DNA of 64,000 bases from Desulfuromusa sp. (GTDB lineage Bacteria > Desulfobacterota > Desulfuromonadia > Desulfuromonadales > Geopsychrobacteraceae): assembly GCA_027858895.1 (NCBI GenBank), contig JAQIBX010000129.1:1-64000 (forward strand), in the 5' to 3' direction. Positions 1 to 64,000 of the stretch are shown here, piece after piece. Position numbers and translations under genes: made by a program. The notes under the pieces were generated by a model, which did no database searches, was not told where the DNA came from, and saw only the letters and a program-made list of their open reading frames with translations. The first letter of the stretch is position 1; every line of letters starts with the position of its first letter.

Positions 1-465
1 GAAGCCGTTTTCCATAACTCCAAGAACATACGTATTACCGACTTCTTCGCTCAGAAGCTCCTTGCCAATAGGACCATTTATGATGGTATCAACATCGTCA
101 TAATCATTGAAGAAGTAGGGGAGATCCATTAGTGCCCATTTGGGATTATAATCGTATAAGGCAAATGTCCCTGTGAGGGCCATCTGTGCAATGCCCATCT
201 GAACACTATCAGCAGCTTGGATATCACCACCTAAGGTTCCTTGAGGAAATATTGTAACTTCGACTTGTCCGTTAGTCCGCTCAGCAACGAGATCTTTAAA
301 TTTGACATAGCCTTTATGATAGGCATGTGAGGTAGGAACAGAGTGGGCTAGTTTTATTTTTATTTTATCAGCAGAAAAAACAGCCCCGGGAAAAATAAAC
401 ACGAACGAGAGGAGCAGTGTTAAAAGAAAATAAAATCTGGGGGAAGGTACAATTTTTTTGTGCAT
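1..465 (-). CDS. dctP: TRAP transporter solute-binding protein, DctP family (3' part outside window)
   Basis: This is the first 155 codons of a periplasmic receptor for a tripartite ATP-independent (TRAP) transporter, which imports organic anions, often C4-dicarboxylates. The frame runs off the left edge of the window with no stop. The start at 465 is preceded by AAGGAG. The N-terminus has two lysines followed by a long hydrophobic stretch and an Ala-containing cleavage region, a Sec signal peptide of about 30 residues. The mature protein starts with the family pattern KIKIKLAHSVP, then the TLGGD segment and a run like LPYFF near residue 130, both typical of DctP proteins. The membrane subunits DctQ and DctM would be expected beyond the left edge. 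The substrate cannot be told from this part. Confidence 0.85.
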   Translation of the reverse strand, partial: MHKKIVPSPRFYFLLTLLLSFVFIFPGAVFSADKIKIKLAHSVPTSHAYHKGYVKFKDLVAERTNGQVEVTIFPQGTLGGDIQAADSVQMGIAQMALTGTFALYDYNPKWALMDLPYFFNDYDDVDTIINGPIGKELLSEEVGNTYVLGVMENGF

Positions 466-521
466 GTTGTTCTCCTTTTCATTAAAAAATAGTTGATGGC
501 AGCCAGTCAAATTGTGACAAC

Positions 522-2014
522 ATGGTACTAGCTTTTTGGCTGCATAGCAAGAAAAATCCATCTTATAGTCAGTCTGCATTTCAAATTGCCCCCACCCCGG
601 CATTGTATGTTCACCTGCAATTGAGAACCATCATGACATTGCAAATAAATTGTTTGATAGACTGCTTCTGGGGTCTTATCCAGATCATAGAATGAGCTGT
701 TGGAATTGGGAAGAGCCAAAAATATCATGCAGTGTGACTTGCGATAATGAGCTGCCGATACATTGATAGAGTTTATGATGATCAGAGTTAGTGGCCAGGA
801 GTTCACCGCTGGATGAAACGATACAGGCAGGAGTTCCGGGGACTGGCAGCGCAATACATCCATGCCCATGGTTGTTTTCAGATCACGAAAGGACAGTTCG
901 ACATCCCAGCGCTTGAAATAAAGTTCTGCAAGCTCTTCTGCTGGATATTGTGTGGCATCGAGCAATGTTGTGACTAGGTAAAAACTTTGTTTTCTGAACC
1001 CGGGGTACTTAATTTCCACTCTTATCTGACGCAAGGTGAGTTCTTTGGGAAGCTCTTCCCATTGCTCTCTGGAATATGCCAACTTCTTAGTATATTTAGG
1101 GCGTTCCCAGCTGATCAGCAGGTCATTCGAGCCAAGCTTCTTTTTACAGGATCTGGCGGTAACGGGGGCTCTCCGGGCAAGGGTGACGACACTATCAACC
1201 TTGCGCTTTTTCAGCTCCGCGATGTCGAAGTAACTACAGAACCCCTTGTCCCCCAAGAAAATATCGCCTTCGTTGAAGGTTTGCCACTGCTTGCGAAACA
1301 TGGTCAATTCACTGCTTTTTTTGTTGCCAATTTTGTAGCTGAGTAAACCCCCTGTTTGCAAGGAGAAGCAGGCACAAATATGAGCAACCGGAAAGCTGCA
1401 TCCTGCCTTCAACATGGAGGACTGAGGCCAAGTCTTTTGGTTCATCAAGGTGTCTGGCATACTGACGCCTGTACCATCAACAACAATGACGCGCCGGTTG
1501 TTCAATAAGCCGGTTTCTGGCATCTTTTCAAGTTGTCTAGCCGTATGATCAAGGATGTCGGAAAGCATCTCTTCATCCAACTTCTTGCGAGCTGTGCAAT
1601 AGGACGCTGTCGAAGACGAAGGAATCTGGACTCCCTTGATAGAGGCATAAGCTTGAAGCTTGCGGATGACCTCCTTGCAACCACCATCGGCATCCAGTAT
1701 CTGACTGAAAAAGGCCCAGAAGGTGTTCTCTTTGGAAAAGAGTCTTCTGCGGCTCATCTTCCCAGCTTGTTCAGGCTTGAGAAGCGAACGGGGAATGAAA
1801 TTTTCAAAGAACTCGCCGATCTGCTTGAACGATTTTTGTTTCAGCTGAGCCATCTCTTTTGCAAGTTTTTGCTGTGCAGATTGCGGCTTTCGACGGAGTG
1901 TTTGCAGGTGAAATCCTGGGAACATTGGCGTTGTATTTTTCATGTGCCATTATGCCATTTTTAGCCAATATTTTCAGCTACTTTCCCATGCAAAATTGCT
2001 TAAACTAGCGCCAT
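522..2014. repeat. Candidate boundaries of the IS4-like element (imperfect inverted repeats)
   Basis: The pair ATGGTACTAGCTT (522-534) and AAACTAGCGCCAT (2002-2014) forms an imperfect inverted repeat flanking the transposase on both sides. Ten of 13 positions match. The flanks do not show a clean 9-13 bp duplication, so these ends are tentative. Confidence 0.35.
528..1943 (-). mobile_element. IS4-family transposase, C-terminus atypical
   Basis: DDE transposase of the IS4 family, 471 codons. It shows VVDGTGVSMPDT (first catalytic Asp), GDKGFCSYFD (second Asp) and a complete YREK signature, Y-(2)-R-(3)-E-(6)-K, in YFKRWDVELSFRDLK, followed by TTMGMDVLRCQSPE. After that point, near base 840, the last 100 or so residues do not resemble the hydrophobic C-terminal helix region usual for the family and look like out-of-frame translation, so an internal deletion or frameshift is suspected. 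Weak candidate terminal inverted repeats are ATGGTACTAGCTT at 522-534 and the reverse complement ATGGCGCTAGTTT at 2002-2014 (10 of 13 matching). No target duplication is convincing. It is probably an old or damaged insertion. Confidence 0.75.
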
Positions 2015-2066
2015 TCGGGACAGTATATCTATTTAAGATAATGGCAACTAAACCTTGATTTACGTT

Positions 2067-2615
2067 TCAGACAGAACCACCATCCTTGTCCAGCATGTCT
2101 TTTATCTGCTTGAATTCTTCCAACATTCCCTCATGTTCCGACCAACGTTCAACCTCAGCAAGATCAACCTGATTATCGGCAGCGACCAGAATAGCCTGGT
2201 CCAGACACTGCCGGTCTTGCCAATGATAATAAGCCGCAAGGCGATCTTTTACACAGTCCGTCGGGGAAATAAGACGTAACCTTCCCGTGGAAAAGTCCAA
2301 TTCGACAACCTCTTTGACTGACTCACTTCCAACTGCCAGAGGTCCAGAAGGAAATTCAACAAAATACTCGGATTCAGGATGGATAAAGTATTTATTCTTT
2401 TCGAAAAAACCAAGATCCAAAAGGACGGATTTGATATTTTTACGTTCCGCTCCTTGGCCACTAATAAAATCAAGATCAAATGACTGATAATGGTTGTGGC
2501 TATAGATTGTCACGCAACTACCACCACTTAATACGACGTCTATACCTTGCACCCTTAAATTATCAGAAACAAAAGCTCCAAATTCACCTATGGTCATCTT
2601 CTGAATTGACTTCAT
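2067..2615 (-). CDS. Nucleotidyltransferase-fold protein, AbiEii/MNT-like, putative toxin
   Basis: A 182-residue protein with the minimal nucleotidyltransferase signature: a LSGGSCVTIYS loop near residues 29-39 followed by SFDLDFIS near 46-53, giving the GG/S and DxD pattern that binds metal and NTP. The rest is a short alpha/beta domain ending in an acidic helix. Family knowledge: small proteins of this type act as toxins or as NMP-transferring partners in AbiE-like and MNT/HEPN-like modules, usually next to a DNA-binding antitoxin. Here the upstream gene is a winged-helix protein and the two overlap by 4 bases, so they are co-translated. The actual target is unknown. A metabolic nucleotidyltransferase is less likely given the size and partner. 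Confidence 0.7.
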   Translation of the reverse strand: MKSIQKMTIGEFGAFVSDNLRVQGIDVVLSGGSCVTIYSHNHYQSFDLDFISGQGAERKNIKSVLLDLGFFEKNKYFIHPESEYFVEFPSGPLAVGSESVKEVVELDFSTGRLRLISPTDCVKDRLAAYYHWQDRQCLDQAILVAADNQVDLAEVERWSEHEGMLEEFKQIKDMLDKDGGSV

Positions 2616-2941
2616 AGTGGCTTACCAGAACGTCTCGGTCGCCGCCTGTTCATCAGCAACAATTTCTTCATCCCTTCAGGGTAAAACGTAAGCACTTTTT
2701 CCATAAGGGCTTTGAGCTCTTGCAGGAATGGATAGCGAGGATTAAACGCATAAACACGGGTGCGTCCAACTTTTTTGCTATAGACAACACCACCGTTTTC
2801 CAGCTTTTCAAGTTGTTTTTGAACTGGGGCGAGGCCGACCTCAAAAAATCTTGCAATCTCACGGGCATACCCCTCATCACGGGCAATCAGATAAATCATG
2901 ACTCGTTCACAATTGAGTGATCCCAATATTGATTCTAGCAT
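2612..2941 (-). CDS. Small winged-helix DNA-binding protein, putative antitoxin/repressor
   Basis: A 109-residue protein with an ArsR/MarR-like winged helix-turn-helix: residues 20-60 contain an EIARFFEVGLAPVQKQLEKLE recognition-helix-like segment, then the wing GVVYSKKVGRTRVYAFNPR. The C-terminus is very basic (RRRPRR). The start at 2941 has a strong GGAGGT ribosome site. It is the first gene of a two-gene unit with the nucleotidyltransferase-like protein, overlapping by ATGA-type 4 bases. It most likely represses its own promoter: AGGTCA hexamers lie just upstream. No metal-binding Cys cluster typical of metal-sensing ArsR proteins is present. Confidence 0.7.
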   Translation of the reverse strand: MLESILGSLNCERVMIYLIARDEGYAREIARFFEVGLAPVQKQLEKLENGGVVYSKKVGRTRVYAFNPRYPFLQELKALMEKVLTFYPEGMKKLLLMNRRRPRRSGKPL

Positions 2942-2945
2942 TATA

Positions 2946-2984
2946 GACCTCCATAGTAGGTCATATTACCTTAAATAGAGGTCA
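2946..2984. promoter_or_regulatory. Candidate operator repeats upstream of the winged-helix/NTase pair
   Basis: GACCT at 2946-2950 and AGGTC at 2958-2962 form a 5-bp inverted repeat. AGGTCA occurs at 2958-2963 and again at 2979-2984, 21 bp apart, which places both on the same helix face. The first arm overlaps the ribosome binding site. This spacing suits autoregulation by the encoded winged-helix protein, but binding is inference. Confidence 0.4.
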
Positions 2985-3036
2985 GTTTATCTTTTAGTAA
3001 CGATCCAAGCAAGAAAAAATTCTAACCAGGCAACAA

Positions 3037-4506
3037 TTAAAGATACTCCGCATACTTAGGTTTGCAACCGCCCCCTTCGGCAGGGACAAGTTGCATTTCA
3101 TTTGTGATGGACGGGATTCCGTCTTCAGGATGATGCGTCACATAGATGATCTGCGTCCCCTCTTTTCTGCCAATATAATCGATAAGTTTTAACACCATCG
3201 CCCTGTTGATCTCATCGAGCCCCTGGCAGGGCTCATCCAGAATCAGCAGTCTGGGTTGTTTAATCATTGCTCTGGCCAGTAGGACCATCCGCTGTTCTCC
3301 GAAGGATAACCTGCGAAAAGATACGTTACGTTGCTGTTCCATGTGGATCATCTCAAGCCATTTCAGGGCAATCTCTTCCTGTTGCTTTGAATACTTACTA
3401 TACACCCCGATGGAGTCAAAAAACCCTGAAATGATAACCATTCTGGCCGTCCCGCCGACCCGGTAATTCTGCTGCAGAGCTGTCGATATATAGCCGATCT
3501 GTTTTTTGATATCCCAGACACTCTCGCCCGAGCCTTTTTTTCGGCCAAACAAACGAATGTCATTGCCGTAGGCCTGGGTGTTGTCACCGGTAATAAGGCT
3601 TAACAGGGTTGATTTACCCGAACCATTTGGCCCGATGACCTGCCAGTGCTGATCATGTTTCACGGTCCAATTCAGCTTATTCAGGACAATATTTCCATCA
3701 TATTTGACCGTGACATCTCTCATTTCAATCAACGGAACCTCAAACACGACTGCAGAGAGATCTGCCTGATCAGCTGCGCCGGGAAATTGCAGGGCGGGTA
3801 AGTAATGAAAAGAATGAAACCGCAACAGCGCCTTGGATTGCAAAATTTCAGCTCTGGGTCCTGAGATAAAAAGGGCACAGTCCCTGATATAGGCAATGTG
3901 GGTTATTTCGGGAATGATTTCGCTGAACCGGTTCAAGAGCAATACGATCTGGATGCCGGTTTCTATACAGCCGGTAATCAGCTTTTTCAGAACATCACAG
4001 GACTCAAGATCAAGACCGTCGAATGGTTCATCAAGGACCAATATTTCCGGTTCTTTGATGATTGTTCTACAGATAATCGCTTTACGCATTTCTCCAGTCG
4101 ATAAGGTTTTTATTCCGTGGTCGAGAAGTTTTGTGAATTTCAGCTGCCGTGCAAGAACATGCAGCTGCGGCTCTTTTTCAGGATCGCCATTAAGGATAAA
4201 TTTCCGCACTGTTATGCCTATATCTATCCGGCCTCCCATAAAGTCAGAATCATCATTCAGTCTTTCACGTTCCAGTATTTCATTGACCTTCTCGAAAGAC
4301 ACATAATCGACCCTCGCGGGGATCTGTGCTTCTCCTGATATGATCTTCAAGTCATTGCACAACAATTTCCCCAGGGCAGATTTTCCCGAACCGTTTGCTC
4401 CAACAACAGCCCAGTGTTCACCTGTCTTGAATTTGAGATTTATTTTTCTTAATAATACCTTGTCACTAATCTGCGCAGTAACATTGCTTAAAGTCATTCC
4501 AGCCAA
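3037..4506 (-). CDS. modF: Tandem ABC ATPase, ModF/PhrA-like
   Basis: A 489-residue soluble protein with two ABC ATPase domains in one chain. Domain 1 (about residues 5-220) has Walker A GANGSGKSALGK, signature LSTGEMRKA and Walker B ILVLDEPFDGLD. Domain 2 (about 255-480) has GPNGSGKSTLLS, signature LSFGEQRMVLL and LLILDEPCQGLD. This arrangement and length match ModF (formerly called a photorepair protein), linked to molybdenum uptake in some bacteria but of uncertain biochemical role. No membrane permease or molybdate-binding protein lies next to it. The linker does not look like the ABC-F ribosome-protection type. It stands alone as a transcription unit. Confidence 0.75.
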   Translation of the reverse strand: MAGMTLSNVTAQISDKVLLRKINLKFKTGEHWAVVGANGSGKSALGKLLCNDLKIISGEAQIPARVDYVSFEKVNEILERERLNDDSDFMGGRIDIGITVRKFILNGDPEKEPQLHVLARQLKFTKLLDHGIKTLSTGEMRKAIICRTIIKEPEILVLDEPFDGLDLESCDVLKKLITGCIETGIQIVLLLNRFSEIIPEITHIAYIRDCALFISGPRAEILQSKALLRFHSFHYLPALQFPGAADQADLSAVVFEVPLIEMRDVTVKYDGNIVLNKLNWTVKHDQHWQVIGPNGSGKSTLLSLITGDNTQAYGNDIRLFGRKKGSGESVWDIKKQIGYISTALQQNYRVGGTARMVIISGFFDSIGVYSKYSKQQEEIALKWLEMIHMEQQRNVSFRRLSFGEQRMVLLARAMIKQPRLLILDEPCQGLDEINRAMVLKLIDYIGRKEGTQIIYVTHHPEDGIPSITNEMQLVPAEGGGCKPKYAEYL

Positions 4507-4659
4507 GAACTTGCCCTTTCTTTCTGCTGAGAAACATAGCTATGAAATGAAGAATATTTTGCTATAGTAATTCGAGATGCCCTGAAATGCGGAAGCAAAT
4601 AAACGGCTGCTTACCAGGTTACAGTTTATAAATATCACGCTGCAAAGGAGAAGCGAATA

Positions 4660-5073
4660 ATGAGATTTTTGATTGTAATGATCAGTGTCGGATTGTTTTG
4701 TGGAATGGCCTTTGCCGGACCCAATATAAACCCTGGCCTGTGGGAAATGACAAACGAGACTGAGATGGTCGGCATGTCCGGAATGAAAGTGCCGCCGCAA
4801 ACCCATAGACAATGCCTGACGCAAAAGGATCTGGTGCCCCAAAGTGAAGAAGCCGCAAAAGAATGCCAGATTATGGATGTTCGGCAAAGCGGGAACACAG
4901 TCGTTTGGAAAATTGTCTGCTCAGGGCAAAATGGGGGCATGGAAGGAACCGGTAAAACCACCTACCGTGGTGACACTCTGAACGGAACAATGGACATGGT
5001 CATCCAGGGTGCCAATATGCAGATCAAAAACACAATTAAGGGACGTCGAATTGGAGACTGTCCTTCTCAGTAG
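4660..5073 (+). CDS. DUF3617 family secreted protein
   Basis: A 137-residue protein with a clear Sec signal peptide (MRFLIVMISVGLFCGMAFA, cleavage after about residue 19). The mature part begins NPGLWEM, the hallmark opening of DUF3617, and carries four Cys residues (CLTQ, ECQ, VCS, DCPS) that could form two disulfides in the periplasm. The family has no established function. The start is preceded by an AAGGAG-like site at about 4644-4650. It is a single gene between divergent and convergent neighbours. Confidence 0.75.
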   Translation: MRFLIVMISVGLFCGMAFAGPNINPGLWEMTNETEMVGMSGMKVPPQTHRQCLTQKDLVPQSEEAAKECQIMDVRQSGNTVVWKIVCSGQNGGMEGTGKTTYRGDTLNGTMDMVIQGANMQIKNTIKGRRIGDCPSQ

Positions 5074-5121
5074 CAGTGTGGATTGGATATTAATCTCTGC
5101 GAGTATAATTGCTCGACAGAT

Positions 5122-5313
5122 TTACTCTGTCATGCCGTCCTTGAATTTGTCATAAACAGCCTGAAATCCATTTCTCATTCCGGAAAAACATTCCTGCTGA
5201 GCTTCAGTCATTTCATCCCAGCTGTGATATTTGCTGCCGGACTCATTAATCACACTGACAAAAACACTTTCAACAATCTCAACCGATTCTTTTGCATTAA
5301 TTTTAATCATCAT
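5122..5313 (-). CDS. Small hypothetical protein
   Basis: A possible 63-residue acidic protein (MMIKINAKESVEIVESVFVS...). GGAG lies 11 bases before the ATG at 5313. It has no signal peptide or membrane segment and no domain I recognise. Residue choice (alternating hydrophobic and charged, WDEMTEAQQECF helix) looks protein-like and better than the opposing frame, but the gene is short and isolated between a DUF3617 gene and pyruvate kinase. A TTG codon at 5349 would add 12 residues. Confidence 0.45.
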   Translation of the reverse strand: MMIKINAKESVEIVESVFVSVINESGSKYHSWDEMTEAQQECFSGMRNGFQAVYDKFKDGMTE

Positions 5314-5424
5314 AGAATGAAAGTCTCCAATTTGAAATATTTCCAACAAAATTCACTAAATGAGAATGGTCCGCCTATCCAACCTACTGAAACAGCTTGG
5401 ACAGTTTCATACAGAAAAAAACAA

Positions 5425-6858
5425 TCAATCCCGGTTTTCCAGTTGATGAACTTTTAACAAATTTGTCGTTCCCGGTGCCGAAAGCGGGCTTCCCATAGTA
5501 ATGACAACGATATCGCTACACTTTAATAAACCATGCTCAAGAACGGCTGCCTCGACCGATAGGATTTGTGCCTCGGTATCTCCCTGAATATCAACCAGCA
5601 TCGAATCTACACCACGATAAAGGGCAAGTTGACGTTTCACCTGTTGATTTGGGGTGACCGCAATAATTGGCAAAGCCGGTTGATACTTAGCTATCAAGGC
5701 TGCCGTGCTGCCGGTCTGGGTAAAGGCGAGAATAGCGGCAGCACCAATATTTTCAGCCACTTGACAGGCGGCGTGCCCAATCGTATCGGGAAGACTCTGC
5801 TGCGACAATGAAGGCTCAGCAAAAAGATAATGTCTTGATTTTAATTTAGGTTCTCTCTCAACATCCCGTGCGACGCGATCCATGACTTTGACTGCTTCTA
5901 CGGGGTAAAGACCGGCCGCAGTTTCCCCCGAAAGCATGACGGCATCAGTCCCGTCCAGGATAGCATTGGCGACATCAGAGGTTTCTGCCCGGGTTGGTCG
6001 TGGATGGGCTATCATACTTTCCAACATCTGGGTTGCGGTAATGACCGGTTTCCCTTGCAGGTTACATTCACGGATAATTCTTTTCTGAATTAGCGGAACC
6101 TGCTCTGAGGGCACTTCTACTCCGAGATCCCCGCGTGCGACCATCACCCCGTCGGTCACAGCAAGGATTGCAGAAAAATTTGCCACAGCTTCCGGCTTTT
6201 CAATTTTCGCAATAACTTTCATCGTTGAATTCTGCTCAGCTAACAGTTGCTTTAAGCGATCGACTTCTTCCGCAGTTCGAACGAAAGAAAGTGCAATCCA
6301 ATCGAGCTGATGGTTAATCGCAAATTCAAGATCAGCAAAATCCTTTTCAGTCATTGCTGGAGCTGAAACATTGACACCTGGCAAGTTGATTCCTTTGCGA
6401 TTCTTAAGTACTCCACCCACCTTAACCCGGCAAAAGACGTCATCGGCTTCGATTCTTAAAACTTCCAATTCCAACTGACCATCGTCAAGTAGAATTTGAT
6501 TACCAGGAATAACATCTTGAGGTAACGCCTGATAACTCGTAGGAATGACACCATCAGCACCTTCGACGTCAGCAGTCGTTATCACCACTTCCTGCCCGAC
6601 TTCCAGCTGTTGACTGCCACCACGCATCAGACCGGTACGGATTTTTGGTCCCTGCAAGTCACCAAGGATGGAAACTGTTTTTTGATATGCAGCAGAAAGA
6701 TCACGAATCTGTTGAATCCAGGTTGCTTTTTGCTCAAGCTCACCATGGGAAAAGTTCAATCTAAAAACATCGACTCCAGCTTTTAGCAGACTTTCTAATT
6801 GGCTTTTCTCAGCACAGGACGGTCCAACTGTGGCAACAATTTTTGTTCGACGTGACAT
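5425..6858 (-). CDS. pyk: Pyruvate kinase
   Basis: Converts phosphoenolpyruvate and ADP to pyruvate and ATP in the last step of glycolysis. The protein is 477 residues from the ATG at 6858, which has GGAG 10 bases upstream and gives the standard start SRRTKIVATVGPS; an in-frame extension upstream is not family-like. It shows FRLNFSHG, the metal/substrate segment ARGDLGVEVP, and the family signature with catalytic Lys and Glu in AKIEKPEA, then ITATQMLESM. The C-terminal allosteric domain is complete. The gene sits 61 bases downstream of a glycerate 2-kinase on the same strand, so the pair can carry glycerate-derived 2-phosphoglycerate (through enolase elsewhere) to pyruvate. Confidence 0.95.
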   Translation of the reverse strand: MSRRTKIVATVGPSCAEKSQLESLLKAGVDVFRLNFSHGELEQKATWIQQIRDLSAAYQKTVSILGDLQGPKIRTGLMRGGSQQLEVGQEVVITTADVEGADGVIPTSYQALPQDVIPGNQILLDDGQLELEVLRIEADDVFCRVKVGGVLKNRKGINLPGVNVSAPAMTEKDFADLEFAINHQLDWIALSFVRTAEEVDRLKQLLAEQNSTMKVIAKIEKPEAVANFSAILAVTDGVMVARGDLGVEVPSEQVPLIQKRIIRECNLQGKPVITATQMLESMIAHPRPTRAETSDVANAILDGTDAVMLSGETAAGLYPVEAVKVMDRVARDVEREPKLKSRHYLFAEPSLSQQSLPDTIGHAACQVAENIGAAAILAFTQTGSTAALIAKYQPALPIIAVTPNQQVKRQLALYRGVDSMLVDIQGDTEAQILSVEAAVLEHGLLKCSDIVVITMGSPLSAPGTTNLLKVHQLENRD

Positions 6859-6919
6859 TAAATGCTCTCCAAATGTAAGCGGTTGAATTGAATGATTAGT
6901 AGTAAGAGTCATGAGCTGG

Positions 6920-8260
6920 CTAAGTATTATTGCCAATAAGAATGATCCGCAAATCCATCACATTGGTGTTAGTTGGGCCAATTTTATACAGATCGCCCAA
7001 TTTGTCAAAAAAATGATAGGAATCATTATTGTCGAGATAAGCCTGCGGATTGAGGCCAGTTTCTTGAGCCCTTTGCAGCGTTGTTTCATCGGCCAGGGCT
7101 CCAGCGGCGTCGGTAGGGCCATCTGTACCATCAGTTCCTGCACTTAGAACAACAATATTTTTCATGCCGGACATCTTTATAGCAGCAGCCAGAGTAAATT
7201 CCTGATTTCTACCGCCCTTACCTGCCCCCTGAATTCTAACCGTCGTCTCCCCACCGGAGAGCAGACAGGCTGGTTGCTGCAACGGGTAACCATGAAGCTG
7301 AACCTCTCGCGCTATCGCAATATGGTTGGCTGCAACATCACGGGTCTCCCCTTCGAGCATGGAAGAAAGAAGTAAGGTATTGTAGCCCAATTCATCAGCT
7401 TTTTCTTTTGCCTTCAATAAAGCGATAAAATTGCTGGCAACAATAACATTTTGCGTTTTTTTTAAAAAATCCTGCCCGGCTTTCGGCGTTTCTGGAACGT
7501 GACCGGAAATACCTGAATCAATATGTTCGACGACGTTGGAGGGAATTTTATCCTCAATAGAATATTTGGCAAATATAGCTTTGCAAGCGGAAAAAGTTCT
7601 TGAGTCGGGGACACAGGGTCCTGACGCGATACTGTCAAGATCATCACCGACCACATCGGATAAAATCAAGGTGATTAAGGTGGCTGGATAAACCGTCTTG
7701 GCCAATCCTCCCCCTTTGATGACAGACAAATGTTTTCTGATCGCATTAATTTCATGGATAGTCGCTCCGCAGGCAAGCAGGACTTTGGTCGTTTCTTGCT
7801 TGTCTTCAAGAGTCACCCCATCGACAGGTAACGGCATCAACGCCGAACCACCACCAGAAATCAGGCAAATGACTAAAGTTGTCTCGTCAGCCGATGAGGC
7901 AAGTCGGTAAATTGCTTGCGCTCCATCCAAACCGTTTTGATCAGGAACCGGGTGCCCGGCTTCCTGGATTTTTATTGTCTCCAGTTTTTCCAGATGGCCA
8001 TATTTGACAGTGATGATGCCAGCAGAAATACGTTCACCTAAGATTTCCTCTATTGCTTTAGCCATTGAAGCGCCAGCTTTACCTGCGCCAAGGACAAAGA
8101 TTTTATCAAATCGGCTGAGATCATAGTTTTGACCATCAACCGTCAACATTTCTTCATTGAGTTGACAAAAATTCTTAATCGCCGCACCGGGAGCAACGGC
8201 TTGTAGACCTGTCTGGAAAATATTGACGGCATGATGATGTTTAAGGGAATTGTTAAGCAT
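6920..8260 (-). CDS. Glycerate 2-kinase / MOFRL family
   Basis: A 446-residue protein of the GckA/TtuD family that phosphorylates D-glycerate to 2-phosphoglycerate; older annotations call the family hydroxypyruvate reductase. Evidence includes FVLGAGKAGASMAKAIEE near residues 54-71, the CLISGGGSALMPLPV glycine-rich loop near 132-146 and the C-terminal MOFRL domain containing LLSGGETTVRIQGAGKGGRNQEF and LSAGTDGTDGPTDAAGA. It lies upstream of pyruvate kinase on the same strand and probably shares its transcript. The start has only a weak ribosome site (GAG). Confidence 0.88.
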   Translation of the reverse strand: MLNNSLKHHHAVNIFQTGLQAVAPGAAIKNFCQLNEEMLTVDGQNYDLSRFDKIFVLGAGKAGASMAKAIEEILGERISAGIITVKYGHLEKLETIKIQEAGHPVPDQNGLDGAQAIYRLASSADETTLVICLISGGGSALMPLPVDGVTLEDKQETTKVLLACGATIHEINAIRKHLSVIKGGGLAKTVYPATLITLILSDVVGDDLDSIASGPCVPDSRTFSACKAIFAKYSIEDKIPSNVVEHIDSGISGHVPETPKAGQDFLKKTQNVIVASNFIALLKAKEKADELGYNTLLLSSMLEGETRDVAANHIAIAREVQLHGYPLQQPACLLSGGETTVRIQGAGKGGRNQEFTLAAAIKMSGMKNIVVLSAGTDGTDGPTDAAGALADETTLQRAQETGLNPQAYLDNNDSYHFFDKLGDLYKIGPTNTNVMDLRIILIGNNT

Positions 8261-8428
8261 CGGGCACTCACAGAGCTAGTTAATCCAAAATATGCTGAAT
8301 TTACTTGAAATTAATGATATTTTTTAGTTTAATGCTTCTTAACGTTTACTCACGAACGGTGTAGCTAGTTTCAATCACTACTGAATTCTACTTCTATTTT
8401 CACAAATAGACGACAGGAAGGGCAGCAG

Positions 8429-10249
8429 ATGCCATTAACCGGCGAGCTTGAACACTTACCAATCGTTGATGTTATTCAGCTCATTCATTCGACCCGCAAA
8501 TCGGGAACATTGAACGTATATAGCCGTAAGGGTGAAGGGCAGTTAGTATTTAACAAAGGTTATATAGTAAGCGCAACTCATTCCAGTGAAAAACTGAAAA
8601 TTGGTAAAATTCTTCTGGAAAGTCACATCATCGGCCAGGCTGATTTAAATAAAGCTCTGGATATCCAAGAGCTCTCTGGTGATGACCGAAAACCCCTCAT
8701 CGCCACCCTGCTGGAACATTGTGGGCTGTCTAAAGATGCCGCCTTTAAGGCACTTGAAACATTGATTGAAATGACGGTTGTCGAAATGATCTGTTGGACG
8801 CGGGGTATTTTCACTCTGGATATCGACGAGATCAATGTTTCAGATGACTATCGTTATTTACCCAAGCAACTACAAACCGTCACTTTAGACACACAGATGG
8901 TTCTGATGGATGCACTGCGTATCTTTGATGAGAAAGTGCATTCAGGCGAAATTAAGCTATCCGACGAACCGCTGGAAGAAAATCCGCTTACAAAACTTGA
9001 AAACATCAGAGAACCGGAACAACTAGAGGATATTGAAACAGAGGAAATTCTGGTTTCAGAAGACCTTCTTGGTCTGGCCGATCTGGACAAATTAGAGCGA
9101 AAGAAACCGTATGTTTTTAAGGGATTAGAAGCTTTTGATCCGGCTGAAATCCATCGCCAGGTAATTGACAAAATACTTACTGATATCCCGGATGAGGGCA
9201 AAGAAAAACTGGTCAGTTTTTTATCCAGCATATCGACAAATTATCATCTAGATGATGGATCTGTCGCTTCTGCAACAAAGTCTCAAGCGGTCATTTTTTA
9301 TACCTGTGATGAGTTTCTGCAGCATGCCATCATGACTGTTTGTAAAAAAGAAGGAATCCTTGTTTTTGTCACAGCCGATCGACATGAATTGGATAATTTG
9401 ATCGACAGAGCTCTCTTTAAATACCTTGAACCTATCCTGGTTTTTGGTAGCCCTGTTGCTGATACCGAGGGTTTTAGTAAGGCAGAAATTATTGATGTCC
9501 GTTCGCTAAAGATGGCGCAATATCCACAGATTTCTATTATTCAGTTGGCTTCACCGCTTGATTTTACCTTTTCACTGCAATCACTCAATGACGGAGCACG
9601 GGCTGTTTTTCCCATGCCTTATTTTTCTGAGCGTGAAGAAACATTTTCTGAGGATATGATTAACTTCCTCAATACCTTCCAGGTTTATATTCGTGGTTGC
9701 TTCAATGAAGAACGTCGGCAACAATTTGCAAAACTGCGTAACAGCCTGTCTGGATTGAGGTTACTACGTAAGGCTCCGGATATATCGTTATTGGCTTTAC
9801 AGTTTGTCAGTGAACTCTTTGAACGCTCGCTGACATTGATTGTCGACAAATCGAGCATGATTGCGGAACGCAGTGTTGGAATAATGTCAGATAAAGACAA
9901 TGGTCCCGCAGCCCCGATGAAGTTTCGCATTCCGATCCGTAAAGATTCTGTTTTTAATGACATTATCAAATCGGGAGATAGTTTTTTTGGAAAATCGGAA
10001 GACAGTACTTTTGATGACCTGATCTATCCAGAAATTGGCGCTCCAACAGACGCAACGTTCTTGCTGCTCCCCCTCAAAAGTAATGACCGGGTCATTACGA
10101 TCACCTATGCAGATTTTGGTGATCGTCCAGCAAGTCAGGTTTCACTCGATTTTCTTGAGTTTTTTGTTGGGCAGGCTGGGATAGCTATGGAAAACGCTTT
10201 ATTCCGCAAACAACTTGATAGTTCCAATCAGCCAGAAGTTATGCGTTAG
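8429..10249 (+). CDS. DUF4388 domain protein with GAF-like C-terminus
   Basis: A 606-residue cytoplasmic protein. Residues 1-100 match DUF4388 (PatA-like N-terminal): LTGELEHLPIVDVIQLIHSTRKSGTL, then GQLVFNKGYIVSA. This domain is common in delta-proteobacterial signalling and motility proteins. Residues 150-250 are acidic and low in structure. The C-terminal 160 residues (about 435-600) resemble a GAF domain, ending in FLEFFVGQAGIAMENALFRK. It has a good AGGAAGG site 8 bases before the ATG and is followed 9 bases later by a PilT-like ATPase, so both are co-transcribed. A role in regulating type IV pilus retraction or polar signalling is inferred from that pairing only. Confidence 0.75.
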   Translation: MPLTGELEHLPIVDVIQLIHSTRKSGTLNVYSRKGEGQLVFNKGYIVSATHSSEKLKIGKILLESHIIGQADLNKALDIQELSGDDRKPLIATLLEHCGLSKDAAFKALETLIEMTVVEMICWTRGIFTLDIDEINVSDDYRYLPKQLQTVTLDTQMVLMDALRIFDEKVHSGEIKLSDEPLEENPLTKLENIREPEQLEDIETEEILVSEDLLGLADLDKLERKKPYVFKGLEAFDPAEIHRQVIDKILTDIPDEGKEKLVSFLSSISTNYHLDDGSVASATKSQAVIFYTCDEFLQHAIMTVCKKEGILVFVTADRHELDNLIDRALFKYLEPILVFGSPVADTEGFSKAEIIDVRSLKMAQYPQISIIQLASPLDFTFSLQSLNDGARAVFPMPYFSEREETFSEDMINFLNTFQVYIRGCFNEERRQQFAKLRNSLSGLRLLRKAPDISLLALQFVSELFERSLTLIVDKSSMIAERSVGIMSDKDNGPAAPMKFRIPIRKDSVFNDIIKSGDSFFGKSEDSTFDDLIYPEIGAPTDATFLLLPLKSNDRVITITYADFGDRPASQVSLDFLEFFVGQAGIAMENALFRKQLDSSNQPEVMR

Positions 10250-10258
10250 GATATATTT

Positions 10259-11329
10259 ATGGATAGTAAAACTCTCAATCAAATTCTGGAAATTGCCTTT
10301 GCGAAGCGGGTTTCCGATGTTCATTTTGAAGTCGACAACCCTCCCTTCTTCCGCGCCCATGGACAACTTTTACGTTCTAAATTAGCCAGCTTGAAACCTG
10401 CAGATACTGAGTTTATTGCTGCAACGATCATGAAAAACAATAAACGCGATCTCCCTGCAGATTTCACTGAGTTCGATGCTTCTTATTCCCTGGCTAACAG
10501 TGGTCGCTTTCGGGTCAGTATTTTTAAACAACGTGGCAATATTGGTATTGTCATGCGTGTTATTCCGCCCGAAATTGGCGATTTCAAAAAACTAAAACTG
10601 CCGGCGGTTCTCTCAGAAATAGTTAAAGCGCCAAACGGTCTCGTGTTAGTCACTGGGCCAACTGGAAATGGCAAATCGACGACCCTTGCATCAATGATCA
10701 ATTACATCAATGATAAGTACGCATACAATATTATTACCATTGAAGACCCGATAGAGTTCCTGTTCGCATCGATAAAAAGTTGTATTATCCAGCGTGAAGT
10801 TGGCATAGACACGACAGATTTTGGCTCTGCATTGAAGGCTTCCTTGAGAATGGATCCAGATGTCATCATGGTTGGAGAATTAAGGGATCTGGAAACTATA
10901 GATGCCTGCATAAAAGCATCTGAAACCGGGCATCTGGTCTTTTCAACTCTGCACACCCAGAATGCGGCTTCAACAATAAATCGGATTATTGGACATTACC
11001 CCCCTGATTCGCAGAAGATTGTCCGGCAACGACTGGCAGATATTCTGGTTGCAACAATTTCTTTAAGGCTGGTCGAAGATAAGGAGGGTGAAAACCTTAT
11101 CCCAGTTGTCGAGGTTATGCGCACAACGACGACGATTCAGGCCTGCATCCGAGATGGAAACCTCAATGAGATAGAAGGCCATATCGAAAAAGGGGCGGCT
11201 CAATACCAGATGCAGTCAATGGATCAACACTTGATCCAACTTTGCAACAAAGGACTGATCTCGGTAAGAGAAGCGAAGCGGGTTTCTAATTCCATGGATT
11301 TGGAGCGAAAGCTGACTTTCACTCAATAG
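10259..11329 (+). CDS. PilT/PilU-type pilus retraction ATPase
   Basis: A 356-residue hexameric ATPase of the PilT family, which drives depolymerisation of type IV pili. The N-terminal PAS-like half includes SDVHFEVDNPPFFRAHG. The Walker A motif is GPTGNGKST at residues 133-141 (usually GPTGSGKST). IEDPIEF is the Asp box, DPDVIMVGELRD the Walker B region, and GHLVFSTLHTQNA the His box. The C-terminal part lacks the classic AIRNLIREGK-type segment of PilT, so PilU or another paralogue is possible. It is 9 bases downstream of the DUF4388 gene and upstream of a terminator at 11332-11366. Confidence 0.85.
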   Translation: MDSKTLNQILEIAFAKRVSDVHFEVDNPPFFRAHGQLLRSKLASLKPADTEFIAATIMKNNKRDLPADFTEFDASYSLANSGRFRVSIFKQRGNIGIVMRVIPPEIGDFKKLKLPAVLSEIVKAPNGLVLVTGPTGNGKSTTLASMINYINDKYAYNIITIEDPIEFLFASIKSCIIQREVGIDTTDFGSALKASLRMDPDVIMVGELRDLETIDACIKASETGHLVFSTLHTQNAASTINRIIGHYPPDSQKIVRQRLADILVATISLRLVEDKEGENLIPVVEVMRTTTTIQACIRDGNLNEIEGHIEKGAAQYQMQSMDQHLIQLCNKGLISVREAKRVSNSMDLERKLTFTQ

Positions 11330-11331
11330 AC

Positions 11332-11366
11332 AAAAAACCCCGGTGTAAAGTACAGCCGGGCTTTTT
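11332..11366. terminator. Bidirectional rho-independent terminator between pilT-like and arginine kinase genes
   Basis: CCCGG (11339-11343) pairs with CCGGG (11356-11360), flanked by an A-tract on the left and a T-tract on the right, so it can end transcripts from both convergent genes. Confidence 0.7.
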
Positions 11367-11387
11367 ACTTTCTGTCATGATTACAGG

Positions 11388-12431
11388 TTACAGCTCTTTT
11401 TCTTTGTTGATGAGAGCAACAACCCCATTGTACATATCCTGAACACATTCAACTTCTGTCACGCCCAACCGCCTTTTATTGCTGATATCAAAAATACCAC
11501 TCTCACTTTCCGAATGTTCACCGTGAATACCGCGTATCTGTAGGTGATGTGAATCGGCAATGTTCTTAAAAGCAGGCATGTCGGCAGCGAGTTTAGGTAA
11601 GCGGATATGCACACTGGCCCGCATGGCCGTTCCCAGATTGGTCGGACAACTGGTCACATACCCGAGCCGCTGATCAAACATGAAAGTAACAGTTTTTTCG
11701 ATTTCCTTAACCGCAGTGACCAAGCGAGTGAATACGGCTTCAATATCACCACCTTGCTGCATAGAAATAATCCGCAACTGGTCTTCTTCGTTCACCCAAA
11801 CCAGAAACGTTTTCTCCCGGTTATGAAAAATTCCCCGACCTTCAGGCCAGTCGCGGTTTAACCCAGCGGCATCAAGAAATCGATCTCCGGCTTTGAATAA
11901 AAAATGATCGGCAACCAATTGATCTCGAACTGTTTCGTCCATCCCCAATAAAGGATAATAAGTTCCTGCCAGTTCTCCACTTAAGTTGCATAGAGATTTG
12001 GCGACCTGAGATTCAATTGTATTTCTCTGTTCTCTAGAGAGAGCAGGACCGAGCGGCACCTCAGCAACATTACGCCCTACTCTGATTCTGGTGGAGAGAA
12101 TATACAGACCGTCGGGATCTGGATTTGGAGCAGACAGAGTTTTCATATTTAAATTGCTGCGATGTATATCGGTCTTGGTAAAACCATGATAATCGGCAAT
12201 AATCGGGTCGAAAAGAGCGCTAAAAAGGGTATACGATTCAGCATCTCCGGCATAAATGCCAATACTGCTATCCTGATTTACAACGCCCGAATTGATTGCC
12301 TGAGCAAAAGTAAAACCGCTCCCGGTAATCTTGTCTTTCAACTGTTCAAAAGCTGGTTCAGACAAATGTCGGTACAACAGCGAAGAGCAATTCGGTTTAA
12401 ACTCAGGAAAAGTTGAACCATCCCATCTCAT
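11388..12431 (-). CDS. Arginine kinase-like phosphagen kinase (animal type)
   Basis: Phosphagen kinases reversibly move phosphate between ATP and a guanidino compound such as arginine, buffering energy. The 347-residue protein aligns by eye along the whole length with invertebrate arginine kinases: the N-terminal helical domain with SGVVNQDSSIGIYAGDAESY, then STRIRVGR, GTYYPLLGMD, GRGIFHNREKTFLVWVNEED, RIISMQQGGD, the reactive Cys in SCPTNLGTAMRASVHIRLPKL and GEHSESESG with the substrate-loop Glu. The Gly of the guanidino-specificity DSG segment is Ser here. The N-domain and length separate it from McsB protein-arginine kinase. I chose ATG at 12431 because GGAAGG lies 10 bases upstream; a GTG at 12440 has no room for a ribosome site. 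It follows a tiny membrane protein gene. Confidence 0.92.
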   Translation of the reverse strand: MRWDGSTFPEFKPNCSSLLYRHLSEPAFEQLKDKITGSGFTFAQAINSGVVNQDSSIGIYAGDAESYTLFSALFDPIIADYHGFTKTDIHRSNLNMKTLSAPNPDPDGLYILSTRIRVGRNVAEVPLGPALSREQRNTIESQVAKSLCNLSGELAGTYYPLLGMDETVRDQLVADHFLFKAGDRFLDAAGLNRDWPEGRGIFHNREKTFLVWVNEEDQLRIISMQQGGDIEAVFTRLVTAVKEIEKTVTFMFDQRLGYVTSCPTNLGTAMRASVHIRLPKLAADMPAFKNIADSHHLQIRGIHGEHSESESGIFDISNKRRLGVTEVECVQDMYNGVVALINKEKEL

Positions 12432-12436
12432 TGCAG

Positions 12437-12604
12437 TCACACACCTTCCTTGTCAGAATTTATTTTCTCTTTGGAGTCAGATTGACTTTCTTCTGTTGTT
12501 TGTTTCGGTTTTTTTTTGGCCTTGTTCACCATCCACAAAATTGCGAAAGTGATCACCAGGGTAAGAAATATAAACAAAATATCAGCAAAACGAATCGTTT
12601 CCAT
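12437..12604 (-). CDS. Small single-span membrane protein, 55 aa
   Basis: Not long enough for many gene finders. The reading frame starts at ATG 12604 after a strong GGAGG site and ends at TGA 12437-12439. Residues 8-26 are hydrophobic (ILFIFLTLVITFAILWMV), followed by a basic and then highly polar tail (KAKKKPKQTTEESQSDSKEK), so an N-out/C-in or small anchor topology is likely. Its stop lies 5 bases before the arginine kinase ATG at 12431, and the kinase ribosome site is inside its last codons, so the two are translationally coupled. A role as membrane partner of the kinase is inference. Confidence 0.7.
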   Translation of the reverse strand: METIRFADILFIFLTLVITFAILWMVNKAKKKPKQTTEESQSDSKEKINSDKEGV

Positions 12605-12715
12605 TAATCCTCCGTATAGGCTATTTCCTGTACCTCAGAATATCACGCCATGTTTCGTTGCGCTATTCAGCCTGTTTTGTGTTTTAATTTAGCACCGGAA
12701 AGAAGCAATAGAAAT

Positions 12716-12748
12716 AAAAAAAGGATGATGCTAATGCATCATCCTTTT
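12716..12748 (-). terminator. Terminator of the tRNA-Gln transcript
   Basis: GGATGATGC (12723-12731) pairs perfectly with GCATCATCC (12736-12744) around a 4-base loop. On the minus strand it is followed by a run of seven T. A further hairpin, GTTACCC/GGGTAAC, sits at 12754-12770. Confidence 0.8.
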
Positions 12749-12778
12749 AGTTGTTACCCCTCAGGGTAACTAAAAATC

Positions 12779-12801
12779 AATGGCTGGGGCGACAGGGATC
12801 G
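12779..12801. repeat. Duplicated 3' end of tRNA-Gln (23-bp direct repeat)
   Basis: The 23 bases here are identical to 12937-12959, which cover the CCA end, acceptor strand and T-loop of the intact tRNA-Gln. The copy sits 158 bases downstream of the tRNA (in tRNA orientation). The spacer holds two small hairpins (GCGGACA/TGTCCGC and CTGAC/GTCAG) and no gene. Such 3' tRNA duplications are typical of integrase attachment sites, but no integrase gene is near. Confidence 0.7.
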
Positions 12802-12938
12802 TCCACTTTGTCACAGACATCATGTCGGTTCCTGCGTAGACTCCCCTACACTCACTGTCGCGGACATCCTGTCCGCTTTTCTGACATTAAGTCAGCGTTC
12901 GTTTCGCTTCGATCCCTTTCGAGATTCGTTTATTTTAA

Positions 12939-13013
12939 TGGCTGGGGCGACAGGGATCGAACCTGTGAATGCTGGAATCAAAATCCAGTGCCTTACCGCT
13001 TGGCGACGCCCCA
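12939..13013 (-). tRNA. tRNA-Gln (UUG)
   Basis: The cloverleaf is complete: a 7-bp acceptor stem (TGGGGCG/CGCCCCA), D-arm, anticodon stem CTGGA/TCCAG with loop TTTTGAT giving anticodon TTG, T-loop GGTTCGATCCC, and an encoded CCA. Confidence 0.95.
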
Positions 13014-13028
13014 TTAAATGAGATGGGT

Positions 13029-13057
13029 TTTCTAACAAAGTTAGCCTATGCCGTCAA
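13029..13057 (-). promoter_or_regulatory. Promoter of tRNA-Gln
   Basis: On the minus strand TTGACG (13052-13057) and TAGAAA (13029-13034) are 17 bases apart, a sigma-70-type promoter placed 16 bases before the tRNA. Confidence 0.65.
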
Positions 13058-13063
13058 GCAAAA

Positions 13064-13098
13064 ATCGACCCTGCCACGGTAATCATGGCAGGGTCGAT
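13064..13098 (-). terminator. Terminator after aspartate/aromatic aminotransferase
   Basis: ATCGACCCTGCCA pairs with TGGCAGGGTCGAT, 13 bp perfect, with T residues following on the minus strand. Confidence 0.85.
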
Positions 13099-13120
13099 TA
13101 ATATTGAGTGACAAGGGTGA

Positions 13121-14311
13121 TCAAAGAACTGATTTGATCGCTTCGCAGAGTCTGTCCATATTGTCAGGAGTCATTCCGGCGACATTGATACGGCCAGAAC
13201 CAACGATGTAGATGGAGTATTCATCACGCAATCGGTCAACCTGGTCCTTGGTTAGACCAGAAAAACTGAACATGCCACGTTGCTTAATAATTGAAGAAAA
13301 ATCCTGCTGCACCCCTTTTTCTTTGAGCGTTTTGACAAACAGGTGGCGCATCTCGTTGATCCGGTCACGGATTTCAGCTACTTCTTCGAGCCACTTAGCT
13401 TTAAGTTCAGAATCACTCAAAACAACAGCCACAATCTGACCACCGTGAGAAGGAGGGTTCGAGTAATTATAGCGAATTCTCTGCTTAACTTGACTCATCA
13501 CTGTATTGGCCTGATTTGCATCATCGGCAACAACTGTCAATGCACCGGTTCTTTCACGGTAAAGGCCAAAATTTTTGGAAAAACTTGAGCAGACCAGCAT
13601 CTGCTTAACCTTTTTAACAAGCTCAAGCAGACCAGCTCGATCCTCTTCTATACCGGTCGCCAAGCCTTGATAAGCAAAGTCTACTAAAGGCAAAACCCCC
13701 AATTCCGCAAGCAAGTCACCGATCTTGGACCATTGCTCTAGAGTTGGGTCAATACCTGTTGGATTATGGCAGCAGCCATGCAGAAGAATAACGTCTCCCT
13801 TAGGTATTTTCTTGATCGACTCATACATTGCGTCGAAATCAAGACCGTTAGTCTCGGGGTCACGATAAGCGTACTTTTCACACTTAACTCCGGCCGCTTC
13901 AAAGATCGTATTATGATTAGCCCAAGTCGGGTTACTTAACCAGATTTTAGCACCAGGATGGACAATATTTAGATAATCACCGGCCACACGTAATGCTCCT
14001 GTACCACCTGGGCATTGAGCGGTTGCTGCACGCTTACTGTCGATGATCTCATGACCTTCGCCAAACAAGAGCTCCTGAACTTTTGCACAGTAAACAGGCT
14101 CGCCAGTCATCGCCAGGTAGCCTTTGGTATTTTCCTGCTCAAGAATGCGCCTCTCAGCCTCTTTCACAGTATCAAGAACCGGGGTTTTGCCGGTAGAATC
14201 TTGATAGACACCAACGGAAAGATTAATCTTATCGGGATTAGGATCGGCCTTGAATGTTTCGGTCAAACCAAGTATCGGATCTGGAGGGGCAATTTTCACA
14301 TTCTCGAACAT
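13121..14311 (-). CDS. Aspartate / aromatic amino acid aminotransferase (class I)
   Basis: PLP-dependent transaminase of 396 residues, the usual length for AspC/TyrB. It opens with FENVKIAPPDPILGLTETF, typical of subgroup I-alpha enzymes, and shows NLSVGVYQD, the CHNPTGIDP motif (Asn contacting PLP), VDFAYQGLATG and the PLP lysine in CSSFSKNFGLYRERTG. The C-terminal Arg in SGRINVAGM binds substrate carboxylate. It interconverts aspartate/oxaloacetate and/or aromatic amino acids with 2-oxoglutarate; the choice between AspC and TyrB cannot be made by eye. It is a single gene with its own terminator. Confidence 0.92.
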   Translation of the reverse strand: MFENVKIAPPDPILGLTETFKADPNPDKINLSVGVYQDSTGKTPVLDTVKEAERRILEQENTKGYLAMTGEPVYCAKVQELLFGEGHEIIDSKRAATAQCPGGTGALRVAGDYLNIVHPGAKIWLSNPTWANHNTIFEAAGVKCEKYAYRDPETNGLDFDAMYESIKKIPKGDVILLHGCCHNPTGIDPTLEQWSKIGDLLAELGVLPLVDFAYQGLATGIEEDRAGLLELVKKVKQMLVCSSFSKNFGLYRERTGALTVVADDANQANTVMSQVKQRIRYNYSNPPSHGGQIVAVVLSDSELKAKWLEEVAEIRDRINEMRHLFVKTLKEKGVQQDFSSIIKQRGMFSFSGLTKDQVDRLRDEYSIYIVGSGRINVAGMTPDNMDRLCEAIKSVL

Positions 14312-14498
14312 GCCAGTAAACCTTTCATAAATTCAGGGTTAATTAGATGCTGTATCAGGGATACATACTCTTTCTCCAAAGCAGCAAAATACGCTTCTCT
14401 TACCAATTATGTGATCTAATATCAAGTAGGTACTGCTGATTTCTTCTACCTCAAGCAAGAGTCCTTGTCAAAGCCAAAAGAGCCAAAGTCATTAAACT

Positions 14499-17400
14499 TT
14501 AACCATTGACCTTTGTTCTCCAGAATTTGTCTCTTGCAGACTCAGCCAATGAATATAAAACTGGAACGACCACCAAAGTAAGCAGTGTCGCAAATGCTAA
14601 ACCAAAAATAACTGCTACAGCCATTGGCCCCCACCAGTCTGCCGATTCACCACCGATAATCCAACTGAACGTTTTAAAATCAAAACTTATTCCTATAGCC
14701 ATTGGCAAAAGACCAAGAATTGTCGTCGTTGCTGTCAACAGCACTGGCCGAAAACGTACCGTTCCGGCACGGACCAACGCTGCATTTAATTCCATCCCCT
14801 CTTTAACCAATTGATTGATATAGTCGATCAGAACAATAGCATTATTAACAACCACTCCAGCAAGCGAAATAACCCCGATTCCAGTCATAATAATTCCAAA
14901 CGGGGTCGCAGTAATCATCAGGCCAAGAAACACCCCGGTGAGGGATAATAAAACTGACGTCATAACAATCAGCGCCTGCAGGACGGAATTAAATTGGGTA
15001 ATCAGCACCAACATGATCAGCAAAATTGCTCCGATGAAGGCTTTGGATAAAAATGCCGCTGCTTTTTGTTGTTCTTCCTGCTCTCCGGAATAATTGATCC
15101 GGTAACCGGAAGGGAGTTGCATGGATGCCAGGCGTTCCTGTACTTCCAAGAGGACTTCGTTGCTGTTACGCCCGAATGTTTCGGCCGATATCGTCACAAC
15201 CCGTTTCTGGTCAATGTGCCGAATAGAACCAAACCCTGCACCAAGATTAACCTGCGCAACGGTAGATAACGGAACCGGTGAACCATCTGCAGCCGGGATA
15301 AGCAGGTTTTTGATGTCAGCCATCGAAGTACGACGTTCTGCTGGCATGCGGGCAATAATGTCATATTCGTCTTCACCTTCACGATACACCCCCAACTTTG
15401 TTCCACTGATTGCTGCTTTAACCATCTCAGAAATTTCAGCCGTTGATAGTTTCAGCAAACTCGCTTTTTCGCGATCAACATCAATCCTGATTTCTGGTTT
15501 AGCTTTAGAAAAATCATCTTTCAGATCAACTAATCCAGTGACATCTTTAATCCTGCGTCGAACTTCTGTTACCAGCTGGTCGAGTATCACAATTTTATCA
15601 CCGCTGATTTCAACACTCACCGGAGGCCCTGTCGGGGGGCCCTCTTCCTGCCTTTCAACTTTGAATTCTGCTCCAGAGATTGGTCCCAAAGCCGTTCTGA
15701 TCCGGTCGAGGACATCGCGGGAATCTTCTTTTCGGTCTTGCCGTTCAATGAAATCAAGAGAAATTTTACTTAAGTTGGATTGAGCACTTCCGCCACCTCG
15801 ATCGCTCCCTGAGACACCAATTTCAGCGACGACATGACGAATATCATCTTCCGCAACAGCAAAGGCTTCGACTTGTTGAGACAACATATTACTGGCAGCA
15901 AGATTTGCCCCTTCAGGAGCCTTAATTTCGACAAAGGCGAGATTCGGTTGCATATCAGGGAACAGTTCAACTCCATGCCCCAACACTGCGTAAGCAGCAC
16001 CGATCCCAAACAGCAGCAGAAAAGAGGCAACAACAACCAATAATCTCTGCTTCAGCGCATATTCAAGGATGATCGCGTACCACTGGATGATTTTACTCGG
16101 CGCTTTTTTAATTTGACCACTTTTTCTGTCTAGCGACATAAAATGGCCACAGATCGTCGGGTTAATAACCAACGCAACAAACAAGGATGCCGACAGGGTG
16201 ATAATCAAGGTCAACGGCAGAAACTTCATGAATTCGCCCATAATTCCCGGCCAGAAGGTCATCGGGAAAAAAGCGCAGAGTGTCGTTGCAGTTGAACTGA
16301 TAACGGGCCAACCAACTTCTGCTGCAGCTATTTTGGCAGCTTCTACTCCCGGGTAGCCATCTTGCATGTGCCGATAAATATTTTCGACGATAACAATTGC
16401 ATTATCGACCAGCATCCCTAAAGCCAGAATTAAACTGAATAGCACGACCATGTTGAGAGTAATGCCCAACAATTGCAGCACCGCAAAAGAGAGAAGCATC
16501 GAAAAAGGAATCGCAATGGCGACAAATATGGAATTACGTAGGCCAAGGAACATAAACAGGACTACGACAACCAGAATCAGACCGGTGATAATATTATTTT
16601 CCAGCTCCGATACCATGCGACGGATATCTTTGGACTGATTAAATGTGACCGACAGGTCAATTCCCGGTGGGACGAGTTCATCAGCAGATGCGAGCAAAGC
16701 AAAAACCCGATCAGCCACTTCAATAATGTTGGCACCGGTTCTTTTTTTAATCGCAAGGGAAACACTTTGATTGCCATTGAGGCGCGCATAACTGGTGCGA
16801 TCTTCAAAAGAATCAACAATCCGGGCAACATCTTTAAAATAAATAACCTGCCCATCCCGTTCGGTCAGAACCAGATTGTCAATTTCATCCGGGTTAGAAA
16901 ATTCACCCGGAATGCGCAGCAGATATTTCCCTTGTCCAATATCAATACTGCCACCGGGGATGTTGACATTTTCTTGCCGGATCGCCCGCACAATTTCACT
17001 CAGTGAGATGCGATAAGCATAGAGACGATCTGGATCAAATTCGACCCGAATCTCGCGTTCTCGACCACCAGTCAAGACGACATCAAGGACTCCAGATATT
17101 CCTTCTATCCGTTCTTCCAGTTTTTCCCCAACCGCTTTCAGAATAGTTTCGTCTACTTCTCCTGAGACAGCAACCATCAGAATCGGGAACTCAGATAAAT
17201 TGATTTCCAGTACAGATGGGTCATTTTCCAGATCTTTAGGCAAATCTCCCTTGGCCTGATCCACCTTATCCCTGACCCACTGCAGCGCATTATCAATGTT
17301 GACATCAGGGTTAAATTCTATGGTGATCATCGAAGAGCCTTCAGCGCTGACTGAGCTGATCTTCTCAACATCTTTGAGCCCTTTGAGTTTACGCTCAATC

Positions 17401-17597
17401 GGGTAAGTGATGAGACTTTCGATGTCATCCGGCGTCACCCCTTCGTAGGGCGTAACCACCAGAACATAAGGAACGGTAATATCGGGAGTCGATTCACGCG
17501 GCAAAGTAATATAGCTGTAAATTCCGACAATCAGGATGATCAACATCAGCGCAAAAACAGTGCTACGCCGATCAATTGATGCATTTGAAATCAGCAT
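14499..17597 (-). CDS. RND-family efflux transporter, inner-membrane permease
   Basis: A 1032-residue resistance-nodulation-division pump. TM1 starts near residue 12 (FALMLIILIVGIYSY), followed by a large periplasmic loop beginning LPRESTPDITVPYVLV. TM4 carries the proton-relay LALGMLVDNAIVIVENIY with two Asp-type positions, and the second repeat has VGVISLAGVVVNNAIVLIDYIN. The protein belongs to the hydrophobe/amphiphile group rather than the heavy-metal group judged by sequence character; the substrate is unknown. It is the last gene of a tetR-tolC-adaptor-permease operon, 3 bases downstream of the adaptor. Confidence 0.93.
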   Translation of the reverse strand: MLISNASIDRRSTVFALMLIILIVGIYSYITLPRESTPDITVPYVLVVTPYEGVTPDDIESLITYPIERKLKGLKDVEKISSVSAEGSSMITIEFNPDVNIDNALQWVRDKVDQAKGDLPKDLENDPSVLEINLSEFPILMVAVSGEVDETILKAVGEKLEERIEGISGVLDVVLTGGREREIRVEFDPDRLYAYRISLSEIVRAIRQENVNIPGGSIDIGQGKYLLRIPGEFSNPDEIDNLVLTERDGQVIYFKDVARIVDSFEDRTSYARLNGNQSVSLAIKKRTGANIIEVADRVFALLASADELVPPGIDLSVTFNQSKDIRRMVSELENNIITGLILVVVVLFMFLGLRNSIFVAIAIPFSMLLSFAVLQLLGITLNMVVLFSLILALGMLVDNAIVIVENIYRHMQDGYPGVEAAKIAAAEVGWPVISSTATTLCAFFPMTFWPGIMGEFMKFLPLTLIITLSASLFVALVINPTICGHFMSLDRKSGQIKKAPSKIIQWYAIILEYALKQRLLVVVASFLLLFGIGAAYAVLGHGVELFPDMQPNLAFVEIKAPEGANLAASNMLSQQVEAFAVAEDDIRHVVAEIGVSGSDRGGGSAQSNLSKISLDFIERQDRKEDSRDVLDRIRTALGPISGAEFKVERQEEGPPTGPPVSVEISGDKIVILDQLVTEVRRRIKDVTGLVDLKDDFSKAKPEIRIDVDREKASLLKLSTAEISEMVKAAISGTKLGVYREGEDEYDIIARMPAERRTSMADIKNLLIPAADGSPVPLSTVAQVNLGAGFGSIRHIDQKRVVTISAETFGRNSNEVLLEVQERLASMQLPSGYRINYSGEQEEQQKAAAFLSKAFIGAILLIMLVLITQFNSVLQALIVMTSVLLSLTGVFLGLMITATPFGIIMTGIGVISLAGVVVNNAIVLIDYINQLVKEGMELNAALVRAGTVRFRPVLLTATTTILGLLPMAIGISFDFKTFSWIIGGESADWWGPMAVAVIFGLAFATLLTLVVVPVLYSLAESARDKFWRTKVNG

Positions 17598-17600
17598 CGC

Positions 17601-18668
17601 TTAATTTTCTCCCACTTCAATTTTTGCACCATCGATCAAGAGTTGTTGCCCTGCAACGATAAGAGACTGATTTGCGGACAAGCCCTGTTCAACAATCACT
17701 CGCTGGCCAAGAGAACTGCCCAGAATGACATTAACTTTCCGAGCTTGACCATTTTCGGCGAGAAAAACAATTTTTTCACCATCCCGATCCATGACTGCAT
17801 AAAGAGGGATTGAAATCACCTGCTCTAATTGTTGTCTGACAAATTTTGCGCGCACAATCATCCCCGATCGAAGTTTGCCAGAACTATTGTCAATCACAGT
17901 TTTAGTCCGATAAGTCCGGGTCGTATTGTTTGCAGAAAATGCAATTTGTTCAATAACTCCAGATATAGGTGCTGAAGATTGCGTATTGATAGACGCCGGA
18001 ATGATTTCAACTTGCTGCCCTATTTTAAGGAACGGGACATCTTTTTCCGGCACATCAGCTATGACTTTAAGTTTTTTGACCTGAACCAGCCTTAATAACG
18101 GTTTGCCTGGATCGACATATTCACCACGATCAATATAGAGGCGATCAACAATTCCACTCACCGGTGCCCGCGGAAAACTTTTTTCCAATTGCAATTTTGT
18201 TGTTTCCAAAGTTGCTTTAGCTGCGGTCAAGCCATTTTCAAGATCATCCAGTTCCTGCTTACTGACCAATCCTTCAGCTTCCAGCGTCTGATAGCGGTTA
18301 AATTTTCGGTCGATAACTTCAACATTCTGCTGATCTCGATACAGATAACTTTTAATCGTTTCGGGATCAATTTCCAATAAAATTTCGTTAGCCTGAACCC
18401 GATCACCTTCTTTGAAATGAATCTGTTGAACCGATCCGGCAATCTCAGCAGCCAGAGAGAGGTCTTCCCAGGCTTCCAGACTCGCCGGCAGGGTAAAGGT
18501 TTCTGTTAAATCGGTCAGGTCAACCTGTTCTATGGTGACCGGCACAACTTTTTCAGGCTTGATCGTTGTCTGTGCAGCACTCTCATCCTGACGATTACAA
18601 GCTGACAGGAGACAGAAACTTAACAACCCAAGCAGGATTATCTGGACAGGCAGTTTATCTATTTTCAA
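17601..18668 (-). CDS. RND periplasmic adaptor (membrane fusion) lipoprotein
   Basis: A 355-residue adaptor linking the inner-membrane pump to a TolC channel. The N-terminus has a lipobox (LLSAC, Cys near residue 24), so it is probably lipid-anchored. It contains the biotinyl-lipoyl-like half motif FKEGDRVQANEILLEIDPE near 85-101, a coiled-coil hairpin (ENGLTAAKATLETTKLQLEKS) and the beta-barrel segment VSGIVDRLYIDRGEYV. Translation starts at TTG 18668, with GAGGAG 8 bases upstream and an overlap of 14 bases with the end of the tolC-like gene. Confidence 0.92.
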   Translation of the reverse strand: MKIDKLPVQIILLGLLSFCLLSACNRQDESAAQTTIKPEKVVPVTIEQVDLTDLTETFTLPASLEAWEDLSLAAEIAGSVQQIHFKEGDRVQANEILLEIDPETIKSYLYRDQQNVEVIDRKFNRYQTLEAEGLVSKQELDDLENGLTAAKATLETTKLQLEKSFPRAPVSGIVDRLYIDRGEYVDPGKPLLRLVQVKKLKVIADVPEKDVPFLKIGQQVEIIPASINTQSSAPISGVIEQIAFSANNTTRTYRTKTVIDNSSGKLRSGMIVRAKFVRQQLEQVISIPLYAVMDRDGEKIVFLAENGQARKVNVILGSSLGQRVIVEQGLSANQSLIVAGQQLLIDGAKIEVGEN

Positions 18669-20205
18669 GGCTCAACTCCTCATTATTGTTTGTCAGGATA
18701 ATTCCATGCCGTTCAAGAATATTACCGCGTGCAAATTCCATTTGTGCCAGCGCTAAGTGGTAGCGAGTCAGAGCGTTAACACGGCCTATTTTTGCTTCAA
18801 TCATTTTGCTCTGGAACGAAATCATTCTAAATGTATTTGACAGCCCCTCTTCTAAACGGCGTTGCTCCTGATTAAGTGTAATTTTTGCCAAAGCTGAAAA
18901 ATGTTCAGCAATCTTAAGCTGTTCCAGTGCATGGGAAACATTGAGTTGCTGCTGTACTAAATCACTTCTGATGGCAGCCTCTAAATCCTGCTGACGGTAG
19001 TGGTCTTGTTTCAATTGTAGTTCTGACTGTCGATAGCGTGATTTAGCTGAGCGGTTGCCAAGGGGCATAGAAAACTGCAACCCGGCACTCCACTGATAGC
19101 CGTCAGCTTCGCCCATGCTGCCAAATGAGTTTAGCCAGGAACCCGAATAACGACTGCTCGCAGCTGCGTGTCTTTCATCCCCGGAAAGCCCGTTAACGCC
19201 AGCTTGAAATTTCAAATCAAGCTGCGGTTTTAGTTGATTGCGTAAATAGTTCTGCTGCAGAGAACTGTTTTTTACTGAGTAATCGTGAATTTTAAGTTCT
19301 ATGCGTTTAAGCCTTGCGGATGCAAAGAGTTGAGTCAGGTCAGGATATTTAACCTCCTCTGCAGACAGGCTATAATCAACTATCGTTTCAAGCTTAAAAT
19401 CATCCTTAAGGGTATGATTTAATTGCCGATTCAACTCTTCAAACAATATATCCCGACTTTGTATTGCCAGCGATAAACTGAGTTGTCGATCCGCCTGTTC
19501 TGTTTCTGCTTCCTGCACCTCTGAAACGGGAATGACACCCGCATCAAAACGCTTTTGATTATCCATATAAAGAGTATTAGCCAACTCCAGCGATTCTTGA
19601 CGCAAGCGGGTAATTTCAGATTCCCTGGCTATCTGTCGCGCAGCAGCTTCCAGTTGCAACACTAAATTCTGCGCCTGTAATAGGTAAGTTAAAGATGCCT
19701 GCCGCTGGCGGTTACGTGATATTTCCAGGCTGGTTGTGTTGATTGAGCCACCAAGATCACGCAACAGTGGCTGGTTCAGGTCGATCAGCAAAGCGGTACT
19801 ATAGTGGGGATCAAGATTATTGGTGTAATCATTATCAGAGACCCATGCGGAACTTAACGATAATGATGTTGTGAGACCAGTGACTAATTTTTTGCTGATC
19901 CCGACCTGAGCAGAAAATTGTTCAGAGTCACTAGTAGTCGAAGGACTGAAGCTCGACTCAAAAGGAGTCGAAGACCGGTCATATCCGGTCGCGGCAAAAA
20001 GTTCACTATCAAAAACTGCTTTTTCTATTTCAGTTGCTTCAGATCCCTGTGAAATATTAATCATTTCAATCTGTAAGCCGAGATTACTTTCCAACCCCAG
20101 AGCGATCAGATCACGTATACTTTGTGGAATTTGTTTAGATGCCTGTGCAACTAGTGGCAAAAAACAAAGCAAAAACAAAAATGCAGCTGCTATTTCTTTT
20201 TTCAT
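18655..20205 (-). CDS. TolC-family outer membrane efflux protein
   Basis: A 516-residue outer membrane factor with a Sec signal peptide (KKEIAAAFLFLLCFLPLVAQAS). The two-repeat, helix-rich TolC pattern is visible: SYLLQAQNLVLQLEAAARQIA in the first half and ERHGIILTN near the end, with long alternating Gln/Leu coiled coils. It completes the tripartite efflux pump with the adjacent adaptor and permease. Its ATG overlaps the tetR stop by 4 bases, giving strict coupling to the regulator. Confidence 0.9.
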   Translation of the reverse strand: MKKEIAAAFLFLLCFLPLVAQASKQIPQSIRDLIALGLESNLGLQIEMINISQGSEATEIEKAVFDSELFAATGYDRSSTPFESSFSPSTTSDSEQFSAQVGISKKLVTGLTTSLSLSSAWVSDNDYTNNLDPHYSTALLIDLNQPLLRDLGGSINTTSLEISRNRQRQASLTYLLQAQNLVLQLEAAARQIARESEITRLRQESLELANTLYMDNQKRFDAGVIPVSEVQEAETEQADRQLSLSLAIQSRDILFEELNRQLNHTLKDDFKLETIVDYSLSAEEVKYPDLTQLFASARLKRIELKIHDYSVKNSSLQQNYLRNQLKPQLDLKFQAGVNGLSGDERHAAASSRYSGSWLNSFGSMGEADGYQWSAGLQFSMPLGNRSAKSRYRQSELQLKQDHYRQQDLEAAIRSDLVQQQLNVSHALEQLKIAEHFSALAKITLNQEQRRLEEGLSNTFRMISFQSKMIEAKIGRVNALTRYHLALAQMEFARGNILERHGIILTNNNEELSLENR

Positions 20206-20801
20206 TTTGCAATCCCCCCCATCACCTGACTGAACAGCACACGCATTCCAGCTTCGGCTTCCTGCAGCGAATCCACATAACCGGTATACCAGCCTGCGAG
20301 GATTCCAAGATAAAGTGAAAAGAAATGGACTGAGAGATAAAAGAGATCATGGTCGCTGGAAATCTCGCCCTTGTCTTGAGCTGTTCTGAAAAAGCCTTCA
20401 ATAATATCGAAATAGCGCTGATCATGAACCTTGGCTTTTTCATTTATTGCACTGGGAAAAACCATGTCGCGGAGCATTTGACGACCAAATTCCCGATTTT
20501 TGGTGACAAAAGTGAATTTGATCATAAAAAATTCAACCAACTGATCAACTAATGCCTTTTCAGCATTATCCGTCCCCTGCAGTTGCGCAAATGCCTGGTC
20601 AAGCTCGTCATCACAATAATCTATGAAAATGTCATCCTTAGTCGCAAAATAGCCGTAAACGGTTGTTTTCCCGATCCCGGCTTCTTTCGCAATATCTTCA
20701 ATGCTGGTTTTTTCAAAACTTTTTTCAGCAAAAAGTTTAACCGCGGCAGTTTGTATTGCCCGTCTTGTCTCCAACTTTTTTTGTTCCCTGATCCCTGCCA
20801 T
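20202..20801 (-). CDS. TetR/AcrR-family repressor of the efflux operon
   Basis: A 199-residue regulator with the standard N-terminal TetR helix-turn-helix (AVKLFAEKSFEKTSIEDIAKEAG, then IGKTTVYGYFATKDDIF). The C-terminal ligand domain is variable. ATG 20801 is chosen because GGAGG lies 5 bases upstream; an ATG 18 bases further up lacks a site. It heads the operon and overlaps the tolC-like gene. Two palindromes upstream (20822-20835 and 20869-20882) are its probable operators, so the operon should be self-repressed and induced by a pump substrate. Confidence 0.9.
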   Translation of the reverse strand: MAGIREQKKLETRRAIQTAAVKLFAEKSFEKTSIEDIAKEAGIGKTTVYGYFATKDDIFIDYCDDELDQAFAQLQGTDNAEKALVDQLVEFFMIKFTFVTKNREFGRQMLRDMVFPSAINEKAKVHDQRYFDIIEGFFRTAQDKGEISSDHDLFYLSVHFFSLYLGILAGWYTGYVDSLQEAEAGMRVLFSQVMGGIAK

Positions 20802-20821
20802 ACATGCCTCCATATGCAATC

Positions 20822-20882
20822 TCGAACCTATTCGAGTTTAATCAATTTATTTCACCTGTCAATAAATCTCGAACTTGTTCGA
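20822..20882. promoter_or_regulatory. Two TetR-type operator palindromes
   Basis: TCGAACCTATTCGA (20822-20835) and TCGAACTTGTTCGA (20869-20882) are two copies of the palindrome TCGAAN4TTCGA, 47 bp centre to centre, between the tetR gene and the divergent PilZ gene. The first arm lies 21 bases upstream of the tetR start codon. Confidence 0.75.
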
Positions 20883-20970
20883 CATTTTAATTGTGTCATT
20901 ATGTAAATTTAAGTATTGCATCATAATGAAAGATGGAATACCTTACATGTTATAAAACATTGAGGAAATT

Positions 20971-21330
20971 ATGGAAAACGAAACTGAACGACCCAAAGCG
21001 GATTTAAGAACAACTTTACGCTCCCCTTTGATTATTCAAAAAATTCTTATCAATGGTGAGCGACCGGCTTTTTTTGGCTACAGCAAAAATATCAGCAAAA
21101 GTGGGATGTTTATTGCGACGACTAACCCGATTCAAGCCGGAGAGCAGGTTGACCTGGAATTTCAGCTACCTGCCCCTCTAAAAGGGACTGCTCGCTGTCG
21201 CTGTGAGGTGGTGTGGAAACGCCCACATGGAACTCACCTCCCCTTTGAACCGGGGATGGGAATGAGATTTATTGATATGCCAGTGGAAGTGTCTGATCGA
21301 TTAGAAGAGTGGATTACAGAACAATTGTAG
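20971..21330 (+). CDS. PilZ domain protein (c-di-GMP effector candidate)
   Basis: A 119-residue single-domain PilZ protein. It has the arginine motif RTTLR near residues 13-17 and the NISKSG motif (N/DxSxxG) near 43-48, both needed for c-di-GMP binding, then the barrel strands ending GMGMRFIDM. It probably links the second messenger c-di-GMP to motility or envelope functions. It is divergent from the efflux operon and followed by a strong terminator. The proximity of a TetR operator could affect it, but no evidence of shared function is visible. Confidence 0.85.
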   Translation: MENETERPKADLRTTLRSPLIIQKILINGERPAFFGYSKNISKSGMFIATTNPIQAGEQVDLEFQLPAPLKGTARCRCEVVWKRPHGTHLPFEPGMGMRFIDMPVEVSDRLEEWITEQL

Positions 21331-21334
21331 TTTT

Positions 21335-21373
21335 AAAAAAGCTCGGCAAGAAGATTCCGAGCCGAGCTTTTTT
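21335..21373. terminator. Bidirectional terminator between PilZ gene and gltX
   Basis: AAAAAAGCTCGGC pairs with GCCGAGCTTTTTT over 13 bp, serving both convergent genes. Confidence 0.9.
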
Positions 21374-21387
21374 CTTTCCTGTACCAT

Positions 21388-22788
21388 CTAGTCATCAAGA
21401 GATTCAATAGCCTGCTCAATCCTTTTCAAAGAAACTTTTTTTCCTAGGACCTGAAGAACATCATAAATACTTGGACTGGCTGTTCCGCCAGTCAAAGCAA
21501 CCCGTAAAGGTTGCGCAACCTTACCGAATTTCAATTCGGTCACCTGCATTATTTCGGCAAAAGATGATTCAAGTTGTTCCTCAGTAAATAAGGCACAAGT
21601 ACCTAGTTTTTTGAGAATAACCTCAAACATATCTTTTTGTTCCGACTGCAAAAATTTATTTTTTGCCTTTTCGTCATATTCAACTTGATCGACAAAATAG
21701 AACGCGGCACCATTGGCCATTTCAATCATGGTTGCTGAGCGTTCTTGCAAACTCTTCACCACGGCCACGAGATCCGGTCCATTTTCAACGACTATCCCCT
21801 TCTGCTGAAGAAACGGTTTCAGCAAATCGGCCAGCCGCTGGGGATCACCTGTTTTGATATAATGACTGTTAAGCCAGAGGAGCTTTTCGGGATTAAATAC
21901 TCCGGCCGAGCGACCAACATTTTCCAGGCTGAATTTCTCGATCAGATCAGCCATGCTGAAAATTTCTTCATCACCCGACGACCAACCCAAGCGCACTAAG
22001 TAATTAACTAGCGCCTCTGGAAGATAACCCATTTCCTGATAGGCCATCACCGAAGTTGCACCGTGGCGTTTTGAGAGGCGTTTTTTGTCTGAACCAAGAA
22101 TCATTGGTACATGAGCAAATTCGGGGACAGAATAACCAAGTGCTTCATAGAGTAGAATCTGCCGGGGGGTATTGTTGATATGATCATCCCCGCGGATAAC
22201 CAGACTAATGCCCATTTCAGCATCATCAACAACTACGACAAAATTATAGGTTGGCGTGCCGTCGGTACGTTGAATAATCAGGTCATCCAGTTCCTCATGC
22301 CGAAAACTGATCGACCCTTTTATCCGGTCAACAAAAGTTGTTTCTTCACGATCTGCCGGAAGTTTAAATCGCACAACGAAAGGAGCATCGGGTTGATCAT
22401 TCCGGTTACGACAGGTGCCGTCGTATTTTGGTTTCCGCCCCTCCTCTTTAGCCTTTTCCCGTTTTGCATCAAGTTCTTCTGCGGTGCAGTAACAGCGGTA
22501 GGCCTTGCCCTCGTCAAGCAGTTGCTGAACTTTCTGCCGATACAGATCAAAACGCTCGGATTGGTAAACAGGGCCTTCATCACAGGAGAAACCGAGCCAT
22601 GTCATTGCATCCAGAATAGCGTCAACCGATTCCTGGGTTGAACGAGCGACGTCAGTATCTTCTATTCTGAGAATAAATTTTCCCGTTTCTTTTTTGGCTA
22701 AGAGATAATTAAATAAAGCTGTTCTGGCTCCACCGATGTGCAGATATCCCGTGGGACTGGGGGCAAAACGAACCCGTAGTTCAGACAT
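21388..22788 (-). CDS. gltX: Glutamyl-tRNA synthetase
   Basis: Class I aminoacyl-tRNA synthetase of 466 residues that loads glutamate on tRNA-Glu. It has the HIGH-type motif in [19 protein letters not shown] (residues 7-25) and the KMSKS-type motif in [11 protein letters not shown] (around 240). The zinc-like region has CYCTAEE and a second Cys in GTCRNR. The C-terminal anticodon-binding domain is full length. The ribosome site GAGGAG is well placed. Whether the enzyme also charges tRNA-Gln (non-discriminating) cannot be decided by eye. Confidence 0.96.
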
Positions 22789-22849
22789 GGAAACTCCTCT
22801 AAAAAGATTAAGATGTTATCAACCACTCGTTCTCTTCGATCACTAGAGA

Positions 22850-22910
22850 CACAGAGGCTCTGAGAAAACCAAAATAAGTTGGTAATCTCTGTGTTCTCAG
22901 TGGCTCTGTG
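22850..22910. repeat. Intergenic inverted repeat, CACAGAG type
   Basis: CACAGAGGCTCTGAGAA (22850-22866) and TTCTCAGTGGCTCTGTG (22894-22910) form a hairpin with two or three mismatches. The 3' arm shares TTCTCAGTG with a similar element at 40244-40327, suggesting a dispersed repeat family. It occupies the gap between gltX and the gene downstream of it. Confidence 0.55.
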
Positions 22911-22924
22911 GTAATTTCAATTAT

Positions 22925-23728
22925 CTATTTCAGTATCAGACCGGCATAACCAACTACCCGGCTGTTATCACCATTCACTTGTCCGGAATGGGCATAGCGA
23001 ACAAGTCGGCATGTAGTAGCACCTAGATCCTGAGCCGCTTGCATCACAGTGATCGTCGGCAGCACTCCGCACATACTGATGTGATTGTCCCTGACAATTT
23101 GATAAAGGCGCTGTGGATCATAAGCGGTCATGGCATTGATTGCCATAAAATCAAGCTTCTCGGAGGTTGCTGCCGTGCTGAAATGATTCATATCTGTGCT
23201 GGCCAGGAGTAGCACATTTTCTTTCCAAGTTTTTAATGTTTGTGCAATAGAAGTTCCCAGTTGGAGACAATCGGCTAGCGATAATTGGCCCAGCACAATA
23301 GGAACAATTTGCAATTTCGGCTGACGATGGAACAGGAATGGCAACATCACTTCCAGGGAATGTTCATATGTATGGGCTTGGTTATCAACCGATAAGGCAG
23401 AAATATTACCCACCAACTGATCACGTAAGGCCATTGCAATCGGAATATTTCCCAGTGGTGTTGCCCAACTGTCGGCTCCGCTGGCCGCAATATCAGCACC
23501 AGTACCATGATGGTTCGGACCAATCAGAATAACCTGTTGTGGAATTTCAGCTGCCGTAAATACTTCTCCAGCAACCGCTCCAGAATAAACATAACCAGCG
23601 TGTGGAACAATGACGCCTTTGACTTGTCTGGATTCATGCTCGTCGTTCAACAAAGCATCAAGCTGAGCTGACAACTCATCAGGATTAGCGGGATAAAAAC
23701 TTCCAGAGACTGTGGGTTGGCGTATCAT
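22925..23728 (-). CDS. amrB: AmmeMemoRadiSam system protein B (MEMO family)
   Basis: A 267-residue MEMO-like protein related to extradiol dioxygenases. It starts IRQPTVSGSFYPANPDELSAQL and has VIVPHAGYVYSGAVAG near residues 41-56, GPNHHG and the STDMNHF segment, which hold the metal-binding His residues in the family. In bacteria it usually sits with AmmeMemoRadiSam A and a radical SAM protein; neither is present here. Function is not established. GGAGGA precedes the start; the TauE/SafE gene lies 9 bases upstream on the same strand. Confidence 0.88.
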   Translation of the reverse strand: MIRQPTVSGSFYPANPDELSAQLDALLNDEHESRQVKGVIVPHAGYVYSGAVAGEVFTAAEIPQQVILIGPNHHGTGADIAASGADSWATPLGNIPIAMALRDQLVGNISALSVDNQAHTYEHSLEVMLPFLFHRQPKLQIVPIVLGQLSLADCLQLGTSIAQTLKTWKENVLLLASTDMNHFSTAATSEKLDFMAINAMTAYDPQRLYQIVRDNHISMCGVLPTITVMQAAQDLGATTCRLVRYAHSGQVNGDNSRVVGYAGLILK

Positions 23729-23737
23729 CTGTTCCTC

Positions 23738-24553
23738 CTACAGTTTTAGTAGAATTTTGATACCGACAAACATCAACAAAACAGCAAATATTTTCACTAA
23801 TTTTGTTTGACTGGTACGAGTCGCAAATTTAACCCCGATTCTGGCAAAAATCATTGCTGCAGGAGCGACCAAGAATGTGACCAACAGATTAACATAGCCG
23901 ATGGAAAAAGGTGCGGGGCTAGAGTTTTGGATGCCATACCAAATATAACAAATGACGGCTGAAAAGGAAGAAACAACTATCAGCGCGCTGGAATTTCCAA
24001 CCGCAAGATGAATTGGCAGGTGGAGCGCCATCAACATCAGCGGCACAGCAACGACACCGCCGCCCACACCAAAGAAGGCAGAATAAAGGCCCCCGGCAAA
24101 ACCGACCAACGCCAATGATGTTTTTTTTGCTCGCGCCAGATTTTCAGGTGGAATATAGGGTTTATAGAAAAGTAATTTCAAGCTGATGAGAATCTGCATC
24201 AAACCAAAATACATTTTAAGTTTTTCTCCAGGGATCACTGCTGCAGCTGAGGATCCAAGCAGAGAACCAAAGATTCCACCAAGTGCCAAAAAAGCAACCA
24301 TGTGCCAATCAACATTACCACGTTTACGATGAGCCAAGGTGCTGCTGATTGCCGTTGGCAAGATAATGGCGAGACTGGTTCCAAAGGCGGTATGAACAAT
24401 CAGATCGGGAGGAAAACCAACAATGGAAAATAACCAGAGAAAGAGGGGAACCAGAATGACCCCGCCACCAATTCCCAACAATCCGGCTAAAAAACCGGCA
24501 AAGGAACCCATGACCAGGGCCAGTAAAATAATTTGTGGGGAGAAAATATCCAT
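23738..24553 (-). CDS. TauE/SafE family membrane transporter
   Basis: A 271-residue protein with about eight hydrophobic spans and the family hallmark GLLGIGGGVILVPL near residues 24-37, repeated as GFFGVGGGVVAVPL-like sequence near 155-170. Members export sulfite, sulfoacetate or other organosulfur and organic anions. It is the first gene of a two-gene unit with the MEMO-like protein. The substrate is unknown. Confidence 0.88.
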   Translation of the reverse strand: MDIFSPQIILLALVMGSFAGFLAGLLGIGGGVILVPLFLWLFSIVGFPPDLIVHTAFGTSLAIILPTAISSTLAHRKRGNVDWHMVAFLALGGIFGSLLGSSAAAVIPGEKLKMYFGLMQILISLKLLFYKPYIPPENLARAKKTSLALVGFAGGLYSAFFGVGGGVVAVPLMLMALHLPIHLAVGNSSALIVVSSFSAVICYIWYGIQNSSPAPFSIGYVNLLVTFLVAPAAMIFARIGVKFATRTSQTKLVKIFAVLLMFVGIKILLKL

Positions 24554-24578
24554 AACTAATCAATAGCTAAGAAAAAAA

Positions 24579-24608
24579 AGAGTGCTAACCGGAAATGGCT
24601 AGCACTCT
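24579..24608 (-). terminator. Terminator of tRNA-Cys
   Basis: AGAGTGCTA pairs with TAGCACTCT, extended by ACC/GGC-type pairing, followed on the minus strand by eight T. Confidence 0.85.
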
Positions 24609-24616
24609 GTATTATT

Positions 24617-24690
24617 TGGAGGCCCCGAGCAGATTCGAACTGCTGATAAAGGTGTTGCAGACCTCTGCCTTACCACTTGGCGACGGGGCC
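24617..24690 (-). tRNA. tRNA-Cys (GCA)
   Basis: Acceptor GGCCCCG/CGGGGCC with discriminator U, anticodon loop CTGCAAC giving GCA, T-arm with GTTCGAATC and an encoded CCA. The U73 and GCA anticodon are the Cys identity elements. Confidence 0.95.
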
Positions 24691-24717
24691 GTTAAACGCT
24701 GCGTTAGCGTGGGCATT

Positions 24718-24746
24718 GAAGTACCAAATCGCCTCTGAGGTGTCAA
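24718..24746 (-). promoter_or_regulatory. Promoter of tRNA-Cys
   Basis: TTGACA (24741-24746) on the minus strand with a 17-base spacer to TACTTC (24718-24723). The -35 is perfect, the -10 is weak. Confidence 0.55.
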
Positions 24747-24813
24747 GGGGAAAATCATTCTGAAACTGCCCCTTGCGCTTTCATCAGGTGCCTTACAAAA
24801 CTGAAAACCCACA

Positions 24814-26202
24814 TTATTCCTGCTTTACCCAGCTGATCTGATAAATTGCGTCAGCGTGATCATCGCTCAAGTAGAGGTTTCCATCGGGACCAACTACGGG
24901 CGCAACTGGCCGACCCCAGGCTTTACCGCCAACCAGCCAACCACGCAAAAATTCTTTCCCAGAGGCGTTCATTTGCTGATTTTGATAAGGGATACGAGCT
25001 AATTTGTAGCCGGTCGGCTTGCTGCGATTCCAGGAGCCATGAAACGCTACATATAGACTGTTCCGGTATTCTTCTGGTGCCCTCAAGCGATCTCCAAAAG
25101 CGATTCCCAAAGGTGCTGAGTGAGCTGGCAAGTCAACGGTACTGGCAAATGTTTCCTGGCAAAGGTCAGGAGATCCCAGTTCAGGATCTGGCACCTGCTG
25201 TCCGTAGCAGTTAGGCCAACCGTAATCGCCACCAGCAACAATTCGGTTAATTTCATCAGGGGGAAGTTCATCTCCCAGCATGTCTCGACCGTTATCACTG
25301 CCCCAGAGGGTTTGTCCATCCGGGGAGAGGGTTAAACCTACAGTGTTTCTCAAACCGCGAGCAAAAACGGAAGATTCCCCGGTCGCGGGATTAATCTTAA
25401 GAATAGATGCACGCCTGAGGTCGTGTTCTTCACAGGCGTTACAACGCGAGCCAACAGACAGATAAAGAAAACCATCCCTTCCCAAAGCAAGGCTTCTGGT
25501 CCAATGGCCGCCATCATCCGGCAACCCGTCCAGAACAACTCGGACGCTATCGACTTGATCGTCCTGATTTGTATCCTTGAGTTCAAGAAGCTGTGACGTT
25601 TCTGCAACGTATAAACTGTCGTTGTTCCACACCAACCCATGCGGGCGATCCATACCGACGTGGTAAAGGACAGGTTGTTCAGTAAAGCCATCCTTGTTGA
25701 TATCGCGTAAGAGATAGATGGCTCCAAGTTGGGGAATGCTGGCATACAAATTACCTGCTGCATCAAATGCCATCATTCTAGCCGGGCCTGGCAATCTGGC
25801 AAATAGTTGCACTTTGATGCTGGCAAAAGCCTCCAGAAAATGGGTATTCTCAAAAACACCGGTACGATCAGTGTCTCTGACAGTCAGCTGTATAGACTCT
25901 CCGCTTTTTTCATTGTCCTGTAACCGGTTCTGGAATGCAGAAATACTGACACTACGGTTGGGATAAAGCTGGTTTATCATCAGCACCGCAGTTAAAGCTG
26001 TCAGCGCCAGAGTGAGGGCTGTTAGTTTCCAACTGACAGTTTTAAGCACAACCCCCATGCCAACCCCAAGCAGCAAGGTAGGCCCAAGAATATAGAGGGA
26101 GCTATTCTGCGGTACACTATTGAGCAGAAAGGCGCTTAGCCATCCTGCGAGCAACATGATGCAACCCAAGGCAAGCAGAAGTTGTCTTTTCATAAGTATC
26201 AA
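24814..26202 (-). CDS. PQQ-dependent sugar dehydrogenase-like beta-propeller protein, membrane anchored
   Basis: A 462-residue protein. The N-terminus has about three hydrophobic segments within residues 5-80 (LLLALGCIMLLAGWLSAFLL and following), then a beta-propeller of the glucose/sorbosone dehydrogenase family: MAFDAAGNLYASIP, RPHGLVWNNDSLYVAETS, LALGRDGFLYLSVGSRCNACEEHD, FARGLRNTVGL, GGDYGWPNCYG and AFHGSWNRSKPTGYK. The domain would face the periplasm. Family members oxidise sugars or other alcohols with PQQ, but many have unknown substrates and no PQQ biosynthesis gene is in the window. Confidence 0.8.
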   Translation of the reverse strand: MILMKRQLLLALGCIMLLAGWLSAFLLNSVPQNSSLYILGPTLLLGVGMGVVLKTVSWKLTALTLALTALTAVLMINQLYPNRSVSISAFQNRLQDNEKSGESIQLTVRDTDRTGVFENTHFLEAFASIKVQLFARLPGPARMMAFDAAGNLYASIPQLGAIYLLRDINKDGFTEQPVLYHVGMDRPHGLVWNNDSLYVAETSQLLELKDTNQDDQVDSVRVVLDGLPDDGGHWTRSLALGRDGFLYLSVGSRCNACEEHDLRRASILKINPATGESSVFARGLRNTVGLTLSPDGQTLWGSDNGRDMLGDELPPDEINRIVAGGDYGWPNCYGQQVPDPELGSPDLCQETFASTVDLPAHSAPLGIAFGDRLRAPEEYRNSLYVAFHGSWNRSKPTGYKLARIPYQNQQMNASGKEFLRGWLVGGKAWGRPVAPVVGPDGNLYLSDDHADAIYQISWVKQE

Positions 26203-26264
26203 CCTCCCATGCTTATGTATTGATGAGCATTTTACTGAAGGATACCACAGCTCAGGAAAAAGGC

Positions 26265-26981
26265 TTAAAGCGATTGAGGAAAGATGTGTCCATAAAAATG
26301 AAACTTCTGAATAGATATAAATTCTTTTTTTGTCGCGATACTACAAACATAGTCAGGAGCAATTGGGAAAGCAATTAAGTGCCATTTTTTAGTTTTAGAA
26401 TGCTCATCGGCGAGAAGTATTTTTTGAAACCCAGCCCCATCAGCCTTTAATATAGCTTCTTTTTGGGTCCAGAGTCGATAAAATCCCCTTCTCTGTCTTT
26501 TAGCTGGATATGCTTCTAAGTGGAGTTTTTCATTCTCTGCAAAGTATCGATCGGCCAACTGAAAAAAATTTATTCCTGGTTCAATCTTCTCTATATCGAT
26601 ACCGACAGTAGCTTTATTGACAATTGCCAAAACACCCCAATCCCCGGAGTGGGATAAATTAAATGACAACAAGGAATGATGCGATTCCGCTAGCGTTGGT
26701 TTACCGTGTTGATTATATTGAAACTTGATCTGATCAGGATCAATTTTTTGATAATGACCCAATATTTGTCTTAAGCGAGCCCTTGCGACAATAAACTGTT
26801 TTTTTTTCTGCAGATCGAGTAAACGATCCGCCCGTCTTATTTCATCCGGCGTTAGCAGCTTCAGCAATATCTCTAATTTGTGTTCTGGGCAATCCAGCTT
26901 AAATCGCCAGAGATGCAGTTCACCCTCGTGGATAGTTGCCTCTTGCGGCGCTGGCTGCCAGCGCGTGATCTCAGGTTTCAC
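26265..26981 (-). CDS. pfaE: 4'-Phosphopantetheinyl transferase, Sfp type (PfaE role)
   Basis: Transfers phosphopantetheine from CoA to a Ser of acyl carrier proteins. The 238-residue protein has the Sfp signatures VGIDIEKIEP and RLWTQKEAILKADGAG, with the Mg-binding Asp/Glu and the WxxKEA Lys. It would activate the four ACP domains of the PfaA protein. I chose the GTG at 26981: AAGGG lies 8 bases upstream, and the stop of oleD ends 1 base before it; longer ATG starts would overlap oleD by 50 bases. It is the last gene of the pfa-ole unit. Shewanella clusters keep pfaE in the same neighbourhood, so the role is well supported, though the enzyme could also serve other carriers. Confidence 0.88.
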   Translation of the reverse strand: MKPEITRWQPAPQEATIHEGELHLWRFKLDCPEHKLEILLKLLTPDEIRRADRLLDLQKKKQFIVARARLRQILGHYQKIDPDQIKFQYNQHGKPTLAESHHSLLSFNLSHSGDWGVLAIVNKATVGIDIEKIEPGINFFQLADRYFAENEKLHLEAYPAKRQRRGFYRLWTQKEAILKADGAGFQKILLADEHSKTKKWHLIAFPIAPDYVCSIATKKEFISIQKFHFYGHIFPQSL

Positions 26982-26982
26982 A

Positions 26983-27975
26983 TCATCGCCCTTGCTGCAA
27001 CCATTTTTGTAAATGCCGAATCCCCTCATCAAGAGACACCTCCGGATGATAGCCGAAATCTTCCTTTGCAGCGTTAAGATTGAACCAGTGGGCAGTCGAC
27101 AGTTCTTTTGCTACAAACCGTGTCATGCGTGGTTCGCCAGACAGCTTAAAGAGTCGATAAAGAGTTTCCAATACCGCACCAGCGGCATAAGCAGCTGCCG
27201 GAGAAATTGTTTTCGTCACACCAGGGAGATCCCCCGCAGCCAGAATCCGATTGATAATATCCCAGAGCGGACGTGGCTCATCGTTGGAAATAAAATATAC
27301 TTTCCCGGCAACAACAGAACCAACGGAAAGTTTTTCCGCGGCCTGGAGATGAGCTATGGCAGCATTGTCAATATAAACGCTATCGACCAGGCAAGGACTA
27401 TCTCCGATTCGGCGCAGAGTTCCAGCCCTGCCCCGTTCCAGAATGCGTGGCACCAGATGGTTATCCCCCGGCCCCCAAATCAGATGCGGTCGCAGCGCAA
27501 CGGTTGCCAGTGAAGCATCGTTAGCGGCAAGAACAAGCTGCTCGGCCTCAGCCTTGGTTTGTGGATACCAGGAATGAAAATGGGTTGGATAGGGGACCGA
27601 TTCATCGACCCCTTCCATATCAGAACCGTCAAAAACCACACTGGGAGAGCTGGTATAAACCAACCGGGTAATCTCACATTTTCTACAGGCCTGAATAACA
27701 TTTTTAGTGCCGATGACATTAGGTTGATAAAATTCTTCATAACCGCCCCAGACACCGGCTTTAGCAGCGACATGATAAATCAGATCACAACCATCAGCAG
27801 CCTTGATAACGGCAGAGAGGTCGGTCAAGTCGCCAACAAACTGCTCAACTCCCAATTGAGTTAGTTGTGGGTAAAGATTCCGCGCAAAAGAACAGACCTC
27901 AGTTCCCTGCTCAAGCAGTAATTCAACAATCGCCTTACCGAGAAACCCTCCACCACCAGTGACGAGAACCTTCAT
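26983..27975 (-). CDS. oleD: OleD, NAD(P)H-dependent 2-alkyl-3-keto acid reductase
   Basis: Short-chain dehydrogenase of the extended 3-beta-HSD type, 330 residues. The Rossmann motif is VTGGGGFLGKAIVELL at residues 4-19, and the catalytic YPQTK (Tyr-xxx-Lys) is near 137-141. OleD reduces the beta-keto acid made by OleA to a beta-hydroxy acid. Assignment rests on the order oleA-oleB-oleC-oleD. The ATG overlaps the oleC stop (ATGA). In the absence of this context it would be a generic epimerase-like protein. Confidence 0.9.
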   Translation of the reverse strand: MKVLVTGGGGFLGKAIVELLLEQGTEVCSFARNLYPQLTQLGVEQFVGDLTDLSAVIKAADGCDLIYHVAAKAGVWGGYEEFYQPNVIGTKNVIQACRKCEITRLVYTSSPSVVFDGSDMEGVDESVPYPTHFHSWYPQTKAEAEQLVLAANDASLATVALRPHLIWGPGDNHLVPRILERGRAGTLRRIGDSPCLVDSVYIDNAAIAHLQAAEKLSVGSVVAGKVYFISNDEPRPLWDIINRILAAGDLPGVTKTISPAAAYAAGAVLETLYRLFKLSGEPRMTRFVAKELSTAHWFNLNAAKEDFGYHPEVSLDEGIRHLQKWLQQGR

Positions 27976-29636
27976 CGCAATTGCTCCTGAGCCCAGACTG
28001 CAAGTTTTTCCCGGAAAATTTTAGCATTATGACGAATATCAACCGGAAATGCGGGATGAATCAAAAAATGCTGGATGTTTTTTGTCATATCATTGGTCTG
28101 GGCGATCCTCTGCAAATCTGCAAGAATAAGGTTTTCCTCTTGCTTCTTAACGCCCTTTTCCAGTTCGACACACATCACTGGCTGTTGCTTATTAATTTCA
28201 CCGACACCAACCAATGCGCTACGTAAAACTTTGTCATGGGTATTAAAAATCGCTTCACAGGGGATAGTAAACAAAGTTTCCGTTGGAGTTATAACCCGAT
28301 GTGCCTTCCGCCCACAAAACCAGATCCGCCCTTGCTCATCCCGATAACCAAGGTCTCCCATGCGGTGGAAATAACCCCCTCCGGATACTGCAATTTTTGC
28401 CAGCCGGGTTGATTCAGTGCGATTATAATAACCGCAGGTCACCTGTGGCCCTTTGACCACAATTTCACCGATTTCTCCATCATTCACCTTTAAATCATCC
28501 TGCCAGAATGGGAGTTCCTGATCATCAATCCGAATAATTTCAAGTTGTATACTTGGAACCGAAAAGCCGACACAGACCCCCTGCCCCTGATCAGTGGCAA
28601 AACGAGTTTCCTGAAGGATTGTCTCACTCCCGATAGAGCAGACCGGTAACGCCTCGGTCGCACCGTACGGGGTGAAAACCTGAACCCCGCTATTGAGCAT
28701 GGTAATAAATCGTTCCAACACCACAGCTGGAACCGGTGCCCCTGCTGAAATAGCCCTTTTCAGCGATGGTAGTTTAATACCGCGCCCTTCACCATACAGC
28801 CCAACTCGACGAATCAACGCCGGAGAACCGAACATCGTGGTCACATTGAAACGCTTAATGGCAGCGATGATATTTTCTGGATCAACAGAACCGGGGCGGG
28901 TAAAATCCATTTCCGGAATGACAGAAGTCATCCCAAGCGCTGGAGCAAACAAAGCAAAGAGCGGAAAGGTCGGCAGGTCAATTTCTCCAGGCTCAATCTG
29001 GTAGATAGTCTTTAATGCATCGACCTGAGCGATGAAGTTTCCATGACTGTACACTGCCCCCTTAGGAACACCGGTACTACCACTGGTAAAAAGAATTGCA
29101 GCCGTTTCATCAGCTGCAGTATGAGAAGTTTCGTAGTAATAATTGTGGGCAATAGGTTCGATCAGTTGAGTCAGGGTTGTTCCTCTCCAGAATAAACGCG
29201 GCCCAACCGTCAGAATTATCTTCAGACTCTCTTTCCCCCAACCAAGCAGCAATCTGGCAATCTGCGCTTTAGGTATGCCGATAAAGGCTTCGGGTTCAGC
29301 TTCAGCAAGACAGACCTTGAGGTTTTTGATTCCCATACCAGGATCGATCAATATCGGTATCGCACCAACCTTGAAAAGGGCAAATGTCAGAGCAAAAAAA
29401 TCGAGACTCGGTTTAACCATCAGGACAGTGCGTACACCACGACCAATACCGATTGACTCCAAACCAGCAGCAATTCGATTACTCTGCTGTTCAAGTTCAG
29501 CGTAAGTATAACTCTGATAAAGCGGTTGATTATGTTTATCCCGCTTATAGGGAAAATGAACTGCTGCGGTGGCCGGTTGTTTCGCCGCCATGAGGGGTAA
29601 ATGGGCAGCGATATTATGGCTTTGGGAACCGGACAT
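27972..29636 (-). CDS. oleC: OleC, beta-lactone synthetase (AMP-binding)
   Basis: ANL-superfamily enzyme of 554 residues. The ATP-binding P-loop is AAILFTSGSTGVPKGAVYSHGNF near 177-199, with FTPYGATEALP and later YRDEQGRIWFCGRKAHRVI; the C-terminal Lys region is shorter than in acyl-CoA synthetases, as in OleC. OleC activates the beta-hydroxy acid and closes a cis beta-lactone. It lies 3 bases after oleB and overlaps oleD. Confidence 0.92.
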   Translation of the reverse strand: MSGSQSHNIAAHLPLMAAKQPATAAVHFPYKRDKHNQPLYQSYTYAELEQQSNRIAAGLESIGIGRGVRTVLMVKPSLDFFALTFALFKVGAIPILIDPGMGIKNLKVCLAEAEPEAFIGIPKAQIARLLLGWGKESLKIILTVGPRLFWRGTTLTQLIEPIAHNYYYETSHTAADETAAILFTSGSTGVPKGAVYSHGNFIAQVDALKTIYQIEPGEIDLPTFPLFALFAPALGMTSVIPEMDFTRPGSVDPENIIAAIKRFNVTTMFGSPALIRRVGLYGEGRGIKLPSLKRAISAGAPVPAVVLERFITMLNSGVQVFTPYGATEALPVCSIGSETILQETRFATDQGQGVCVGFSVPSIQLEIIRIDDQELPFWQDDLKVNDGEIGEIVVKGPQVTCGYYNRTESTRLAKIAVSGGGYFHRMGDLGYRDEQGRIWFCGRKAHRVITPTETLFTIPCEAIFNTHDKVLRSALVGVGEINKQQPVMCVELEKGVKKQEENLILADLQRIAQTNDMTKNIQHFLIHPAFPVDIRHNAKIFREKLAVWAQEQLR

Positions 29637-29639
29637 AAA

Positions 29640-30551
29640 TTATCGGCCAGGAGTTGGGAGAGGATGGTCCTGCAGGAAATTTCTAATTATTGGCAGAACC
29701 TCATCGCGAGCATCTTCCAGAATATAATGTCCACAGTCGGCAAACGAGTGAACTTCAGCAGCAGGAAAATATTTCTGCCACTCAGTGAAAAAATTTCGAT
29801 CAAAAACAAAATCCTTTTCACCCCAACAGATACAGATTGGTAGTTCTGCAAAAGATGATAGACCGTTTTCAACCTGACTGATTAAATCATAACCAGGATC
29901 TGTTTTCTTAAGTGGAATATCCTGCACAAACCGGAGCGTCGCAATGCGATGCTGCCAATTATCATAGGGACTGCAATAAATTTTACGTAAATCAGCCGGC
30001 ATCCGCTTACGTTGGCAACCAACCCATGCAGCACCGCGGGCGAACAGGTTAAAGCCTTGCACCAGAAACACACCAAGTTGAGTGTCACGACAGATTTTAA
30101 GCGCCAATGGAAATCTTTTCGTGGTGGGCAAATGAAATGCTGCTGTGTTTAAAATAACCAATCGAGCTATGCGCTCCGGATGACGGATCGCCCAGGCCAT
30201 GCCAATCATTCCACCCCAATCGTGCAGAACCAGAGTGATTTTTTTCTTTAGGTTCAAGTTTTGCAACAAAACATCAAGATCATCGACCCGTTGTTCCAAG
30301 GTATACGAGTATTGTGAATCAGCAGGCTTGTCAGACAGTCCACAGCCAATATGATCGGGGACAATGAGACGATAGTTGCCCCGCAGTTCACGCACCAGAT
30401 GACGATAATAAAAAGACCAGGAAGGGTTGCCATGCAACATGACAACCGGATCGCCTTTGCCCTCATCCAGATAATGGTATTTCAAACCGTTCAGGTCTAA
30501 ATAATTATTTTTAAAAGGATATTCAGATTTGAACAAAGCAGTATCTAGCAC
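29640..30551 (-). CDS. oleB: OleB, beta-lactone decarboxylase (alpha/beta hydrolase)
   Basis: Alpha/beta hydrolase of the haloalkane dehalogenase type, 303 residues from GTG 30551 (an in-frame TTG at 30569 is possible; neither has an ideal ribosome site). The nucleophile elbow has Asp, VLHDWGGMIGMAW, as in OleB. HGNPSWSFYYRHL carries the oxyanion region, and DCGHYILEDA the catalytic His. OleB removes CO2 from the beta-lactone to leave a cis alkene. Haloalkane dehalogenase activity is the alternative from sequence alone, but the oleABCD order decides. Confidence 0.9.
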   Translation of the reverse strand: MLDTALFKSEYPFKNNYLDLNGLKYHYLDEGKGDPVVMLHGNPSWSFYYRHLVRELRGNYRLIVPDHIGCGLSDKPADSQYSYTLEQRVDDLDVLLQNLNLKKKITLVLHDWGGMIGMAWAIRHPERIARLVILNTAAFHLPTTKRFPLALKICRDTQLGVFLVQGFNLFARGAAWVGCQRKRMPADLRKIYCSPYDNWQHRIATLRFVQDIPLKKTDPGYDLISQVENGLSSFAELPICICWGEKDFVFDRNFFTEWQKYFPAAEVHSFADCGHYILEDARDEVLPIIRNFLQDHPLPTPGR

Positions 30552-30605
30552 GGTTAAATGTTCTCTCAATAGTGTATTAGATTAGATGGCGTCTTGACGC
30601 CAGCA

Positions 30606-31649
30606 TTACCATTGAATAGCCATCATAATACAGTTAAGCCCACTGCCAATACCAAGAAAGCCAACCAGATCCCCCGGGCGAAGTTCATCACGTTCCCTGG
30701 CAATCGCAGCGGTAATCGGCAAAGAGACTGTCCCCATATTGCCAAGAAATTCAAAAGTAGGAAAGTCTTTCGCTGGATCAACTCCAATTGTTTGCAATAT
30801 CAGCTTCTGATGAGCTTCGCCGACCTGATGACAGATAACTTTATCAATCCTGTCAGCAGTAATTCCAAGTTCACTGGAAAATTCTGCCCAGGTACGTTTG
30901 CCCAACTCTACTCCATGTTTCATGACCGCAGCGGCATCAGTCTGCATATAAGGAACATGATTTTCGGGAGATTCGGTGTTGATTCCCCAGCGACAAAGTT
31001 TGTGAAATTGAGGTTCTGCGATGTTAACCCCACCGAGCAATTTAGGCCGTCTGGAAGGTGAAAATGATCCATCAGTCAAAAGAACAGCAGCAGCCCCGGA
31101 CCCCCCGGTTAACGTCGCTAAAGAAGTTGAAAACAATGCCATGGATGGATTGGCCAACATCTCCCCGATCATGATTTCATTGATTTCCCGGGAACTTTCG
31201 CACGCCACAACCAGACCCGCGCGAATCTGCCCCAGCTCTATCCGGTTAGCGATATCAAGAACTCCATTTAACACCCCAAGACAGGCATTTGAAGTATCAT
31301 AGATAGCAGCATTCCCCTGAACACCAAGAGCAGCTGCAACCTGACATGCCGTTGCCGGCTCAAAATGCTCACGGCAAACCCCGGCATAGACCACGGCACC
31401 AAGATCTTGTGGAGAAATATTACGTTCCTGCAGAGCCTTTTTAGCGGCAGCAATAGCACCGTGAGAAATCGGAGTGTTAGGCTTCCACCAGCGCCGCTCA
31501 CGAATCCCGGTCAACGCTTCTAACTGGCCGGGCGTAATGTGCAACGCTGTGTACATCGGTCGCAGACGATTTTCCAGCTCCGAAGAGGTGATGACAATCG
31601 GTGCCAATTCGTAACCGACAGACTCTATGTAAACTCTTGAATATTTCAT
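30606..31649 (-). CDS. oleA: OleA, head-to-head fatty acyl condensing enzyme
   Basis: Thiolase-fold enzyme of 347 residues that condenses two acyl-CoA or acyl thioesters through a Claisen reaction to a 2-alkyl-3-keto acid. The catalytic Cys is C123 in DTSNACLGVLNG. The OleA-specific Glu is in REHFEPATACQ, and His and Asn lie in VICHQVGEAHQK and LGNMGTVSLP. ATG 31649 is chosen; the upstream in-frame GTG at 31688 has no ribosome site. It differs from FabH in the length and the Glu motif. In this setting it probably accepts polyunsaturated chains from the Pfa enzymes. It sits 131 bases after the flavoprotein gene. Confidence 0.92.
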   Translation of the reverse strand: MKYSRVYIESVGYELAPIVITSSELENRLRPMYTALHITPGQLEALTGIRERRWWKPNTPISHGAIAAAKKALQERNISPQDLGAVVYAGVCREHFEPATACQVAAALGVQGNAAIYDTSNACLGVLNGVLDIANRIELGQIRAGLVVACESSREINEIMIGEMLANPSMALFSTSLATLTGGSGAAAVLLTDGSFSPSRRPKLLGGVNIAEPQFHKLCRWGINTESPENHVPYMQTDAAAVMKHGVELGKRTWAEFSSELGITADRIDKVICHQVGEAHQKLILQTIGVDPAKDFPTFEFLGNMGTVSLPITAAIARERDELRPGDLVGFLGIGSGLNCIMMAIQW

Positions 31650-31710
31650 CTGATCTTTTCGTCGATTTAAAAAATAATAAAGGGACACTCACAAAAAGGG
31701 CTAAGAATGT

Positions 31711-31763
31711 CAGAATGGATATGTAACATAAAGATACATGGCAGGTGAAGTGGCTCCATTCTG
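31711..31763 (-). repeat. Inverted repeat between flavoprotein gene and oleA
   Basis: CAGAATGG (31711-31718) and CCATTCTG (31756-31763) form 8-bp arms around a 37-base loop in the only sizeable gap of the ole side of the unit. It could be a weak attenuator or processing site. Confidence 0.3.
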
Positions 31764-31780
31764 GAGATATCCGTCAATAA

Positions 31781-33166
31781 TTATTTCAATTGAAACAACG
31801 CCTTGTTCAGAGCATCCTTCATCACCTCCTCCAAAGAGGGGTGATAGACCGGCATCTGGAGGATTTCAGCGACTGTCATTTCATGCTCAATCGCCAACAC
31901 CAGAGTCTGCGCCATGTGTTCAGCGCCCCGACCGAATATTTCTGCTCCTAGCAGAGAGCCGCTCTCTTTATTGACATAAACCTGAATCATGCCGCGAGAA
32001 TCGTTATAAATTTCGTGACGGGGACCATGCCCCATCCGTGCCAGGCCGATTATGGTCTGATCAGGGTCAAGTGAGCTATAAGCAGTACCAACAGAGGCCA
32101 TTTGCGGGTCGGTAAAATAAACTCCCATCCCTGGAACCCTTTTACCCTCTTTCCGAGCGGGAAATTTGATGGCACTTGATGCGGCAATCCGACCTTCAAT
32201 ATATGCCTCGTGCCACAGGGGCAGATCTTCGGTTGCATCACCGGCAATAAAGACCGGCGCATCACCACATTGCATAGTCAGTGGATCATACTGAGGCAGC
32301 CCTCTAGAGTCGAGAGTGAGACCGGCGTTCTCAAGCTTCATACTGTGCAGATTAGAAATCCTACCGCTGGCAAGCAGCACCCGTTCATAGGATTTTGTAA
32401 TGATTTCACCATCCCCGGTGCGATAGGCCAGTTCATAACCGCCATCAACCTTGGTCGCATGGGTAAAATTTCCCTGTGGAATGATATTGAGTTCCTGCTG
32501 CAAGGTTCGCATCACTTCACGTTGCATGTCAGCGTGAGTAAAGGAACCGATCCGACCGCTGCGACCATAAAGAGTGGTTTCAACTCCGAGACGGTGAAAC
32601 GCTTGCCCCAGTTCCAGTGCGATGACTCCGAGGCCAACAACAGCCAGAGATTTGGGCAGAGCATCGAGCTCAAAGATGGTATCACTGGTATCAAGTTCAT
32701 GGCTCAGGGGTTCAAACACCGGTGAAACATAGGGGGTGGAACCGCAAGCGAGAATTATCTTGTCGGCCTTCACTCGCAATTTACCATCAACATCAATCGT
32801 ATGCAGATCGATAAACGTCGCTTTTCCTTCAACCTTAAATTGAGCCTTGATACTGTCAACATATTTCAGCACACTGCCAACAAACTTTTCCGCTCGATCC
32901 TGCTTTATCCGCTCAAATACGCGCTTGCCGTTGACCTGATAATGGCCATCAATGCCAAAATATGCACCTTCATCAATAGCATGTGCTATGTCTCCGGCAG
33001 CAATCAACATTTTACTCGGCATGCAGCCAACCCGGGCACAGGTGGTGCCGTAGGGGCCATGCTGAATCAGCAATACACTATCAGTCTGTTTACGAATCCG
33101 GCTGAAAGCACCAAGCCCCGCAGTCCCAACACCGAGAATGACATATTCTACTTCACGTGTTTCCAT
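31781..33166 (-). CDS. Dihydrolipoamide dehydrogenase-like flavoprotein disulfide reductase
   Basis: FAD/NAD(P) pyridine nucleotide-disulfide oxidoreductase of 461 residues. The FAD loop is ILGVGTAGLGA (residues 10-20), the redox disulfide C43-C48 is in TTCARVGCMPSK, the NAD loop is VVGLGVIALELGQAF, and the C-terminal base pair is H442/E447 in VYHPSLEE. All catalytic residues for a lipoamide dehydrogenase are present, but no lipoyl E2 or E1 subunit is nearby. It lies between pfaC and oleA with 36 and 131 base gaps, so it is probably part of the lipid unit. A specific role is unknown: redox support of the synthase or supply of NADH are guesses. Confidence 0.8.
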   Translation of the reverse strand: METREVEYVILGVGTAGLGAFSRIRKQTDSVLLIQHGPYGTTCARVGCMPSKMLIAAGDIAHAIDEGAYFGIDGHYQVNGKRVFERIKQDRAEKFVGSVLKYVDSIKAQFKVEGKATFIDLHTIDVDGKLRVKADKIILACGSTPYVSPVFEPLSHELDTSDTIFELDALPKSLAVVGLGVIALELGQAFHRLGVETTLYGRSGRIGSFTHADMQREVMRTLQQELNIIPQGNFTHATKVDGGYELAYRTGDGEIITKSYERVLLASGRISNLHSMKLENAGLTLDSRGLPQYDPLTMQCGDAPVFIAGDATEDLPLWHEAYIEGRIAASSAIKFPARKEGKRVPGMGVYFTDPQMASVGTAYSSLDPDQTIIGLARMGHGPRHEIYNDSRGMIQVYVNKESGSLLGAEIFGRGAEHMAQTLVLAIEHEMTVAEILQMPVYHPSLEEVMKDALNKALFQLK

Positions 33167-33202
33167 CTATATCTCCCTACGTAAATCATAGCAATACTTA
33201 TC

Positions 33203-36200
33203 TTAACTCAGCAGTTTGATAGAAAAATCTTTCAGCTGGTAGATGATTTTCCCGTCCACCGAGAGGTAACCATCCGCTTTCAGTGACCTAAGTTCGTCAT
33301 CGACCGCAGTAATTAATGCTTCAACCAGGACCTTTTTATTGGCTGGAACAATCTGACCACGATAATTCCAGCTGTGTTTTTCGCCGAGCACAACCGTTTC
33401 GAACTGTGAATTAGTGTCTACTCCCCACTTTTTGGCAGCAACGACCCTTAACAGTTGCAGGAACGATTCCAAACCAAGGGAACCGGGGCAGACAGGATCT
33501 TGATAAAAATGGGCCTTAAAAAACCACTCTTCGGGATCAACCATTTTACTGCCACGAATATAACCCAAACGATGAGGTCCGCCTTGCGGGGCAAATACCT
33601 CGATTTCATCAATCATACACAGTTTGGTGTCTGGATAGGGCAATTTTTGAGGATAAGCAAACTGCTCGGAGTTGGCAAGCTCCGCATCACTTACCAAATA
33701 GAGTGAAGCTCCCTGTACCCCAACCTGTTGCGCCAGTGACTCTTTGGAGAAGAAACCAAAAACGGTGTCACCACTGTAAACCGGTCCAGAGGAATCATTA
33801 ATTTCAAAATCGTAACCCTGAATGATCATCCCGCCACTGCTGGCAATCCGGGTGATTTTCACATTGGTGGTTAAGGTTCCAGATTGCGCCGTCACCGGTT
33901 TATGCTGAACGGCATGACCATCCAGATTGCGGAAGGAAAGATCGGTCTCACTGGTTAACGCCGAACCGAGATACGCGGCCAGCCAGCCGCAAGGTTGCAG
34001 GCCGATTTCAAGCAGAACGCTGAAAGGCATATTGGTCTGCCGATTGGCGTCAAAGTACCAGGCATCGGTTGGCACATCATATTCAGCTTCAACCGTCACC
34101 CCTTCAACCAGCTTCCATGGTTCACCGTTGATGGTAACAATCCGGTCCAGAAACTGAAACGGCGGACCCGGCAACCGGGCAATTTTACGCCCCTGATCAA
34201 ATATCCGATACGGTTCACCGAAGGCTTCAGATGGATTACCGATCGCGAAAGCGGTGATTCGATCAGTATCATAAAGTATTTGTTTCGGAGACAACTCTGG
34301 TTTTTGGAAACTTTGTGGCCGCCAGTGCGCTTCAACCTTTTCCCTATCCAACCCAGCCAGACGGACCGACATGTCGGGGATTTCTACGATCGGGTGGCCA
34401 TCAGCAAACATGAGGGCATCGACGATGGCATAGGGCTCTGGACGGTAGCCAAGCTCCTTGATGCTGACCTGATATGTTACGGTTCTGGTCGTCGCTATCA
34501 CCTGTCCACGACACTTCAGGCCGCTGGCAATTCCTGGAACCGGTTCACACCAGGTCTGACCTTCCTCACCTATCCAGCCCATCCGCAACAAATAGATGCG
34601 CAGAGTATGCATACAGCATTCGTACATCAGGGTACCAGGCATCACCTGATCATCAATAAAATGACAGGTCAAAAACCATGCATCCGGTTGAATATCCATC
34701 TCAGCAGTAATCTGCCCAATGCCGTAACGGCCGCCCTGCGGATCAAGTTCAATGACCCGATCAACCAGCTTCAATTGCCCTCCAGGTAGAGTGTACGGCT
34801 TGAAGGGCAAAGCAGAGAAATGCTTGCCGAAGCAGGTTTGTAAATCTCCCGCATAGAGAGCATTAATTTGATCGTCACGATAAGATTCGGTCTGCATCGG
34901 CACAAGTTCCTGCCAAGCGTGCGGCAGAATCCCTGGTTGCGGCATTAAATCGAGTTTGGTATGGATAATCCCTTGCCCTGCAGCAAGATCTTCCGCAGTA
35001 AAAAATCCGGCACAACCATGACGCATCGAGAGTAGCGGTTCATCATTCACTGTTCCCTCAAAATTAAAACGGAACAGATAAGTTTGATCCTGACGGAAAA
35101 ATTCTTCAATTTTTATATCGTAATGAATCGTATCTCCGACAACCGGCAAGCCACGATGGAAGGTCACAACGGCATCGAGGAGACGGTAGACAGCCTTACC
35201 TTTACTGATAAAATCGATCCCCAGGTAACCCGAGAGAAATAGATCCGCCTGCCCTGCTTCGACAGCAATGCAGGTGGGGATACGACCGCCGTCCAGATAC
35301 CAGCGCTCAGCGGTGACATCATGTTCCGTGACAACCCGACCATGGGTCATGGAACGTGGAACACCTTCGACCCCGAGGATTCGATCAACCAGCATCAGCG
35401 GACCATCAGGAAGGCGCACCCGGGTTGGATACGTATCAACTTCGGCAAAATCAGTACCGAGCATCTTCTCTACCGAACCAATAGCAAACTCCATACACAT
35501 GGATCGATCAAAAGCAATCGATCGATGCGGAGCAGCAAGATCGGTCACAATGGGGCTAGCTGTCACTGTCGAAACCGCACGGCTTGGAATTTTAGCCACA
35601 GATTGAAATGCAGGAATTTTCTCACCATTGTCAACAATCTGTTGCAACAGCGACGTTTGCAGAGAAATGTTCTCTGCCAAGGCCTGCCCAATCGTTTTAG
35701 AAAAACCAAGATAGGCTTCATGCGCAGCAACACCTGCGGATAACGTCTGATTAAATTGAGCGAGAATTGGATCAGAGATATCGGTATTTAGCGCTTGTTC
35801 CGATACCTCTGGTGGAACAGTCTTTTCTTTATCATCTACCTTAACTTGTTCATCAACATTCATTGTTTCAAAATCTAAATTATGTTTTTCAATTATTTTA
35901 ACATTGAAAGATTTTCCGCCAATAGTTGTGTAAATGCGATGCTCATGACGATCCGCTTGTAGAAATTCTTCAGGTAAAGGTGGATACAGTTTGTTGAGAT
36001 CTACCGGAATACGTTCGGCAAGACAGCTTCCAAGCAAACGAAGTAGTTGCGTGGTGGCATCCAGACCTGGGGCACACACTGAACGAGTCAGGTGGGATTG
36101 ATCTGACAGAATGCTGTTGATCATCCGACTACAGGACGTTCCGGGACCAACTTCGAGAAAAATCCGTGCACCATCAGCATACAACTGTTCAATCACCTGC

Positions 36201-39200
36201 GGATAATCGATAGTATCAAGTGCCTGAGCAAGGATAACATCAGCGGCATTACTGGAAGTCAGCGGGTATTTTTTTCCCAGCGCACAGCTGTAAAAATCGA
36301 TACCAGATGGTGGGGTCACACTAAAAAGGTGCAGTTGACGATAAGCATCAGAAACCGCTTTTGTCACTTCACAATGAACTGTCGTCACCCCTTGCAAGGG
36401 GATGAAATGGCAGCCGAGCTCCGCAACCAGTTTTTCAATCTGGGAGCGGTTTCCACCGACAACACATTCCCGTCGGGTATTGATAATCAACAGGTACGCC
36501 TGCTTCTTCCCTTGAAGATACTGTCGGACCTGTTCAGCAGGGAGATTCACCATTCCCAGAATCCAATCAACCTGCTGGTTAGACTTCAGTCCCCAAATCC
36601 GTTTTGCTGCCCGGCATTCTCCCGCGAGTTCATTAGTAAACAAGGGCGACTTTTCAAGTCGCTGCAGCATCCCGTCGCGATCCTTCCAGGCACCGGAAGA
36701 AAAAAGTCCGGCCGACTCACCCAAACTATAACCACTAATCATCTGTGGTTTAATTCCGAAATGCCTTACCAGATCACTCAAAGCTGTGCATTGGGCAACA
36801 TGAGAGATCACCAGCGCATTATGATTGTCCTGAATCGACTCCGACAATTCTGCTTTCCAGAAATGTTCGGGGAGATATTGATCCGCCAGATATTTATTGT
36901 TCTGCTCCTGCTGCAGGTAGATCTCAGGCCAGTGTGCCGACAGCTCACGTCCCATCCCAGCAAAATGGTTACCAGAACCGGGAAACACAAAAGCAACTTT
37001 ACTTTTTGCGCCTAAGGGTTTTGCAGCATAAAAAATACGATCACGGATGGCAGGAATAAGTTGCAGCTCTCCGTTAACACCAATAGATTGGTGAGGACTT
37101 TCTGCAATCAGCTGTTGTGCATAATCAAGCTGGGTGGCGAAGGTCTTATAATCGTCCGCTATGAGACTCAGGCAATATTGCTGTTCAGGGTCGAGCGGAT
37201 TTTGCACAATCCACAAACGTGCGAGAGTATCGATCGGCTGATCGGCAAATTTATAAGAAAATTGCCGCAACGTGTCTATTTTAGCAAGCAGCTTCTCAGG
37301 GGTAGCGGCTTCAATAACAAACAACCCTTCCGGTAACGCTCCTAGAGGGCGGAAGGATGATGTAGATTTCCCTGGGGTTGATGTGCCCACATATTCTTCC
37401 AAAATGACTTGCGAGCAAGACCCATCACTGCCAATTCCACTGACCAGTGCTCGTCGCAACCCTTCAGCGCGATTGCTCAACCAGTATTGAGCTGCCGCTG
37501 GAGCAATAAATTTTCGCTTATCACGAACCCATTCTGGACTTAAAACGTGCAAATTCCGCAACGGTGGTAGAATTTTATGCTGCAGACAGAGTGCTGTTTT
37601 GACCAGCGAAGCCAGACCGGCAGCAGCTCCAGCATGACCGATATCTGCCTTTACGCTGCCAATTTTACAGCTATTGCTGTTTACTTTAAGACCAATCACA
37701 GACCCAAGGACTTGTGCCTCCAGGCGATCAACAGCCGGAACGCCACAGCCTTCAGCCTCAAGATAAGAGATTGATTCTGGAGGGATATTGCCATTTTGGC
37801 AGGCTAGCTCTACAGACTTAGCATATATTTCTTGTTTGGGGATGATGCTATCAATTTGCCCACCGATTGCCGTGCCGGTGCCTTTGATAACAGCATAGAT
37901 ACGATCACCATCCTGCCGGGCATCTTCCAGCCGCTTTAAGACCAGGGCCGCGGCACCTTCACCAATCAAGCTACCAGCGCTATCTTTATCAAAAGGGCAC
38001 CCTGCCCCATTAGTAGAAAAAGACTTATTACTGTGACGGCTGAGAACCGCTCGCAGATCTCCAGCCAGGTCAACTGCACCAACAATAGCACGGTTAATCG
38101 ACCCTTCCTGAAGGGAGTGGATCGCCACTTCAAGAGCTCTGAGACCTGAATTTTCCTCGCTTGAAAGAGTAAAGCTGGGGCCACCAATACGAAATTCTTT
38201 GGCAATCCGACTGGCAACGACGCTGCCGAGAGCTCCCATGGTACGATTCGCTGTCAGCGCCGGCCCCGCTGCTTCGCGCAATTCGTCCAGCCAGGCCGAA
38301 AACTGTCGCTCGTCCAAGTTCAGGCCCAACTCATCAGCCCATTGACGGGCGTATCTTTGCAGCCCCCAGCGAAAACTGAAATTTGTCGCATTGAGATCGA
38401 GACCGCTGCCGATATAGACACCGGCAAACAAGAGATCTTTATCGGTCAGCTGTGCATCCTTCAGTGCCGCTGCTGCAACTTTCAACATCAGCAACTGGCG
38501 TGGCAGCATCTCTTCCTGTTCTTTCGGCGGAATACGAAATTCACCTGGGTTGGAACATACTTCCGGGACGAAAAAACCCCGGAAATTGACCTTATCCAGC
38601 CCTGATTGTTGATACCAACGACTCCCCTGTATTCCCCACCAGTTGGTCGGAGTTGCCGATTTAACCTCATCCAGCGCTCCGAATACGCGGTGCTGGAACT
38701 GTTCCAGATTTTCCCAGGGACCAAATTGAGCACCCATACCGACAATGGCAACGGGCTCGTTTCTCTGACTGGACGATGGGTGCAATCTTACCGGGCTCTT
38801 CTGTTTTTTTTCAGGAACCCATTCCTCCAGGAGTAGATGAGCATTGATTCCACCAAAGCCGAAGGCACTCACAGCAGCGCGACGCGGTTGTCCACCTTTT
38901 CTGCTATCCCAGTGCTCGGTTTGATTGAGGATCCGAAAAGGGCTTTTATCCAGAGCAATACCAGTTGCGGGATCGGTAAAATTAACCATCGGCGGCAAAG
39001 TCTGCTTGTTCATAGCCAGTATGGTTTTAATCATTGCAGCAGACCCAGCTGCAGTCAGCAAATGACCAATGTTTGCCTTAACCGAACCAATCACACATTG
39101 CCCAGGCCGCCAGCCGCTTTCTTGCCAAAGCTGTTGCAGACTAGAAAATTCGACCGCATCGCCGACCGGTGTACCGGTCGCGTGACATTCGATCAGATCG

Positions 39201-40165
39201 ACATCGGCGGGTGACCATCGCGCCTGTTGATAAGCTGCACGCATCGCTCGCAATTGCCCTTCAGCGGCAGGGGCCAGCAGATTTCCACCCAGGTCATTTG
39301 ACAAACCAATACCGCGGATAACGGCATGGATATGATCCCCATCCCGAAGCGCATCCTCAGTGCGTTTAAGCAGGAGCAGCCCACATCCCTCGCCAACAAC
39401 AAGACCGTTACCATGCTGATCAAAGGGGGAACAAATCCCGCTTGGGGAAAGAGCGCGTAATTGTGAAAATCCCATCTGGGTATAGAGTGAGTCGGGTCGT
39501 GACAATCCACCGGCAAGCATGGCATCAGCTCGACCAGATTTCAGTTCATCCACAGCAAGTTTGATGGCATAGAGAGATGAAGCGCAAGCAGCATCAACGG
39601 TAAAGCAAGTCCCTTCGAATCCCAGGACCTTGGCCAACAGACCCGCTGGAAGACCCGCGACATAATGATTGATCGGTGCAATCGTTGAATCATCAAGCGA
39701 TAGCTCTTGCTCGGACAGTTTCTCCATAAAGGTTCGGCCAAGATAATGTCTTGCCAATGCTGATGCTTTCTCACTTGGCAGCGCCAGATTGCCAATAATA
39801 ATGCCGGCACGACTGCGATTAACTTTCTCCGTAGCAACGGTGGATAAAGTTTGTTGGCCAACGCGCAGCAACAGCCGAAACATGGGATCAAGGCTGGCAA
39901 GAAAGTCGGGATCAATAACCAGTCCGGGGATGTGTGCCGTATCGATTTCATCATCGAGAAAACAGGCTTTTTGAGAATAGACTTTATCGGGGGAACCTAC
40001 CTGCGGATCAAAAACATCTTCGACTGGAAGTAACCAGCGGCCCTGTGGTGGTTGGCGCGAGGTATTTACGTTAGCAACAATATTATCCCAGAAACGATCA
40101 AGGGTCGGAGAATTAGGGAACATTCCACCGACCCCGACAATCGCAACAGATTTTTCAGACAACAT
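33203..40165 (-). CDS. pfaC: PfaC-type polyunsaturated fatty acid synthase with built-in PfaB-like acyltransferase
   Basis: A 2320-residue megasynthase. Domains: ketosynthase 1-450 (Cys194, His328, His368); chain-length-factor-like KS 470-930, where the active Cys is replaced by Glu near 671 (LSSEENSG); acyltransferase 1055-1390 (FPGSGNHFAG, nucleophile S1147 in GYSLGES) resembling PfaB; then four hotdog modules from about 1560 to 2320 forming two double-hotdog dehydratases. Catalytic His is seen in CHFIDDQVMPG (1835) and AHFYQDPVCPG (near 2220), while the preceding module of each pair lacks it. In Shewanella and relatives the acyltransferase is the separate PfaB, so here pfaB is fused into pfaC. 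It has no ACP and depends on PfaA for carriers. The start has GAGA 11 bases upstream. Confidence 0.93.
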   Translation of the reverse strand: MLSEKSVAIVGVGGMFPNSPTLDRFWDNIVANVNTSRQPPQGRWLLPVEDVFDPQVGSPDKVYSQKACFLDDEIDTAHIPGLVIDPDFLASLDPMFRLLLRVGQQTLSTVATEKVNRSRAGIIIGNLALPSEKASALARHYLGRTFMEKLSEQELSLDDSTIAPINHYVAGLPAGLLAKVLGFEGTCFTVDAACASSLYAIKLAVDELKSGRADAMLAGGLSRPDSLYTQMGFSQLRALSPSGICSPFDQHGNGLVVGEGCGLLLLKRTEDALRDGDHIHAVIRGIGLSNDLGGNLLAPAAEGQLRAMRAAYQQARWSPADVDLIECHATGTPVGDAVEFSSLQQLWQESGWRPGQCVIGSVKANIGHLLTAAGSAAMIKTILAMNKQTLPPMVNFTDPATGIALDKSPFRILNQTEHWDSRKGGQPRRAAVSAFGFGGINAHLLLEEWVPEKKQKSPVRLHPSSSQRNEPVAIVGMGAQFGPWENLEQFQHRVFGALDEVKSATPTNWWGIQGSRWYQQSGLDKVNFRGFFVPEVCSNPGEFRIPPKEQEEMLPRQLLMLKVAAAALKDAQLTDKDLLFAGVYIGSGLDLNATNFSFRWGLQRYARQWADELGLNLDERQFSAWLDELREAAGPALTANRTMGALGSVVASRIAKEFRIGGPSFTLSSEENSGLRALEVAIHSLQEGSINRAIVGAVDLAGDLRAVLSRHSNKSFSTNGAGCPFDKDSAGSLIGEGAAALVLKRLEDARQDGDRIYAVIKGTGTAIGGQIDSIIPKQEIYAKSVELACQNGNIPPESISYLEAEGCGVPAVDRLEAQVLGSVIGLKVNSNSCKIGSVKADIGHAGAAAGLASLVKTALCLQHKILPPLRNLHVLSPEWVRDKRKFIAPAAAQYWLSNRAEGLRRALVSGIGSDGSCSQVILEEYVGTSTPGKSTSSFRPLGALPEGLFVIEAATPEKLLAKIDTLRQFSYKFADQPIDTLARLWIVQNPLDPEQQYCLSLIADDYKTFATQLDYAQQLIAESPHQSIGVNGELQLIPAIRDRIFYAAKPLGAKSKVAFVFPGSGNHFAGMGRELSAHWPEIYLQQEQNNKYLADQYLPEHFWKAELSESIQDNHNALVISHVAQCTALSDLVRHFGIKPQMISGYSLGESAGLFSSGAWKDRDGMLQRLEKSPLFTNELAGECRAAKRIWGLKSNQQVDWILGMVNLPAEQVRQYLQGKKQAYLLIINTRRECVVGGNRSQIEKLVAELGCHFIPLQGVTTVHCEVTKAVSDAYRQLHLFSVTPPSGIDFYSCALGKKYPLTSSNAADVILAQALDTIDYPQVIEQLYADGARIFLEVGPGTSCSRMINSILSDQSHLTRSVCAPGLDATTQLLRLLGSCLAERIPVDLNKLYPPLPEEFLQADRHEHRIYTTIGGKSFNVKIIEKHNLDFETMNVDEQVKVDDKEKTVPPEVSEQALNTDISDPILAQFNQTLSAGVAAHEAYLGFSKTIGQALAENISLQTSLLQQIVDNGEKIPAFQSVAKIPSRAVSTVTASPIVTDLAAPHRSIAFDRSMCMEFAIGSVEKMLGTDFAEVDTYPTRVRLPDGPLMLVDRILGVEGVPRSMTHGRVVTEHDVTAERWYLDGGRIPTCIAVEAGQADLFLSGYLGIDFISKGKAVYRLLDAVVTFHRGLPVVGDTIHYDIKIEEFFRQDQTYLFRFNFEGTVNDEPLLSMRHGCAGFFTAEDLAAGQGIIHTKLDLMPQPGILPHAWQELVPMQTESYRDDQINALYAGDLQTCFGKHFSALPFKPYTLPGGQLKLVDRVIELDPQGGRYGIGQITAEMDIQPDAWFLTCHFIDDQVMPGTLMYECCMHTLRIYLLRMGWIGEEGQTWCEPVPGIASGLKCRGQVIATTRTVTYQVSIKELGYRPEPYAIVDALMFADGHPIVEIPDMSVRLAGLDREKVEAHWRPQSFQKPELSPKQILYDTDRITAFAIGNPSEAFGEPYRIFDQGRKIARLPGPPFQFLDRIVTINGEPWKLVEGVTVEAEYDVPTDAWYFDANRQTNMPFSVLLEIGLQPCGWLAAYLGSALTSETDLSFRNLDGHAVQHKPVTAQSGTLTTNVKITRIASSGGMIIQGYDFEINDSSGPVYSGDTVFGFFSKESLAQQVGVQGASLYLVSDAELANSEQFAYPQKLPYPDTKLCMIDEIEVFAPQGGPHRLGYIRGSKMVDPEEWFFKAHFYQDPVCPGSLGLESFLQLLRVVAAKKWGVDTNSQFETVVLGEKHSWNYRGQIVPANKKVLVEALITAVDDELRSLKADGYLSVDGKIIYQLKDFSIKLLS

Positions 40166-40243
40166 AAATTAATATTCTCGTAAATAAAAGCAATTCACTA
40201 TTTCTAGTGACAACATCGATAAAATCAGAGTCAAAAGCATTCT

Positions 40244-40327
40244 CACACTGAGGCACAAAGAACACTGAGAAGGCTTGACACTAAAAGATTATTTTTGCCT
40301 CTCTTCGTGGCTTTGTGACTTTGTGTG
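40244..40327. repeat. Intergenic hairpin in the pfaA-pfaC gap, CACAAAG type
   Basis: The 200-base gap between the two megasynthase genes holds CACAC-N5-CACAAAG (40244-40260) and CTTTGTG-N5-GTGTG (40311-40327), matching inverted arms, and shares ACTGAGAA with the element near 22.9 kb. No gene or clear promoter is seen in the rest. Confidence 0.55.
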
Positions 40328-40365
40328 AAACAATAGATTTTCATTCCCTTTTAGCTCTTCGTGAT

Positions 40366-43300
40366 TCAAGCAACTCCGATCAACTTATTACGCTGAAACG
40401 TCGCATTCAAGGAGGCATCGATAACACATTCATAGTTTTCTATCCGCGCAACCAATAGATCATTAAGTGGATCAATGAAGTCGATATTGGCTATGGCCCG
40501 GTTATGGTTTTGTTGGGTCAATTGAACTCGTATTTCAACGCCACTTTCAGGAAATTTCGGTTGATATTGCCGGTAACGTTCGACAAAAACCGGTAAAGAC
40601 CCCGACTTGTATTGTTCAAAACTCCACAAAATCAACATTTGAAAGCTGCAGTCCAACGCCAGAGGATCAGCAAGCCAGGAGTTACGTAACGGTTGCTCAA
40701 TCCACCGACTTGGCAAAGGCGCCGGATTAACCAGAGCGCTGATACCCTCAATGGAGGAGCCAATAACTTCACGGATGCCGTGAAAATCTGCGCCATGAAA
40801 TAAACGTTCCGGTTGATAAATCTCACTTCTTGAAAATGGATATTCGGGCAAGGTCAACTTTTCAGCTTTCATTTTCCGCTCTGGCAAACGGGAAGCAAGA
40901 ACAATTTTTGCCCGGGCATGTGCGATCTGCCGACCCTGGTTATCAACCCCGGAAAGTTCAACCGGAACAACATGAACGCCATCCCCTTTAATAGCTTTGC
41001 CCGTCAGCACCTGCAGAGTAACGCCCTGCTGCGGTTCAAGGGTTACCCCTTTAAGGATGCGCAGATCATTGAACCCCTGGAATTTAAGACCCGGATTATT
41101 GTGGAGTGCACCGTGAGCCAACCATTCAACAACAATTGCTGTTGGCAGGACGGCTTTACCATCCATGACATGCGACTTTAAAAACGGATACTGTGCAATA
41201 TCAAGATCCAGATCGAACGCTTTGGAAACACAGATATTCTGCGGTAACTCAGCCAATTCTTCAGCTTTGGCGTCAATATCCCCTCCAGAAATGATCAATT
41301 CAACCGGTCCACCAGGAGTGGTTGAAAGCTCCTTAAGTAGATAGTCGGCCCCAGCCTGCAGATCGATCACCTCGATCCCTTCCCGTTCAAAAACCTTTTT
41401 CAGGGCCGGAGTCACCATTCCCCCATTCCAGGGTCCCCAATTCAATGAAAGGACCCGGCAACCTGGTCGCAATTCTGCTTGTTGGTCGGCTATTTTATTG
41501 AGAATTTCATTCGCTACGGCGTAGTCGACTTGTCCTATTCTGCCAAAGCGTCCGGTTGAGGAAGAGAACATCACCAGAAACTTCAGATCGTCTTCACCTA
41601 TTGCAGCAAGAAGTGCTCTAAACCCTGCAACTTTAGTCGAATAAACCTGCTCAAACTGTTCTACGGTCTTCTCTTTGATCAACTTATCTGCCAGGACCCC
41701 GGCACCATGAATCAAACCTTTGACCGGGCCATATTGTTCTCGGATTTCATCAAGAAGAGAGCTCATTGCTTGCTGATCACGTAAATCAACTGAGCGATAA
41801 ATTGCCGTTCCTCCTGATTTTAAAATCCGCTCCAAAGTTGTGCGAATTTCTCGCTCCGCCAGTATTTGTTGGTATTGGCGTGCCACATCCAACGGTTTCA
41901 AAGGAACTTCAGATTGAGCTAGCAGAGCCTTTTTTATCTCTCCTTCAACCTGGAGATCAGCTAACCATGCAGGTTCATTCTCAGGTAGTGGGGTGCGCCC
42001 CAACAGCAACAACGTTGCCTGAGTCGCAATGCTGAGTGCCACAGCAACTTCCGCCGTTACCCCTCGAGCACCACCACTAATAACAATCAGATCTCCAGAC
42101 TGAACAGGCAGATGAGGAGCAACCCCAGCAAGCGGCTCTGAAACCAACTCAAGCGTATTCAACCCCTGAGTGCTGATCCCAATTTCAACCGGGCTCACTT
42201 TGAATATTTCAGCAACAATCGCGGTCGCGGTCGGCAGAACCTCCATCCCCATCGCCAGATCAATTGCTTTACAATGGATTGCCGGCCACTCCAAGGCAGC
42301 TGTTTTACTCAATCCAGCCAAGCCACCAGAAAGTGAATCATTGATCAATTTGGTTGCACCAAGGCCAAAATAACCATTTATTCGTGAAACGGTTGCGAAA
42401 AAAGCACCACCACGCTCTGCGCTATTGTGCAATGCTGGTTCCACTTTCTGCAACAATTTAAAAGCATTGCGAAGAAACAGATCATCTGCGCCCGGCAAAG
42501 GTGCAAGAATAACCAGACCAGCCAAGTTATCAGGGAGAGAAATAGAATTCAGATCCGCTAGAGAAGTTTTACGGGGAATAAGCTGGCGATCGCTTAAGTT
42601 GGAACAAAGCGCATCAGATAATGACGATCCATCATCGGTAATCCAGACTTCTGCTCCGATGGCAAAGTCAAGTTTCTTGCCCGCTCGTTTTTGCGGCAAA
42701 GAAACAGAATGCAACACTTGCCTGAGGATCTCTTTTGGCACAGCAGTTTCACCGCTGCTGGCCTTAATTTCCTTCTCTTCTGCACCGGATATGCTCGCCA
42801 GGAAATCAACAATTTGTCCAACTGTCTGCAACGTTCCAAGATGCTCCGGTTTAATTGCCGGTGTTCCTGGCAAGTGCTCCTGCAGAGCAGAGAGTATTTC
42901 TACTCGTTTAATTGAATCAATTCCCAGGTCGGTATCAAGCGCCATGTCCAGTTCCAGCATCTCGACCGGATAGCCAGTTTTCTCTGCAATAACATCGAGT
43001 AAAATAGTCGAAACCTGCTGTCGATCGACCTGTCCCAGTTGTGGCGGTTCCGCCGCAATGGTTGGGATTCGTTGCTGGGTTTCCTGGCAGAGATGATCGA
43101 CAATTTGTCCAAGAGTTTGCAGGACACCAAGATCCTCGGGACGAACTGCGGGGAGCTCTGGTAGCTGCTCCTGTAAGGCAGAAAGAATTTCAACCCGCTT
43201 GATCGAATCAATTCCCAGGTCGGTATCAAGGGCCATTTCCAGCTCCAGCATCTCGGCCGGATAACCAGTCTTTTCAGCAATCACTCCCAGTAAAGTGGAT

Positions 43301-46300
43301 GAAATAGAGTCCCGATCGGCCTGACCACTTGGTCGCGTTGCAGAAATAGTTGGGATATGCTGCTGCTCCCCCTGACAAAGATGATCGATAATTTGTGCTA
43401 GAGTTTGTAGCACTCCGAGATCCTCGGGACGAACCGCTGGAAGGTTTGGTAGCTGCTCCTGCAGAGCAGAGAGAATTTCAACCCGTTTAATTGAATCAAT
43501 TCCCAGGTCGGTATCAAGGGCCATGTTCAGTTCCAGCATCTCGACTGGGTAGCCAGTCTTTTCAGCAACGACTCCCAGCAGTACGTCTGCAACTTGATCT
43601 TGATCAGCACCGGTTGCAACTGCTGGAATAGCCATCGATCCAGGAATACCTGAATCGAGATAATCGACTATCTGCCCGAGAGTTTGCAGTGCACCCAGAT
43701 CTTCCGGACGGATAACTGGAGCGGACGGTAGTTTTTCCTGCAGAGCCGAGAGGATTTCGACCCGCTTGATCGAATCAATTCCCAAATCGGTATCCAGCGC
43801 CATCTCCAGTTCCAGCATCTCGACCGGATAACCAGTTTTTTCGGCAATAATCTCAAGCAAAAGAGGTGCGACACTTTCGTTGTTCGTAGCAGCGACAGGT
43901 TCCTGTGTTGGCTCTAAAACACTCAGGTCTGGCTGCACACTAACTGGTTCAGTAGCAGGAGATAGTATTGGTGCTGGCGGTACAACCATAGATGAACCCG
44001 TTGCGCCCTGGAGTAACATACGCTGTTGATCAACCAGTTGCATAAATGACTGGGTTGCCGTTTGCTGCCCTTCTAAAAATTGTTGATGCAGTTTAGATGT
44101 CTGTTCCTGTAGAGTTTGCAAAGCTTGCATACTCTGCTGCGTGATCCGCAAGGCCTCCTGCAAATTGCCGGTTTCGACCGAAGCTGCGACCGACTGGTTG
44201 GGTATTGATTGAGCTGTGCTCTTGGCAGTTACAACATCTTGTGTTGATTGAGGCACAGAGGTAACATTCTTCACCTTTAAAGGTGGTCGTTTTTCAGGTT
44301 TTTTATAGTAGTTAGCACCACAGATAGAAACGGAGATCCCCTTCTTTTTCTGCCCCGATTGCTGCTGTGTGGCGGCAAATCCTTCGTCCCATAGCGATAA
44401 TGCTATCGGTTGACCAAGAACAGACAGTTTCGCCAACATTCGTGCCAGATCATTAATTGCTGAACGCTTACCGTTAGAAGAATCAAGAGCCACAGCCTGG
44501 TATTCCCGGCCAGCAAGGATCGCCTTAACCATACTGGTCAAGCGCCCACCAGGTCCGGCTTCAACAAATATCCGATGGCCTGCCTGATACATAGTTTCGA
44601 TTTCAGTAACAAAATCGACCGGGCTGGCTAATTGCTCCGCCAGTAATTTCCTGACTGCAACAGCAGAATCTGGATAGCTTGCACCGGTGGTGTTGGAAAA
44701 GACATTTTTCCGCGGGTCTTTAAAGTTAACGCTCTGCAGTTTTTCAGCAAATGGCTGTGCTGCTGAGGCAATAAGTTGACTGTGAAAAGCAGCCGCTACC
44801 GCCAGCTGTTTGTTGCTGATTCCTCTTTGATTCAGCAACTCAATCGCTTTTTCAATTTCAGCAGTGGCACCTGACAAAACAGCTTGCTCTGGCGTATTGC
44901 GGTTGGCTAATACCAGATCGAGAGCTTCTTCAGCCAGAAAGTCTTCAACTTGTTTGAGGGGTGCCGAAACCGCTACCATCGAACCTCGATCACCTTCACC
45001 GGCAGCCATCAACTCACCACGCAAGCGGGAAAGATTATGCAAATCTTCAGTGGTAAAAACTTCAGCAGCGCAGAGAGCAACTAACTCGCCATAACTATGC
45101 CCAGCGACAGCATCCGCCTCAACACCAAATCCGGCTAGAACCCGGCCAGCCGCTAAACTGACAGCGCCAAGAGCGGGCTGAGCAACCTCTGTCGCCTGTA
45201 ATTCAGCGACTGCATTCTGTTTTGCTTCCGGGATAAACATAGGACGGGGATAGACCATATTGGTCAGACTTCCGCTCGCCAATTCAGCGTTTAAACCAAA
45301 AGCCTGATCGGCATCCTGTAAAGTTGCCAGGAAGGTTGGAAACTGGAGGGCAAGATCTTTCAACATCCCCGGATATTGAGCTCCCTGACCCGGGAAAAGC
45401 ATGGCAATGGTGCCACAAGATTCACCCGCCGCGTAGTAAATGCCGTCGGGTGTTTCCCAGAGCTGTTGGCCCTGGTTTTTCTCCAGCATAGCGAGAGCTT
45501 TTTTCAATTGGTCAGGTCGATCCGTTTGACCTTTTTCAGCGACTAAAATAAGGCGCTTCGGATCTGTCGGTTTAAACTGACTCCGTTTTTCGGCAGCAGC
45601 CAAGCGAAATTGAGACCAGTCCCCTTCGCTTGAAAAATTGCGCACTGTGTTCACAAGTTCAATATCATTAGCGGCAGAAAATGGGATAATCTGGACATTG
45701 CCATCCCAATCGACAACCTGTTTCTCTGACTGATACTCTTCCAGTAGACAATGAAAATTACTGCCGCCGAAACCAAGAGCACTAACTCCGGCACGACGTG
45801 GGTGGTCAACCTTTTGTATCCATGGACAAGTTTCGGTATTGACATAGAAAGGGGTATCAGCAGCGATAAGACTTTCTGGCGGTTTTTCTACCTTAATCGT
45901 TGCCGGTAAAACCTTATGATAGAGTGCCAAAGTCGCTTTAATCAGACCAGCCACACCGGCTGCCGCTTTGGTATGACCAATCTGTGATTTGATTGATCCC
46001 AGGGCACACCAAGGTTTTTCCGCAACGCCAAATACTTCATGTAATGCATTAACTTCAATCGCATCGCCGACTCTGGTTCCGGTGCCATGACCTTCGATCA
46101 GCTCAATTGTATCGGGGGTGACATTGCCTTGCTCATAAGCCCTTAACAGCGCTTTCGCCTGACCTTTGGCATTTGGTTCATAAATTGCGGAGCCGCGCCC
46201 ATCACTCGACGCACCGATCCCCTTGATGACGGCATAAATGTTATCCCCATCCCGCTCGGCATCCTCCAGCCGCTTCAGAACCACTATACCTAAACCCTCA

Positions 46301-47151
46301 CCTAATGTGGTGCCATCGGTGTTGGCATCGTAAGGTCGTGCATGACCTGATGGTGACAATGCGGGGGTCTTGCTGAAACAGGTGTACATGAAAATGTCAT
46401 TAAAAGTATCAATTCCGCCGGTGACAACCATATCGGAACGACCCGAAGTGAGTTCAAGGGCCGCCAGGTTGAGGGCACTTAAAGAACTGCCGCAGGCGGC
46501 GTCAACGGTACAGTTGGTACCGCCGAAATTGAAATGTTTGCTGATCCGGCCGGCAACAACATTGCCAAGCAAACCTGGGAATGAATTTTCCTGCCAGGGG
46601 ACGTAGGAGTCAGAAATCCGCTGGATCACATCATCGGCAAGCTCCTTCTCCACCCCGGCATCCTCTAAGGCTTCCTTCCAGCGCGGATAACCAAGTCTTG
46701 CCCCCAGGGGAACAACCAATTCCAGTGTTCCGGTGATACCGAGAATAACGCTGACCCGTTCATGATCAAAATCATTTTCCGCAGCATATCCAGCATCTTT
46801 TAGAGCCTGCTCAACTGTCAAGAGTCCAAGCAACTGCGAGGTATCGATTGCCTCAATCGCATTCGGTAAAATACCGTAGTCCATCGGATTAAATTCAACC
46901 GGTGAAAGAAAGCCACCCAGTTTAGCGTAGACCTTATCAGCAACCTTTGGATCCTGATTGTAATAATCTTCAGCGCGCCAATGACTATCCGGCACCTCAG
47001 TGATCGCATCGACCCGGTTCTTGATATTGGTCCAGAACTTGCCGGTATTATCGGCCTGCGGATACATGGAACCGAGTCCAATGATAGCAACCGGTGCGGC
47101 GGCTGGGATGTGATGAAGCTGATTATTTGTTTTACTGCTGTCAGTTTTCAA
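40366..47151 (-). CDS. pfaA: PfaA, multidomain polyunsaturated fatty acid synthase
   Basis: A 2261-residue synthase with domains KS 15-475 (Cys220, His355, His393), malonyl-CoA acyltransferase 580-900 (FPGQGAQYPG, S686 in GHSYGE, His790), a Gln-rich linker, four tandem ACPs (phosphopantetheine Ser at about 1127, 1220, 1316, 1413, each in DTDLGIDSIKRVEIL), ketoreductase 1685-1930 (ISGGARGVTAEVA) and a C-terminal PKS-type dehydratase 1960-2261 (HVMDGKAVLPT). This is the canonical PfaA order. Translation begins at TTG 47151 with AGGAG 8 bases upstream and overlaps the pfaD stop (TTGA). It builds the polyene chain together with PfaC and PfaD. Confidence 0.96.
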   Translation of the reverse strand: MKTDSSKTNNQLHHIPAAAPVAIIGLGSMYPQADNTGKFWTNIKNRVDAITEVPDSHWRAEDYYNQDPKVADKVYAKLGGFLSPVEFNPMDYGILPNAIEAIDTSQLLGLLTVEQALKDAGYAAENDFDHERVSVILGITGTLELVVPLGARLGYPRWKEALEDAGVEKELADDVIQRISDSYVPWQENSFPGLLGNVVAGRISKHFNFGGTNCTVDAACGSSLSALNLAALELTSGRSDMVVTGGIDTFNDIFMYTCFSKTPALSPSGHARPYDANTDGTTLGEGLGIVVLKRLEDAERDGDNIYAVIKGIGASSDGRGSAIYEPNAKGQAKALLRAYEQGNVTPDTIELIEGHGTGTRVGDAIEVNALHEVFGVAEKPWCALGSIKSQIGHTKAAAGVAGLIKATLALYHKVLPATIKVEKPPESLIAADTPFYVNTETCPWIQKVDHPRRAGVSALGFGGSNFHCLLEEYQSEKQVVDWDGNVQIIPFSAANDIELVNTVRNFSSEGDWSQFRLAAAEKRSQFKPTDPKRLILVAEKGQTDRPDQLKKALAMLEKNQGQQLWETPDGIYYAAGESCGTIAMLFPGQGAQYPGMLKDLALQFPTFLATLQDADQAFGLNAELASGSLTNMVYPRPMFIPEAKQNAVAELQATEVAQPALGAVSLAAGRVLAGFGVEADAVAGHSYGELVALCAAEVFTTEDLHNLSRLRGELMAAGEGDRGSMVAVSAPLKQVEDFLAEEALDLVLANRNTPEQAVLSGATAEIEKAIELLNQRGISNKQLAVAAAFHSQLIASAAQPFAEKLQSVNFKDPRKNVFSNTTGASYPDSAVAVRKLLAEQLASPVDFVTEIETMYQAGHRIFVEAGPGGRLTSMVKAILAGREYQAVALDSSNGKRSAINDLARMLAKLSVLGQPIALSLWDEGFAATQQQSGQKKKGISVSICGANYYKKPEKRPPLKVKNVTSVPQSTQDVVTAKSTAQSIPNQSVAASVETGNLQEALRITQQSMQALQTLQEQTSKLHQQFLEGQQTATQSFMQLVDQQRMLLQGATGSSMVVPPAPILSPATEPVSVQPDLSVLEPTQEPVAATNNESVAPLLLEIIAEKTGYPVEMLELEMALDTDLGIDSIKRVEILSALQEKLPSAPVIRPEDLGALQTLGQIVDYLDSGIPGSMAIPAVATGADQDQVADVLLGVVAEKTGYPVEMLELNMALDTDLGIDSIKRVEILSALQEQLPNLPAVRPEDLGVLQTLAQIIDHLCQGEQQHIPTISATRPSGQADRDSISSTLLGVIAEKTGYPAEMLELEMALDTDLGIDSIKRVEILSALQEQLPELPAVRPEDLGVLQTLGQIVDHLCQETQQRIPTIAAEPPQLGQVDRQQVSTILLDVIAEKTGYPVEMLELDMALDTDLGIDSIKRVEILSALQEHLPGTPAIKPEHLGTLQTVGQIVDFLASISGAEEKEIKASSGETAVPKEILRQVLHSVSLPQKRAGKKLDFAIGAEVWITDDGSSLSDALCSNLSDRQLIPRKTSLADLNSISLPDNLAGLVILAPLPGADDLFLRNAFKLLQKVEPALHNSAERGGAFFATVSRINGYFGLGATKLINDSLSGGLAGLSKTAALEWPAIHCKAIDLAMGMEVLPTATAIVAEIFKVSPVEIGISTQGLNTLELVSEPLAGVAPHLPVQSGDLIVISGGARGVTAEVAVALSIATQATLLLLGRTPLPENEPAWLADLQVEGEIKKALLAQSEVPLKPLDVARQYQQILAEREIRTTLERILKSGGTAIYRSVDLRDQQAMSSLLDEIREQYGPVKGLIHGAGVLADKLIKEKTVEQFEQVYSTKVAGFRALLAAIGEDDLKFLVMFSSSTGRFGRIGQVDYAVANEILNKIADQQAELRPGCRVLSLNWGPWNGGMVTPALKKVFEREGIEVIDLQAGADYLLKELSTTPGGPVELIISGGDIDAKAEELAELPQNICVSKAFDLDLDIAQYPFLKSHVMDGKAVLPTAIVVEWLAHGALHNNPGLKFQGFNDLRILKGVTLEPQQGVTLQVLTGKAIKGDGVHVVPVELSGVDNQGRQIAHARAKIVLASRLPERKMKAEKLTLPEYPFSRSEIYQPERLFHGADFHGIREVIGSSIEGISALVNPAPLPSRWIEQPLRNSWLADPLALDCSFQMLILWSFEQYKSGSLPVFVERYRQYQPKFPESGVEIRVQLTQQNHNRAIANIDFIDPLNDLLVARIENYECVIDASLNATFQRNKLIGVA
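42800..43860 (-). repeat. Four tandem ACP-coding repeats inside pfaA
   Basis: About 280-290 bp units encode four near-identical carrier domains, with stretches such as the codons of LGIDSIKRVEILSALQE conserved at protein and largely at DNA level. Spacing of the active Ser is 93, 96 and 97 residues. Confidence 0.9.
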
Positions 47152-48779
47152 CTGATAAACTCCTTGATCTGTTCAATTTCCAAGGGTGCCAGCATGCGGG
47201 AATCGATTTGAAACTGGCTGTCCTGTTGCTTTAATTGGTTGGCGCGCAGTAGCACTGCAGCTCCAAACAGAATATTATAGGCGACGGTGGCCACCTTGCG
47301 TTGCGCAACATCTGCTAAAAAAGAACCACGCACCCACTCGTTAAAAGCACCCATCGCCGGGCCACACCAGATTTGGAAATCAATTTTGCGCGAGGCAACT
47401 CCGCGGTTAGCCCAAACCGGAGATTGACCCAGATACCAGCGAAACACCAGAGCCATTTTATATTTAGAATCGAGCTCTGCTTTCTCTACCTGGCGTGGGT
47501 CACGCAGAGTAAAATAACTGCGGGTTTGTTCCCATACCGTCTCTAGAGGGGTCTTGAAAAAGGTTTTTTCCAGTTTTTCCCGCTCTGTTACAGGCAGCTC
47601 CTCAATACTGTTATAAGCTCGATACAGGTCATAGAGCTTATGGGCTCGAATCGAAAACATGGTGCCGCGTTTCACCACCTGCACCTTGACTCCCATCTCA
47701 AACATATCTCCCGATGGTGCCATAGTGATATCTGCTTGCCGGGTTTCGGCCAGCATTTTCCTGACTTCATCACAGGTTCCCGATTCGATGCATGCCTGAT
47801 TAACCGACCCTGTGACCAGATAAGCAGCTCCCATAGAAAAAGCTGCGGCAGCTGATGCGGGTGTTGAAATGCCACCACCCAGTCCAACCCTGAGTTTATT
47901 GAGATAACCATATTGTTGCTGAAACTGTTCCTTCTGCGCCAGGATGGTTGGAAATAGTGAAAGTGCCGGGCGGTTATCGGTATGTCCCCCAGAATCAGCC
48001 TCAACCGTAACATCCTGAGCCACCGGGATTTCTACGGCCATTGCAGCTTGATCGATTGTCAGATCACCTGATTCAACCAGTTGCCGTAAATATTTCTCCG
48101 GCGACGGGGCGAAAAAACGGGCAGCGACTTCCTCACGTGAGACCTTAGCAATAACCCGGTTTGGGACGACCACCTCACCTGCGGTGTTGCGATAGATGCC
48201 GGCAGTGCGATAGCGAATAATTGGCAAGGTTAAAGAGAGAAAGGCAGACGCCTCAATTAAGCGGATTTCGTGGCGCAGGTAAAGCTCAACCAAAGCCTTT
48301 TCCAATTCTGGTTCGGAAGGGCTATGAATCAGGTTAAAGCCAAAAGGGTGGCCAGACTGTTTTAAGCTGGCAATAGCAACTTCAACATCCTCCAGGCTCT
48401 GCCCTGCTGACCCATAAAAACCGAGCATCCCGGCTCGTCCAAACTCCAGAGCCATTCTGGCGGAACTGATCCCTTTGGCCATGGATCCACCCAGATAGGG
48501 GTAGCGAATGTCATGATCCCGACAAAATTCAGCATCACCCAGATCTTCCATTCGACAAGGAAGGACCATCCCCGAAAATTTCATGGCCGCAGTTTCAGGA
48601 TCAGCTTCTGAATAGATGGTTCCGGCATTCAGCTTTGTTTTGCCCTCATTTGTAGATAAAAATAATGGTTTTTGAATCTGCCGAAGCTGTGAAATAAAAT
48701 CACCATCGGCCCCACTATCAGAATCTATTGGGTGAAACAAACCAAGCGGATCAAAAATCTTTTTTTCTGCAACTTTCAA
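47148..48779 (-). CDS. pfaD: PfaD, trans-acting enoyl reductase
   Basis: FMN-dependent enoyl reductase of the nitropropane-dioxygenase fold, 543 residues, working in trans on the ACP-bound chain. It has GRAGMLGFYGSAG, the FMN phosphate site GLGGGISTPASAAAAFSMGAAYLVTGS and the usual C-terminal region. The start is TTG at 48779: AGGAG overlapping the ispH stop lies 8 bases upstream, and ispH ends 10 bases before; any longer start overlaps ispH by 35 bases. It is placed first of the pfa genes here, whereas it is last in Shewanella. Confidence 0.93.
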   Translation of the reverse strand: MKVAEKKIFDPLGLFHPIDSDSGADGDFISQLRQIQKPLFLSTNEGKTKLNAGTIYSEADPETAAMKFSGMVLPCRMEDLGDAEFCRDHDIRYPYLGGSMAKGISSARMALEFGRAGMLGFYGSAGQSLEDVEVAIASLKQSGHPFGFNLIHSPSEPELEKALVELYLRHEIRLIEASAFLSLTLPIIRYRTAGIYRNTAGEVVVPNRVIAKVSREEVAARFFAPSPEKYLRQLVESGDLTIDQAAMAVEIPVAQDVTVEADSGGHTDNRPALSLFPTILAQKEQFQQQYGYLNKLRVGLGGGISTPASAAAAFSMGAAYLVTGSVNQACIESGTCDEVRKMLAETRQADITMAPSGDMFEMGVKVQVVKRGTMFSIRAHKLYDLYRAYNSIEELPVTEREKLEKTFFKTPLETVWEQTRSYFTLRDPRQVEKAELDSKYKMALVFRWYLGQSPVWANRGVASRKIDFQIWCGPAMGAFNEWVRGSFLADVAQRKVATVAYNILFGAAVLLRANQLKQQDSQFQIDSRMLAPLEIEQIKEFIS

Positions 48780-48789
48780 ACTGACTCTC

Positions 48790-49641
48790 CTAAAGGGATT
48801 CCAAAGCTGCCTGAATTTGGTCAACGATCTTCTTTGGGGTCGAAGCCCCAGCCGTCAGACCAATTTTATCGAATTTTCGCAATTCAGCCAGAGGTAATTC
48901 ATCGGCTGTTTCAACGTGCAAAGCCTTGGTTCCACTGGTTTCTATCACCTGCGCTAAGCGCCTGGTATTGCTGCTGTTATAGCCACCTGCAACAATGACA
49001 AAATCGGATTGATCGGCAATGTTGATTGCCTCCCCTTGGCGCATTTTTGTCGCATCACAGATTGTATGCAGAACAACGAGATCAAGACCCTTGCGCTTTG
49101 ATAACTCACGGCTGATTGCATCAAAAATATGCTTATCCTGGGTTGTTTGTGCCGCTAGACAATACTTGAAGTCGGGATTGATATCACACTTCTGGCACTC
49201 TTCAAGACTGTCAAAAACGATGGTATCACCAGCCGCATAGCTCAGCAAACATTTAACCTCTGGATGAGCCTCCTCACCAAACAGGAGAAGAACCCTCCCC
49301 TTATCCGTATTATCTTCAATTAACAGGCAGGCATCTTTCACCTTGGGACAGGTTGCATCAATGACATGAATACCTCGCTGAGAGAGCGAATACTGCACCT
49401 GCTTGGTAATTCCGTGAGCACGAATAACCACGATTGAACCGGCAGGAATATCTTCCGGCGAATCGGCGCTTATCACCCCTTTTTCGGCATACGCTGCAAC
49501 GACCTGGGGGTTGTGAATAATAGAACCGAGAATGTAAATATCCCCGGAGATATTTTTCTTCTCTATTATTTCATCCAACTTATGTAATGCCAGGCTGACC
49601 CCCATACAGAAGCCAGCACTTTTGGCGCGAATGAACTCCAT
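48790..49641 (-). CDS. ispH: 4-Hydroxy-3-methylbut-2-enyl diphosphate reductase
   Basis: Last enzyme of the MEP isoprenoid pathway, a [4Fe-4S] protein making IPP and DMAPP. The 283-residue protein has the three cluster Cys in SAGFCMGV (near 13), DATCPKV (near 95) and TICDATKMRQ (near 190). ATG 49641 is preceded by GGGG 6 bases up. It is translationally linked to pfaD through the shared AGGAG/stop. The link might be chance operon capture or may place isoprenoid and polyene supply under one promoter. Confidence 0.95.
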   Translation of the reverse strand: MEFIRAKSAGFCMGVSLALHKLDEIIEKKNISGDIYILGSIIHNPQVVAAYAEKGVISADSPEDIPAGSIVVIRAHGITKQVQYSLSQRGIHVIDATCPKVKDACLLIEDNTDKGRVLLLFGEEAHPEVKCLLSYAAGDTIVFDSLEECQKCDINPDFKYCLAAQTTQDKHIFDAISRELSKRKGLDLVVLHTICDATKMRQGEAINIADQSDFVIVAGGYNSSNTRRLAQVIETSGTKALHVETADELPLAELRKFDKIGLTAGASTPKKIVDQIQAALESL

Positions 49642-49728
49642 CAAAAACCCCAACAATTATTAATACCATGCTCCACAAACTTTATATTTTGTCATCAAAT
49701 AGGTATCTAAGGCAAGGCGTTAAAAGTA

Positions 49729-49900
49729 CGGCTCTATCCACCAAACGAAGGTTGTAGCTTGAAAATTCACTGAAAAGTGCTATTTCAAGCGGATTTCTGA
49801 GTAACGCTTTTTGTTTATTACCACTTTTGTTCAAAAGGTGACTTTCTCTTAGATTTCAAGACATTGAAGTCTAATCACCTTTTTTTCGTGGATAGAACCG
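49729..49900. mobile_element. 172-bp non-autonomous element (MITE) with 8-bp target duplication
   Basis: The ends are 24-bp inverted repeats matching at 20 positions, starting CGGCTCTATCCAC on the left and CGGTTCTATCCAC on the right (reverse complement). The flanks carry the perfect direct repeat TAAAAGTA at 49721-49728 and 49901-49908. Inside are two hairpins, GCTTGAAA/TTTCAAGC (49757-49790, with inner CACT/AGTG) and AAAAGGTGA/TCACCTTTT (49833-49883). No coding frame. The 8-bp duplication and GG[C/T]TCT ends resemble the ISL3 family (inference). It lies 88 bases upstream of ispH. Confidence 0.8.
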
Positions 49901-49959
49901 TAAAAGTACTATTTTAGGTGTCAAGGGTAGATTTTAATTGTAGGGCATTACTCAAAAAA

Positions 49960-49992
49960 AAACACCCAAGTCAATTTTGACCTGGGTGTTTG
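49960..49992 (-). terminator. Terminator of tRNA-Gly
   Basis: ACACCCA-GTCAA and TTGAC-TGGGTGT pair with one internal mismatch. The minus-strand transcript then has nine T. Confidence 0.85.
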
Positions 49993-49999
49993 AATTTTA

Positions 50000-50074
<75 letters not shown>

Positions 50075-50104
50075 TCAAATGACTCGCCGTAACGAGCGGA
50101 TGTA

Positions 50105-50134
50105 TGTATAGCAAAACGGCTTATCGGGTGTCAA
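50105..50134 (-). promoter_or_regulatory. Promoter of tRNA-Gly
   Basis: TTGACA (50129-50134) and TATACA (50105-50110) on the minus strand, spacer 18 bases, about 30 bases before the tRNA. Confidence 0.75.
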
Positions 50135-50183
50135 TATAAATTTCTATTTTCTAAATATGTAAAAATCTATAAATATCAATAAG

Positions 50184-50774
50184 TTACTTTTTTGCAAAAA
50201 CCTTGAAAAATTTCATAAAATAATCGCCACCGGACCAGACAGTGAGAAATAGTGAAATATAGTAAATAAAAATACCGGCGTTATGCAGTGATGGATAGAG
50301 AAAATCAAATTGCACGCCGAAGAACCAGTAATAGCGATAATGCAACAACAACCCGACTATGGCAATCATTTGAAAAATGGTTTTGTACTTACCGAGATCG
50401 CTGGCAGCGATCACGATCCCTTCAGATGCAGCAATTGAGCGAATCCCGGAAACAATGAGTTCGCGGGAAAGAATCACAAAAACTGTCCAGGCCGGAACCC
50501 GATCCAGGGGAATCAACATGATCAAAGCCGCCATGACGATCAGCTTATCGGCTAATGGATCAAGAAACTTACCAAGGATGGTCACGATGCCCCATTTACG
50601 GGCCAGATAGCCGTCAAGCCAATCAGTCATTGAAGCCGCAGTAAACACAAACGCAGCCCAGAAACAATTCTGCCGCGACTCGAACAACAACAAAAAAACC
50701 ACAATCGGAACTGCTGCAATTCGTGACAGAGTCAGAATGTTTGGCAAATTGAGGAGCTTGACATCACGAGCCAT
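50184..50774 (-). CDS. pgsA: CDP-diacylglycerol-glycerol-3-phosphate 3-phosphatidyltransferase
   Basis: Inner-membrane enzyme of 196 residues making phosphatidylglycerol phosphate. It carries the CDP-alcohol phosphotransferase motif DGYLARKWGIVTILGKFLDPLADK (D-G-x2-A-R-x8-G-x3-D-x3-D) near residues 50-73 and about five hydrophobic spans. The ATG shares its A with the stop of the lytic transglycosylase gene (TAATG), so both are translated from one message. Confidence 0.94.
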   Translation of the reverse strand: MARDVKLLNLPNILTLSRIAAVPIVVFLLLFESRQNCFWAAFVFTAASMTDWLDGYLARKWGIVTILGKFLDPLADKLIVMAALIMLIPLDRVPAWTVFVILSRELIVSGIRSIAASEGIVIAASDLGKYKTIFQMIAIVGLLLHYRYYWFFGVQFDFLYPSLHNAGIFIYYISLFLTVWSGGDYFMKFFKVFAKK

Positions 50775-51343
50775 TAGAAATTGTCCTTTGAACGTGAATA
50801 AAAATCAAAGTAGTGCTTAACCTTTTTAACATAGTTCTGCGTTTCTTCAAACGGCGGAATTCCACCATATTTGCGCACCGCATTAGGCCCTGCATTATAG
50901 GCCGCAAGAGCATAATCCAAGTTCAGATCAAAATAATCAAGCATTTTACGCAAATAAAGTGACCCTCCATAAATTGAATCGGAAGGGTCAAAAGGGTTAT
51001 TCACCCCAACCTCACGAGCTGTTTCAGGCATAAGCTGCATCAACCCCTGTGCTCCCTTGATTGAAACAACCTGTGGATTGAAATTACTTTCAACTTTGAT
51101 AACGGCTTTAAGAAGCGATCTGTCAAGCTGAAATTTTTCAGCAAAATGGGTAATGAGTGATTCCAGTTGATATTTCTCCCCTTCGCTTCGGTAAAAAAGA
51201 AATTTATTGGTCGTTGGCACATTGGTGAAATGGACACGACCATGTTCATCAACATGGCGGTAGATTCCAGCCTGTACAGGAGCTGGAGTCAGCATCAAGG
51301 TCAACAGCACAAGAACCGGTATGAGTCGAAAAAGCATAAACAT
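50774..51343 (-). CDS. Lytic transglycosylase with DUF4124 N-domain
   Basis: A 189-residue periplasmic murein hydrolase. Signal peptide to about residue 25 (LIPVLVLLTLMLTPAPVQA), then a short DUF4124-like segment (GIYRHVDEHGRVHFTNVP), then a soluble lytic transglycosylase domain: AVIKVESNFNPQVVSIKGAQGLMQLMPETA with the catalytic Glu, and YALAAYNAGPNAV. It cleaves glycan strands to anhydro-muropeptides. It precedes pgsA, an envelope pairing. Confidence 0.9.
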   Translation of the reverse strand: MFMLFRLIPVLVLLTLMLTPAPVQAGIYRHVDEHGRVHFTNVPTTNKFLFYRSEGEKYQLESLITHFAEKFQLDRSLLKAVIKVESNFNPQVVSIKGAQGLMQLMPETAREVGVNNPFDPSDSIYGGSLYLRKMLDYFDLNLDYALAAYNAGPNAVRKYGGIPPFEETQNYVKKVKHYFDFYSRSKDNF

Positions 51344-51465
51344 GAGTGTTCTATAACCTCTTACAGTCCTTCATGTCAATGTAAAGGGTGAAACGCTTGA
51401 CAACACTGAATTCGGGACAGATAATGCCGTTCAAAATATTCCTCTACGAGACAGATGGTAATGTT

Positions 51466-53079
51466 ATGAAAATCACAACAGATTTTTTGATTATCGGTAC
51501 TGGAATTGCGGGTCTCTCCTATGCTTTAAAAGTGGCTGATAGAGGGACTGTCTCACTTGTGACCAAGCGCGATATCGATATTTCAGCCACCCAGTTAGCT
51601 CAGGGCGGTATTGCAACAGTGTTCTCCGCTGAGGACAGTTTTGCTTCCCATGCCGAAGATACAATGGTTGCAGGCGCCTATCTTTCTGATCCCCAGATTG
51701 TCGACCTGGTCGTCGAAGCCGGCCCTCCAGCGATTCATGACCTGATCGATTGGGGGGTAAAATTCAGCCGCAAGACAGATAATCTGTACGACCTGACCCG
51801 CGAAGGGGGGCATAGTCATCGACGGATTCTCCATGCCAAAGATGCCACCGGTCGAGAAATTGAGCGTGCCCTGGTTGCAGCAGCCCTCAATCATCCCAAT
51901 ATCACCCTTTACCAACACCATATTGCAGTTGATCTCATCACCGAAGGGAAAGTTTCACAAACAAAATTGTCCCAAAATCACTGTCTTGGTGCCTACGTTC
52001 TGGATATAAAAAACAAGGCTGTTATCGCCTTTGGTGCTCAGTTTACCGTTCTGGCAACCGGCGGTGCCGGAAAGGTTTATTTCTATACCTGCAATCCGGA
52101 CATTGCGACCGGTGACGGAATAGCCATCGGTTGGCGGGCCGGAGCCGATGTTGCCAACATGGAATTTATGCAGTTCCACCCGACCACCCTTTATCATCCA
52201 CAAGCCAAATCTTTCCTGATCTCAGAAGCCGTGCGCGGGGAAGGTGGAATTCTGAAGCGTGCTGACGGGTATGCTTTTATGCCTGATTACCACGAGCTGA
52301 AGGACCTGGCCCCACGCGACATTGTTGCCAGAGCCATCGATAGTGAAATGAAAAAAACCGGGGCGGACTGTGTCTATCTTGACATAACCCATAAAGGTTC
52401 CGATTTCATCAAAGATCATTTCCCGATGATTCATGAAACCTGTCTCGGCTTCGGTATTGATATGACCAAAGATCCGATCCCAGTAGTTCCTGCAACCCAT
52501 TATCTTTGTGGCGGATTATGTACCGACAAAAATGGAGAAACTAATATCCGCAATCTGTTTGCGATCGGTGAAGTTGCCTGTACCGGATTACATGGTGCCA
52601 ACCGCTTGGCCAGCAACAGTCTGCTCGAAGGAATTGTGTTTGCCAAAATAGCTGCCGAAGTTTCATTAGCACGGTTCGGAGAACAGCCTGCCCCGAACTT
52701 ACACGTCCCCCCCTGGGATTGCGGCAATGCAACTGATAGCGATGAGGAAGTCATTGTTGTCCACAACTGGGATGAAATTCGCCGCTGCATGTGGAACTAT
52801 GTCGGCATTGTTCGCTCTGACAAACGCCTCCAGCGAGCGATGAATCGGATTCTATTAATTCAGAGGGAAATTGATGAGTATTACTGGGATTTCCTGCTGA
52901 CCTCTGACCTGCTGGAACTGCGCAACATCACCACTGTCGCCAGGCTGATTGTTCAAAGTGCCCTCTCACGCCATGAAAGTCGCGGGCTGCACTATACAAT
53001 CGACTACCCTGAACGTGATGATGTTAATTTCCAGCGCGATACAATCATTCCTGGTTCCACTAATTTAGGTAAAGGATAA
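51466..53079 (+). CDS. nadB: L-aspartate oxidase
   Basis: FAD enzyme of 537 residues that oxidises aspartate to iminoaspartate for NAD synthesis. ATG 51466 gives the family start KITTDFLIIGTGIAGLSYAL; an earlier in-frame ATG adds 26 unrelated residues. It has QLAQGGIATV, RILHAKDATGREI and LASNSLLEGIVFA. In anaerobes the enzyme can use fumarate instead of oxygen. It heads a small plus-strand group with chorismate mutase and a DAHP-synthase-like domain; nadA and nadC are not in the window. Confidence 0.95.
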   Translation: MKITTDFLIIGTGIAGLSYALKVADRGTVSLVTKRDIDISATQLAQGGIATVFSAEDSFASHAEDTMVAGAYLSDPQIVDLVVEAGPPAIHDLIDWGVKFSRKTDNLYDLTREGGHSHRRILHAKDATGREIERALVAAALNHPNITLYQHHIAVDLITEGKVSQTKLSQNHCLGAYVLDIKNKAVIAFGAQFTVLATGGAGKVYFYTCNPDIATGDGIAIGWRAGADVANMEFMQFHPTTLYHPQAKSFLISEAVRGEGGILKRADGYAFMPDYHELKDLAPRDIVARAIDSEMKKTGADCVYLDITHKGSDFIKDHFPMIHETCLGFGIDMTKDPIPVVPATHYLCGGLCTDKNGETNIRNLFAIGEVACTGLHGANRLASNSLLEGIVFAKIAAEVSLARFGEQPAPNLHVPPWDCGNATDSDEEVIVVHNWDEIRRCMWNYVGIVRSDKRLQRAMNRILLIQREIDEYYWDFLLTSDLLELRNITTVARLIVQSALSRHESRGLHYTIDYPERDDVNFQRDTIIPGSTNLGKG

Positions 53080-53082
53080 ATT

Positions 53083-53358
53083 TTGGATATCAATACAATC
53101 CGGACAAAAATCAATCAACTCGACAATGACCTGTTGCACATATTCAATGAGCGAGCAGCTTTGGCTCTAGAAATCGGTAAGATTAAAAAGCAACTCGACT
53201 TACCGATTTATGACCCAAAAAGGGAAAAATTGATTTTTGACCGGATCCAAAAGGAAAATAAAGGTCCACTGGATAATTCAGCCATTATTCGCCTGTTTGA
53301 GCGGGTAATTGACGAAAGCCGTAGCCTGGAACGGACGCAGACAAAAGGAATCCGCTGA
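53083..53358 (+). CDS. Chorismate mutase, AroQ type
   Basis: A 91-residue helical enzyme converting chorismate to prephenate for Phe and Tyr synthesis. DINTIRTKINQLDNDLLHIFNERAALALEIGKIK has the Arg, Lys and Glu pattern of the AroQ active site, followed by DPKREKLIFDRI. The start is TTG 53083, four bases after the nadB stop, with AAGGA 7 bases upstream. Not fused to prephenate dehydratase. The next gene starts one base after its stop, so the two are co-translated. Confidence 0.85.
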   Translation: MDINTIRTKINQLDNDLLHIFNERAALALEIGKIKKQLDLPIYDPKREKLIFDRIQKENKGPLDNSAIIRLFERVIDESRSLERTQTKGIR

Positions 53359-53359
53359 A

Positions 53360-53569
53360 ATGCTGGTTATTATGAAAAGAAAAGCAACTGAGGACAATCT
53401 GGAGCAGGTTAAACAATTTCTGGTTGGACAGGATTGTGATTTTCATCAATCAACCGGAGCCGATCGAATTATTCTTGGGGTGGTTGGTGATACCAGTAAT
53501 ATCAATGGCAAGACGCTCAAGAAAATTGCCGGCGTGCTCGATTATTACAAAATCCCTGCTGAAGAGTAG
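53360..53569 (+). CDS. Free-standing ferredoxin-like domain of DAHP synthase type
   Basis: A 69-residue protein (MLVIMKRKATEDNLEQVKQFL...) closely resembling the N-terminal ferredoxin-like regulatory domain of Thermotoga-type DAHP synthases, which starts MIVVLKPG and has GIIGD-like strands; here LGVVGDT. In the known enzymes this domain binds Phe/Tyr for feedback inhibition and is fused to a barrel. Here there is no catalytic barrel before or after. It is one base downstream of the chorismate mutase, so it may regulate a DAHP synthase or the mutase in trans. This is inference. Confidence 0.7.
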   Translation: MLVIMKRKATEDNLEQVKQFLVGQDCDFHQSTGADRIILGVVGDTSNINGKTLKKIAGVLDYYKIPAEE

Positions 53570-53582
53570 GAAGGCTAAGCCA

Positions 53583-54134
53583 TCAACCGATAACTTCAGA
53601 CTTGGTAAACACAGTTCGCAGCACCTGCCCTGCCCCTTCAATCGCTTCGCGCGCCCCTTCTTCTCGATCCACCAGGGTCACAATTCCAACCACCTCAAGC
53701 CCTGCTCCAATCGCACGTTCAACCGCCTTCATTGAGGAGCCACCGGTGGTGGTCACATCTTCGACAATGACGACTTTGGAGCCTGGGGGCAGGTTTTTCC
53801 GACCCTCCAACCATTGACCGGTGCCGTGCCCTTTTGGTTCTTTGCGGATAATAAATGCGTGAACGCTGACACCTTCCAGTTGTGCTGCAATGGACGGTGC
53901 CGTCGCAATCGGATCGGCTCCCAGGGTCAAACCACCAACACCATCAATTGTTACGCCAAACTTTTTCAGTTCGTCCCAGAAAGCCTGACCAACCAGCAAC
54001 CCACCGCGTGCATGTAAGGTCGTCTGCTTTCCATCAAAATAAAAATTACTTTTCCGGCCAGATGCAAGGGTAACTTCGCGTTCTTCATAGGATAATTCAC
54101 AAATAATTGTCTTTAATTCTTCTTTAACACTCAT
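53583..54134 (-). CDS. pyrE: Orotate phosphoribosyltransferase
   Basis: Makes OMP from orotate and PRPP in pyrimidine synthesis. 183 residues, with the PRPP loop VVIVEDVTTTGGSS near residues 121-134 and ASGRKSNFYFDGK near the start. The ribosome site AAGGAG is close to the ATG. It is the last gene after purF on the minus strand, separated by 54 bases, so purine and pyrimidine genes may share a transcript. It converges with the nadB group. Confidence 0.94.
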   Translation of the reverse strand: MSVKEELKTIICELSYEEREVTLASGRKSNFYFDGKQTTLHARGGLLVGQAFWDELKKFGVTIDGVGGLTLGADPIATAPSIAAQLEGVSVHAFIIRKEPKGHGTGQWLEGRKNLPPGSKVVIVEDVTTTGGSSMKAVERAIGAGLEVVGIVTLVDREEGAREAIEGAGQVLRTVFTKSEVIG

Positions 54135-54188
54135 CGCTTTTCTCCTTGAAATAACTTTAAGTATAAATATCTAACAAACTGTTCTATA

Positions 54189-55598
54189 TCAAAAAAGTCC
54201 CAGTTGATTATTATCATGTAACCCCGGAAATTTGACCGGATACTCACCGCTAAAACAAGCATCACAAAAATCAACCTTATGATCACCAAACTGACGCAGT
54301 GTCGTGTGCAAACCCTCAAGACCAAGGTAACAGAGGCTGTCCGCCGTAATGTAGCGGGCAATTTCATCAATCGTATGAGAAGCAGAGATCAGTTCTTTAC
54401 GCGAAGGAGTATCAATGCCGTAGAAACAGGGATAGCTGACCGCCGGGCTGGAAATACGAACATGAACCTCTTTCGCTCCTGCATCACGAATCATCTTAAC
54501 AATTTTTCGCGACGTGGTGCCACGTACAATCGAATCATCGACCACCACCACCCGTTTCCCTTCAAGCACCTCACGAACCGGATTGAGTTTCAGCTTGACC
54601 CCAAAATGTCGAATTGACTGCTGTGGCTCAATAAAAGTACGACCAATATAATGATTACGAATCAAGCCCAACTCAAACGGCAAGCCCGCCTCTTCAGCAT
54701 AGCCCATCGCTGCGGGCATACCGGAATCGGGAACGGCTATCACCAGATCAGCATCTACGGGGTACTGACGTGCCAGTTGGCGACCAAACTCTTTCCGGAC
54801 CGGGTAGACCATCCGGTTAAAGATACGACTGTCAGGACGGGCAAAATAGATATACTCAAAAATACAGGGGGTATTGCGTACTTTCTCCTTAAATGGAAAG
54901 TATGATTTCATCCCTTTCTTATCGATAACAATCATTTCACCCGGCTCGATCTCCCGAATATATTCTGCTTCAATTAAATCAAACGCGCACGATTCAGAGG
55001 AAACCACAAAAGCACCATCCAACTTAGCGATACTCAAAGGTCGAAATCCACTCGGGTCGCGGACAGCAATCATCCGCGTTTCAGTCAGAAAAGCCAGGCT
55101 GTAAGCACCCTTGACCTGTTGCAACGATTCACTGAGCCGCTCAACCAATGAATCGGACTGAGACCGGGCAATCAGATGGATAATGGTTTCAGTATCGGCA
55201 GTGGTCGAAAATATTGAACCGCTCTTTTCCAGCTCATTGCGCAATTCCGGGGAATTTACCAGGTTGCCGTTGTGGGCAACAGCAATGCTGCCACGGGAAT
55301 AATCAACCATGATCGGCTGACAGTTTTTCATGTCATTGCCGCCGGCCGTCGAATAGCGGACATGACCGATTGCGGCACGCCCTGGTAACTTTTCAAAAAT
55401 ATCATCGCGCTTGAAAACATCGGCGACCAGTCCCATACCAAGATGAGCCTTGAGATGCATGCCATCTGACGCGACAATACCGCAACTTTCCTGCCCGCGA
55501 TGTTGCAGTGCATAGAGGCCCAGATAGGTCAGATTGGCAGCTTCCGGGTGACCGAAAATTCCGAATACGCCACATTCTTCATGGAGTTTATCAAACAT
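54189..55598 (-). CDS. purF: Amidophosphoribosyltransferase
   Basis: First committed enzyme of purine synthesis, 469 residues from ATG 55598. The N-terminal Cys nucleophile follows a short propeptide (MFDKLHEE before CGVFGIFGH), and later Cys residues in SYPCFYGID, DSLCYLGLE and FCDACFSG mark the [4Fe-4S] Bacillus-type enzyme. The PRPP motif is VVVVDDSIVRGTTS. Downstream of purQ with a 169-base gap filled by repeats. Confidence 0.95.
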   Translation of the reverse strand: MFDKLHEECGVFGIFGHPEAANLTYLGLYALQHRGQESCGIVASDGMHLKAHLGMGLVADVFKRDDIFEKLPGRAAIGHVRYSTAGGNDMKNCQPIMVDYSRGSIAVAHNGNLVNSPELRNELEKSGSIFSTTADTETIIHLIARSQSDSLVERLSESLQQVKGAYSLAFLTETRMIAVRDPSGFRPLSIAKLDGAFVVSSESCAFDLIEAEYIREIEPGEMIVIDKKGMKSYFPFKEKVRNTPCIFEYIYFARPDSRIFNRMVYPVRKEFGRQLARQYPVDADLVIAVPDSGMPAAMGYAEEAGLPFELGLIRNHYIGRTFIEPQQSIRHFGVKLKLNPVREVLEGKRVVVVDDSIVRGTTSRKIVKMIRDAGAKEVHVRISSPAVSYPCFYGIDTPSRKELISASHTIDEIARYITADSLCYLGLEGLHTTLRQFGDHKVDFCDACFSGEYPVKFPGLHDNNQLGLF

Positions 55599-55635
55599 GA
55601 ATATCAAGACTCCTTAAGTCAAGTATTTCTAGTAA

Positions 55636-55765
55636 TTCAGGCTGTTAGGCTGTAGGTGTTTAGGCTGTAGTAGTTCAGGTGTTTAGGCTGTAGTCTATTA
55701 GGCTATAGGTGTGTAACTAACAGCCTTCAGCCTTCAGCCTTCAGCCTCACAGCCTTCAGCCTGCC
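55636..55765. repeat. AGGCTG/CAGCCT inverted repeat cluster between purQ and purF
   Basis: Five AGGCT(G/A) units (55639, 55647, 55662, 55685, 55700) are followed by at least five CAGCCT units (55721-55762). The two sets are complementary and can fold into a large, slippable stem. They fill almost all of the gap. Function may be attenuation, mRNA stabilisation or simply repeat expansion. Confidence 0.8.
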
Positions 55766-55767
55766 CT

Positions 55768-56586
55768 CTACAGTAACTCTTGCTGAATAAAATTTACCGC
55801 ATTCTGATACAACCACAGCCCCATTCCCTCTTCCGGCAGATCTTCACGGGTCCAACGGGGATGGTGAGTGCGATGGATATAAGCCTCAGGATGGGGCATT
55901 AATCCGAACAACCGCCCGGTTTGATCACAAATCCCGGCTATAGCAGCCAGACTGCCATTCGGGTTTTCCGGATAGTTCAGCGTCGGCTGGAACTGCTGGT
56001 CAGCGTATTTCATCACGGTTAAATGGTGATTTTCCAACTGTTGCAGGGTATTCACATCAGTCGTTACAAACTTGCCTTCGCCATGGCGAACCGGAAGATA
56101 GAGATTTTCCAAGCCCTGGGTAAACACACAGGGGGAGGCTGAATCAACTTTCAGTCGACACCAACGATCCTCAAACCGTCCGCTATCGTTGTGAGTCAGG
56201 GTGCAGGTCTGCTGGATATTTCCATCAATCGCTGGTAACAATCCCATCTTAACCAGCAACTGAAAACCGTTACAGACGCCCATGACCAGCTTTCCAGCTG
56301 CTATAAAGTGCTGTAGTTGAGTGGCAAGGGAATCGGCACTGCCGGTCACCTGTGCGTGTAAAAGTCGATTCGCTCCAGCCTTGGCACTGCCGAGATCATC
56401 ACCATCAAGGAAGCCACCAGCTAAATTAAGAAAATGATAATCGTTCAAGTCCACTCGACCAGTCAGCAGCTCAGAGATATGGACAATATCAGCTTCAGCT
56501 CCAGCCAGGCGGCAAGCATGGGCAACCTCACGTTCGCAATTCGTCCCATTGCCGGAAATAACAATCGCTTTGACGGTTTTTGCCAT
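55768..56586 (-). CDS. purQ: Phosphoribosylformylglycinamidine synthase, glutaminase subunit
   Basis: Class I glutamine amidotransferase of 272 residues supplying ammonia to PurL. Cys nucleophile in VMGVCNGFQLLVKMG, with His-Glu of the triad in LMPHPEAYI. It is one base downstream of purL on the same strand and partner to it. Confidence 0.92.
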   Translation of the reverse strand: MAKTVKAIVISGNGTNCEREVAHACRLAGAEADIVHISELLTGRVDLNDYHFLNLAGGFLDGDDLGSAKAGANRLLHAQVTGSADSLATQLQHFIAAGKLVMGVCNGFQLLVKMGLLPAIDGNIQQTCTLTHNDSGRFEDRWCRLKVDSASPCVFTQGLENLYLPVRHGEGKFVTTDVNTLQQLENHHLTVMKYADQQFQPTLNYPENPNGSLAAIAGICDQTGRLFGLMPHPEAYIHRTHHPRWTREDLPEEGMGLWLYQNAVNFIQQELL

Positions 56587-56587
56587 G

Positions 56588-59569
56588 TCACATCTCCCGC
56601 AAAGGCGCTTGCCACGCCTGTTTTAACTGTTCCAGTGACTGCTGAATCAGGCTCTGCCCCTGCAAGCCGTTGATAATCAGATCACCATTGTCGACAACCT
56701 GTCCAATACAATGGCAACTCTGGGTCACAAACATCTCCTCAAATGTCTTATTATGCTCAGGATGAATCGTCACCAGCAAACGACTCTGTGATTCTGAAAA
56801 GAGGAGTTTATCCTCACGGATAGCTGTGTTGGTATCGACCAGAGAAAGATCAATCTGCATACCGAAACCACCGGCGAAAGCAGATTCTGCCAGAGCGACT
56901 CCCAGACCACCATCGGACAAATCGTGACAAGAAGCGATCAACCCCTGCTGTTGCGCCTGGTTCAGGGTTCGGTATCGAAGCAATGCCTGCGCTGCGTTAA
57001 CCTGCGGAACCTGACTGCCCAACTCATCATGTTGCGCGTAATATTCGGATCCCCCGAGTTCATCTGCAGTCAAGCCAAGCAGGTAGACCAGATCACCGGG
57101 GCGTTTCACATCCATTGAGACCGCTTTTCGTGCATCGGCAATTTTGCCAATCACCGAAAATAAAACCGTCGGCGGAATCGATATTTTATTGCCACCAATC
57201 TGATAATCGTTTTTCATCGAATCCTTGCCAGAAATCAACGGCACTCCGTAAGCAACGCAATAATCATACAGCGCCTGATTGGCACGAACCAGTTGCGCGG
57301 CCTTGTGTCTGCCATCCGGAGTCTTTTCACTTTCTACCGGATCGCACCAGCAGAAGTTATCCAGACCTGCGACATGATCAATATCACCACCAACAGAGAC
57401 ATAATTACGCAGGCCTTCATCAATTGCACAAGCCATCATGTGATACGTGTCAATATCGCTATAGTTGGGACAGATGCCATGGGCAACCACAACCCCCTCA
57501 AAAGAGTCGAGTAAGGGCCTGAATACGGCTGCATCTGAGGGTCCATCGTTGACCACCCCAACCAGTGGCTTGATGACAGTTCCCGCTTGCACTTCATGAT
57601 CATAACGCCGGACAACCGATTCTTTGGAACAGATATTCAATCGTGACAGAAGTTGCTTTAGTTCATTGGCAAGATCTTCCGGTTGGGCGAAGTCGGGTTC
57701 CGACAACTCTTTCGGCTGCCATTTGGCCGGAATAACAAGCTGCGGGACACCTTCATGGACAAAATCCATCCCCAGATACGAAACCGTCTTCCCTTCGTAG
57801 AGACAGTGGAAATAACCTGAGTCGGTAAAAATACCAAGGTCAGTCGCTTCAACATCCATCTCAGTTGCCAGAGAGATAAAAGCCTCCAGCTTCTCTTCAG
57901 GGACCGCCAGAGTCATCCGTTCCTGTGCTTCAGAGATGAGAATTTCCCAGGGTTGCAGACCCGGATACTTAAGCGGTGCGCGATCCAGATGAAGTTCAAA
58001 GCCACCCGTATCTTCGGCCATTTCTCCAACGGATGAAGAGAGCCCCCCGGCACCATTATCGGTTAATGAATTATACAAACCGCGGTCGCGAGCAATCAGC
58101 AAAAAATCAAACATTTTCCGCTGGGTAATCGGATCGCCAATCTGTACCGCTGTCACAGGTGATCCTTCGTGCAACTCCTCGGAAGAGAAAGTCGCGCCGT
58201 GGATTCCATCCTTACCAATCCGACCGCCCGTCATGACGATATGATCACCAACCAGAACCATTTTGTCGTGAGATGGTTTGCCATGAAGTAGCCGTGGCAT
58301 CAGTGCCGCAGTACCGCAATAAACGAGTGGTTTGCCAGCGTACCTTTCATCAAAAACGATCGATCCGTTGATCGTCGGAATCCCACTTTTATTGCCACCA
58401 TGTTCAACACCTTCAACCACACCCTCAAATATCCGCCGGGGGTGTAACAGGCGCGGGGGCAACTCCTTTTTAAAGAAAGGTGAGGCAAAACAGAAGACAT
58501 CGGTATTAAAAATCAACCGCGCCCCCATGCCGGTCCCCACCCCATCCCGATTCACTCCAACAATCCCAGTCAAGGCTCCGCCGTAGGGGTCGAGAGCACT
58601 GGGAGAATTGTGCGTTTCAACTTTAAAAACAACACTCCAATCGTCATTAAACTCAATGACTCCTGCGTTGTCTTTAAACACTGAAAGACAAAAATCAGCG
58701 GCACCAAGGTTCTCACGAACTTTAGCGGTCGCACCAACAATATAGGTCTTAAACAGGGAATCAATCAGCTGCAGGTTTCCTGCTTCATCTTCGTACTCAA
58801 TTTTTGCCGCAAAAATTTTATGTTTACAGTGTTCACTCCACGATTGAGCTAACGCTTCCAGCTCCACATCGGTCAGTCCATCGCCAAGGCCAACCTTTAG
58901 ACGCTCAAAAACAACGTGAGGATTTGCAATATAGTCCTTAATTTTATGCATCTCTTCAAGATTCAGGGCCAGCATTCCCTGGCGGCTGATATCGAGCAGT
59001 TCCTGATCGGACAACTGAAGGTTCAGAGTCCGGACGGTCGGAGCCTTATCACTGACAACCTTGGGAACAGTGGCAGGAACACCAACCTGAGGGTCAAGCT
59101 CATCAGCTGACAAAATCGTCCAGTGTTGAATCAAGCCGTTTGCCAGGAAGTCTGAGGCAATTTTTTCTGCCATCGATTTGTCGGTCAAGCCGCTGAACAG
59201 ATACTGGGTTGAGGTATAAACAGCTTCGCCTGTTGTGAATGGACGCCCGGTGAGGTATTGAATCGCTTCTTTGGCAGTGCGTCCGGTATTATCCGTCACT
59301 CCAGGACGAAAACCGACCTCAATCAACATGTCGAAAGCATTTGCCAGCGGGTGGTTGATGGCGTACTCCTGAATTACCGGATCAGAAAATGGACCGGCAG
59401 CCGCCAGTTCAACTTCTGCAGCGCTGAGGACTGCATCTAAGGTGTACACATCCAGGGTTCGCACCGCAGGCAGATCAATATTCAGATGGTTTTTAATCTG
59501 ACGCTTAATCTGTTCACCGCGAGCATCTTTGACATCTTTTTTAAGTCCTACAACGATTCTCCAGGCCAT
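56588..59569 (-). CDS. purL: Phosphoribosylformylglycinamidine synthase, PurS-like/PurL fusion
   Basis: Makes FGAM from FGAR, ATP and glutamine-derived ammonia. 993 residues from ATG 59569 (GGAG 7 bases upstream). The N-terminal 80 residues (WRIVVGLKKDVKDARGEQIKRQIK) look PurS-like, then the synthase with SWSEHCKHK, VETHNSPSALDPYGGA, TDNGAGGLSSSVGEM and CHDLSDGGLGVALAE. No glutaminase domain is attached; PurQ is separate. It is followed by purQ, purF and pyrE. Confidence 0.93.
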   Translation of the reverse strand: MAWRIVVGLKKDVKDARGEQIKRQIKNHLNIDLPAVRTLDVYTLDAVLSAAEVELAAAGPFSDPVIQEYAINHPLANAFDMLIEVGFRPGVTDNTGRTAKEAIQYLTGRPFTTGEAVYTSTQYLFSGLTDKSMAEKIASDFLANGLIQHWTILSADELDPQVGVPATVPKVVSDKAPTVRTLNLQLSDQELLDISRQGMLALNLEEMHKIKDYIANPHVVFERLKVGLGDGLTDVELEALAQSWSEHCKHKIFAAKIEYEDEAGNLQLIDSLFKTYIVGATAKVRENLGAADFCLSVFKDNAGVIEFNDDWSVVFKVETHNSPSALDPYGGALTGIVGVNRDGVGTGMGARLIFNTDVFCFASPFFKKELPPRLLHPRRIFEGVVEGVEHGGNKSGIPTINGSIVFDERYAGKPLVYCGTAALMPRLLHGKPSHDKMVLVGDHIVMTGGRIGKDGIHGATFSSEELHEGSPVTAVQIGDPITQRKMFDFLLIARDRGLYNSLTDNGAGGLSSSVGEMAEDTGGFELHLDRAPLKYPGLQPWEILISEAQERMTLAVPEEKLEAFISLATEMDVEATDLGIFTDSGYFHCLYEGKTVSYLGMDFVHEGVPQLVIPAKWQPKELSEPDFAQPEDLANELKQLLSRLNICSKESVVRRYDHEVQAGTVIKPLVGVVNDGPSDAAVFRPLLDSFEGVVVAHGICPNYSDIDTYHMMACAIDEGLRNYVSVGGDIDHVAGLDNFCWCDPVESEKTPDGRHKAAQLVRANQALYDYCVAYGVPLISGKDSMKNDYQIGGNKISIPPTVLFSVIGKIADARKAVSMDVKRPGDLVYLLGLTADELGGSEYYAQHDELGSQVPQVNAAQALLRYRTLNQAQQQGLIASCHDLSDGGLGVALAESAFAGGFGMQIDLSLVDTNTAIREDKLLFSESQSRLLVTIHPEHNKTFEEMFVTQSCHCIGQVVDNGDLIINGLQGQSLIQQSLEQLKQAWQAPLREM

Positions 59570-59632
59570 TTCTACTCCAAAAAAGATATAAGATTTAGGG
59601 TCTTGCAAAAAAACATAAGCTGGCTCAGCAAA

Positions 59633-60418
59633 CTATGAAACCATCACTGAACTGGCTTCAAAGCAAAAACTGGCTTGACTCTGTCGACCGATAATAATTT
59701 CGGGGGCATGACCGCAATCGGTCAAAGTTTTACGAAATACTTTTCCCGCAAGGTCGGGACAATTATTTTCTTCACTTAAATGTGCCAGAAAGAGAACTTC
59801 AAGACCAGGCCAACAAATCTCCTCCAACAATAAACACGACTCATTATTGGATAGGTGTCCATGACGACTGCGGATCCGTTGTTTCAGACTCCAGGGATAC
59901 GATCCATCCTGAAGCATCCGCTCATCATGATTTGCTTCAAGAACCAGCACCCGACAATTTTTCAATTGTTCAGAAACCAGACGTGTCTGCATCCCAAGGT
60001 CGGTCGCAAAGCCTATTTTACCTTCACTTGACTGGATCGTAAAACCAACAGGATTGACGGCATCATGGGTTGTTGAAAATGGTGATATTAACAGGTTTTG
60101 AAAGGAAAAAGATTCTCCGCTGGCAAAATATTGCAGATCTTCAATCTTGCCAAGTTTTGGTAAGGCGGCATGAGTGTGCCGATCGATATAGACTGGTAAA
60201 TTGTAACGGCGGGCAAGAGGACCAATCCCACCGACATGATCGTGATGTTCGTGAGTCACCAGGATGGCGTGCAAATCATCACCAGCCAACCCCACAGTAG
60301 AAAGCCGCCGCTCGGTCTCTATTCCGGACAACCCTGCGTCAATCAACAATCGACAGCCATCGACCTCGATCAATGTACTGTTTCCGCGACTACCACTGGC
60401 CAGCAAACATACCCGCAC
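59633..60418 (-). CDS. Metallo-beta-lactamase fold hydrolase, YycJ/WalJ-like
   Basis: A 261-residue protein with the HxHxDH zinc motif as THEHHDHVGGI near residues 54-65. The opening RVCLLASGSRGNSTLIE is typical of the YycJ (WalJ) group, putative 5'-exonucleases/phosphodiesterases. The C-terminal half has LSNNESCLLLEE and LAHLSEENN. It lies 63 bases upstream of purL on the same strand. The substrate is unknown. Confidence 0.87.
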   Translation of the reverse strand: MRVCLLASGSRGNSTLIEVDGCRLLIDAGLSGIETERRLSTVGLAGDDLHAILVTHEHHDHVGGIGPLARRYNLPVYIDRHTHAALPKLGKIEDLQYFASGESFSFQNLLISPFSTTHDAVNPVGFTIQSSEGKIGFATDLGMQTRLVSEQLKNCRVLVLEANHDERMLQDGSYPWSLKQRIRSRHGHLSNNESCLLLEEICWPGLEVLFLAHLSEENNCPDLAGKVFRKTLTDCGHAPEIIIGRQSQASFCFEASSVMVS

Positions 60419-60638
60419 TTAACTGTTCCCTTTCGTCCCCTAAAGAGCGTTGCCCTTATACCTAATATTGGCCCCTTCTGCAAGGAAGAAAACCAGCAAA
60501 GATATTCCGTAAAAGAGATTTGCAAATCGGATAATTTTATGTACTCTTGAAGGAGGTTCCCCGGTATCGTATCAAATAACTGAGATTCTTGGGGAAATGC
60601 TCAACTATTTTTTTCATACTCTACAAGGAGACTATAAA

Positions 60639-61643
60639 ATGTCTGTAAAAATTGCGATTAACGGGTTTGGACGAATCGGCAGAAATGTCCTGCGTATTGC
60701 CAGCCAATCCAGTGACTTAGAAGTCGTTGCTGTCAACGACCTGACCGATGCGAAGACACTAGCACATCTGTTTAAATATGATTCAGTTCACGGTATTTTT
60801 TCGGGACAAGTTGAAACTGACGGGGAGAACCTGATCGTTAACGGTAAATCGGTCAAAATCCTCTCCCAGCGCGACCCAAGTCAGCTCCCATGGAAAGAAC
60901 TAGCAGTTGACATTGTCATCGAGGCGACCGGACTTTTTTCAGCTCGCGACCAGGCAGCACAACATCTGACCGCTGGAGCTAAAAAAGTAGTGATCAGCGC
61001 CCCAGGAAAAGATGCCGACATCACTATTTGTATGGGGATCAACGAAACTAATTTTAATCCTTCTAAACACAGTATCATTTCCAATGCCTCCTGCACCACC
61101 AACTGTTTGGCTCCGGTGGCTAAGGTTCTGCTGGAAAACTTCGGCATTGTCAGAGGCATGATGACCACGGTTCACTCGTACACTAATGATCAGAAGATTC
61201 TCGACCTGCCACACAAAGACCTGCGCCGCGCCAGAGCTGCCGGGGTCAATATTATTCCAACAACCACTGGCGCCGCTAAAGCAACTGCCCTGGTTCTGCC
61301 ACAGCTTAAAGGCAAACTTGATGGGATGGCGATTCGAGTTCCGACACCAAATGTCTCTCTGATTGATCTGGTTGTCGAGACCGAAAAAACAACCACTATC
61401 GATGAAGTTAATGCTGCCATGCGGTCAGCGTCAGAAAATGAGTTAAAAGGGATTCTCGATTATTGTGAACTCCCATTAGTCTCACGTGACTTCAATGGAT
61501 CGGCTGCATCGTCAACATTCGACTCCCTGATCACCAACGTTATCGGTGGAACCATGGTAAAAGTGCTGACCTGGTACGATAATGAATGGGGTTATTCTTG
61601 CCGAGTTTTTGATCTGGTGCGTTACATTGCTGCACAAAAATAA
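60639..61643 (+). CDS. gap: Glyceraldehyde-3-phosphate dehydrogenase
   Basis: 334 residues from ATG 60639, preceded by AAGGAG. NAD-binding [10 protein letters not shown] and the catalytic Cys in [12 protein letters not shown], with His in VHSYTNDQK. The NAD/NADP specificity residue after strand 2 is Asp (VNDLTD), pointing to NAD. First gene of a gap-pgk-tpiA cluster. Confidence 0.96.
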
Positions 61644-61692
61644 AAACAATGGGCAGGTCAGCAAATCATCATTTATTGCGGAGAGAGCAACA

Positions 61693-62883
61693 ATGTTTAA
61701 CAAAAAATCACTGAAAGATGTCGATGTTAAAGGCAAGAGGGTTTTCTGTCGCTGTGATTTCAATGTTCCCCTTGATGATAACGGTGCCATTACCGACGAT
61801 ACCCGCATCCAGGCAGCATTGCCGACAATTCGCCATCTGATTGGCCAAGGGGCAAAAGTCATCCTGGCCTCCCACCTTGGTCGCCCCAAAGGGAGGCCAG
61901 CACCAGCCTTCAGTCTCTGCCCGGTGGCAACACGCTTAAGTCAATTACTCGGGCAAGCGGTTATTATGGCGCCCGACTGTGTGGGTGAAAACATTCAACT
62001 CCTGGCCAATCAATTGGGCGAAGGCCAGGTTATGCTGCTGGAAAATGTTCGTTTCCATAATGAAGAAACAGACAATGATCCAACCTTTGCTGCACAACTG
62101 GCGGCTTTGGGTGAAATCTATGTCAACGATGCCTTTGGCACCGCGCATCGCGCCCACGCATCAACGGAAGGGGTTGCACATTTACTGCAGCCCGCAGTTG
62201 CCGGTTACCTGATGGAAAAAGAACTGCAATATTTAGGCGGGGCATTGGCAAACCCAGAACGTCCTTTTGTTGCTATTCTAGGTGGTGCCAAAGTCAGCGA
62301 TAAGATCACCGTCATTGAAAATCTTCTGACTAAGGTTGATGCGATTCTGATTGGTGGTGGAATGGCATATACCTTCCTGAAAGCCCAGGGGGTAGAAGTT
62401 GGCCTGTCACTGGTCGAGAATGACCGCATTGCCCTGGCTGGCGACTTACTGGATAAAGCTAAAAAAAGCGGCATCAAATTTCTCCTGCCGACAGATCATA
62501 TCGTTGCCGAAAAATTTTCCGCTGACAGCCCTGCAATTATTGCCAGAAATGAAGAATTCCCCATAACAGGCATGGGACTCGATATCGGCCCGGAAACAAT
62601 CACAACTTATGAAGAGCAGATTGGTAGTGCAAAAACAGTCATCTGGAATGGGCCGATGGGGGTGTTTGAATTTGACAACTTCGCTAAAGGTACCCTGGCT
62701 ATTGCCAAAGCTTTAGCAAAATCGGATTGCCTGTCAATTATTGGGGGTGGGGACTCTGTTGCTGCGGTCAATAAATCAAATTTACAAGATCAAATGACTC
62801 ATATTTCCACCGGCGGTGGGGCATCGCTGGAGTTTCTCGAAGGTAAAGATTTACCAGGGGTTGTTGCTCTGACAGATAGCTAA
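61693..62883 (+). CDS. pgk: Phosphoglycerate kinase
   Basis: 396 residues from ATG 61693 with GGAGAGAG upstream. It has [30 protein letters not shown] and the nucleotide-binding ending [13 protein letters not shown], then [14 protein letters not shown]. Makes ATP from 1,3-bisphosphoglycerate. 49 bases after gap. Confidence 0.96.
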
Positions 62884-62896
62884 GGGAGAAATCAAG

Positions 62897-63652
62897 ATGC
62901 GCAAACCGATCATTGCAGGGAACTGGAAACTGAACAAAACCATAGCTGAAGCGCGGGAACTGGCTGCACAACTGACAGAAAATCTCAAGGGAATAGAGGA
63001 CAGAGAGGTCATTATTGCCCCTGTCTATACGGCATTATCAGCCGTTGCAGAAGTGCTAGAGAATTCTCCAATTCAACTGGCTGCACAAAACTGCTACCCC
63101 GAAATATCTGGCGCATTTACCGGTGAAATTTCCCCCCAATTTCTTCAAGATGCCGGCTGCCAATATGTCATTATCGGCCATTCTGAACGCCGTCATCTGA
63201 TGGCGGAAACCGATCACTTTATCAATCAAAAAATGATCAAAGTTCTTGAAACCGGACTGAAACCGATTCTCTGCATTGGAGAAACATTGCAGGAACGGGA
63301 AAACAATCAAATGTTGGAGATTTTAAGCAAGCAAATCAAAGGGGGTCTTGCCAACTTCACCACAGAGCAAATGTCCACCGTTGTGATTGCCTATGAACCT
63401 GTTTGGGCCATCGGTACCGGCAAAACGGCAAGCACTGAACAAGCACAAGATGCCCATTTCTTTATCCGCGGCTTAGTGCAAGAATTATTTAACCCAGAAG
63501 TCGCCGAGCAGACCCGCATTCTTTACGGTGGCAGCGTCAAGCCTGACAACGTTGATAGTTTAATGGCACAGCAAGATATTGACGGGGCACTCGTCGGTGG
63601 AGCCAGCCTGAAAGCAGAGGATTTTATTCGGATTGTTCAATTTGAAATTTAA
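62897..63652 (+). CDS. tpiA: Triosephosphate isomerase
   Basis: 251 residues. GNWKLNKT at the start, catalytic His in VIIGHSERR, catalytic Glu in AYEPVWAIGTGKTAS, and the phosphate-binding LYGGSVKPDN. 13 bases after pgk, completing the glycolytic cluster; followed by a terminator. Confidence 0.96.
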   Translation: MRKPIIAGNWKLNKTIAEARELAAQLTENLKGIEDREVIIAPVYTALSAVAEVLENSPIQLAAQNCYPEISGAFTGEISPQFLQDAGCQYVIIGHSERRHLMAETDHFINQKMIKVLETGLKPILCIGETLQERENNQMLEILSKQIKGGLANFTTEQMSTVVIAYEPVWAIGTGKTASTEQAQDAHFFIRGLVQELFNPEVAEQTRILYGGSVKPDNVDSLMAQQDIDGALVGGASLKAEDFIRIVQFEI

Positions 63653-63653
63653 A

Positions 63654-63692
63654 CAGCGGCCTCCCTTTCATGCCTGGTGAGAGGGGGGCCGC
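63654..63692. terminator. Terminator between tpiA and galE
   Basis: AGCGGCC pairs with GGCCGCT with additional inner pairing (TCCC with GGGA-type bases), in the gap between the converging genes. Confidence 0.65.
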
Positions 63693-63700
63693 TCTATTTC

Positions 63701-64000
63701 TCATCCATTGCTGCCACGATACCCTTGCCGATTCCCCTGCTGCCAGCGCCAACCATCCTGACACATTTCTTCCAACCCACGCTCAGCCTGCCAACCCAGT
63801 TCCTGCTTGGCAAAACTCGGATCAGCGTAACAGGCAGCAATATCCCCCGCCCGTCTGGGTTTGATCTGGTAAGGCACTTCACATCCGGAGATACGCGAAA
63901 ACGCCGCAACCATTTCGAGCACACTGTAGCCGCGACCCGTCCCCAAATTACACGTCACCAGACCCGGAGCTTTGGCTAAGCGTTCCAAGGCGCGCAGATG
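63701..64000 (-). CDS. galE: UDP-glucose 4-epimerase, C-terminal part (5' end outside window)
   Basis: The last 99 codons of a GalE-like protein. CNLGTGRGYSVLEMVAAF and PRRAGDIAACYADPSFAKQELGW are standard C-terminal GalE sequence for the sugar-nucleotide end. The protein would interconvert UDP-glucose and UDP-galactose. It runs off the right edge, so the N-terminal Rossmann motif is not seen. Confidence 0.85.
   Translation of the reverse strand, partial: HLRALERLAKAPGLVTCNLGTGRGYSVLEMVAAFSRISGCEVPYQIKPRRAGDIAACYADPSFAKQELGWQAERGLEEMCQDGWRWQQGNRQGYRGSNG

Follow-up and report, generated by a model that had tools for sequence, protein, structure and literature searches.

Arginine kinases (AKs) are best known from invertebrates, in which the energy of ATP is stored as phosphoarginine. 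Bacterial members of the group have reportedly been characterised by Bragg (2012) and Suzuki (2013). According to a review in the available literature (PMC6429109), which treats their origin as debated, bacterial AKs are found in Sulfurovum, Moritella sp. PE36, Desulfotalea psychrophila, and Myxococcus xanthus. A search of the open literature turned up no mention of an AK in Desulfuromusa. Here, we describe such a gene from a 64-kb window, meaning the whole stretch of 64,000 nucleotides that was analysed. The Desulfuromusa AK is real and genus-wide, and bacterial AKs as such are already known; with this finding, their known range takes in an entire genus of marine anaerobes that reduce sulfur and metals.

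The gene and its domains

The AK gene occupies positions 11388..12431 on the minus strand and encodes 347 amino acids in an intact open reading frame, with an ATG at 12431 and a stop codon ending at 11388. This start is favoured because the alignments of relatives begin at residue 1 there, and an in-frame GTG at 12440, upstream of the ATG, is the less likely choice. The product combines an N-terminal PF02807 domain (residues 14-78, E 6e-26) with a C-terminal PF00217 domain (residues 139-346, E 3e-79), both well over the Pfam cut-offs and together the pair by which AK membership was judged. The top match in the PDB is the two-domain AK of the sea anemone Anthopleura, whose E value of 1.8e-250 excludes a chance match, and at 51-59% sequence identity to solved AKs the fold is beyond doubt. 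Judged from sequence, both the fold and the catalytic residues are those of an AK. The first-pass annotation had proposed a full-length animal-type AK in a bacterium. The presence of both Pfam domains and the catalytic residues bears out a full-length phosphagen kinase of the AK type in this delta-type organism; the interval given was right, and the strand is the minus strand.

The source assembly (2.78 Mb, Desulfuromusa-like, 98.7% complete) encodes the AK as its sole PF00217 protein genome-wide, and thus no McsB was found in it. The window also holds two adjacent, very long open reading frames on the minus strand, at 33203-40165 (2320 aa) and 40366-47151 (2261 aa).

Distribution among bacteria

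The AK gene is present in all 13 of the 13 other Desulfuromusa genomes. It also occurs in two near genera, where one copy is broken off at a contig end, and a third genus of the family carries a distant homologue with 36% identity. The isolate Desulfuromusa kysingii DSM 7343 possesses the gene in an identical gene order, and contamination of metagenome-assembled genomes as its source is excluded by this synteny. AK appeared only in the source genome in a phylum-wide draw of 395 genomes, a sample from which all other AK-bearing genomes were absent. Among 84,980 species genomes, close relatives are mostly marine Campylobacterota (60-72% identity), while scattered relatives, mostly in metagenome-assembled genomes, occur in Moritella, Psychromonas, Bacteroidota, Thermaceae, Chloroflexota, and Deferribacterota. 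The nearest relatives, again mainly marine Campylobacterota, reach about 70% identity, whereas animal AKs reach 51-59%.

Mobile elements were considered as carriers of AK and rejected. The phage collection yielded only McsB-like C-terminal matches, viral contigs gave no AK match, and the plasmid collection gave one distant full-length match (39%), from a ciliate endosymbiont. An AK-like gene (positions 2902-3999 of locus L138), annotated as hypothetical and located near transposases, lies on a plasmid of Candidatus Bandiella woodruffii, a member of the Rickettsiales that lives as an endosymbiont in the ciliate Euplotes.

In many Campylobacterota (16 loci), an open reading frame of about 80 aa ends at the AK start or overlaps it by at most about 40 nt. 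Its core reads LLLxQCEAIIxEGL...KVxRALxIIExMxLY...F.SYC..RW. No Pfam model scores above cut-off on it, and it may be a translationally coupled partner of AK in those bacteria.

Phylogeny and origin

In two trees, whose eukaryotic rows were AKs of solved structures only, the Desulfuromusa-group AKs form a single branch (support 100/96 and 100/99) nested within a bacterial AK branch of 64 rows (97/92 and 95/80). As far as sequence comparison tells, the closest kin of the Desulfuromusa AK are bacterial AKs. The picture of an isolated animal-type oddity is not upheld, as its nearest relatives are found in a sizeable group of bacterial AKs, of which it is probably a member.

It is unlikely that Desulfuromusa received the gene directly and recently from a marine animal, independently of the other bacterial AKs. 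Identity is about 70% to Campylobacterota, whereas Anthopleura reaches 57-59% and arthropods 51-55%; the 64 bacterial rows share their branch; the composition of the gene is like that of its neighbours; and the AU test disfavours a grouping of the Desulfuromusa AKs with arthropod AKs (p-AU 0.035). What such a transfer has in its favour is that trees holding the Desulfuromusa AKs with the Anthopleura domains were not rejected (p-AU 0.45 and 0.51). Nor did the tests reject a position of the Desulfuromusa branch outside the other bacterial AKs (p 0.48). The phylogeny proposed as a check thus returned the bacterial branch with the support given above, and the attempt to place the donor on the tree was abandoned, the AU tests not fixing the attachment of the animal branch. 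Of the transfer from eukaryotes that had been suggested, a direct arthropod-type donor is disfavoured, and the bacterial AK group as a whole may descend from a remote eukaryotic source. The opposite direction, in which the bacterial branch is old and animal AKs derive either from it or, together with it, from a common bacterial source, seems distinctly improbable; if true, Desulfuromusa and Campylobacterota would preserve a lineage from the donor side of the animals' phosphagen system.

Active site and predicted substrate

The AK contains the motifs SCPTNLG, NEED, and GEHSES, and all codon positions below lie on the minus strand. Numbered against the Limulus reference, which is identical to PDB 1m15, Cys262 of SCPTNLG (11646..11648) corresponds to C271 and the catalytic Glu216 of NEED (11784..11786) to E225, both as previously claimed. 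The other catalytic glutamate is also present but had been misplaced: rather than lying within HSESESG, it precedes the histidine, as Glu305 of GEHSES (11517..11519; Limulus E314). Conservation extends over the catalytic residues E225, E314, and C271, the nucleotide-binding R124, R126, R229, R280, and R309, an AK-type guanidino loop (its length, D62, S63, and Y68) together with Y89 and R193, and additionally G66 and R330. Across the 64 bacterial AKs, S63, G66, Y68, Y89, R124, R126, N223, E224, E225, D226, R229, C271, N274, R280, R309, E314, and R330 are invariant, while D62 and R193 each differ in one row; the Desulfuromusa AK carries every one of these residues. On this conservation, we strongly infer that L-arginine is the expected substrate.

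The guanidino-specificity loop, QDSSIGIY (12252..12275; Limulus 61-68), is as long as that of Limulus AK and includes the one substitution singled out beforehand, Ser56 (12264-12266) in place of Limulus Gly64. The change is real. This serine could be taken to indicate an AK-fold phosphagen kinase preferring another guanidino substrate, such as agmatine, D-arginine, taurocyamine, or other, and an animal AK preferring D-arginine has reportedly been described. We consider such a preference quite unlikely. Position 64 is glycine in 42 of the 64 bacterial AKs and S, N, C, Q, H, A, or E in the rest, differs even within the genus Desulfuromusa, and is likewise serine in domain 2 of the animal Anthopleura AK. 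In addition, a crystal structure shows the arginine carboxylate bound by the backbone amide of this position (PMC5598448). Because the site is freely variable and its contact with arginine is through the backbone only, the substitution is weak evidence about the substrate. D62, S63, Y68, Y89, R193, and E314 are all of the AK type, and the signatures of creatine and taurocyamine kinases (CK, TK) are absent, with neither a CK/TK guanidino loop nor the CK arginine at the position-89 site. The earlier view that the substitution leaves the real substrate open is therefore not sustained, and arginine is retained as the expected substrate.

Three relatives of the genus carry second phosphagen-kinase-like genes with about 40% identity to the Desulfuromusa AK; in these genes, Gly replaces the catalytic Glu225 (NEGD for NEED), and His replaces Tyr68.

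Organisation and history of the locus

The AK gene is convergent with a gene for a PilT-type ATPase (10259..11329, plus strand), which marks the insertion site and is followed outward by a gene for a DUF4388 protein (8429..10249, plus strand), linked to pilT with or without AK in the genome. In genera of the family lacking AK (four loci), the order dut-DUF493-yrdC is followed by the convergent pilT-DUF4388 pair, and the gap of about 90 to 540 nt between yrdC and pilT contains no AK. A related genus shows the order yrdC-AK-pilT. On the pilT side, little has changed in Desulfuromusa, and the opposite side is now occupied by a tRNA-Gln gene and a small membrane open reading frame. The empty yrdC-pilT site in sister genera, set against yrdC-AK-pilT in the relative, indicates that AK was gained, and the simplest reading would be a single gain at this junction followed by rearrangement. 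Loss from the AK-less genera in place of one gain is the alternative, and it was counted against the best explanation. As the codon usage and GC content of AK are ordinary in comparison with the neighbouring genes of the window, the gain was not a very recent one. No arginine-metabolism gene is fixed next to AK, and since the upstream context differs from relative to relative, the gene context offers no functional clue.

The small membrane open reading frame (12437..12604, minus strand) encodes 55 aa with a single membrane span. It is a real gene under purifying selection (dN/dS about 0.09), and its protein family (METIRFADILFIFLTLVITFAILWMVNK...) has no Pfam match above cut-off and keeps its place next to tRNA-Gln within the family. 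The open reading frame ends 5 nt ahead of the AK start, and most of the genus has retained it, which gives the pair the look of a two-gene operon and would suit a functional unit with a membrane-tethered AK. Such a unit is very unlikely, given that the open reading frame occurs in more than 10 AK-less genomes of the family, with the same tRNA-Gln adjacent in those examined, and that some relatives have AK without it. Widespread without AK, it was rejected as a partner and is regarded as an older neighbour at the locus.

A tRNA-associated repeat

Behind tRNA-Gln lies a structured element of about 160 nt (12779-12938, minus strand; fold z -3.0) whose last 23 nt match the 3' end of that tRNA exactly. 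Relatives of this repeat were detected in 47 of the 79 genomes searched from the family and order (Desulfuromonadales), and Rfam holds no family for it. Fifty copies were examined, including those at loci L181, L182, and L184-L210; some loci overlap, and a few copies are counted twice. With this proviso, 41 of the 50 sit 27-69 nt after a tRNA gene (Gln, four Ser, two Pro, Glu, Arg). Most of these tRNA-following copies begin with an inverted copy of the T arm of their own tRNA and end with a copy of the 3' end of the tRNA preceding them, the shared run having a median of 18 nt, compared with 6 nt for other tRNAs. The layout is reminiscent of either the rtT/tyrT repeats of Escherichia coli or a mini integrative element. 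Papers on related genomes list multicopy sequences. The repeat may be more novel than the AK finding.

Proposed function and comparison with known systems

The explanation that we regard as highly probable as a whole is an arginine kinase serving a phosphoarginine ATP buffer, gained ancestrally at the yrdC/pilT junction and then kept. As an arginine kinase of monomer length (ATP:L-arginine phosphotransferase, EC 2.7.3.3 type), the product would catalyse the reversible transfer of the gamma-phosphate from MgATP to the guanidino group of free L-arginine. What is established about phosphagen kinases leads us to infer that phosphoarginine would act as a quick ATP buffer in an anaerobic marine respirer whose supply of electron acceptors fluctuates. 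The gene would have entered the line leading to Desulfuromusa and its closest genera and been retained since. The locus offers a clean before-and-after view of the gain, and the cultured isolate D. kysingii DSM 7343 makes phosphagen use by an anaerobic bacterium directly testable.

A McsB-type protein-arginine kinase, tagging proteins for degradation, deserves almost no credence: the catalytic domain PF00217 is common to both enzymes and the AK scores 144 and 128 bits on the McsB models, but the curated cut-offs are 385 and 500, McsB rows lack both PF02807 and the loop, identity over the shared domain is 29%, the substrate of McsB is protein arginine, and neither mcsA nor clpC is among the AK neighbours, so that the marks by which McsB membership was judged (a curated model over cut-off, no PF02807, and mcsA/clpC context) do not fit. 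Grouping with McsB, named beforehand as the result that would speak against an AK, was tested, and the AK falls outside the McsB branch (support 100/100).

Among solved structures, the closest is the two-domain AK of Anthopleura japonicus (PDB 4rf6), which has the same fold and active site but fuses two kinase units where Desulfuromusa has one, at 57-59% identity. The AK of Limulus polyphemus (PDB 1m15), at 51% identity, is alike in every catalytic or substrate-loop residue compared, except for position 64, where its Gly is Ser in Desulfuromusa, and a conservative change at 65. The comparison with known bacterial AKs covers Sulfurovum and Moritella sequences; AKs of the genus Sulfurovum (about 69% identity) and that of Moritella PE36 (about 61%) share the bacterial branch to which the Desulfuromusa AK belongs.
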